Below, in pieces: positions 1 to 34,158 of a stretch of 34,158 nucleotides of DNA. The position numbers and the translations under genes were made by a program. The stretch is taken from contig NZ_JAINWI010000027.1 of the NCBI RefSeq assembly GCF_021021435.1, positions 1 to 34,158 on the forward strand. Direction: 5' to 3'. The DNA comes from Seohaeicola saemankumensis (lineage in GTDB: Bacteria; Pseudomonadota; Alphaproteobacteria; Rhodobacterales; Rhodobacteraceae). The notes below the pieces were generated by a model. The model was not told the DNA's origin, ran no database searches, and saw only the letters and a program-made list of their open reading frames with translations. Position 1 is the first letter of the stretch. Every line of letters begins with the position of its first letter.

Positions 1-38
1 AGAGTCTCGCTCACGCTGGATAAAAGTTGGGGGCAACG

Positions 39-344
39 TCATTGAGGGTAACCCTTGAGGAACTTTTTCTTGATCTCGGTGTCCAGATCATCCCCGGTAT
101 CCTTGGCTTCCCAGTATCCCAAGGGGACGCGCAGATCGTGGAGGATGGTTCCGTCTGGGCGTATGGAGGTCTTCTGGTTGCTGGCCATGCCATGCTCTGC
201 GAGGAAGACCAGACCCTGTTGACGTGACCACGCCTTGAGCAAGTCCTTGAAGGCTTCCCTGATCACCTGTTCGGACAGTGACCCTGATATGCGCTTGATG
301 CGGTCTAACTCGGACAAGTAGGCGTTAATCAATATCTGCGACAT
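39..344 (-). pseudogene. Truncated N-terminus of a restriction-methylase (type IIG/ISP-like N6-adenine methylase)
   Basis: The 101 residues starting at 344 resemble the N-terminal nuclease-like domain of very large fused restriction/N6-adenine methyltransferases: an 'SELDRIKRISG' helix, 'SEQVIREAFKDLLKAW', then 'PDGTILHDLRVPLGYWEAKD' (D-x(n)-E-x-K, PD-(D/E)XK style), then 'KKFLKGYPQ'. Family members normally continue after 'GYPQ' for many hundreds of residues. Here a TGA follows at once and the downstream sequence no longer matches in any frame up to the window edge. The start at 344 is chosen because AAGGGA lies seven bases upstream; the longer reading from 398 lacks this. I infer a decayed fragment left by rearrangement. 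The family assignment is from memory of sequence patterns and is moderate. Confidence 0.55.
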
Positions 345-398
345 CAAACAATCCCTTGAGAATGATGCAACCATCACGAGATATGGTGAGCAGGTCAA

Positions 399-844
399 CT
401 ATGATGCGTGGCAGTAAGGGGATTGAGGGAGGGGACGGAAGCCAGAGCTGTAGCCTGAACCGTAGCTATGGCTATAGCTTGATGATTGGGGGGACGACTT
501 GGTGGTAGGAATGCTCAGTCTAAACTATAGTTATAACCCTGTATGGTATCTTGGTCTGCATCCGCAGATGCCCCCTTACCCCCCAAGCGTATGGGAAAGG
601 CAAAGGTGGCATCGGCTTGCACAGTACCAAGTCTTGGTCTTGCAGTTGCCGCTAGAGAGGCCCCACAGAAGGCTTACTTCTGCGATGGTGGAACTTAATT
701 CGCATCCATGCTTTCGATCCTCACGGCCCGTCGCCACCCCAAGGGCAGCCTTCATGCGCCAGACTCAAGGAGAGAGTCGTACAGGGCCATCTAGGCCTTG
801 AGCCGCACCTACCCTGCCGGATTGGCGAGTTGAGTCTCCCTGAC
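399..844. other. Gap between the methylase fragment and the integrase; no convincing gene
   Basis: Short open frames occur but their translations are low-complexity and lack ribosome sites. Visible structure: GCTGTAGC, CCGTAGCTAT and GGCTATAGC echo one another near 450-480; the palindrome AACTATAGTT lies at 523-532; and overlapping small hairpins lie around 558-575 (TCTGC-ATCC-GCAGA). The 3' end of the integrase reads into this gap, so a transcription end is likely here, but I see no clear stem plus T-run. Confidence 0.4.
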
Positions 845-2494
845 TCACTCAGCGCCTCTACGAGCATTTCCATCTGCAATCGAGATGATGCACCCGATCT
901 TCTTCATTTCGGTCGCCAGCGCTGGCAGCATGGCATCGCTCTTGCCATAGCCCTCAGAAGAATGACCCGTCACGCGTCCTGTGATGTACCGCTTGGCGCT
1001 TTCCTGCATCCCTGCCAACAGGGCCAAATCCTCGAATAGATGCCGCCATCCGTGGTTAGGGGCAAGCTCCTTGCGGTCCAGCTGCAAGTCGTTCCTGATC
1101 CATGATTGCAGGTTCTCGTTGGTCCTTACCGGAAACAGCCTTGTATCTTTGGGCAACCCGCTCTCACGCAGATAGGTGAGGAAGCCTTCTGCAACCACGT
1201 CTGGATGAACAGTTACGCGCCGAATGCTGCTCTGCACCTTGACCCGTTTTCCGCCCTTGGACGTGATCCGGTAGAACCAATGGCCACCATGCTGGAAGAA
1301 GTCGTTGATCGTCAGCTGCGCGATCTCACCGACACGGGCACCGGAGTAGGCCAAAAGCCAAGGCCCCCATCTCAGTTCTGGCTTCGTTTCCTTGCGGCTG
1401 GCCAGCAGTATCTTTCTCGCCTCATCAAGACGCAGCGTTCTGTCTTCGCTCCTGACGCTCTGGCCTTCTGGCGGCGTGACCTTGGCCACAGGGTTGCCGT
1501 TGGAATATAGTTCCCCAAGTGACTGTTTGATGGCCCACTCGATGATGGTCGACAGGTTCCCGATGCGTTGGCGTATCGTCGTGTTCGAGAGTTTACCGTC
1601 CTGCAGCATCGACACCATCCAAGCGTCGATCTCCTTCGGCGTTATGGTCGTTGCGTCAGCAGACCCGCGATGCTTGGAGAACTCTGCCGCCACCATCTTG
1701 AACTTGTTCACGGTCTTGGCAGGGAATGGCTTGGCGGCTGTTCCAAGTGACCTGCGCTGGACTTGTGCATCCACCACGTTGGAAAGGGTGAGTTTGGCAG
1801 GTTTGTGATGGGAGGTTGCCTTCTCCTGAGCCGTTTCAACGCTCGGTGGCTCGAACTTGGGGAACACGGCTGTGGTTCCACTGTCGCTATAATCACCTTC
1901 TGCCTTTTGCAGGTTGATCGTCGACGCTTTGTCCAACGCATTTGCGACCTGCTGAATCAGCCTCCACCGCGAATCTTCGTCGACGTGCAGTCCATGACGC
2001 CTGAGCAAAGCATCAGTAAAGCCGCCAAAGCGTTGCTCCATGCTATCCTTTGCGCTTGGCTGTGGGGTTCCAACCTTCAACTCGTCATATGGCCCTAATG
2101 TCGGCTTCTTGGCCCACTGATCCGCAACACGGACACCCTTCCACATCTCAGGTAGGCCGGGATTCTCATCAAGCACTTCGACGAATGTGCTGTACAGTTC
2201 GCCTGCAAGTGCCACGCACTGCTTGTGGCTCAACGTGATCGGGCCTTTCCTCAGGCTATCCCAGTGTCTCTCAATCGCAGGCAGTGCCTGTACAAGCCGC
2301 CTTTTCGCTTCGGCAGCTTCCTTGGTCCTGAGGGATACCTTGACTACAGTTCCGACTTTCGCGTGAACGATGGTATCGCCAACAGGGACAGCAACCGCCG
2401 TGCCTTTGGCTTTATCAGCGACATCCTTCGGAACGTGAAGGCGAAGGTAGTAGGTTGAGTTGATCAGTTCTGGGTTGGGCATAGCATATCTCAT
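845..2494 (-). CDS. Tyrosine-type site-specific recombinase/integrase
   Basis: This phage-type integrase would cut and rejoin DNA at attachment sites. In the numbering from the GTG at 2503, the catalytic set is complete: Arg390 in 'AYSGARVGEIAQL', Lys416 in 'TSKGGKRV', His484-x-x-Arg487 in 'NHGWRH', His514 in 'TGHSS', and the nucleophile Tyr519 in 'EGYGK'. The first 240 residues are a long N-terminal arm-binding part, residues 240-345 look like the SAM-like core-binding domain, and the catalytic domain follows. I prefer the ATG at 2494 because AGAGG is eight bases upstream; a GTG at 2503 and an ATG at 2482 are possible. It reads away from a degenerate tRNA-like site about 70 bases upstream, the usual arrangement for an island integrase next to its att site. 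It probably belongs to an element extending left of the window. Confidence 0.9.
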   Translation of the reverse strand: MRYAMPNPELINSTYYLRLHVPKDVADKAKGTAVAVPVGDTIVHAKVGTVVKVSLRTKEAAEAKRRLVQALPAIERHWDSLRKGPITLSHKQCVALAGELYSTFVEVLDENPGLPEMWKGVRVADQWAKKPTLGPYDELKVGTPQPSAKDSMEQRFGGFTDALLRRHGLHVDEDSRWRLIQQVANALDKASTINLQKAEGDYSDSGTTAVFPKFEPPSVETAQEKATSHHKPAKLTLSNVVDAQVQRRSLGTAAKPFPAKTVNKFKMVAAEFSKHRGSADATTITPKEIDAWMVSMLQDGKLSNTTIRQRIGNLSTIIEWAIKQSLGELYSNGNPVAKVTPPEGQSVRSEDRTLRLDEARKILLASRKETKPELRWGPWLLAYSGARVGEIAQLTINDFFQHGGHWFYRITSKGGKRVKVQSSIRRVTVHPDVVAEGFLTYLRESGLPKDTRLFPVRTNENLQSWIRNDLQLDRKELAPNHGWRHLFEDLALLAGMQESAKRYITGRVTGHSSEGYGKSDAMLPALATEMKKIGCIISIADGNARRGAE

Positions 2495-2572
2495 CTGCAC
2501 CACCTCTATGCACTAGTTGAGGCGACACAAATGAACAGATAACAAGAGTTTGAATGCAATCAATGGGTTGTG

Positions 2573-2606
2573 ATGGTGCAGCTAGAGAGAGAAACATTGA
2601 ACTCTC
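2573..2606. other. Degenerate tRNA-Thr 3'-end-like sequence (candidate old attachment site)
   Basis: Compared with the 3' end of tRNA-Thr at 24579-24607, this stretch shares ATGGTGC, then a GAGAGA run, then the 11-mer ATTGAACTCTC, but carries five extra bases between the outer blocks. It lies between the tyrosine recombinase and mobC, exactly where the left border of the relaxase-bearing element would be expected. It is not an exact direct repeat, so a recent clean attL is not shown. Confidence 0.35.
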
Positions 2607-2610
2607 TGCT

Positions 2611-2688
2611 GGACGTCCTTCAGGAGTGGGAAGCCGCTCTAAGTGCCTGTAATGTCTCACCTAACACCGTAACTCAGGACAATTGTCC
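2611..2688. promoter_or_regulatory. Palindromes upstream of mobC (candidate operator or part of oriT)
   Basis: Two palindromes of related sequence precede the mobilization genes: GGACGTCC at 2611-2618 and GGACAATTGTCC at 2677-2688. The second ends eight bases before the mobC GTG start. MobC-type proteins commonly bind the origin of transfer next to their own gene and repress their promoter, so this is where an oriT or autoregulatory operator would be expected. No recognised nic site was identified. Confidence 0.35.
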
Positions 2689-2696
2689 GGGCGGCG

Positions 2697-3104
2697 GTGA
2701 TGACGATATTCGATCATAAATTCAACGAAATAGCCGCTGGCAAGGTCAAACCAAAGCGAGAAGCTCCGTTCTCGTTGCGTCTGACCTTTGCCGAAAAAGC
2801 CGCCCTGCGTGATCTCGCAGGCGATATGCCCCTTGGTGCCTACATCAAGGCTGTCCTGCATGATGCGATTGCGAACAAGACGAAGATCGCGCCCAAGACT
2901 GACCCCGAAGCCTTGGGCCGTGTTCTGGGCCAGCTCGGCAAGAGCAAGCTGTCGCAAAACGTCAATCAACTTGCCAAGGCTGTGAATGTTGGCGCTTTGC
3001 CTGTCACGCCTGAGACGGAGGCCGAACTGCGCCAGGCCTGCGCGGACATCGCCGCCATGCGGGCTGAACTCATGCGCGCCCTCAAGGATGGGGGGCCGTC
3101 ATGA
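2697..3104 (+). CDS. mobC: MobC-like relaxosome accessory protein
   Basis: MobC proteins bind the origin of transfer and help the relaxase melt and nick it. The 135 residues show the family pattern: a basic N-terminus with a ribbon-helix-helix-like segment ('PFSLRLTFAEKAALRDLAG', residues about 24-43), and the MobC signature 'LGKSKLSQNVNQLAKAVN' at about 80-97, followed by a helical C-terminus. The start is GTG at 2697 or ATG at 2700; neither has a strong ribosome site. The stop overlaps the relaxase start by four bases (ATGA), so the two are translationally coupled. This gene order is typical of mobilizable plasmids and IMEs. Confidence 0.8.
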   Translation: MMTIFDHKFNEIAAGKVKPKREAPFSLRLTFAEKAALRDLAGDMPLGAYIKAVLHDAIANKTKIAPKTDPEALGRVLGQLGKSKLSQNVNQLAKAVNVGALPVTPETEAELRQACADIAAMRAELMRALKDGGPS

Positions 3105-4462
3105 TCCTCAAAGCCAAAGAACGTGGCAACGCTCCTCAGCTCGCCAAGTACCTCATGTCTATGAAGGATAACGAGCATGTCGAGCTGCACGATCTACGTG
3201 GCTTCGTCGGTGATGATCTGGATTCAGCCTTTGAAGAGGCTGAAGCACTGGCCAAAGGCACGAAGTGCCAAAAGCATCTCTTCTCGATCAGCCTGAACCC
3301 GCCCCAAGACCGGCAAGTGGATCGGCATGTCTTTGAAGCGGCCATCGACAAGATCGAGCGCAAACTTGATCTGACCGATCATCAACGCGCCATTGTCTTC
3401 CATGAAAAGGAAGGCAGACGCCATGCGCATGCTGTCTGGAGCCGCATCGACAGTGATGCGATGCGCGCCAAAAACATGGCCTTTTTCAAGCAAAAGCTGA
3501 TGGATGTATCGCGCGATATCTATCTGGAAAACGGATGGGACATGCCGAAGGGCATGCTTGATCGCTCCATGCGCAATCCGCTCAATTATTCCCATGAAGA
3601 ATGGCAACAGGCCAAACGCGCCAAGCAAGACCCGAAGCTGATCAAGGCGGCTATTCAGGACGCATGGAAGAACTCGGATAATGCCGAAGCCTTGAAGGCT
3701 GCGCTGGAAGAGAAAGGCTTCTTCCTTGCTAAAGGTGATCGACGGTCCGCCGTTGCCATTGATGTGCGCGGTGAAACCTTCTCACTTTCGCGCTGGTCGG
3801 GCGTGAAAGCAAAGGATGTTAGAGAGCGTCTGGGCAAGGATGCTGATCTGCCTAGCGTTGATCAGACCAAGGCGCAAATCGCCTCGCGCATGACGGACAA
3901 GCTAAAATCCTATCTGAATGACGTCGATGCTGGCTATCGTCGTGCCTCCCCAGCTGTGGAGATGAAGCGGCAAGAGCTGATCACGCGGCATCAGCAGCAA
4001 CGCGATGAGGCGAAAAAACGTATCCAGCTCCGCGAACAGCGCGAGATGGCAGAGCGTGCTGCCCGTTTGCCGAAGGGCTTTAGTGGCATCTGGTCTCGCC
4101 TGACGGGCAAGCTTTCACAGATCAAACAAGACAATGAATTTGAAGCGCTGCGGGCATGGCAACGCGACCGCGCCGAAAAGGATGCGCTCGTTCATCGCCA
4201 GCTTGATGAGCGCCAGCGTCTGCAAACCGCCATCAACAAGATGCGTGAAGACCGAGCGCGTGAAGTCAGTGAAATCCGCAAGGAGATTGCCGCCTATATC
4301 GCCATGAAGCGCGGCGATGTGCCGAGCCTTGATGCCGCGCACAAGGCGCGTGAAATCGCCGAGGACAAGGCACGCACTAAAACCCGCGATGACGGCCAAA
4401 GAGAGCGAATTCGCCGCGAGCGAACACGCGACCGGGGCTTTGATCGTGGACCTGAGTTTTAA
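3101..4462 (+). CDS. Relaxase/mobilization nuclease (MobA/VirD2-like)
   Basis: The protein would nick one strand at oriT and stay covalently bound to its 5' end during transfer. The metal-binding relaxase motif is visible at residues 101-110, 'HEKEGRRHAH', with three histidines in the H-E-K-x-x-R-x-H-x-H arrangement of MOBP/MOBQ relaxases. The preceding strand 'KHLFSISLNPPQ' (59-70) fits the fold core. I could not assign the catalytic tyrosine with certainty. Residues about 280-450 are highly charged and helical with many R, E and K, a likely coiled-coil tail for contacts with the coupling protein. At 453 residues it is a small relaxase without a helicase domain. It overlaps mobC by four bases. 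The coupling ATPase is encoded 16 kb away at 20694, and no mating-pore genes are present. Confidence 0.85.
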   Translation: MILKAKERGNAPQLAKYLMSMKDNEHVELHDLRGFVGDDLDSAFEEAEALAKGTKCQKHLFSISLNPPQDRQVDRHVFEAAIDKIERKLDLTDHQRAIVFHEKEGRRHAHAVWSRIDSDAMRAKNMAFFKQKLMDVSRDIYLENGWDMPKGMLDRSMRNPLNYSHEEWQQAKRAKQDPKLIKAAIQDAWKNSDNAEALKAALEEKGFFLAKGDRRSAVAIDVRGETFSLSRWSGVKAKDVRERLGKDADLPSVDQTKAQIASRMTDKLKSYLNDVDAGYRRASPAVEMKRQELITRHQQQRDEAKKRIQLREQREMAERAARLPKGFSGIWSRLTGKLSQIKQDNEFEALRAWQRDRAEKDALVHRQLDERQRLQTAINKMREDRAREVSEIRKEIAAYIAMKRGDVPSLDAAHKAREIAEDKARTKTRDDGQRERIRRERTRDRGFDRGPEF

Positions 4463-4486
4463 CGAGCAACAGAAAGGAGATCGCCC

Positions 4487-4699
4487 ATGACTACAAACAT
4501 GCGACATACATTGATGCTCAATCTGGACGCGGCGCACGCCGCACAACTAAATGACCTGGCCAAGCACTTTAGGCTAGCCGCCGAAGACACTGTGCGGCTT
4601 GCCATCCGGCTGACGCATTCAAGGATGGGAAAGCCCGATGTTCTGGTGCCGGAGTTCAAACCACGCGCAGATCAATACGAAGACTTTGAAAATGAATAG
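4487..4699 (+). CDS. Small hypothetical protein downstream of the relaxase
   Basis: A 70-residue protein starting 24 bases after the relaxase stop, with a strong ribosome site (AAAGGAGA, about nine bases before ATG). The sequence has a short strand-like N-terminus ('HTLMLNLDA') followed by two amphipathic helices and an acidic tail, which suggests a ribbon-helix-helix-sized DNA-binding or accessory protein. It probably shares the mobilization transcript. No family was recognised. Confidence 0.6.
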   Translation: MTTNMRHTLMLNLDAAHAAQLNDLAKHFRLAAEDTVRLAIRLTHSRMGKPDVLVPEFKPRADQYEDFENE

Positions 4700-4713
4700 G
4701 GTTCGGTAAGCTT

Positions 4714-5940
4714 TTATACCTTTGAGATCGTCAGGGTTGGCAGCAAACCATCAATTGCCACCCTGACATCATCCAACATTGGCAAGGAGTCTTTTTCCTG
4801 TTCCCAGAGTTTCAGAAAGTCACTGGCTGCTTGGCGTGCCGTGTCCATCACCATCCTTTCGGGTAAGGCAGCTTTTGCTGCCAGATGTGAAAGCTCGTCT
4901 GCATTAAACTCAGCGAATTCTCGATTTCGGCTGTAGTTGAGCGCGAAACTATCTGAGGGAAGATAAGGCACGGTGGAGACAAAGTCATAAGCTGGTGCCA
5001 GTGCTGCACTTCGTCGATCTGGATAGATCAGTGACCAGTTCTTCAGGTGCATATCACCATTGCCGATCAGCGTGTTAAAGACCAGGCGGCGGATAAACTC
5101 GCGCACATCACCATCCGAGCTTTCAGAGGCTATGACTGCTGCAATATTGCGCATGCTGGCCTTCTTGTATTTGTTTTCACCATAAACACCAAATACTTGC
5201 GCAAAGTCCTCGATGTGAATGCGCTCTCCGTCAGGCGATCTATCAAAGCGCTCGATAACAAACGCTTTGCTACCGAAGCGTTCTGTTCCGTCTGGCAAAC
5301 CTGCAATGCTATCAATATCAACTAGATCGATTTTCGGTACATCCATATCCAGCATGCTGGCCAGCCGCATCATCGAGAACTCGTTCTCGGGTACGCCCAT
5401 GTACTCTCGCGATGGCAATTTAACGATCCAATCACCGCCGACCCCTGTGGCAGGTATCGTTAAGCCGCCGCTCGCACCTTCGATGGCGGAGAATTTCAAT
5501 TGAACCCCTGCGAGCGAAAAACGCATCATGTTGTCTTTGGACCGTGCCGCATTACCGCCATCTGTTTCTGCTGCTTCCGGCGGCCACTGTTCACCGTCGG
5601 CTGGTATAATAGTGATCGCTCCAGGAAGGTCTTGACCAAGCGCCCAGAGCAAGAAGAATTCACGCTCAATATTTACGCCTGCTTTCTCGGCCAGATATTT
5701 TCGCAAATGTCCTTCCGGTAAGAGGTTAGAGAAAAACGGCATGACCTGCTTTTGGACTGGCCGGAAGTCCGTGCGCAGTTCTCCAAACTCATCTTTAAAT
5801 GACAGGCCGAGCGTCGGGCGGTCTGGATCATTGATGTAGTCTTCATTGAACGCAAATAGGCTACGATCCCCTGCGACGCGCGTTAGTGTGCCTATCGGAT
5901 GGCCATAAAGCTGAACATTGAGAACGGAAACATCAGCCAT
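4714..5940 (-). CDS. hipA: HipA-family serine/threonine kinase toxin
   Basis: HipA kinases phosphorylate glutamyl-tRNA synthetase or similar targets and stop growth; the partner HipB neutralises them. In the 408-residue reading from 5940, residues 1-110 form the N-terminal subdomain with the 'FFSNLLPEGHLR' helix. 'RFSLAGVQLKFS' (140-151) matches the conserved S-x-A-G-x-Q-x-K segment, whose serine is autophosphorylated in E. coli HipA. 'NGDMHLKNWS' (294-303) carries the catalytic Asp296 and Asn301, and 'APAYDF' holds the metal-binding Asp319. All key residues are present, so it should be active. I prefer the start at 5940 because the 40 extra residues from 6060 lie inside hipB. It overlaps hipB by eight bases. 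Its gene is convergent with the small gene ending at 4699. Confidence 0.9.
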   Translation of the reverse strand: MADVSVLNVQLYGHPIGTLTRVAGDRSLFAFNEDYINDPDRPTLGLSFKDEFGELRTDFRPVQKQVMPFFSNLLPEGHLRKYLAEKAGVNIEREFFLLWALGQDLPGAITIIPADGEQWPPEAAETDGGNAARSKDNMMRFSLAGVQLKFSAIEGASGGLTIPATGVGGDWIVKLPSREYMGVPENEFSMMRLASMLDMDVPKIDLVDIDSIAGLPDGTERFGSKAFVIERFDRSPDGERIHIEDFAQVFGVYGENKYKKASMRNIAAVIASESSDGDVREFIRRLVFNTLIGNGDMHLKNWSLIYPDRRSAALAPAYDFVSTVPYLPSDSFALNYSRNREFAEFNADELSHLAAKAALPERMVMDTARQAASDFLKLWEQEKDSLPMLDDVRVAIDGLLPTLTISKV

Positions 5941-6532
5941 CACTATCCTCCTCGTCCAGACTATAGGCTGGTCTGCTTCGGGTTGGTTCGGCTTGGATTG
6001 CCGAGATGTTGTGAGCAAGCATGTTACGTAGCCGCTGCGCATCTTTGGCAACCTTCTCAAGCTGCTTCATGCCACCTGCATTTTCTATGGCCTCTAGTGC
6101 TTTTCGCATTTGCCGAACAGCATCAGTTTCCTGAAGAATGTTCCGGAAGTTGTTCATTTCAGCGAGTTGCTTTTGAAGCGTTTGTGCTGCCGTGCTCCCC
6201 TGTAGTGTCTCTGGCAAGGCAGCAAACGCACGATGTGCCTTTGTAAGCTCTCGCAGAGCATCTGAGTGGCCATGCGCATTGTGGCTGCTTGTGCTGCGTG
6301 CGATGGACCTGACAGCGGGCGCGGCCTTGCGCGGTATCAACGCAAGTTCCAGATCGAGCGCATGGGCAAGCGAAGCGAGGCTAGAGAGCCGAAGGTCAAC
6401 GGCATTACTTTCAATCTTTGAGATGTGCGACTGAGGCACGCCTGATCGCGCGCTAAGCTCTCTCTGGCTTAACCCCTTGTTTTCCCTGGCCTCCTTTAGT
6501 GTGGCCGCGATATCTTCACTTGCATAAGTCAT
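5933..6532 (-). CDS. hipB: HipB-like antitoxin, XRE-family repressor
   Basis: An XRE helix-turn-helix lies at about residues 8-62 ('LKEARENKGLSQRELSARSG', then 'VPQSHISKIESN'), matching Cro/CI-type repressors. The roughly 130-residue C-terminal extension is helical and much longer than E. coli HipB (88 residues), so it may carry the HipA-binding surface or oligomerise. The gene precedes and overlaps hipA, the normal antitoxin-first order. The upstream 135 bases hold several inverted repeats consistent with autorepression. An alternative label is a generic XRE regulator, but the hipA overlap makes the antitoxin role likely. Confidence 0.88.
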   Translation of the reverse strand: MTYASEDIAATLKEARENKGLSQRELSARSGVPQSHISKIESNAVDLRLSSLASLAHALDLELALIPRKAAPAVRSIARSTSSHNAHGHSDALRELTKAHRAFAALPETLQGSTAAQTLQKQLAEMNNFRNILQETDAVRQMRKALEAIENAGGMKQLEKVAKDAQRLRNMLAHNISAIQAEPTRSRPAYSLDEEDSDG

Positions 6533-6536
6533 TTTT

Positions 6537-6664
6537 GATCTACTTTTCTATATCAAGCCTCACTCTTGATATATTTAAGCATATCATGACTTCAAGGTTT
6601 CGTGCAACTATGAGATATATATAAAAGTAGATCATCAACGGACGATGATCTACTATAATAGATC
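6537..6664. promoter_or_regulatory. hipBA promoter region with multiple inverted repeats
   Basis: Four nested symmetric signals lie directly upstream of hipB. TATATCAAG (6549-6557), a seven-base spacer and CTTGATATA (6565-6573) form a perfect nine-base inverted repeat shaped like a HipB operator. GATCTACTTTT (6537-6547) is the inverse of AAAAGTAGATC (6623-6633). GTAGATCATC (6627-6636) and GATGATCTAC (6644-6653) form a perfect ten-base inverted repeat with a seven-base centre. GATCTA/TAGATC closes the block at 6647-6664. The layout suggests cooperative, autorepressing binding by HipB, possibly together with HipA. Confidence 0.7.
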
Positions 6665-6667
6665 ACG

Positions 6668-6955
6668 CTAGAACAAGGTCATCTGCCGCGAAGCAGCCTC
6701 GTGCCTATTCCAGTCGGAGTTTTCGGCCCCGTGATCGAGCCAAGCTCTTACTAAAGCTTCGTGACCGCCGTACTCATCCACGATGCCCGCAGGCAGGAAG
6801 TGAGAACGGTATCCGGTCTCTGTGACCGGAATGATCCGGCCTTCTTCGACCCGCAGTTCGATATGATCGAAGTCAGATTTCCAACCGCACTTGTGGAAGG
6901 TGATCTCGATTGAAATGTCGCGCCAGACAATCTGCGATGTGATGGGGGCGCTCAT
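6668..6955 (-). CDS. Hypothetical protein of a small accessory operon
   Basis: A 95-residue protein with a beta-rich first half ('IVWRDISIEITFHKCGW', 'HIELRVEEGRIIPVTETGYRS') and a helical, W/H-rich C-terminus. Its ATG overlaps the stop of the gene at 6952-7188 by three bases, so the two are co-translated. Small proteins of this kind are common beside ArdC and relaxase genes in alphaproteobacterial mobile elements. I know of no defined function and assign none. Confidence 0.6.
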   Translation of the reverse strand: MSAPITSQIVWRDISIEITFHKCGWKSDFDHIELRVEEGRIIPVTETGYRSHFLPAGIVDEYGGHEALVRAWLDHGAENSDWNRHEAASRQMTLF

Positions 6956-7188
6956 GAGCGCCCCGCTTGGTTTGTGGTTTCAGGGGCATCTTCCAGCGGC
7001 AAGCGCAGGACGATGCGGCCATTGATTGGGCAGGTTTCCAGTTGAAGCGTGTAGCCCCGCCCGTCCTTGTGCTTCCATGCGGCTCCGACGTTGGTCCAAA
7101 AGGATTTTTCGCTTTTCTGACTAACGTGCCAGGCCAGATAATCCGGCGCGTTCAGGGGAAGTGTCTGGTTGTTTTTTTCGCGTGCCAT
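6952..7188 (-). CDS. Hypothetical protein, co-translated with the downstream 95-residue gene
   Basis: A 78-residue protein with a good ribosome site (AAAGGAG about seven bases before ATG). Features: a W-rich middle ('YLAWHVSQKSEKSFWTNVG', then 'AAWKHKDGRGYTLQL') with strand-like segments, resembling the small single-domain proteins encoded on plasmids. The stop overlaps the next start. Function unknown. Confidence 0.6.
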   Translation of the reverse strand: MAREKNNQTLPLNAPDYLAWHVSQKSEKSFWTNVGAAWKHKDGRGYTLQLETCPINGRIVLRLPLEDAPETTNQAGRS

Positions 7189-7728
7189 GTTGTTTCTCCT
7201 TTGTTTGGGTTGGCTTGCTAACGCCCTCCCGACTAGCCGGAGGCAAAGGATCAGACTTCATGTTCAACGCGGATTTTTGGAGCGGGCAGGACATTGAAAG
7301 ATGATCCGCATCCGGCCAGGGGTTGTTGGGCTTCTGTTGCAAGCCAAACCGAGACAACGGAAAGAAAAACGGCGCGGAATAGAAAATTTCGACCAGACTA
7401 CGACCATCCGCGCTCACGGCTAAAACTGCCGTGTGCGTCCGTCCTCTAGCGATAATCCGCAACTGTGAAGGGCGTCATGCCGCGCGCGCTGGCGAAGCGC
7501 GGGCGGCTGACGGGCATAGACAGACCCTCTGAAAAAAGGCCGCGTTCGTTCCAGCAGTGCCGAGCTCGATGCTCGCCTCAAACCTTAAAGCCGCTTCATA
7601 CCCATCCACCATTTCGCATTTCAAACAGACACCCGAACACATCAGGGGCCTTTGCTGGGCCGATGATGTGCGTGGGGCCGAAAGGCCCTGAGTGGTTCGG
7701 GGCCTCCTTGAAGCAAAAGGAGGATACG
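7189..7728. other. Non-coding, hairpin-containing gap between divergent small genes
   Basis: Open frames cross this stretch on both strands, but their translations are irregular and have no ribosome sites. Visible hairpins include CCTCC...GGAGG near 7230, CACGGC-TAAAACT-GCCGTG near 7414-7432, and a tight GGGCC-GAAA-GGCCC stem with a GNRA tetraloop near 7676-7690, about 40 bases before the gene at 7729. It probably holds the promoters of both flanking genes and may hold a structured leader. Confidence 0.45.
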
Positions 7729-7908
7729 ATGAAACTCGTCTCACGCTTTGAAGCAGCATCCCGCAGCACGGCAGAATTGCACGGTCTACTTACCAAGGCG
7801 TTCAACGCCTTCGCAGCCGCACCGCGCGGTAGCGAGCAGCGCCGCGATGCTTTGGCATCGATGCGGAATATCGAGAATGAGCTGGCGACACGTTCGCCAG
7901 GCTTCTAA
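7729..7908 (+). CDS. Small conserved-type hypothetical protein (59 residues)
   Basis: The start is set by a near-perfect ribosome site (AAAGGAGG, five bases before ATG at 7729); the longer reading from 7465 has none. The product is a short helical protein with a basic N-terminus and regular heptad-like leucines and alanines ('ELHGLLTKAFNAFAAA'). A strong terminator follows eight bases after the stop, so it is probably a single-gene transcript. Function unknown. Confidence 0.6.
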   Translation: MKLVSRFEAASRSTAELHGLLTKAFNAFAAAPRGSEQRRDALASMRNIENELATRSPGF

Positions 7909-7914
7909 GTTAAA

Positions 7915-7945
7915 GCGGCTGGCCATCAGGCCAGCCGCGTTTCTT
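7915..7945 (+). terminator. Rho-independent terminator after the 59-residue gene
   Basis: A perfect ten-base stem GCGGCTGGCC (7915-7924), loop ATCA, GGCCAGCCGC (7929-7938), then GTTTCTT. An almost identical stem recurs at 8381-8408. Confidence 0.85.
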
Positions 7946-8010
7946 AAGAATTTGCCCAAGCCATTCTGAATATGATATAATTTTAAATTGTTAATAAATG
8001 AGGTATTATA

Positions 8011-8277
8011 ATGAGTTATCCTATTAAGATTACATTTAATGGAGCTGGTGGAGCTGTTTTGCTACGCGATCACAGTGCAGGTACCGTAACGTCCTTCGCT
8101 GACGAAGAAGAGTATCTATTTTTAGCAGCTTGGCAAACTGAGGTACTCAAAGAACAAGGTAAGATTGACACCTCTAAGGTGAAGAGCATTTCGGTTGATG
8201 TCCAAAGTTTGCCCAATGCCGAGTTCACTATCGAACAATTGCGAGATAAAGCCGAAATAGAGGGCTTCGACATTTAG
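8011..8277 (+). CDS. Hypothetical protein in an AT-rich insert
   Basis: An 88-residue acidic protein ('MSYPIKITFNGAGG', then 'FADEEEYLFLAAWQTEVL', ending 'EIEGFDI'). The sequence looks like a small alpha/beta domain, with beta strands first and then helices. GAGGT lies eight bases before ATG, and an AT-rich run (ATGATATAATTTTAAATTG, 7972-7990) could serve as promoter. Its AT-rich codon use differs from its neighbours, and it is bracketed by two copies of the same terminator stem, so it looks like a recently acquired cassette. No family was recognised. Confidence 0.6.
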   Translation: MSYPIKITFNGAGGAVLLRDHSAGTVTSFADEEEYLFLAAWQTEVLKEQGKIDTSKVKSISVDVQSLPNAEFTIEQLRDKAEIEGFDI

Positions 8278-8380
8278 AATGCAGAAATCAACAACACATC
8301 ACTATCTATGAAGCGCAAAATTCGACGGAACTAGCAGCAATACTAGGGTCTGTCGATTGCTTCGTGAGGCTGCTGATCTC

Positions 8381-8413
8381 TCGCGGCTGGCCTTATGGCC
8401 AGCCGCGAATTTT
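8381..8413. terminator. Bidirectional terminator between the 88-residue gene and ardC
   Basis: A perfect twelve-base stem TCGCGGCTGGCC (8381-8392), loop TTAT, GGCCAGCCGCGA (8397-8408), followed by ATTTT. Ten bases of each arm are identical to the stem at 7915-7938. It separates two convergent genes. Confidence 0.85.
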
Positions 8414-8430
8414 CTGAGGCCAGAGCCGCC

Positions 8431-9336
8431 TTATGCGACAGCTCCTTGCTTTTTTTCCTCAATCATAGGCTGACAGCCATGCAAGAAATCAGCAGCGCGC
8501 TGCGCATGGGCGGCGGCTGAAAAGATCGCCCGCTTGTCTTCTTTCAAAACCTTCAACCAGCTCTGAATATAGGCCGCGTGATCGGTGCGCACCTCCGGTG
8601 TCAATTCCAGATCAGCACATAGAAATGCTGCACCAAGTTCGGCAACAAGCTCTTCGCGGGCATAGCCTTCATCGCCCCATTTCTTGCGCCCAAATTCACG
8701 ATCAAGACGGCTGGTGTGCTTCGTCCAGTGCGTAAGCTCATGCGCAAGCGTGGCGTAGTATGCCTCAGGGCTGCGGAACGTCTCAAAGTGCGGCATTTGC
8801 ACATGATCACTGCCACCTGCGTAGTGAGCAGAGTTGCCGCCATGCCTGATGTCGGCGCGGGTGTGATTGAAAAATTCTTCCGCATGATAGATCTTTGATG
8901 CTGGGTCAATGATCGACTCGGGCTTGGTATAGTAATGCTCGGGCAAGCCTTCGATCTGATCGACATTGAAAACGCTATAGCCCTTCATGAACGGTATTTT
9001 CCGCTCTTCGTCCTGTCCGTTTTCGCCTTCCTCGGTCTTGGTGATGGTGTTGGCGTAAACAACCAGATTGCCGCGCTCACCCTTTTTGACATGTGCGCCC
9101 ATCTCTTTGGCTTGGCGGAATGTCATCCAATATGGTGACAGATAACCAGCCTCAACGCTCGCGCCCCACAGCATCAAAATATTGATCCCGTTATAGGGCA
9201 TGCCGTTATACCGTAGCGGCTTGGTGATCTTGCCTTCTAAATTGCCGCTGCTCCATGGCTTAAGCCAGCTGAGCTCGCCTTGCTCCAGATCAGCGATGAT
9301 CTTGTCTGTTACCTTCTGATAAATGTCCTTTTTCAT
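8431..9336 (-). CDS. ardC: ArdC-type antirestriction protein (ssDNA-binding domain plus zincin metallopeptidase-like domain)
   Basis: ArdC protects incoming single-stranded conjugated DNA from host restriction. Residues 1-125 match the N-terminal ssDNA-binding domain ('YQKVTDKIIADLEQGELSWLKPW', given here only as the family's opening pattern; also 'RYNGMPYNGINILMLW' and 'TFRQAKEMGAHVKKGERG'). The C-terminal zincin domain has the zinc motif 'HELTH' at 199-203 and the downstream glutamates of 'REELVAELGAAF' (E228/E229/E233). The length of 301 residues is normal. GAAGGGAAA lies just upstream of the ATG at 9336. In its mobilizable setting it most likely acts early after transfer. It is transcribed divergently from the giant STAND gene. 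Confidence 0.9.
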   Translation of the reverse strand: MKKDIYQKVTDKIIADLEQGELSWLKPWSSGNLEGKITKPLRYNGMPYNGINILMLWGASVEAGYLSPYWMTFRQAKEMGAHVKKGERGNLVVYANTITKTEEGENGQDEERKIPFMKGYSVFNVDQIEGLPEHYYTKPESIIDPASKIYHAEEFFNHTRADIRHGGNSAHYAGGSDHVQMPHFETFRSPEAYYATLAHELTHWTKHTSRLDREFGRKKWGDEGYAREELVAELGAAFLCADLELTPEVRTDHAAYIQSWLKVLKEDKRAIFSAAAHAQRAADFLHGCQPMIEEKKQGAVA

Positions 9337-9731
9337 TGGTCTTTTCCCTTCATTGGATAGTCAGTTGCGCATGCAACTGGACTAGGCCTGCGCCAATGAG
9401 CAGGGGGATGGCCGTCAATGATCCGCGAAGGCGCGAGGGGGATCACCCGCCCTGCACGAACGAAGAGAGGAAGGACGGGGATACGCGCCAAAGCGCGCCC
9501 CAAAGGGCGCTTGGGTCTTGATGGCCAGGGGCTGCAAGCCCCAAACAAAAGGGAAGAAGTGTCAGCCGTTCACGGCTGGCTAAAGATCGCGCAAGGGATG
9601 GAAGCCGGATGGCCGAGACCGACGAAGGCGGGCTCGGTTCACGACAGCCCGGTTCGCTAGGCTGCGCTTAAGCAAAGCGTGGACCATTGATACTAACCGC
9701 CAGCTCGCACCACATTATGTACTGGCACTGA
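9337..9731. ncRNA. Hairpin-rich intergenic region between ardC and the STAND gene (candidate structured RNA or leader)
   Basis: There is no convincing protein gene, but the hairpins are dense: CAGTTGC/GCAACTG at 9362-9379; GCGCCC-CAAA-GGGCGC at 9495-9510, with a longer bulged stem around it; GGGGCT-GCA-AGCCCC at 9528-9542; GTCAGCCG-TTCA-CGGCTGGC at 9561-9580 (one G-T pair); and CCGAG/CTCGG around 9613-9635. The spacing is regular and the loops short. This fits a folded RNA or single-stranded DNA structure. I have seen similar GC-rich blocks next to ardC genes in plasmids, but this was not checked. It could instead be the promoters of two divergent genes. Confidence 0.4.
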
Positions 9732-12700
9732 ATGGCATGCCAATATATTGTAAAATTGAGAATTTTTCGAAGAGTAAGAAACGCTGTGACAAAAGCCGGA
9801 AAAAGAATAGACAAAGTCAGAGTATCACGGGCCGGTCACACCTTTCACGAAAGGTGGGCGGCTCGGCGTGCGCTGCAACTCGTGTTTCCGAAAGACAACC
9901 TATTTGCAATTGTCGTCGAAGGCCTCTCTCCTAACGAGAACCTCAAACTCGGACAAGAAGCCGAGGATATTGCCGATCTTATCCTTTTTTATGGCAATGG
10001 TGACACCTTCGAGTCTTGCACCACGCAGCAGATTTTGCAGTTCAAATACAAGGAAGCTGCCGAACCAGTCACATCATCTTATCTCAAGAAAACTATAAAG
10101 AAATTTGCAGCAACACTTCGTGACTTCAAGGCGAGTGTTTCCGATGAAGTCATAGCGAAGAAGTTGTCATTCGGATTTGTCACAAATGCACAGTTTTCAA
10201 ATGAACTTTGGAACGCCATCGCCTGTTTGCAATTGGACGGCATACCCGAGACCAATAGCGCAAAGAGGCAAGTTCAATACCTTAAGACCTGGTGTTTGGA
10301 AGAGGAAATCGAAGCGGCCGACATTTTTCCATTAATTGAATTTCGTGCTGCTACAAATGATCTTCCGGCACAGAACCGATCTCTGCGAAGAACAGTCAGC
10401 GACTGGTCGGCGAACTCTACTGGACAGGCGGCAATAAGACTGTTCGCTCTTGTAGAGCTCGTCCGCGAGAAAATGCAAATTGAGGGTCAGGATAACAACT
10501 CTATCAAACGCGAAGATGTTCTTGATGCGCTTGAATGCGATGAGGACCTATTATTTCCAGCGGACACGCGGTTTGTGGATGTCGGTGACGTTGTCGAGCG
10601 AGCTGCACTGCAAAATATCAAAGATGAAATCGAAACTAGTGACCTTCCAGTATTTCTCCATGCTGACGGCGGGATCGGAAAGACCGTCTTCATACAAAGT
10701 CTTGCCGCACATCTAGCAGATAACTTCGAGGTCGTCGTTTTCGATTGCTTCGGCGGCGGCGCATATCGCTCCGAAGCCCAAGCACGCCATATGCCGAAAG
10801 TTGGCTTACTACAGATCATTAATGAACTAGCGACGCGCGGCCTTTGCGATCCACTCCTTCCAACTGACAGCGATCAATACGGTTTGATCGAAGTAGCCCG
10901 CAAGCGCCTCAAGCAAGCGAGCGAGACTGTCAAAAACCAGACTAAGATGCAGGGAATACTGGTTGTTTTGGACGCTGCAGACAATGCACAACTTGAAGCT
11001 GACGCGCGAAACGAAGCCGCCTTTCCGAGGCTGTTGCTTGCATCACTGAGTGCTGAACCCATTGACGGCGTGAAGATGTTGCTCACAGCACGCCCTCACA
11101 GGATGGATAGCGTGATCGGCAAGAGCCAAGTAGAGCGCATCGAGCTTGAGGCTTTCACTGCGGATGAAACTGGTCGTTTTCTTGAATCTAGGCGCGAGAA
11201 CATTAAAGATGTCGAATTTGCAAAGGTTCTTGCGCGTTCGCGTGGCAATGCTCGTGTCCTAGAGTATTTGGTCGAAAGCTGGGATGAGAATGTGTCCGGC
11301 AATGCACCGCAAACCGTAATATCGGTTGAGGAACTGATCGCACAGAAATGCGAAACAATATTCCGCGACCTACATACAGCGGGTTGGAGTGAAAATGAAG
11401 TTCGTGAATTTTTCGCCGCGCTATCGCTTCTTCCGCCGCCTATTCCATTGTCTGAACTGTCCGAGGCACTAGGCTGGACGGAATCGCAGGTCAATAGCGC
11501 CGCATCCGATCTTGCGCCGATGCTTGAGTTGGTTAAACATGGGGCGATTTTCCGCGACGAGCCCACTGAAACCTATATCAGGGATCAATATGCAAGCGAG
11601 TCCGTAGCGCAACAGGCCATCGCTCAAAGACTTCACTCGCGCCAAAAAGACTCGGTCTACGCTGCGGAGGCACTACCCCATTTTCTCGTCGTGATTGGTG
11701 ATAGCGACAGAGCATATCAGCTCGCAGATTCAGATGAGTTTCCGTCTGTCATCGAGTCGGAATATGGACGTCGTAGATTAAAACTTGCGCGCCTTTATGC
11801 GGCATTCTCGCTCGCGACGCGCGACAAAGATTTAGACCGTGTTTTAAGCCTGACGATGCGCCTCTCGCAGGTTGCCTCGGCTAATGCGAGAGGCGATCAA
11901 TTCATTCGACGCTCACCGGCACTGGCAACAATCCTTGGAGATTCAGATGCCTCTCGCCGATTGTTCAATGATCGTACCGGGTGGCGTGGTGCACGTAATA
12001 CGCGGCTCATAGTCACCTATAGCTTCTCTGACGACTTAGACGAAGCGCGCATACATCAAAACAGGGCGATTGGCTGGATAAACTGGTATCTCAATAGTGA
12101 TGATGAGACGAAACGTATCAACCGTTCAGGTTTCGAAGCATCCGACATAGCAGCGGTGATGTTTCTTAGTGTGGTGAGAAATGAGTTCTCGTCGATCAAT
12201 CGGAATATTCAGCTGTGGCGTTCCAAATTTGCACTTTCCGTCGTCAAAGAACTAATCACTCTGTGCGCACAGCACGAAGTGGCGATTGGAAGTAATGCTT
12301 TGCAAGTTCTCGCTAAGTTTGCAGCGTCGAAAAGGTGTCTATCACTTACATTGCAAATTGCCCTGCTATCTGGTGAACACGACCTAACAAAAGGCCAACT
12401 CAAGGCTATATCGCGAGCCGCAAGCTCGCTCGCGCAGAGATATAAGAAGAAATTCCCCGAAGACAAATCTGACTACGAGATGGAACTGCAGGGTGCTGTT
12501 GCCGCAGCCGCGATGGAATCTATCGTAGTGAATTCAAGGCAGTCCGCGAAGCGGCTGCTCAAGCTATATCGTCACCGCAGACCATCCAGCTACGACTATG
12601 GCGAGCGGCACGGCATGAACAGAGTTTGGATGCCTGTTCAATCAGCTTGCATCGCGGCGTGGTCATCCGGCGAACAACTATCCTTTCAGCATATGATGCC

Positions 12701-15700
12701 TGAGGAGGTGAAAACAGGACGGAAAACAAAACTAATAACCACGGAAACTGACTTTAGTACATTCCTTGATGGGCTCACCATGGCGGTAGATCAGTGCAAT
12801 GACCCAAAAGGTCGGAAGCCAAAGAAACGTAAGCGTTTTTCCCAGCATGAACAGGAAGATATTGTGAGGGGCACAGCCTGCGTCTTAGAGTTGGTTAAAC
12901 CAATTGAGGCTGCCGTCCTCTCAAAGGACGTTCTTTCAAACGATGTACTGACCACCTTCTTGGCTATCTGGAAAAATGCGCTGAGACCGGATGTGCATTG
13001 GAAGGCCGAAACCGGAAGAGATAATGTTGCGCGCCACGTCGGAATTGGTTTTGCTGGAATACTGCTTCGTCATAGCGAAACGATCGAGAGGAAAGTAGCG
13101 GAAGAACTCATAGAAATCGTCGATAAGAACCGGTTTTCTCTAGGTGACAAACTAGGGGTCCTCGTCCTTATCGCGAAGCGTAGCAATCTGGCCGATGTAG
13201 CAGGAGCTTACGCAAGCGCGATCTCCAGCGAGATAGTAAAAGATGATTACATCGAACAACGTGGTGAGTACTACCGAGATTTGGCTGGATCGTTGATCCC
13301 AATGAGTATTGATGAGGGGAAAGAGTATTATTCTCAAGGGTTGGCTCAACTTGATCAGATGGGAGGCGATGACTTCGAGTTGATTTACTCTGCCTTGCAC
13401 TATGCGGCTGAACAGCCAGGCGGGTTTGTTAAACCTGAGCTCTCGCACCGGCTAATGAACCTTTGCCAGACGATCTTTCAGCACGAACCCTCAAAGTTCG
13501 GCTGGACGCTATTCGGACGCGCCGCTTCTTCCTCCATCGGTTTTCCGGCAATGTACAAGCTGATGCGCTGGTACGATCAAGATGTTGTTGACTACTCCTA
13601 TGGAGTTCCCCAGCTTGCATGTTTCCTAACAAAGGCCGGCCAACTGGACCCACGCCGAGCTGCGGTTCTTCTCACAATCTGTGAGGATCATGGTTGGCAT
13701 GAGTGGCAGGTTGGCAAGGGTCTTCAAGACATTCTTGAAGTAGCCAAAAGCGGAGATCGAGAAGCGATTTTTGCCCTTGTGACAGAAAAACTTGATCGTG
13801 AACACAGTTTTGGTGGATGGGAAGGGCTTTGGGAAAGCCTGCTGAATTGTATGGATACCTTTAAGGAGATCAAAGAAGAGGACCAACGCAATCATTTTCA
13901 GGTACTACAGGAGGCTGCTAGGTCTCGGCGGAAGTTCAAGGGCTCCAGAAAGAATTACAGCGAAGCCATTGCTAGCGGCAGCTTGCAAGCACGTAGCAAG
14001 AAAAAAGATGAGCAGGCTGGTGAAGACGCCTTTGCAGCTATTCTTGCCGAGTGTGATCCAACGAGCGCATCCGACTTGGACGAAGCATTGCGACGCATTA
14101 AAGCTAGTGATGCCCTGCGCTTTGACAGTAGAAAACGCCTTTTCTGTGAGATACAGAAAACTTGCCCGTTTGATAAGCGGGTCAGTTTCCTAAGCGCTCT
14201 TTGTGAGTCCGCTGAGCTTGAGTTTGACGGCGTAATTGATCTGTTGATCGAATGTGTAGAGGTCTGGCGAGATAGCTCAGCACACGTGAAGCGTAGCGTA
14301 ACCGGGCTGATAACGAAGCTTTTCGCATTTAAGGGGTCAGAGTTATTTGAGCTTCGCTACTCGGGTATTTCTAGGCAAATCTACCGTTTGTCCGCACTAT
14401 GCAACGAACCGAAATTCGTGATGCAAACCGTCCTTGAAACGATAGCAAAGGAACGCCTTGAGCTTGGCGGCGACGAATGGCTGCAACTTGCGACAACTCT
14501 GTCCTGCCATACTGATCCATCGACGGCGTTAGAAGCATTCGAGAACTTGCTGTCTAGCTCAGCTGCGAAGGTTGGAGATGAGATCGGGGAAGGCGTGTAT
14601 CGCACCGCGTTTGCTGGAAATTTCGAAGAAAGCGATGTTATTGCTGACATTCTCTGGCATTTGCTTGGTGACAGCGATGCATTTGTCAGATGGAATGCGG
14701 CAAGAAGTATAAAGGGCATGCTCGATGTCGGATTGATCGAGGATGTGGAGCGCTTGCTTGATCGGTTTGATGTGGTCGAAAACCCATCACTGGTTTCCGA
14801 TGAGCATCATTTCGCCTTCCTGAATGCACAGCAATGGCTGTTGATGGGGTTGGCACGCGCCGCTCTCCACCACGGCGAGAGGCTCAAGCCGCTGCAGTCA
14901 CGAATTGCGGCTCTGTCCGAGCGAACTGATCTGCATGCCATCAACAAGTTTCATCTCGCCAGATGCATTGCACATATCGAAGGTGGCGACTCTATGGGCT
15001 CGGAACTCGCTGCATTGTGGGCTGAAATTAGAATACCTCAGCATGGCATTGTCGAACGCAATGGTTTGCCGAAACACGAGGAACGCCGAATAGATTTTGG
15101 CTTTGAATATGAATTTGATAAGTACAAAGTCGCCGATCTTGGACGCCTCTTTGGGATTTCGAAAAACGAAGCTAGCGATTACATTGCAGAAGAGGTGATT
15201 AAACGTTGGCCGCTAATGAAGAACATGTCCGACTTTCCAGGCAGAGTACGCTATCGGGGCGACGAGAGATTTGAAACTTATCCTGAACACATTCAGAAAC
15301 ATGCTCGCCTTTACGCCGCGACTTCGCTTATGAAGGCTATGCCGGTTGCAAGGTCAAGCTATGAGTGGGAGGGCCGAAACCCTTGGGACGAGTTTTTGAA
15401 AGAAGAGGACGTTTCTTTCGAAGATGGTTCATGGCTGTCGGATCACAAGGATAGAGTACCGGCACAGGCACGCGAAGCACTACTTGGCGAACGCCAAGGA
15501 AACCTAGAAACGCTTCTGGAAAGAGACGCGCTTTTTCGGATAGTTGGAATTCCTGTTCGCTCAAATGATCGGGCTTTTCCGCTCTACGGATATTGGACGT
15601 CGCCCGATGGGGTACACGTAAGCCTAAGCTCGGCGCTTGTTATGGAGCGCGGCGCAGTCGGAATTTGCACGAAGTTTTCGAAAATGCCTGATCATGATCT

Positions 15701-16217
15701 TTGGCTGCCTGGGTTCGATTCTTACGGGCGAGTGGATCGCTACTCCGAGCAAAGGCAGTTTTATCCTTTGATCTGGGAACCGGAGAAATACCCAATTGGC
15801 ATTGATGAACGTGACCAGTGGGCTGCACGGGGCGCAATGGCTCGTCCAAAGCTGGGGCGGTCTCTTAGCAAACTGCTAAATCTTACTTCAGATGATGATG
15901 AGCGTCGATGGTACGACGGCAAAGGAAAGCTCGCATTAACAAGCGAGGCTTGGGGTGAGTGGAGAATAGATTCTGATTCTCGTGGAAGCCGTTATCAAGA
16001 TGAGGGTGCTATTCTCTGGGCTGAGAGCGATTGGCTCGATGGAGCACTGGAAAATTGCAAACGAAGCGTCATCTTCAAGCTCAGTTTCTCGAAATACCAA
16101 TCCAGCAAGAGCTACGATGAATCGTCTGGTGTGAGGGAACGTTATATTGGTTTGAAGCGTAGCGCTCGGGATTTGCGAATTTGGTTTGCTAAGAAGGCGT
16201 CCGAAACCGTTTACTGA
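9732..16217 (+). CDS. Giant STAND NTPase with N-terminal Cap4/DUF4297-like nuclease domain (Avs-like antiphage protein)
   Basis: A 2161-residue single-chain protein. Residues about 35-210 resemble the DUF4297/Cap4 dsDNA endonuclease: 'GHTFHERWAARRALQL' (35-50), Glu63 in 'VVEGL', Asp82 in 'IADLILFYG', and the Q-x-K pair 103-105 in 'ILQFKY', a PD-(D/E)XK-type active site. Residues about 280-560 form a STAND NTPase: Walker A 'GGIGKT' (313-318), Walker B 'ILVVLDAAD' (409-417), and the sensor-like 'LLTARPHR' near 450-457. A winged-helix-like segment follows at about 560-640. The remaining 1500 residues are alpha-helical, TPR/HEAT-like, and would be the ligand sensor. Avs proteins bind phage proteins (terminase or portal), oligomerise and cut DNA; by architecture this is a relative, but its type is not assignable here. 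GTG at 9786 is a shorter possible start. It is the element's largest cargo gene. Confidence 0.8.
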   Translation: MACQYIVKLRIFRRVRNAVTKAGKRIDKVRVSRAGHTFHERWAARRALQLVFPKDNLFAIVVEGLSPNENLKLGQEAEDIADLILFYGNGDTFESCTTQQILQFKYKEAAEPVTSSYLKKTIKKFAATLRDFKASVSDEVIAKKLSFGFVTNAQFSNELWNAIACLQLDGIPETNSAKRQVQYLKTWCLEEEIEAADIFPLIEFRAATNDLPAQNRSLRRTVSDWSANSTGQAAIRLFALVELVREKMQIEGQDNNSIKREDVLDALECDEDLLFPADTRFVDVGDVVERAALQNIKDEIETSDLPVFLHADGGIGKTVFIQSLAAHLADNFEVVVFDCFGGGAYRSEAQARHMPKVGLLQIINELATRGLCDPLLPTDSDQYGLIEVARKRLKQASETVKNQTKMQGILVVLDAADNAQLEADARNEAAFPRLLLASLSAEPIDGVKMLLTARPHRMDSVIGKSQVERIELEAFTADETGRFLESRRENIKDVEFAKVLARSRGNARVLEYLVESWDENVSGNAPQTVISVEELIAQKCETIFRDLHTAGWSENEVREFFAALSLLPPPIPLSELSEALGWTESQVNSAASDLAPMLELVKHGAIFRDEPTETYIRDQYASESVAQQAIAQRLHSRQKDSVYAAEALPHFLVVIGDSDRAYQLADSDEFPSVIESEYGRRRLKLARLYAAFSLATRDKDLDRVLSLTMRLSQVASANARGDQFIRRSPALATILGDSDASRRLFNDRTGWRGARNTRLIVTYSFSDDLDEARIHQNRAIGWINWYLNSDDETKRINRSGFEASDIAAVMFLSVVRNEFSSINRNIQLWRSKFALSVVKELITLCAQHEVAIGSNALQVLAKFAASKRCLSLTLQIALLSGEHDLTKGQLKAISRAASSLAQRYKKKFPEDKSDYEMELQGAVAAAAMESIVVNSRQSAKRLLKLYRHRRPSSYDYGERHGMNRVWMPVQSACIAAWSSGEQLSFQHMMPEEVKTGRKTKLITTETDFSTFLDGLTMAVDQCNDPKGRKPKKRKRFSQHEQEDIVRGTACVLELVKPIEAAVLSKDVLSNDVLTTFLAIWKNALRPDVHWKAETGRDNVARHVGIGFAGILLRHSETIERKVAEELIEIVDKNRFSLGDKLGVLVLIAKRSNLADVAGAYASAISSEIVKDDYIEQRGEYYRDLAGSLIPMSIDEGKEYYSQGLAQLDQMGGDDFELIYSALHYAAEQPGGFVKPELSHRLMNLCQTIFQHEPSKFGWTLFGRAASSSIGFPAMYKLMRWYDQDVVDYSYGVPQLACFLTKAGQLDPRRAAVLLTICEDHGWHEWQVGKGLQDILEVAKSGDREAIFALVTEKLDREHSFGGWEGLWESLLNCMDTFKEIKEEDQRNHFQVLQEAARSRRKFKGSRKNYSEAIASGSLQARSKKKDEQAGEDAFAAILAECDPTSASDLDEALRRIKASDALRFDSRKRLFCEIQKTCPFDKRVSFLSALCESAELEFDGVIDLLIECVEVWRDSSAHVKRSVTGLITKLFAFKGSELFELRYSGISRQIYRLSALCNEPKFVMQTVLETIAKERLELGGDEWLQLATTLSCHTDPSTALEAFENLLSSSAAKVGDEIGEGVYRTAFAGNFEESDVIADILWHLLGDSDAFVRWNAARSIKGMLDVGLIEDVERLLDRFDVVENPSLVSDEHHFAFLNAQQWLLMGLARAALHHGERLKPLQSRIAALSERTDLHAINKFHLARCIAHIEGGDSMGSELAALWAEIRIPQHGIVERNGLPKHEERRIDFGFEYEFDKYKVADLGRLFGISKNEASDYIAEEVIKRWPLMKNMSDFPGRVRYRGDERFETYPEHIQKHARLYAATSLMKAMPVARSSYEWEGRNPWDEFLKEEDVSFEDGSWLSDHKDRVPAQAREALLGERQGNLETLLERDALFRIVGIPVRSNDRAFPLYGYWTSPDGVHVSLSSALVMERGAVGICTKFSKMPDHDLWLPGFDSYGRVDRYSEQRQFYPLIWEPEKYPIGIDERDQWAARGAMARPKLGRSLSKLLNLTSDDDERRWYDGKGKLALTSEAWGEWRIDSDSRGSRYQDEGAILWAESDWLDGALENCKRSVIFKLSFSKYQSSKSYDESSGVRERYIGLKRSARDLRIWFAKKASETVY

Positions 16218-17015
16218 GAAAGCTATGGGCATTCGCCGGAAGTTTGATAGCAGAACCTTGGTCTACGGCATGGTTCCAAAATACGGGCAGCTATGGAAGA
16301 CTACCTTCTTAGTCTGGATGAAATCCTCATGGGGGTATCGGGGAAACGCAGAATGCTCACTTGATTGGTGATCAAACGGGCAGCAGTTTGTGCATGGTTC
16401 GCTGTTGGTGGAGAGGCACGTCTCCATGTCCAACGAGGTGGTTTCAAGGGGTGACGATAGGCCCTTTGATCACGGTCCATCTTTGACAAGATGGCGCACA
16501 TCCAATCCGCGTAGGGTTGGTCAGGATTTCACAAGGGCGCAGAATGCCCTTTGATCGATGGGATGGTTCCAAGGCAAGGGCAGCTACGAAGTGCTCCCTT
16601 ACTGGTCGCGCTGAAAGTGTCTCCATGAAATGGCGCTTATCCAAACTGCGAAAGGTTGGTCTCCATGACATGGTGGTGATTGAACGGTCAGACGTTCTGC
16701 TGGCTCTGGATGGGTTCAATGCCCAAGAAGAGCCATGGGCCGGGGGGATGCAACGGGGGCGCGCAAGACTAAAAGTCTGGAGCGGGCCCCCTTGCCAAGA
16801 TGTGCGTTAGTACTTGAGTATTTTACTCATGTACTACCAAGCACACATCTTGCAGTCACAGCTATGGCCTTAGACAGAGCACATCTCGCATTAGTGTTAG
16901 AAATCAACCTTATTTCTGTCGCTCAAACTAGTTTAGTTAACGATGTAAATTCTCTTCATAACATGATTGCAAACCGCCATTGAGAGCCCCGCACGCTTTA
17001 TGCAATGTAAGGATG
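16218..17015. other. Gene-poor tail after the STAND gene with degenerate repeats and hairpins
   Basis: Open frames here (for example 16517-16810) have no family features or ribosome sites. The sequence carries diverged repeats: GG(C/G)ATGGTTCCAA...GGGCAGCTA at 16267-16293 and again at 16560-16586, and ATGGCGC..ATCCAA..GCG...GGTTGGT at 16491-16521 and 16629-16660. GTCTCCATG occurs three times. From about 16850 the composition turns AT-rich. A 40-codon frame from ATG 16863 (ending 'SLHNMIANRH') may be a small gene but has no ribosome site. Confidence 0.5.
16755..16851. terminator. Two consecutive hairpins downstream of the STAND gene (possible terminator or element junction)
   Basis: The first stem pairs GGGGGC (16755-16760) with GCCCCC (16786-16791) and encloses AGACT-AAA-AGTCT (16766-16778). 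The second pairs AAGATGTG (16797-16804) with CACATCTT (16844-16851) and, inside it, AGTACTTGAGT (16809-16819) with ACTCATGTACT (16825-16835), with one mismatch and a five-base loop ATTTT. There is no T-run after either, so the terminator role is unproven. Confidence 0.4.
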
Positions 17016-17386
17016 TTATGGACTAGGGTAGTTGGTAGCGGCTACCGACGCGCCAATTTTGTTTGTTGTTGTTTCGGCAAATGTTAAGTGGGTCGGCTGC
17101 ATCAAGGTACTTTGTATCTCATGTTCGGAAATCCTTAATGTTTCAACAGTCGTTAATGCCACGACACTAACTGCTGCTCCAAAAAGTGCGGAGAGTGGCT
17201 CTAATTTGATATTGCGACCTGAAGCAACACCGCCGACAAACATACCAATACCAGCAATCGAAGCGATCATTGTCGAAGTCGTATCCCCACCCATAATGAT
17301 GTTTCCTATAGATAAAGCGCAAGCGCCTATACCTGCAGTAGTGGCTGTACCAGCTACAGCGGAAAAAAATGATCTTTATAACCCAT
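17016..17386 (-). pseudogene. Small membrane protein gene with an apparent homopolymer frameshift
   Basis: On the minus strand a very good ribosome site (AAGGAGG, 17394-17400) lies seven bases before ATG at 17386, which opens 'MGYKDHFF'. After a run of seven T (plus-strand A-run 17363-17369) that frame stops, while the +1 frame continues as 'SAVAGTATTAGIGACALSIG' and runs to 17016. One extra T would join them into a protein of about 124 residues with two or three hydrophobic segments (around 'TMIASIAGIGMFVGGVASG' and 'LSALFGAAVSVVAL'). Either the gene is broken, it switches by slippage, or the base count is a sequencing error. Function is unknown; a small multi-helix membrane protein near a defence gene could be an effector, but that is speculation. 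Confidence 0.5.
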
Positions 17387-17409
17387 AATTGAGCCTCCTT
17401 AATATTCAT

Positions 17410-17864
17410 TATTTCAAAGAAATATTACTACACCCAAGAAAAAATATGTCAATACCATTGAGCTGTTATTGAATCTTATAAGGTCTTAATCAATCTGTTT
17501 ATGCCCAAGGCCAAGATGCATACTTTTATTAGTTGCTGACAACGCATCGGAGTAAGTGAAACGCGGTAAATGTTCAGAACACAGATATTCTGCTTTCGTT
17601 TTAGGGGAGTTGTACGAGACAAAGCTTTTTAAAAGATATATTTATTGAAAAAAACGCAGATTAGAACCATATTTTGCATCGCCTATTTGAGCAAATTGAT
17701 GGCCCGTAACCAAATTTTAATCTCGCTTAGCCCGACCAGATAAATGTAAACTAATTTGCAGCATTGGTTATTTTTTTGATTTTATTTTGAATGCTAGAGT
17801 GGTAGTGAGAGGCACCCAATTTTGCTGTTTAATGGATATAAAATGAAAGCTAATAAAAAATAGG
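17410..17864. other. AT-rich gap without a supported gene
   Basis: The composition is strongly AT-rich (for example 17760-17870) with no open frame of convincing quality and no strong hairpin. It may contain the promoter of the small membrane gene, which starts at 17386 and reads left. Confidence 0.4.
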
Positions 17865-18125
17865 CTAATCCAATACAACTTCGAAGAATGATGCGTTAAT
17901 AGTTTCATGGCCTTCGAGTTCAAGCTTTCTAGTATCAACTTCTTGTGCACCCTCGTAATACGGAGAAAGCTTACCCCTCAAATCGTTCGTCACTGTATAT
18001 CTTACTTCCGGGCGTATTCCAGAAGAAACAAATCCGATTTCGTCCCTAAAACAATCTTTAAGCCGAACGGTTTTTCCTTCTAAGGGGCCATCAAAATTGA
18101 ATGCGTCAACAGATTTAATCTCCAT
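17865..18125 (-). CDS. Hypothetical protein in the AT-rich stretch
   Basis: An 86-residue acidic protein ('MEIKSVDAFNFDG', 'VRLKDCFRDEIGFVSSG', ending 'INASFFEVVLD'). It is rich in beta-strand-like alternation, resembling a small single-domain beta protein. A GAGAGG ribosome site sits five to seven bases before ATG. Codon use is AT-rich, unlike the conjugation genes, pointing to a separate origin. It has the same orientation as the small membrane gene and may belong to the same cargo. Not recognised. Confidence 0.55.
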   Translation of the reverse strand: MEIKSVDAFNFDGPLEGKTVRLKDCFRDEIGFVSSGIRPEVRYTVTNDLRGKLSPYYEGAQEVDTRKLELEGHETINASFFEVVLD

Positions 18126-18446
18126 AAAAACCTCTCTAGAAAAAATATAACAATAATAATGCTACTATATTTCAGCTAAATACGTCAAATTTTGCACCCA
18201 AATTGTTCCGACAAACCTCAGGGCAACAGATAGTGGTGATTATAGGGCTTGTCGACAAACCTGCTAACTGCAATCTAGAAAAGATAAAAGTGATTATCCA
18301 CTTGAATCTATCTTGCACGTTACTGCATGGAATGTACGAATTTGATAGAATTTTTGTAAACTATAAATTACTATGAAACTATAATAGATCAAATTTTCAT
18401 ACTGATCCATATCGCTTTTGCGAAAAGAAGCAGTTTGAAATCAGCT
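18126..18446. other. AT-rich gap; probable promoter region of the 86-residue gene
   Basis: No gene is seen. The stretch holds AT-rich promoter-like DNA upstream of the gene starting at 18125. The 14-mer at 18378-18391 is also present in the hip promoter region at 6652-6665, but a match of this length is not significant in AT-rich DNA. Confidence 0.4.
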
Positions 18447-18821
18447 TTACTGATCAGGAATAAGGACCTGCATTTCAGGATACATGGCGTTGTGCAGGTG
18501 GGCCATTGATTGCCTGTCTTGTCGTGCTGCGGCATGGTCGAAGGGCGTTCGCTGTTGGCCGTCCTGCATCCACGCTGTCTGTGGATTATACATCATAGCA
18601 GCCTCAAGAAAGTTGATGCTCCCTCGCATGGCTGCGACATGAACGGGTGTGAGATGCGTATCGAGCGCAGCAGCATCCAGAGACTGGCCATCTGCCAACG
18701 CACGCTCAAGCTCGTTGAGATCGTCTTCACGCGCCGCCCTGAAAATGTCAGGCGGCTCTTTTTTTGTCCCGTCATCGGTTTGCAGTGCGGGGCGCTCGGG
18801 CTTTCGCTGCGGGCTGGCCAT
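18447..18821 (-). CDS. Ankyrin-repeat protein
   Basis: A 124-residue protein with about two ankyrin repeats after a disordered basic N-terminus: 'DIFRAAREDDLNELERALAD' (25-44), then 'HLTPVHVAAMRGSINFLEAA' (56-75) with the T-P-x-H-x-A-A signature, then 'QRTPFDHAAARQDRQSMAHL' (89-108). Ankyrin repeats mediate protein-protein contacts. Its ATG directly follows the stop of the 375-residue gene (TAGATG), so translation is coupled and the two products probably act together, perhaps as a complex. Target unknown. Confidence 0.75.
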   Translation of the reverse strand: MASPQRKPERPALQTDDGTKKEPPDIFRAAREDDLNELERALADGQSLDAAALDTHLTPVHVAAMRGSINFLEAAMMYNPQTAWMQDGQQRTPFDHAAARQDRQSMAHLHNAMYPEMQVLIPDQ

Positions 18822-19949
18822 CTACTGATACCCCCCGGAAAACTTGTCTGCGATGGTTTTGAGGTGTTCGTTTTCTGGCTGGATTTCTGCGGTCATTGAG
18901 CGCTCTGCTTCATCAGCGGCTGAGCCTTTAGGATATCGAGCTTCAGTTTTCTTGAGCTTGATTGATGTCTCCTCGGGGAAATCTGTCGTGTCGATCTTGA
19001 TCGAGTACCGCATGATGTCCCCATCGTTGTTCTTGTCGATCATAACGTTGGTATCAGCCAGAACTCTGGCATGCGGTATCCAGCCATCCCCTAACGATTG
19101 CACATCATCAAGAGAGAATACCGCGCGCGCATTGATCATGTGCCGTCCCGGACCATCCTGAAAATGCAGGCGCGTCGTCAGGATAAGGTAGCCGCGATAG
19201 ACCAGCGGGAAGCGGTTTGCGGTGAGATCATCGAAAAAGCTATCCGTGAGATGACCGCCTTCCCGCTGCGCCGGGACTTCAGAAAACAGAAGCGTCAGCG
19301 GTGTAACCCCGCCCGCGTAACCATGAGCGATGATAACGCATGTCGGAAACTTGGCCGCCGTTCCTTCTGTCTGTGCGCTGATCAGATAGTGCTGATGCGC
19401 ACCGTCCAGAGCCGTGATGGCTGCTTCCTGCTCGTATGCGTTTGAAAGTACATCGCACAAGGCCTGGCGATGATAGTTGCGCCGCTCTTCGCAGAAGCGG
19501 AGATCATACTCAGCCAGCTCCCCGCTGATCCGAAGGGTTTGCAGGAAACGGTTGATGAAGGTGAATTTGGTATCCCCGATCTGGTGGATCGATTTTGCGC
19601 TGAGCCACTTCTTGATATCATCGAGCGTCAGGCGGGTATCTCTTGTCTTTGGTGCCTTTGATTTCTCAAACGGCACAAGCGCGTCATCCTCAGGCTGCAT
19701 GATCATATCGCGCAGCCTTTGATTGCCGATGCCGTTCTTGTCTTTGTATTCGAGCAAAGCCAAGCGGGCGTACTCCTTCAGGGCCTTTGGAAAGAAACCA
19801 ATCATGCGTTCCTGATTGCTACCACTTGGGAATTTCAGCGGTAGGGGAACAGTTTTCCCCTGTTCATTTTCGGAATTGGATTTCGCAGAAGCTCTTGATT
19901 CCAGGGGAATAACTTTACCCCCATTCGCCCCTTCTCTGCTTGTTCCCAT
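18822..19949 (-). CDS. Hypothetical 375-residue protein coupled to the ankyrin gene
   Basis: A soluble protein without signal peptide or membrane segment. The N-terminal 45 residues are polar and contain the motif G-K-x-x-P-L twice ('GKVIPLES' and 'GKTVPLPL'), so this part may be a flexible linker or interaction segment. The remainder mixes helical parts ('FPKALKEYARLALLEYKDK') with a beta-rich half from about residue 200. I see no catalytic motif. It starts the minus-strand pair with the ankyrin gene and is divergent from the membrane/TraD genes at 20132. Conserved position next to a coupling ATPase would suggest a transfer-accessory role, but that is inference. Confidence 0.6.
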   Translation of the reverse strand: MGTSREGANGGKVIPLESRASAKSNSENEQGKTVPLPLKFPSGSNQERMIGFFPKALKEYARLALLEYKDKNGIGNQRLRDMIMQPEDDALVPFEKSKAPKTRDTRLTLDDIKKWLSAKSIHQIGDTKFTFINRFLQTLRISGELAEYDLRFCEERRNYHRQALCDVLSNAYEQEAAITALDGAHQHYLISAQTEGTAAKFPTCVIIAHGYAGGVTPLTLLFSEVPAQREGGHLTDSFFDDLTANRFPLVYRGYLILTTRLHFQDGPGRHMINARAVFSLDDVQSLGDGWIPHARVLADTNVMIDKNNDGDIMRYSIKIDTTDFPEETSIKLKKTEARYPKGSAADEAERSMTAEIQPENEHLKTIADKFSGGYQ

Positions 19950-19978
19950 ATCACAGTCCCGACCCTAAATGCAGTTCA

Positions 19979-20010
19979 CCCCCAACAACGCGCAGCGAGC
20001 GTTTGGGGGG
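19979..20010. promoter_or_regulatory. Inverted repeat in the divergent promoter region
   Basis: CCCCCAAC (19979-19986) and GTTTGGGGGG (20001-20010) form a stem of about seven pairs plus one unpaired base. It lies between the 375-residue gene and the transfer genes, which are divergent, so it is a natural place for a shared operator. A second small stem, GCC-GCCA-GGC, lies near 20094-20103. Confidence 0.35.
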
Positions 20011-20131
20011 ATCGGGGCAATACCACCCCTGACAACTATAGACCAACCAACCCTTTGAAACAGCCGTTTCAGCGATCCCGACAACTCACCCTGCCGCCAG
20101 GCGGGGCACCAAACCGGAAAGGCAAGACACT

Positions 20132-20428
20132 ATGATGACCCCAAACCAATACGGACCAAACGCTCAGGGCCAAGGGCCTAATATGAAGGACGGCTTTGCC
20201 AGCACGCTTGCTGCAATGATCTCGGTTCTTCTCAGCGCGCCGCTCAACGAGTTCACCCAGCCATACGTCATTTTGTATGCGCAGCGGACCTATGCACCTG
20301 AACTCGTCGATCTGATCGCCATCGTCTGGATGATCCTGTGCTGGCCGCTCGTGTTCTTCGCGGCGCGCGCCAGTGTCATCGCAGGCCTGACAGCGGCAGG
20401 CGTCTATCTCGCCTATCGCTTCATCTAA
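20132..20428 (+). CDS. Small membrane protein upstream of the coupling ATPase
   Basis: A 98-residue protein with a polar G/Q/N-rich N-terminus and two or three hydrophobic segments ('STLAAMISVLLSAPL', 'LIAIVWMILCWPLVFFAA', 'VIAGLTAAGVYLAYRFI'). GGAAAGG lies about ten bases before ATG. It opens a plus-strand operon with the 78-residue membrane protein and TraD. Because the coupling ATPase lacks its usual membrane helices, one possibility is that this protein anchors it to the inner membrane. Confidence 0.65.
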   Translation: MMTPNQYGPNAQGQGPNMKDGFASTLAAMISVLLSAPLNEFTQPYVILYAQRTYAPELVDLIAIVWMILCWPLVFFAARASVIAGLTAAGVYLAYRFI

Positions 20429-20460
20429 CCCACTGAAACTTCAACTGAAAGGAAACTATT

Positions 20461-20697
20461 ATGCTCGGACTCAACAAAGCACCGAAGAAGATCGAAGATA
20501 AGAAAGCATCGCGCAAACAGGATAGAATTTTCCTGTCTGGGGCCTTTATGGGGCTTATCGCCTTCGGTGCATTCTCGAATGGCGATTACCTCTTGATGCT
20601 GATCTTCGGCGGGCTCTCATTTGCGGCCTTCTATTCCGGCAGCAAGATCAAGACCCACTTCGAAGCCAAGGGTCAAACCACGCACTACGGAAAGTGA
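20461..20697 (+). CDS. Small membrane protein overlapping the coupling ATPase start
   Basis: A 78-residue protein with a basic N-terminus ('KAPKKIEDKKASRKQDR') followed by two hydrophobic segments ('IFLSGAFMGLIAFGAF' and 'YLLMLIFGGLSFAAFYSG'). A ribosome site (GAAAGGAAA) precedes ATG, and the stop overlaps the TraD GTG start (GTGA). Positive-inside topology would place both ends in the cytoplasm. It may help tether the ATPase; no family was recognised. Confidence 0.65.
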   Translation: MLGLNKAPKKIEDKKASRKQDRIFLSGAFMGLIAFGAFSNGDYLLMLIFGGLSFAAFYSGSKIKTHFEAKGQTTHYGK

Positions 20698-22403
20698 CCA
20701 AAAGGGCGGCTGCGTTCAATGCGTGGCCGTCCATCCTCCCCAGTTTTTTCAAACCAGAAAGCTCAACCATGCTTGCATCTGAACACCCATACGGCTCGGC
20801 GCGTTTCGCTTCTGATATGGAAGTGCGCCGGGCGTTCAGCAGCCAGGGCGGCGTGCCGTTTGGCTTTTATAATGGCCGCAAGCTCGTCCATTCCAAAAGC
20901 GCGGGCATGATCCTGATCGGCGGCGCTGGCTCCGGCAAGTTCACATCCGTGCTTGCCCATCTCATGAACACTGCTGCCCGTTTGGGTGAGCCGCAGCGCT
21001 ACGCAATCTTTGATCCCAAGCGCGAGCTGCGCGCTGTTCTGGAGCCGTACTTCGCGCGCATCAAGGCGGCTGTTTACGAGATCAATCCCTATGGCGTGCA
21101 CGGCGCGCGCGGAAACCGCCTGTCGCTTCTGGCGCATCTCACGCCGGACTCGCCCAGGCTGGTTGCAGATGGCAGGCGCGTAGCCCGTACCTTTATCCCT
21201 GAAAGCGAAGCTGGCCGTGATCAGTTCTTTGAGCAAAAGGCTCAAAACTGGCTGGATGCGATCATTCGCGGCGGTGTCCATCTGGATGGCGGTGTCTCGC
21301 CTGCATCGATTTACAAGCTGCTCGGCCTGATCCGCGCCGCGCCCGAGGCGTGGGATGAAGTGGCAGAGCTCATGGCCGCGATGGGCGAGCCTGATCTGGC
21401 TGTTACCTATGCCGAAATGCGCGAGATGCGCCTTGAGAGCGAGCGCACCTATCAATCTGTCATGGGCGAGCTATCCAATCGCCTGTCCTTCATGGCCGAC
21501 CGCGCCTTGCAGGACGCCTTTGTCTCCGGTTCTGAGGCTGAGTTCTCGCTGGATATTCTATGCGAAGACACGCGCCAGCCCGTGTTCGTGTTCTTCGTCA
21601 TGCCGCCGGAGTTGACCGAACAGAACGCGCCGCTGATCCGGCAGTTTTTTTCGAGCCTTCGCACCATCAAGCAGCAGCGCCCCAGCTCTCCAACGCTCAA
21701 TCTGGTGATTGATGAAGCAGCGCAGCTTGGGCGATTTCCCGAGATTGCCGATTTCTACTCCATCGGCAGAGGTTTTGGCCTGTGCCCGGTCACGGTCTAT
21801 CAGGACCTTGGCCAGATCAGAAAGAACCTTGGGCCAACGGGTGCGATGACGCTCTCGGCCAGCAGTGATCTGGAAGTCTATCTGGGCGGCGGTATTTCCG
21901 ATCTGGATACCGCGCGGCATTTGAGCGCCAAGCTTGGCAATCAGACCTTGTCCCTTGATGATCCGCTGACGCAGCAGCGCGCTGGCCGCGCCAAGCGCGA
22001 AGCCCTTCTGGCTGCGTTCCGTGGGCAGGCCGACCCGTACAAGACAGGTGCAGCCTTGCGCGCCCTTGATTACGAGATGGGCCATCAGCGCAAACAGGCC
22101 CGCCCCTTGCGCACGCCCGAAGAGATACTGGGCATGGCGCATGATCAGGCTTTGGTCATGCCATCTGGCTATGGCATCCCGCCCTTCATCGCGCAGAAGA
22201 GGCCGTATTTTGCGGTGAAGGAATACACAGGGCTCTATGGCCCGAACCCGTATTTTGACCGGGATATGGACAGCGTTTCCGTGCCCGGCTGGCCGTGGCG
22301 CAAGCGCCTGAAAATCATCCGCGAGGCCGTCCCATCCAGCCACGCGCATCTTCCGCAATACGCAGACGGCTCATGGTCGTTTGTGCAGGGACATCGTCCC
22401 TGA
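20694..22403 (+). CDS. traD: TraD/VirD4-like type IV coupling ATPase
   Basis: Coupling proteins deliver the relaxase-DNA complex to a type IV secretion channel. Walker A is 'GGAGSGKFT' (76-84), with phenylalanine where most family members have Ser/Thr, though a threonine follows. Walker B is 'LNLVIDEAAQLGRF' (335-348), and 'YGSARFAS' (33-40) is the typical TraG/VirD4 entry motif. At 569 residues it is complete except for the two N-terminal membrane helices of VirD4, which are absent. The two small membrane genes immediately upstream may replace them. GTG 20694 overlaps the previous stop; ATG 20769 is an alternative. The element has no mating-pore genes, so this ATPase would dock to a helper's apparatus. 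Confidence 0.88.
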   Translation: MTKRAAAFNAWPSILPSFFKPESSTMLASEHPYGSARFASDMEVRRAFSSQGGVPFGFYNGRKLVHSKSAGMILIGGAGSGKFTSVLAHLMNTAARLGEPQRYAIFDPKRELRAVLEPYFARIKAAVYEINPYGVHGARGNRLSLLAHLTPDSPRLVADGRRVARTFIPESEAGRDQFFEQKAQNWLDAIIRGGVHLDGGVSPASIYKLLGLIRAAPEAWDEVAELMAAMGEPDLAVTYAEMREMRLESERTYQSVMGELSNRLSFMADRALQDAFVSGSEAEFSLDILCEDTRQPVFVFFVMPPELTEQNAPLIRQFFSSLRTIKQQRPSSPTLNLVIDEAAQLGRFPEIADFYSIGRGFGLCPVTVYQDLGQIRKNLGPTGAMTLSASSDLEVYLGGGISDLDTARHLSAKLGNQTLSLDDPLTQQRAGRAKREALLAAFRGQADPYKTGAALRALDYEMGHQRKQARPLRTPEEILGMAHDQALVMPSGYGIPPFIAQKRPYFAVKEYTGLYGPNPYFDRDMDSVSVPGWPWRKRLKIIREAVPSSHAHLPQYADGSWSFVQGHRP

Positions 22404-22443
22404 ACCACCAAGACCCGCAACCTCAAACAGAAAAGGAAACACA

Positions 22444-23010
22444 ATGATCTCAGATACTAAGAAAACACCGCAAGCCCGCAGAATTTGTGATCCGCGCATA
22501 AATTATGCTAAAATGAAGAGTGAGATGAAGGAAGGCTCAAAGCCGACTAGCGAGAGTATCGCCGTTCATCCAGCCGCCTCTGTTGATCAACAAGAGGCAC
22601 CTTCAAGGGCAGACGGAATTCATGCGCATCCGGTTTTACCGGGTGAGGAAACGCGCACGCCAGAAACCTGGGTGGGAAAGGAGAGTGCGACCATGACAAC
22701 AGAAGACTGGAAAGCATTGGGCTTCGTCTTTGAAACAGGTCCAGACAAAACGCTTCAGATCGATTTGGCGAAGTATCAGGCCATGTTCGATGAAGCCGGG
22801 CTTAGCGATGATCAGAAGCAAGAGATCATTGCTGAGCTTTGGAAGATCATCATTCCGTTTGTTGATCTGGGTTTCAAGGTTTCGCCGCTGGAGCTGGCCT
22901 GTGGAAAACTGCCTGAAACCCATGAAGAGACGGGCAATCAGGATTCAGCCATGGTAAAGTCTGAAGCAGAAACCCTGAGCCAAAAATTCAACCACCTCGC
23001 GGCTGAGTAA
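22444..23010 (+). CDS. Hypothetical 188-residue protein between traD and the recombinase
   Basis: The start at 22444 is chosen because AAAAGGAAA lies just upstream; the longer reading from 22381 overlaps the end of traD. Residues 1-80 are polar and probably disordered; residues about 85-150 are helical ('EDWKALGFVFETG', 'QKQEIIAELWKIIIPFVDLG'). It lies 40 bases after traD and 26 bases before the recombinase, so the three probably share a transcript. No family was recognised; position suggests a transfer or excision accessory role. Confidence 0.6.
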   Translation: MISDTKKTPQARRICDPRINYAKMKSEMKEGSKPTSESIAVHPAASVDQQEAPSRADGIHAHPVLPGEETRTPETWVGKESATMTTEDWKALGFVFETGPDKTLQIDLAKYQAMFDEAGLSDDQKQEIIAELWKIIIPFVDLGFKVSPLELACGKLPETHEETGNQDSAMVKSEAETLSQKFNHLAAE

Positions 23011-23036
23011 GCTCGCCGCAAGACAAAGGAGGACTC

Positions 23037-24590
23037 ATGACAAAAGAACAACAAAATCAGGCTTTTGCCCCCGCTGCGCTGATCTATTGCCGCGTTTCTG
23101 ATCGCAAGCAAAAGACGCACGGCTCGGGCTTAGAGAGTCAGGAACAGCGTTGCCGCAAATATGCGAGCGAGCGTGGCTATGATGTGGAAATGGTCTTCCC
23201 CGATGATATTTAGGGCGGCGGCGATTTCATGAAACGTCCCGGCATGCGCGCCATGTTGGCTTATATGGAAGCCCAGAAAGGCAAAAACTATGTCGTCATC
23301 TTTGATGATCTGAAGCGCTTTGCGCGTGATACGCGCTTTCATCTGGAGCTGCGTAGCGAGCTTGCGAGCCGTGGGGCCACGCCGGAATGTCTGAATTTCA
23401 AATTCGAGGACTCACCTGAGGGCAAGTTCATCGAAACCATGATGGCGGCAACGGGCCAGCTGGAGCGCGAACAGAACCGCCGACAGGTGAAGCAGAAAAT
23501 GATGGCCCGCGTTGAGGCCGGATATTGGGTGTTCCGCGCTCCGGTAGGTTATAAGCACGTTCAGGCAAAGGGCGGCGGTGGCAAGGTACTCGTGCCCAAC
23601 GAGCCCCTTTCCTCTGTCGTTCGCGAAGCCCTAGAGGGCTATGCAAGTGGCCGTTTCGCCTCTCAGGCCGAAGTGCAGCGCTTCCTGGAGTCCAATCCGC
23701 ATTTCCCGAAAGACACCAAAGACGGGCGCATCCGCCCGATGACGATCACGCGCCTTCTCAAGAAGGTTGTCTATGCAGGCTATGTCGAAGCGCCAAAATG
23801 GGGCGTGTCTGTTCGCAAAGGCCAGCATGATGCGCTGATCAGCTTTGAGACGCACCAGCGCATTATCGACAACATCGAAGGCAAGAAGCGCGCTCCTGCG
23901 GCGCGCAAGGACTACAATGTGGACTTTCCGCTGCGCGGTTTTGTGGCCTGCAAGTGCTGTGGCAACGCCATGACTGGTGCATGGTCCAAGGGGTGCCGTA
24001 AGCATTATGCCTATTATCGCTGCGAGACACGGGGCTGCGATGCCAAGAGCAAGTCCGTGCCGCGTGCCAAGCTGGAAGCTGGATTTGAGGAGATCATGCA
24101 GCGCATGGCTCCGTCACGCGGCCTCATCGAGATCGCCGGGATGATGTTTCAGGACGCATGGGCTCTGAAAGAGCAAACCATGCGCGAAGAGCGAGCTGCC
24201 TGGAAGAGCCAGATAAAAACCATCGACAGCGAGATCGAAAACACGCTCGACAAGATCATTGAGGCCGAAAACAAATCTGTCATCCGCGCCTTCGAAAAGC
24301 GCATTGAAAAGCTGGAGCGGCAGAAAATCGTTCTCTCGGAGAAAGTCTCCGGTGTCTTGCCAGATAGGCATACCAAGAGCGAGTGTATGGAACTCTCGCT
24401 GAGTTTCCTGTCAAACCCTTGGAAAGTCTACAAAAATGGTGGTCATGCAGCGAAGCAAACTGTGCTGAGACTGGCATTTCAGGAGCCCCTCACATACTGC
24501 CCGAAAGAGGCGTATGGAACTCCGAAATTTTCCTTCCCATTCAAGGTGTTAGGGGAGATTACACGCGCAAAAAAGGAAATGGTGCTGTGA
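23037..24590 (+). pseudogene. Large serine recombinase interrupted by an in-frame amber codon
   Basis: The reading frame from ATG 23037 (AAAGGAGG six bases upstream) encodes a large serine recombinase: resolvase-type catalytic domain with nucleophile Ser21 in 'IYCRVS', then 'DDLKRFARDT', a recombinase domain, a zinc ribbon (Cys305, Cys308, Cys329, Cys334) and a coiled coil (around 'RMREERAAWKSQI'-like helices). Codon 59 is TAG (23211-23213), directly before 'GGGDF' where relatives usually have Ser or Thr ('DDxSGGGDF'); one C-to-A change from TCG would create it. A restart at 23229 lacks the catalytic serine. The last codons (GTG CTG TGA) lie inside tRNA-Thr. Without suppression the element cannot use this enzyme to excise. 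Confidence 0.85.
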
Positions 24591-24654
24591 GAGAGGATTG
24601 AACTCTCGACCTCTCCCTTACCAAGGGAGTGCTCTGCCACTGAGCTACCACAGC
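24580..24654 (-). tRNA. tRNA-Thr (anticodon GGT)
   Basis: A full cloverleaf reads on the minus strand: acceptor GCTGTGG with TCACAGC, D-arm TAGCTCAGTGGCAGAGCA, anticodon stem CTCCC/GGGAG with loop TTGGTAA (GGT), T-arm GAGAG-TTCAATC-CTCTC, and encoded CCA at 24580-24582. The element lies at its 3' end and the recombinase stop codon overlaps positions 24588-24590. This identifies the right border of the element. Confidence 0.95.
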
Positions 24655-24770
24655 ATTATGGTCGGGTGGCATGCAAGCCGGACCGGACCGTGGGCGGCTG
24701 ATTAGACGCAAATCGTACAGGGTGCAAGCGCAATCTGGACGCATTTCGCGGCTTGCTATAGGAAGACGGA

Positions 24771-24947
24771 ATGCAGCAGAGACGACATGGCACAACACCG
24801 CCTGACAAAGGCAACGCGCGTGAAGAACGGTTGAAGGCCGCTCTCAAGGTCAATATGGCAAGACGCAAGGCGCAGGCACGCGCGCGGGCAGAGCAAAAAG
24901 TCGCCAAGGGTGATGAAACCTCGGTGGATGATACAGGCAAAGAATGA
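24771..24947 (+). CDS. Small basic conserved hypothetical protein upstream of murA
   Basis: A 58-residue protein, very basic and helical in the middle ('[24 protein letters not shown]'-type run, residues about 20-43) with an acidic tail. It lies 13 bases before murA and is presumably co-transcribed. I recall similar short basic open frames before murA in Rhodobacteraceae. GGAAG lies a few bases before ATG. Function unknown. Confidence 0.65.
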
Positions 24948-24960
24948 AAAGGGCAGGCGG

Positions 24961-26229
24961 ATGGATTCAATAATCGTGACAGGCAACGGCCCTTTGAAGG
25001 GCCAGATCCCGATTGCGGGCGCCAAGAATGCCTGTCTGACGCTGATGCCGGCGACACTGCTCTCGGAAGAGCCGCTGACCCTGACCAATGCGCCGCGCCT
25101 ATCTGATATCCGCACCATGACAGAACTGTTGCGCTCGCTCGGGTCCGAGGTGACCTCGATGCAGGATGGCAAGGTGCTGTCGATGTCGAGCCATGATATC
25201 CACAATCATACCGCCGACTATGACATCGTTCGGAAAATGCGCGCCTCGATCCTTGTGCTGGGGCCGATGCTGGCGCGGGATGGCCATGCGGTTGTTTCCT
25301 TGCCGGGCGGTTGTGCGATCGGCGCGCGTCCTGTCGATTTGCACCTCAAGGCGCTTGAGGCGATGGGGGCCGAACTGGATCTGCGTGAGGGCTATGTGCA
25401 TGCCAAAGCCCCAGGTGGTTTGAAAGGCGGGATCGTTGACTTCCCCTTTGTGTCGGTCGGTGCGACCGAGAATGCGCTGATGGCGGCGACTTTGGCCAAG
25501 GGCACAACCGTGCTGAAAAACGCCGCGCGCGAGCCCGAAATTGTCGATCTGGCCCGCTGCCTGCGGAAAATGGGTGCCCAGATCGAGGGCGAGGGCACAT
25601 CGACCATCACGATTCAGGGTGTGGACCGTCTGAACGGTGCAACGCATCCGGTGGTGACGGACCGGATCGAATTGGGCACCTATATGCTGGCCCCCGCGAT
25701 CTGCGGCGGCGAGGTGGAGCTACTGGGCGGGCGTATCGAACTGGTTGGCGCGTTCTGCGAGAAACTGGATGCAGCGGGTATCAGCGTTGAGGAAACGGCG
25801 CAGGGCCTGAAGGTGTCGCGCCAGAACGGACGCGTGCGCGCCGTGGACGTGACGACCGAGCCTTTCCCGGGCTTTCCGACAGATCTGCAGGCGCAGATGA
25901 TGGCGCTGCTCTGTACGGCCGAGGGGGTCTCGGTGCTGGAGGAGAAGATCTTCGAGAACCGCTTCATGCATGCGCCCGAATTGATGCGGATGGGGGCAAA
26001 GATCGACGTGCATGGCGGTACCGCGACTGTGACAGGTGTGGACGGTCTGAAAGGCGCGCCGGTCATGGCCACCGATCTGCGGGCTAGTGTGTCGCTGATC
26101 CTTGCCGGACTTGCCGCCGAAGGCGAGACGATCGTCAACCGCGTCTATCACCTCGATCGCGGTTATGAGCGGGTCGAGGAGAAGCTGGGCGCGGTCGGCG
26201 CCAAGATCGAAAGGATTTCTGGCCAATGA
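24961..26229 (+). CDS. murA: UDP-N-acetylglucosamine 1-carboxyvinyltransferase
   Basis: MurA transfers enolpyruvyl from phosphoenolpyruvate to UDP-GlcNAc, the first committed step of peptidoglycan synthesis, in the cytoplasm. The 422 residues are full length. Landmarks: '[16 protein letters not shown]' (19-34) with the substrate-binding Lys22-Asn23, the active-site Cys118 in '[16 protein letters not shown]' (fosfomycin target), and the closing '[19 protein letters not shown]' near the C-terminus. The ATG at 24961 is chosen over 24910 because the family starts 'MDSIIVTG'. It overlaps the following DUF2948 gene by four bases (ATGA). Nearest complete chromosomal gene to the tRNA-Thr border. Confidence 0.97.
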
Positions 26230-26702
26230 GCGACGCCCGTTTCGAGGATGCGCGCGAGTCTCCGCTGAACCTCGGGGCGTTGGAAGCTGACGATCTCAAG
26301 GTCATTTCCGCCCTGACACAGGATGCGGTATTTCCGGCCACAGCCATGACATGGCGCGCTGGTCGGCGGCGCTTTGGCCTGCTGTTGAACCGTTTCCGCT
26401 GGGAAGATCACGCCTCGTCACCTGCCCGTAGGGGTCCAGCCGAGCGCGTGCAATCATTGCTGGTGATCGACAATGTGCTGGCAGTGGCCTCGAACGGCAT
26501 TGACCGGCGCGATCCGGATCTGGTGCTGTCGCTGCTGTCGATCGACTGGCATGCCGGTCGTGAACCCGCGGGCGAACTTCATCTGCTGCTGGCCGGTGAC
26601 GGCGCCTTGCGACTGCGGGTCGAGGCGCTTGAAGTGTCCTTGAAGGACGTGACACGCCCCTATATCGCCCCCTCGCGCAAAGTGCCGGATCACGGGGTCT
26701 GA
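26226..26702 (+). CDS. DUF2948 family protein
   Basis: A 158-residue protein matching the DUF2948 pattern: '[21 protein letters not shown]' at the N-terminus, '[13 protein letters not shown]' in the middle, '[18 protein letters not shown]', and '[19 protein letters not shown]' near the end. Overlaps murA by four bases, so the two are translationally coupled. The murA-DUF2948-hisD order is a frequent Rhodobacteraceae arrangement. Molecular function is unknown. Confidence 0.85.
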
Positions 26703-26841
26703 TACCGCAAAGCAGTGCCTGAACAGTCGCCTCCGGCGGGGATATTTCAGGCAAGAAGAAGCGGTCCTGCCGAATTGCGTTGTCAGGGCTTGAGCCGGAA
26801 GGCGCGCAAAGCTATGTCCCGCCACAGACTCCGGAGGGACC

Positions 26842-28143
26842 ATGCCTGTATTCCTGAACGCCGCCGACCCCGATTTCGAGACCGCTTTTGCCGCCCTGAT
26901 GAGTGCCAAGCGCGAGGATAGCGTGGATGTGGATGATGTTGTTGCGGGCATCATTGCGGATGTGCGCGCGCGCGGCGATGCGGCGGTGATCGAATTGACA
27001 GCGCGGTTCGACCGGCTGGACCTGACGCCCGAAACGCTGCGCTTTTCGCAGGCCGAGATTGATGCGCTGGTGGCGCAAGTGCCGGATCACGAGCGTGCCG
27101 CGCTGGAACTGGCCGCCTCGCGCATCCGCGACTACCACGCGCGCCAGATGCCGCAGGATCATAGCTGGACCGATGCGCAAGGCGCGATGCTGGGCTGGCG
27201 CTGGACGGCTGTGTCGGCGGCGGGGCTTTATGTGCCGGGAGGGCTGGCCTCTTATCCGTCTTCGGTTCTGATGAATGCCGTGCCCGCCAAGGTGGCAGGA
27301 GTTGAGCGGTTGGCCATTGTGGTCCCGACACCGGACGGTGTGGCGAATCCGCTGGTCCTGCTGGCGGCGCGTATTGCGGGCGTGGACGAGATCTACCGCA
27401 TCGGTGGCGCGCAGGCTGTGGCGGCTTTGGCATACGGCACCGAAACCATTGCGCCTGTGGACAAGATCACCGGACCGGGCAATGCTTTTGTGGCGGCGGC
27501 CAAGCGGCGCGTGTTCGGCAAGGTCGGGATCGACATGATCGCTGGGCCATCCGAGATTTTGGTGATTGCGGATCAGGATAACGATCCCGACTGGATTGCG
27601 CTGGATTTGCTGTCGCAGGCTGAACATGACGAAAGCGCGCAAAGCATTCTGATCACCGATAGTCCCGTCATGGCACGTGCCGTGGCTGCTGCGGTCGAAC
27701 GTCATCTACTGACGCTTGAGCGACGATCCATCGCGGGACCGAGCTGGCGCGACTATGGCGCGATCATCACCGTGCCCGATCTGGATATGGCCGCAAATCT
27801 GTCTAACCGCATGGCGCCGGAACATCTGGAGCTTTGCGTGGCCGATCCGGATGCTTTGTCGGCAAAAATCACCCATGCAGGGGCTATCTTTCTGGGCGCA
27901 TGGACGCCCGAGGCGATCGGCGATTATGTCGGCGGGCCGAACCACGTGCTGCCCACGGCGCGCTCGGCGCGGTTTTCAAGCGGACTGTCCGTGATGGATT
28001 TCCTCAAGCGGACCACGCTGGCCAAGATGACGCCTGCGGCCTTGCGCGCAATTGGTCCGGCGGCCGAAACGCTGGCCATCTCGGAAAGCCTTGAGGCGCA
28101 CGGGTTGAGTGTACGCGCCCGCCTGAACCGTTTGAACGAGTGA
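26842..28143 (+). CDS. hisD: Histidinol dehydrogenase
   Basis: HisD oxidises L-histidinol to L-histidine in two NAD-dependent steps, the last of histidine biosynthesis. The 433 residues are full length. Seen: '[18 protein letters not shown]' (128-145), '[16 protein letters not shown]' (207-222), zinc ligands Gln259 and His262 in 'LLSQAEHD', the catalytic Glu327-His328 in '[10 protein letters not shown]', and Asp361 in '[13 protein letters not shown]'. GGAGG lies four bases before ATG. A pair of hairpins follows the stop. It lies 139 bases after the DUF2948 gene, so it may have its own promoter. Confidence 0.97.
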
Positions 28144-28156
28144 TCGGGCAAACCGT

Positions 28157-28206
28157 TGCCTGCACAGCGCAGGCAGGCAAGAAGATGCTGCAATGCAGCA
28201 TTTCGG
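28157..28206 (+). terminator. Tandem hairpins after hisD
   Basis: TGCCTGC (28157-28163), ACAGC, GCAGGCA (28169-28175), then ATGCTGC (28185-28191), AAT, GCAGCAT (28195-28201), followed only by TTTC. A weak intrinsic terminator is the likely role; the T-run is short. Confidence 0.55.
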
Positions 28207-28271
28207 TAACAAGACGGATTGTGCGGGCTGCGTGCCTACGCTAGGCAGGGTCAGACGCAAGGACCCTGCCC

Positions 28272-28751
28272 ATGACACGTATCTGCGAAATCGAACTTGA
28301 TGATTCCAACCTGCCACCGCCGACGCCCGAAATCGAGCAGGAGCGAAAGGTTGCGATGTTTGACCTGCTGGAACAAAACTCGTTCGAATTGCCGTCCCGC
28401 GACGACCGTATCGCCCCCGCAGGGCCTTATCGTGTGGGGCTGGCCATCCGCGAGAAGCGTCTTGTTTTCGATATACTGACCGAAAAAGGGGACAAGGCGG
28501 CGGAGTTCCATCTGTCGCTCAGCCCGTTCCGTCAGGTGGTCAAGGATTACTGGGCGATCTGCGAAAGCTATTTCGACGCAGTCAAGACCATGCCTCCCAG
28601 CCAGATCGAAACAATCGACATGGCGCGGCGCGGCATCCACAATGAAGGTGCGCGCATCTTGCAGGAGCGACTCGAGGGCAAAGCCGTGATCGACACCGAT
28701 ACGGCGCGCCGCTTGTTCACATTGGTCTGCGTTCTGCACTTCGGAGGCTGA
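28272..28751 (+). CDS. UPF0262 family protein
   Basis: A 159-residue protein with the UPF0262 pattern: 'ICEIELDDSNLPPPTPEIEQE', 'AIREKRLVFDI', 'LSLSPFRQVVKDYWAICESYFDAV' and 'RRGIHNEGARILQERLEGKAVIDTDTARRLF' segments occur in order. This family is largely restricted to Alphaproteobacteria and its function is unknown. The next gene starts five bases after its stop, so the two are co-transcribed. Confidence 0.88.
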   Translation: MTRICEIELDDSNLPPPTPEIEQERKVAMFDLLEQNSFELPSRDDRIAPAGPYRVGLAIREKRLVFDILTEKGDKAAEFHLSLSPFRQVVKDYWAICESYFDAVKTMPPSQIETIDMARRGIHNEGARILQERLEGKAVIDTDTARRLFTLVCVLHFGG

Positions 28752-28755
28752 CATC

Positions 28756-29217
28756 GTGCCTGTGCCCCTGCCTCAAGCGGTTCTTTTTTGCTGCGATCAT
28801 AACGCGGTCAGATCACCCATGGCCGAGGGGATCATGAAAAAGTTCTACGGGATCGACACCTATGTGCAATCGGTCGGTGTATCGAATGACATGGAGATCG
28901 ACGGCTTCGCCATTGCGGTCTGTCAGGAGATTGGAGTGGAGCTGTCACGGCATCGCAGCCGGTCCTTCGACGAAATGCAGGAAGGTGGCGAGGATCTGTC
29001 CTCGTTCGATCTGGTTGTGGCCCTGTCTCCGGCCAGCCAGCGCAGGGCGCTTGATCTGACACGGATCTATCATCTGACCGTGGAATACTGGCCGATAACC
29101 GACCCGACCGGGCTGGGTGAAAGCCGCGAGGTCAAGTTGAATGCCTATCGCCAGACCCGCGACCAGATCATTGCGCATCTGACGCAGCTTTGGGGTCCGC
29201 CGACCCGTCCGCAATAG
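28756..29217 (+). CDS. Low-molecular-weight protein tyrosine phosphatase family protein
   Basis: The 153 residues carry the phosphatase signature C-x5-R in 'CCDHNAVRSPMAEG' (residues about 12-25, Cys13 and Arg19 region) and the distal acid loop 'YWPITDPTG', where the aspartate would act as general acid. The same fold also includes arsenate reductases, so substrate is uncertain. Start is GTG at 28756 with GGAGG just upstream, inside the end of the UPF0262 gene. Rhodobacteraceae often place this gene after UPF0262. Confidence 0.8.
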   Translation: MPVPLPQAVLFCCDHNAVRSPMAEGIMKKFYGIDTYVQSVGVSNDMEIDGFAIAVCQEIGVELSRHRSRSFDEMQEGGEDLSSFDLVVALSPASQRRALDLTRIYHLTVEYWPITDPTGLGESREVKLNAYRQTRDQIIAHLTQLWGPPTRPQ

Positions 29218-29503
29218 AGGCGGTGTTCAGCAATCCGGCCAGATTACCCGCGATTCTATTAGCCGGTGATAACAGGCGCGGTGCGAGATCACGGGCCAGC
29301 GGGTCCAGTGCGCAATCGACATCTGGCGGCACCAGGTCATGGGTGTGACAATTCACCGGAGCATCATCAGGCCGCGAATTGGCACGCAGCGCTTGCCGCG
29401 CTCTGGGACGCGAATGGTCGCGGGCGGTGCGAAAAGCGCCGCCACGCCACTTGGAGCGGTTGCGCGCCCCTGCTAGGTATTTGCCAAAACCAGAGGGATA
29501 ACC
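29218..29503. other. Intergenic region; no supported gene
   Basis: A long minus-strand frame crosses it, but its translation follows the reverse of the neighbouring genes and has no family features. Upstream of 29504 AGAGGGATAACC supplies the ribosome site. I see no strong hairpin or promoter. Confidence 0.45.
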
Positions 29504-29911
29504 ATGACAGACACGGCCCGTGCGACGATCCAGACCTATTTCGGCGCGTTCAATGCAGGCGATACCCAAGGCATGATCGCCTGCCTGTCCGAGGATGTGG
29601 CCCATCATGTCAACGAGGGCAAGGTGCGAACCGGCAAACCTGCATTCACCGAATTCTGCGATCACATGAGCCGCAGCTACCGTGAGAATCTGACCGATAT
29701 GGTGATTTTTACCGCAACAGACGACACCCGTGGCGCGGCAGAATTCATCGTCAACGGCACCTATCTGCAAACGGACCCCGGACTGCCCGAGGCGCGCGGA
29801 CAGACATATCGCTTGCCAGCAGGCTCTTTCTTTAGCCTTCAGGACGGCAAGATCACCCGCATCGTGACCTATTACAATCTGGCCGACTGGATCGCGCAGG
29901 TATCAGCGTGA
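29504..29911 (+). CDS. SnoaL/NTF2-like ketosteroid-isomerase-fold protein
   Basis: A 135-residue protein of the cone-shaped NTF2-like fold: 'IQTYFGAFNAGDTQGMIACL' (9-28), 'DVAHHVNEGKVRTGKPAFTEF' (31-51), and the sheet end 'LPAGSFFSLQDGKITRIVTYYNLADWI'. Family members bind small hydrophobic ligands or act as isomerases or hydratases; the reaction here cannot be inferred. AGAGGG is placed before ATG. It is followed 13 bases later by the acetyltransferase gene, so both are probably one transcript. Confidence 0.8.
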   Translation: MTDTARATIQTYFGAFNAGDTQGMIACLSEDVAHHVNEGKVRTGKPAFTEFCDHMSRSYRENLTDMVIFTATDDTRGAAEFIVNGTYLQTDPGLPEARGQTYRLPAGSFFSLQDGKITRIVTYYNLADWIAQVSA

Positions 29912-29924
29912 TCGGGGTGCCCGC

Positions 29925-30509
29925 TTGATCGAGGTTGTTGCACTGACAGGGGCCGCGCTTGATTCGCGGCTGGAGGATGTGGCGCGCCTGCGGATAGATG
30001 TGTTCCGCGACTGGCCCTATCTTTACGACGGAAACGTGGCCTACGAGCGTGACTATCTGGCGGTCTACCGTGACAATCCCCGCGCGGTGGTTGTCGGGGC
30101 ATTCGATGGCCCCCGCCTTGTCGGTGCCGCGACCGGCATGCCGATGCAGGACCATGCCGACGACTTTGCCGCCGCATTCGCCGGAACGGGCAAGGATCTG
30201 CGCACAATCTTCTATTGCGCGGAATCGGTGCTCATGCCGCAATGGCGCGGGTATGGGATCGGCCATCGCTTCTTCGATCTGCGCGAAGCGCATGCGCGCA
30301 CTCTGGGCCTGACAGAAGTGGCCTTCTGTGCGGTGATACGCCCTGCGGACCATCCGATGCGCCCTGCGGATTATGCTCCGCTTGATCCGTTCTGGCACAA
30401 GCGCGGCTACCAGCCTCTGACAGGCGTTGTTGCGCATTTCGGCTGGAAGGATCTGGGCGACGCCGAGGACAGCCGGAAATCCTTGCAATTCTGGTCGCGG
30501 CAGCTTTGA
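29925..30509 (+). CDS. GNAT-family N-acetyltransferase
   Basis: The 194 residues show the acetyl-CoA-binding signature Q-x-R-G-x-G in 'MPQWRGYGIGHRFFDLREAH' (about 104-123), preceded by a beta-strand 'TIFYCAESVLM' and followed by a C-terminal 'FWHKRGYQPL' strand-helix element typical of the fold. The start is TTG at 29925; upstream GTG codons run into a stop. Substrate is unknown. It lies 13 bases after the NTF2-like gene and 90 bases before the nitrilase gene. Confidence 0.82.
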   Translation: MIEVVALTGAALDSRLEDVARLRIDVFRDWPYLYDGNVAYERDYLAVYRDNPRAVVVGAFDGPRLVGAATGMPMQDHADDFAAAFAGTGKDLRTIFYCAESVLMPQWRGYGIGHRFFDLREAHARTLGLTEVAFCAVIRPADHPMRPADYAPLDPFWHKRGYQPLTGVVAHFGWKDLGDAEDSRKSLQFWSRQL

Positions 30510-30599
30510 TCCGGGGTCTGCTCCCTGAAATCCCGACCGGTTTGATACTGCATGAACGATCAGGCATGATCGTAACCGTTCAAGACAGGAGGCCGACCC

Positions 30600-31493
30600 A
30601 TGAAAATCGCGACATCCGCCTATCCTCTCGACTGGTTCAAGAACTGGTCGGAATACGAAGCGAAACTGACCGCTTGGGTCGGCGAGGCCGCAGAGAACGG
30701 GGCCGGTCTTCTGGTATTTCCCGAATATGGCGCGATGGAGCTTGCATCTTTGGACGGGGCAGAGGTTGCGGGCGATCTGAAAGGGTCGATCCGCGCCGTA
30801 GCAGGGCGTGTTGCCGCAAGTTACGATCTGCATGCAGCGCTGGCCGCAAGGTTCGGCGTGCATATCCTTGCGGCTTCGGCGCCTGTGATCGAGGCGGGCA
30901 AGGTGCTGAACCGCGCAGCCCTTTTCGGCCCTGCGGGCCTTGTCGGGGTGCAGGACAAGCAGATCATGACCCGTTTCGAGCGCGAGGATTGGGGCATTGA
31001 CGGTGCCATCGGCGGGGCAGGGCCATTGCATGTTTTCGACACGGCACTTGGCCGCATCGGTATCCTGATCTGCTATGATTGCGAATTTCCCTTGCTGGCG
31101 CGCGATCTGGCCGAACGCGGTGTCGAGATTCTGCTGATCCCGAGTTGCACCGAAGCGCTGGAAGGCTACTGGCGTGTGCGGATCGGCGCGATGGCCCGCG
31201 CCTTGGAAAACCAGTGCCTGACAGTGATGGCATCCTTGGTCGGAGCCGCGCCGCGCCTTTATGCGGTCGAGGAAAATACCGGCATGGGGGGGATTTTCGG
31301 ACCACCCGATCGCGGCTTTCCCCCGACTGGCGTGATTGCCGAAGGTGTGCTGGACCGCGCAGGCTGGACCTATGCCGAAGTGGACCTTTCCGCCATCCGC
31401 GATGTGCGCGCCGATGGTCATGTTCTGAACAAGGCGCATTGGCCTGAACAGGACCATGCCTTGGCCCGCAAGACGCAAAAGCCCGCAGCCTAG
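30600..31493 (+). CDS. Carbon-nitrogen hydrolase (nitrilase superfamily)
   Basis: The Glu-Lys-Cys triad is complete: Glu42 in 'VFPEYGAMEL', Lys120 in 'VQDKQIMTRFE', Cys161 in 'ICYDCEFPLLAR'. Enzymes of this family hydrolyse amides or nitriles with ammonia release; typical substrates are omega-amides or N-carbamoyl compounds, but it cannot be fixed here. Length of 297 is normal. AGGAGG lies just upstream of ATG 30600. A conserved Rhodobacteraceae neighbour of the acetyltransferase gene; possibly one operon with it. Confidence 0.9.
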   Translation: MKIATSAYPLDWFKNWSEYEAKLTAWVGEAAENGAGLLVFPEYGAMELASLDGAEVAGDLKGSIRAVAGRVAASYDLHAALAARFGVHILAASAPVIEAGKVLNRAALFGPAGLVGVQDKQIMTRFEREDWGIDGAIGGAGPLHVFDTALGRIGILICYDCEFPLLARDLAERGVEILLIPSCTEALEGYWRVRIGAMARALENQCLTVMASLVGAAPRLYAVEENTGMGGIFGPPDRGFPPTGVIAEGVLDRAGWTYAEVDLSAIRDVRADGHVLNKAHWPEQDHALARKTQKPAA

Positions 31494-31577
31494 AGATTCC
31501 CCTTGAAAATCTGCGCAGATGGGACCATTTAAGCGCCTGTCCCGCAGAATGGCGGGGCGATTGATGAAGGAGAGACC

Positions 31578-31796
31578 ATGGCCAAGGAAGATACGCTCGA
31601 ATTTCCCGGTGTCGTGAAGGAACTCCTGCCGAATGCGACGTTCCGGGTCGAGCTTGAAAATGGCCATGAGATCATCGCACATACGGCAGGAAAGATGCGT
31701 AAGAACCGCATCCGCGTTCTGGCTGGCGACAAGGTACAAGTCGAGATGACCCCCTATGATCTGACCAAGGGTCGGATCAACTACCGCTTCAAGTAA
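31578..31796 (+). CDS. infA: Translation initiation factor IF-1
   Basis: IF-1 is a single S1/OB-fold domain that occupies the ribosomal A site during initiation. The 72-residue length and the sequence ('[19 protein letters not shown]', then '[20 protein letters not shown]' and '[11 protein letters not shown]') are diagnostic. AAGGAGAGACC precedes ATG. It begins the infA-maf-RNase E/G-yacG cluster that is conserved in many Alphaproteobacteria. Confidence 0.98.
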
Positions 31797-31807
31797 CTGT
31801 TTTAACT

Positions 31808-32386
31808 GTGAAACTCATACTCGGATCAGGCAGTCCGCGCCGCAGGGAACTGTTGGCGCAGATTGGCGTTGTGCCGGATGCAATTTCGGCGCCGGATATC
31901 GACGAAACCCCGCTCAAGGCCGAATTGCCGCGTCCCTATTGCATGCGTATGGCGCTTGAAAAGGCGCGAGCCGTGCCAGCGGGCCTTGATGATCTGGTGC
32001 TTTGCGCCGATACAACCGTGGCCCTTGGCCGCCGCATCATGGGCAAACCTGAAAGCAGCGGACAGGCGGCAGAGTTTCTGCTGGCCCTGTCGGGACGACG
32101 CCACCGCGTGATCACGGCTGTTGCATTGAAGCGGGCCGACAAGGTCTGGCAGCGCGATGTCGTGACAACCGTGCAGATGAAGCGCCTGTCGGATGAGGAG
32201 TTGAACGTCTATCTCGCCAGCAATGACTGGCAGGGGAAGGCGGGCGGCTACGGTATTCAGGGGCTGGCCGGTGCCTTTATCCCTTGGATCAACGGATCGT
32301 TCACTGGTGTCGTGGGCCTGCCACTCTCAGAAACCGCAGGCCTTTTGCAGGCCGCCGGATACCCGCTATGGAAGGACCGCTCATGA
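31808..32386 (+). CDS. maf: Maf-like nucleoside triphosphate pyrophosphatase
   Basis: Maf proteins hydrolyse non-canonical or modified nucleoside triphosphates to monophosphates and are linked to septum control. The signature '[12 protein letters not shown]' (5-16), '[12 protein letters not shown]' with the catalytic-region aspartate, and '[14 protein letters not shown]' near residue 145-158 are seen. 192 residues is normal. The start is GTG at 31808, eleven bases after infA. The stop overlaps the RNase gene (ATGA). Confidence 0.93.
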
Positions 32387-33423
32387 AGGGCCGCCAGATT
32401 ATTCTAGACAATCTGAACGGACGCGAGGCCGCAGCGCTGATCGTGGATGGCAAGCTGGAAGACCTGTTGCTAGACGGCGATGGTCCGCGCCCCGGCGCGA
32501 TCTATCGCGCAGTGGCGGACCGGCCTGTGAAAGGGCAGGGCGGCCTGTTCCTGCGCACACCTGATGGCAGCGCCTTTCTGCGGCAGGTCAAAGGAATTTC
32601 TGCCGGCGATACGATGCTGGTGCAGGTCACAGGTCATGCCGAAGAGGGCAAGGCCCTGCCGGTCACGCAGAAGCTGCTGTTCAAAAGCCGCTATGCGATC
32701 GTGACACCCGATGCGCCGGGTCTGAACATCAGCCGGTCGATCCGTGACGACGATCTGCGCGACACGCTGCTGGGCGTTGCCCATGAGGTGATGGGCGACA
32801 GCGAAATGGGGCTCATCCTGCGCTCCGGTTGTGAAGGGGCCGGAGCTGACGAGATTGCCGAGGATATCGCAGCGATGGCTGATCTGGCCGCAGCGGTTCT
32901 GGCCGATGCGGACGGACCTGCTGAACTGCTGACCGAAGGCGACGGGCCGCACGCACTGGCGTGGCGCGACTGGGTCGAACCGGCCGAGGTTGTGACGGCC
33001 GAGGGCGGTTTTGACACCCACGGCGTAGAGGACATGATCGCGGCACTTCTACAACCGCGTATATCACTGTCAGGCGGCGGCTTTGCCTATATCGAGCCGA
33101 CCCGTGCTTTGGTGGCGGTGGATGTGAACACCGGTGCCGATACCAGCCCTGCTGCCGCCCTCAAGGCGAATATCGCACTGGCTCGCGATCTGCCCCGCCA
33201 GTTGCGCCTGCGCGGTCTGGGTGGCCAGATCACGCTGGATCTGGCGCCGATGCCCAAAAAGGACCGCCGCGCCTTCGAGATGGCGATCAAATCGGCTTTC
33301 CGCGCCGATAGTATCGAAACGGTGATGGCAGGATGGACGCCGCTGGGCCATTACGAGTTGCAACGCCAGCGCGTGCGCCAGCCTTTGGTGCTGCTGCTGG
33401 AGGGGCAGGAGTCAGCATCGTGA
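32383..33423 (+). CDS. Ribonuclease E/G family protein (short form)
   Basis: RNase E/G enzymes process rRNA and mRNA. The 346-residue reading from 32383 covers an S1-like N-terminal part and the catalytic half: '[22 protein letters not shown]' with the metal-binding aspartate in 'AVDVNTG', '[25 protein letters not shown]', and '[14 protein letters not shown]' with the second aspartate. It is shorter than E. coli RNase G (489 residues) and lacks a zinc-link/C-terminal domain, as in related short homologues. The start overlaps the maf stop by four bases; the longer reading from 32284 lies inside maf. Overlaps yacG at its end. Confidence 0.88.
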
Positions 33424-33611
33424 CCTGCCCGATCTGCAAGCGCAAAGCCGATCCGGCCTACCGTCCGTTCTGCTCGAAACGCTGTGCCGACGTCGATCTG
33501 GCACATTGGCTGAGCGGCAGTTACGCAGTGCCATCACAAGACCCCGACGACATCGAAGCCGCGATTGATGCCATCGAGGAAGCCTTGCAGGACATCCCCA
33601 GAAAACAGTAG
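33420..33611 (+). CDS. yacG: DNA gyrase inhibitor YacG (zinc protein)
   Basis: YacG is a small zinc-binding protein that inhibits gyrase by contacting GyrB. The 63 residues have the four-cysteine site 'CPICKRK...' (Cys3, Cys6) and 'FCSKRCADVDL' (Cys18 and Cys22 region), followed by 'HWLSGSYAVP' and an acidic tail. Starts at GTG 33420, overlapping the RNase stop (GTGA); the ATG at 33333 in the same frame would extend it into the RNase gene without reason. Last gene of the cluster before tRNA-Phe. Confidence 0.92.
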   Translation: MTCPICKRKADPAYRPFCSKRCADVDLAHWLSGSYAVPSQDPDDIEAAIDAIEEALQDIPRKQ

Positions 33612-33704
33612 TGAAATCACGGCAAGATTTTTACGCAAACCCTCTGGACAGCCCCCTGTACCTCGCCTAGAACGCTGCAACCCGAACGCCTCGCGTTCTC
33701 CCGT

Positions 33705-33779
33705 GCCCGGGTAGCTCAGGGGTAGAGCAGTGGATTGAAAATCCTCGTGTCGGTGGTTCGATTCCGCCCCCGGGCACCA
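33705..33779 (+). tRNA. tRNA-Phe (anticodon GAA)
   Basis: Acceptor GCCCGGG pairs with CCCGGGC, D-arm TAGCTCAGGGGTAGAGCA, anticodon loop TTGAAAA (GAA) with one T-T mismatch in the stem, T-arm CGGTGG-TTCGATT-CCGCCC, and encoded CCA (33777-33779). Its 3' end faces an integrase gene 61 bases away, so it is probably the attachment site of another element. Confidence 0.95.
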
Positions 33780-33840
33780 TTTCGTCAGCTAACTCATTGG
33801 TATCACTCCAGCTTTTTGCAACCGCAAGGAGCCGGAGACC

Positions 33841-34128
33841 ATGTCGGAGACCATTTCGCCCACGTTCACCTTCGTGAAAGACGGGGTTTTATATTTCAGT
33901 CGTCGCATCCCAAGTGAGTTGAAACGCCACTACACGTCACCTCGGATCGCATATTCTCTGCGTACAAGGTCCCCGAAAGTAGCCGAAGCCCGAGCCAGAA
34001 GAGCTGCGGATCAGCTCGATGAGTATTGGTATCACCAGCGAAGCCAAGAGAAGGACCTTCCAGGGAAGCACATGTTGAGGCTGCAGCGTTTGACTGTGGT
34101 GAACCGCCCCGGGTTTGCCGGAGAGTAA
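33841..34128 (+). pseudogene. Truncated tyrosine recombinase N-terminus next to tRNA-Phe
   Basis: The 95 residues match the N-terminal (DUF6538-like) part of phage-type integrases: 'FTFVKDGVLYFSRRIPSELKRH', 'RIAYSLRTRSPKVAEARARR', 'LDEYWYHQRSQEKDLPGKHM'. A TAA at 34126 ends it before any catalytic domain, which would need about 300 further residues. The window ends 30 bases later, so I cannot say whether the catalytic part continues in another frame. The position 61 bases after tRNA-Phe is normal for an island integrase. AAGGAGCCGGAGACC precedes ATG. Confidence 0.75.
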
Positions 34129-34158
34129 AACACTCAAAGGATGAGCCCTATGACAAAG

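Follow-up and report, generated by a model that had tools for sequence, protein, structure and literature searches.

A predicted divergent Avs3-family protein without detected Avs3b in a putative mobilizable island of Seohaeicola saemankumensis

Genomic context

The window, the whole 34,158-nucleotide stretch of Seohaeicola saemankumensis DNA analysed here, contains a long forward-strand gene that appears to lie within a mobilizable island, 28.4 kb or more in length, at a tRNA-Thr gene. The features are as follows:

845..2503, minus strand: tyrosine recombinase with DUF6538 (Pfam DUF6538, E 4.1e-10; Phage_integrase below cut-off)
2697..3104, plus strand: weakly matched NikA/MobC-like mobilisation accessory protein (Pfam NikA-like, E 0.0022, below cut-off; adjoins the relaxase)
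3101..4462, plus strand: MobA/VirD2-type relaxase (Pfam Relaxase, E 5.7e-14)
4714..6060, minus strand: HipA-like toxin kinase (Pfam HipA_C, E 1.1e-49)
5933..6532, minus strand: HTH protein, HipB-like by position (Pfam HTH_3, E 3.3e-13)
8431..9336, minus strand: ArdC-like antirestriction protein (Pfam ArdcN, E 1.1e-42; MPTase-PolyVal, E 1.3e-54)
9786..16217, plus strand: predicted one-gene Avs3 with Cap4-type nuclease, STAND NTPase and sensor (ORF from ATG 9732, likely start GTG 9786; PADLOC, PDB and NCBIfam matches)
20694..22403, plus strand: VirD4/TraG-type coupling protein (Pfam T4SS-DNA_transf, E 5.8e-32)
23229..24590, plus strand: serine recombinase reaching the edge of the island (Pfam Resolvase, E 1.9e-14; Zn_ribbon_recom, E 3.4e-9; Recombinase just below cut-off)
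24579..24605, no strand: right-hand attachment repeat, at the 3' end of tRNA-Thr (its 27-bp copy, with 96%, lies at G000 C7:3797-3823)
24580..24654, minus strand: tRNA-Thr(GGT), the integration site (ARAGORN)

A relaxase, a coupling protein, recombinases and attachment repeats are thus all present, as in a mobilizable integrative element, and the location on such an element proposed in an earlier, sequence-only reading of this DNA holds. Similarity of the whole window to all four congener stretches starts at 24579, and counterparts of both the NikA/MobC-like protein and the relaxase are found in L015, a close relative. No mating-pair apparatus was seen among the scanned subset of frames, there being an assembly gap between contigs C7 and C20, and the frame immediately upstream (9418-9660) has no match in PADLOC or Pfam.

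The open frame at 9732-16217 (+) runs stop-free for 2161 codons, as had been reported, although the true start is probably GTG 9786 (V19; 2143 aa) rather than ATG 9732, because the first start codon of the frame is at the position matching V19 in five of nine intact close relatives (L012, L013, L014, L015 and L020) and because a purine-rich stretch, as judged by eye, precedes 9786 and none precedes 9732. Residues are numbered from ATG 9732, following the earlier reading. The 12 close relatives (67-74%), half of them metagenome-assembled genomes, come from Alphaproteobacteria, Enterobacterales, Pseudohongiella and Desulfosediminicola. Nine have intact frames, one (L021) is merely cut by a contig end, and two are broken, L016 by an IS3-like-looking insertion and L018 by a frame disruption. 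Three pairs of close relatives give dN/dS values of 0.17-0.28, which are signs of purifying selection and indicate a maintained gene, not a chance frame. For the trees described below, ten of 20 plasmid records served as well; H1 and H2 were excluded for the transposases annotated within their matches, H12 as coming from the strain of H13, and H11, H14 and H16-H20 as partial matches. A phage origin of the gene is unsupported: there is no match among 50,697 phage records at E<=1e-5, and IMG/VR, searched non-exhaustively by two short peptide patterns, yielded one distant relative (28%).

Relationship to Avs3

The domains and motifs of the predicted protein are:

9813..10481, plus strand: Cap4-type PD-(D/E)XK nuclease domain, residues ~28-250 (E63, D82, Q103, K105; nuclease profile against PDB, conservation)
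10596..11681, plus strand: STAND/NACHT NTPase and following helical domains, residues ~289-650 (Pfam NACHT and NPHP3_N; N-half model)
10668..10685, plus strand: Walker A GGIGKT, residues 313-318 (K317, kept in 33 of 33 homologues)
10962..10982, plus strand: Walker B VVLDAAD, residues 411-417 (D414 and D417, both kept in 33 of 33)
11682..16214, plus strand: sensor region, residues ~651-2161 (profile of residues 980-2161 against PDB)

The N-terminal part is predicted to be a Cap4/DUF4297-type nuclease with the catalytic D and QxK of Avs3. A profile of this domain matches SeAvs3 residues 7-235 in PDB (E 8.2e-35), and among 33 aligned homologues, window protein included, D82, K105, K317, D414, D417, R454 and R457 are identical in all, and E63 and Q103 in 32. 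Pfam Cap4_nuclease matches weakly in three of 15 homologues (best E 0.0012), though not in the window protein itself. Cap4, the CBASS nuclease (PF14130), thus has a related nuclease domain; it is activated by cyclic nucleotides via SAVED, whereas in the window protein a STAND module and sensor come after the nuclease. The predicted STAND NTPase has the Walker A and Walker B motifs of Avs3 and a Pfam NACHT match at residues 307-485 (E 2.7e-6; 27.8 bits, cut-off 26.7). Both the Cap4-type nuclease and the STAND NTPase with intact Walker motifs and sensor arginine had been correctly recognized beforehand.

A profile of residues 980-2161 matches SeAvs3 1055-2054 over about 1000 residues (E 5.3e-41), with one other PDB match at E<=1, of E 0.5; the sensor is thus homologous to that of SeAvs3, a mark of Avs3 in the broad sense. 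Beyond residue 760, W1654, H1735, F1807, H1857, D1904, W2074 and G2092 are invariant in 33/33 homologues. AlphaFold2 models of residues 19-1000 and 980-2161, built from 11-row alignments of close relatives, are of low confidence (mean pLDDT 47.7 and 54.2). The structural comparison that the sequence-only reading had proposed bears out the N-terminal half, whose low-confidence model has Avs3 8dgc as its best fold match (E 5.5e-23), but not the sensor, whose low-confidence model does not have 8dgc in its 50 listed fold matches; because those matches are generic helical-repeat proteins, the homology of the sensor is argued from the sequence profile. In the helical repeat sensor of about 1500 residues described earlier, the last ~300 residues are probably not purely helical, for they mix helix and strand in the low-confidence model.

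Judged by these similarities, the gene product is a divergent Avs3-family antiviral STAND protein, a distant relative of SeAvs3. In whole-protein searches PDB yields a single sequence match at E<=0.01, SeAvs3 (8dgc, 2092 aa, with the entry title 'Avs3 bound to phage PhiV-1 terminase'; E 1.8e-108), covering residues 29-994 and 1165-2131 of the window protein; Avs3a is the sole PADLOC match at E<=1 (E 1.9e-172); and Avs3a (NF041816) is the sole NCBIfam match at E<=0.1 (E 2.2e-197), although at 658.5 bits it falls far below the equivalog cut-off of 2800 bits. The overall Avs design of nuclease, STAND NTPase and long sensor therefore stands, with SeAvs3 homology along most of the protein, and the profile search that had been suggested for it yields a named type after all, where none had been assigned. 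Nor is the protein notably longer than known Avs proteins, as had been thought, since SeAvs3 already has 2092 residues.

Compared with Avs3a (AVAST type 3; NF041816; PADLOC PDLC02167), the window protein has the same domain order, a similar length and identical catalytic residues, but it is only ~22% identical to Klebsiella Avs3a, scores under the NCBIfam cut-off and has no detected avs3b; residues 996-1023 are shared by 13 or more of 14 one-gene rows but by no more than two of 10 Avs3b rows. Avs4 (PDB 8dgf) is also a STAND protein, and the N-half model matches its fold weakly (E 4.7e-5), but Avs4 does not appear among the matches from PADLOC at E<=1, from NCBIfam at E<=0.1 or from PDB sequences at E<=0.01. 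Avs5 (AVAST type 5), a STAND defence protein with a weak fold match (9nc9, E 3.8e-4), differs in that its effector is a Sir2 NADase, according to passages of PMC12931631, whereas the window protein has a nuclease-type domain.

Distribution of Avs3b

Among 37 genomes or records holding a homologue, a search with the Avs3b profile NF041817 found Avs3b in 13 and did not find it in 24, the genome of the window being one of the latter; for four plasmid members the search covered the plasmid only, and for L046 a virus record of 17 kb. With a wider HMM, made from the 13 Avs3b proteins, 20 of 20 Avs3b-negative loci again yielded no hit (best E 2.1), and the two-gene arrangement of AVAST type 3, avs3b adjoining or overlapping avs3a, was not found in the window. 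Just two of the 13 Avs3b matches exceed the NCBIfam cut-off, which indicates that Avs3b diverges fast and that a strongly diverged partner could escape detection.

In a tree of 33 proteins the window protein belongs to a 17-row group in which no avs3b was found, and all 13 avs3b-positive loci, where avs3b overlaps the avs3a end, lie outside it. The group has an SH-aLRT of 100 in the whole-protein tree, and because the tree program warned of long branches and uneven composition, part-trees of residues 25-650 and 760-2161 served as a check; both recover it (100/100, 100% of 200 bootstrap trees). Omitted were the broken L016 and L018, the truncated L021, and G806, whose 558-aa frame lies at the end of a contig; searches of their genomes found no Avs3b. 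Group hosts span Rhodobacteraceae to Citrobacter and Desulfosediminicola.

In an earlier 24-row tree one branch split 14 proteins without Avs3b from 10 with it. Nine later homologues include G389, G912 and L046, in the group and Avs3b-negative, and G621, G897 and G852, outside it and Avs3b-positive; with the nine added, the Avs3b label needs two changes on the tree, because G474, G248 and G644 have no detectable Avs3b yet sit among carriers outside the group (two of the three have an overlapping 149-aa frame that the Avs3b HMM does not recognize). Absence of Avs3b is therefore not special to the group, and we dropped it as the definition of one clade, limiting the claim to the 17 rows. All-against-all comparison of frames (E<=1e-6, >40% of query covered) reveals no neighbour gene common to more than three of 17 one-gene loci compared. 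Eleven of the 17 group members have a same-strand frame of at least 100 aa starting within 800 nt downstream; the window, L011, L014, L019, L020 and L064 have none, L064 with merely 292 nt of contig downstream of the gene.

Discussion

We consider it fairly likely that the window protein is a divergent one-gene Avs3 whose group seems able to function without Avs3b, that it is triggered by a conserved phage protein, for which the terminase large subunit is the most probable candidate, and that DNA degradation is the outcome. By analogy with SeAvs3, binding of this phage protein to the C-terminal sensor in the infected cell would lead the NTPase to drive oligomerisation; the Cap4-type nuclease at the N terminus would thereupon degrade the DNA of both phage and host such that infection aborts, presumably with no partner protein needed. 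Passages of PMC12931631 describe Avs1-4 as recognizing terminase, portal or another phage protein, followed by nuclease killing.

The same architecture and effector could serve a sensor that, across the group, recognizes some different phage protein in place of the terminase large subunit, much as the sequence-only reading had suggested; we regard this as unlikely. Identity to nine of the 13 Avs3b-linked proteins (the other four fall in a separate divergent set) is 10-22% per 120-residue block beyond residue 720, as against 33-35% in the best effector blocks (1-120, 241-360 and 361-480) and 17-26% in the remaining blocks before 720, so the trigger may differ from that of the Avs3b-linked proteins, and Avs5 clades appear, in passages of PMC12931631, to be triggered by several distinct ligands. 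Yet the ~1000-residue homology to the SeAvs3 sensor, against which no rival PDB match does better than E 0.5, makes the terminase large subunit the better first guess; the group is recovered alike from the effector part and from the sensor part, so that the trees give no sign of a swapped sensor, and seven residues beyond 760 are invariant throughout. A two-component system in which Avs3b is replaced by a different gene, either unlinked or diverged beyond detection, strikes us as quite improbable: Avs3b in 13 of the 16 proteins outside the group makes a partner role plausible, and 11 of the group's loci have some same-strand frame downstream, but six do not, and no gene is shared by more than three of the one-gene loci compared. 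That the protein is decaying or not involved in defence is scarcely credible, for against two broken close relatives stand the intact window copy, nine other intact frames and one merely truncated, a dN/dS well below 1 and conserved catalytic residues.

Returning to the one-gene Avs3 that we favour, a bolder and on the whole somewhat unlikely extension is a self-sufficient lineage that mobile elements have carried across phyla, in which Avs3b is no longer needed or its function has passed to the sensor, and in which the trigger is possibly something else than the terminase large subunit. Broad host spread would suit a sensor for a protein common to many phages. A literature search of limited reach found nothing on the role of Avs3b, and a natural full-length Avs3 group without detected Avs3b makes it possible to ask what Avs3b does for Avs3a, be it to restrain it, to sensitise it or just to accompany it; membership in this group is the more informative point. 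What looks new here is an Avs3 variant without detected Avs3b, the defence type itself being already known. We note that the curated Avs3a cut-off of 2800 bits misses a widespread branch, with the window protein at 658 bits, and that the Agrobacterium tumefaciens member of the group has as its sole annotation 'NACHT domain-containing protein'.

A probable single-gene Avs3 homologue

The frame at 9732-16217 on the + strand of the window is open for 2161 codons without interruption, and the nuclease and STAND motifs that the sequence-only reading had reported in it are present with correct residue numbering, counted from ATG 9732. Avs3a, the sensor protein of Avs3 systems, is the sole PADLOC family at E≤1 (1.9e-172) and the sole NCBIfam family at E≤0.1 (2.2e-197; 658 bits, where the cut-off is 2800), and the type protein SeAvs3 (PDB 8dgc) is the sole match in PDB by sequence at E≤0.01 (1.8e-108), in two stretches, 29-994 and 1165-2131. 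Profiles of the nuclease region and of residues 980-2161 also retrieve SeAvs3 (8.2e-35 and 5.3e-41, with runners-up at E 0.11 and 0.5 respectively). Taken together, these matches identify the window protein as an Avs3 in the broad sense. Pfam Cap4_nuclease has no match in the window protein and weak matches in three of 15 homologous nuclease domains (best 0.0012). Structure models of the protein are poor, so the fold matches they give count for little.

The start codon is more likely GTG 9786 than ATG 9732, because in five of nine intact close relatives (L012, L013, L014, L015 and L020) the frame has its first start codon at the matching position and because AAGAGTAAG is found upstream of 9786, with nothing similar before ATG 9732, as judged by eye. 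From GTG 9786 the protein has 2143 residues, close in length to SeAvs3 (2092). Residues D82, K105, K317, D414, D417, R454 and R457 are identical in all 33 aligned homologues, and E63 and Q103 in 32. Three pairs of close relatives give dN/dS of 0.17-0.28; three pairs that include the window gene give 0.07-0.12, with synonymous sites so near saturation that these values show strong constraint only.

No Avs3b detected in a well-supported group

A branch with SH-aLRT support of 100 separates 17 of the 33 homologues in a tree, the window protein among them, from the rest. Avs3b, the usual small partner of Avs3a, was found for none of these 17; on the opposite side are 13 proteins with Avs3b and three without detectable Avs3b (genomes G474, G248 and G644). 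The tree is unrooted, and fits either loss of Avs3b in the 17-member group or its gain in the others. Separate trees of residues 25-650 and 760-2161 recover the same 17 (support 100/100, and 100% of 200 bootstrap trees), which indicates that the effector and sensor parts descended together.

The avs3b gene is annotated as overlapping the end of avs3a in Klebsiella and Janthinobacterium Avs3a loci. Avs3b (NF041817) was found in 13 of the 37 genomes or records holding a homologue, two of them above the curated cut-off, and in all 13 its frame begins before avs3a ends, the overlap being 23 to 176 nt if starts are assigned mechanically; at locus L034 the frame is shortened, to 126 aa. It was not found in the other 24: the window's own genome; 12 genomes of relatives with 67-74% identity, six of them metagenome-assembled and thus weaker evidence of absence; plasmid records of Agrobacterium tumefaciens (48%), Cupriavidus, Agrobacterium fabrum and Janthinobacterium HAMBI_1919 and the virus record of L046, where the search covered the record only and absence is likewise weaker evidence; and genomes G389, G912, G806, G474, G248 and G644. 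A broader HMM, trained on the 13 Avs3b proteins, recovers these training sequences and has no match in the 20 other loci scanned (best E 2.1). Two loci, L062 (9035-9484) and L063 (9013-9462), have a 149-aa frame placed like avs3b at other loci, with an overlap of about 136 nt with the avs3 end; no Avs3b profile recognizes this frame, which is possibly a diverged or replaced partner.

Comparison of the frames around 17 one-gene loci (the window, L010-L021, L023 and L025-L027, with flanks of unequal length) revealed none common to more than three. Among the 17 tree members, 11 have a same-strand frame of at least 100 aa starting within 800 nt downstream of avs3, none recurring in more than three loci (the comparison covered nine of the 11); the window, L011, L014, L019, L020 and L064 have no such frame, L064 with only 292 nt of downstream contig.

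Predicted trigger and mechanism

According to PMC12931631, Avs1-4 proteins in general recognize a phage protein (terminase large subunit, portal or some other), and nuclease killing follows; binding of SeAvs3 to terminase is stated in the title of entry 8dgc. By analogy, the window protein would be triggered by a phage terminase large subunit, assemble in an NTP-dependent manner and cut DNA with its Cap4-type nuclease. Its membership in Avs3 makes the terminase large subunit a reasonably probable trigger. It may instead respond to something else, as its low identity to nine Avs3b-linked proteins beyond residue 720 (10-22% per 120-residue block, against 17% to 35% per block before it) would allow; given Avs3 membership, we favor the terminase large subunit.

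Distribution and the mobile island

Queries with the window protein matched 5 of 198 genomes in the family, 4 of 385 in the class and 7 of 398 in the phylum, its own included each time, and no phage record. Close relatives occur in Rhodobacteraceae, Hyphomonadaceae, Methylocystaceae, Ewingella, Citrobacter, Pseudohongiella, Pseudooceanicola, Gemmobacter, Paracoccus and Desulfosediminicola, and 67-74% identity across such varied hosts suggests horizontal movement of the avs gene. The Pseudooceanicola batsensis homologue is broken by an insertion (L016 13686-14939) whose two frames resemble transposases and which, judged by eye, is IS3-like.

Mobility genes in the window are:

845-2503, DUF6538 tyrosine recombinase
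3101-4462, relaxase, adjoined by a weak NikA/MobC-like frame
20694-22403, VirD4-type coupling protein
23229-24590, serine recombinase

Right-flank similarity starts at 24579, the tRNA-Thr 3' end, in five of six congener genomes (the sixth, G211, has a 57-bp match only), and the same start is seen in all four congener stretches when the query is the whole window. A 27-bp copy (96%) of the tRNA-Thr end lies on another contig of the same genome, at C7:3797-3823. In G210, G215 and G213 a homologue of C7:8700-11900 shares a contig with the tRNA flank, about 10, 12 and 32 kb from it, on its island side and oriented as expected; in G212 the same holds for a homologue of part of it, at about 2 kb. When C7:1-12000 is compared directly with the tRNA-adjoining congener stretches, the 27-bp repeat is the sole match, because those stretches end before the homologue or hold other DNA. 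We infer a single island of at least 28.4 kb that extends over contigs C7 and C20 (3,796 plus 24,578 bases plus the assembly gap); a Fic-domain gene and a resolvase on C7 would belong to it. The avs gene, proposed earlier as the main cargo, is so by size and in no other sense. Locus L015 has counterparts of the relaxase and its neighbor (about 46-48%), and L021 of the coupling protein (58%) and one further gene (44%); judging from these common genes, related elements carry the avs gene elsewhere.

The same island holds a HipA/HTH toxin-antitoxin-like pair (4714-6532, - strand) and an ArdC-like antirestriction gene (8431-9336, - strand). An AT-rich stretch at 17001-18000 (GC 0.39, versus 0.50 before and 0.46 after), whose small frames, where scanned, match no PADLOC or Pfam family, is possibly a recent insertion. 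At 18447-19949 (- strand) a 124-aa ankyrin-repeat protein adjoins a 375-aa protein with no Pfam, NCBIfam or PADLOC match, a candidate pair within the island. In G213, an exact 50-bp copy of the tRNA-Thr 3' part (C2:32072-32121) lies some 19 kb away from the intact tRNA, and may mark a different island using the same site.
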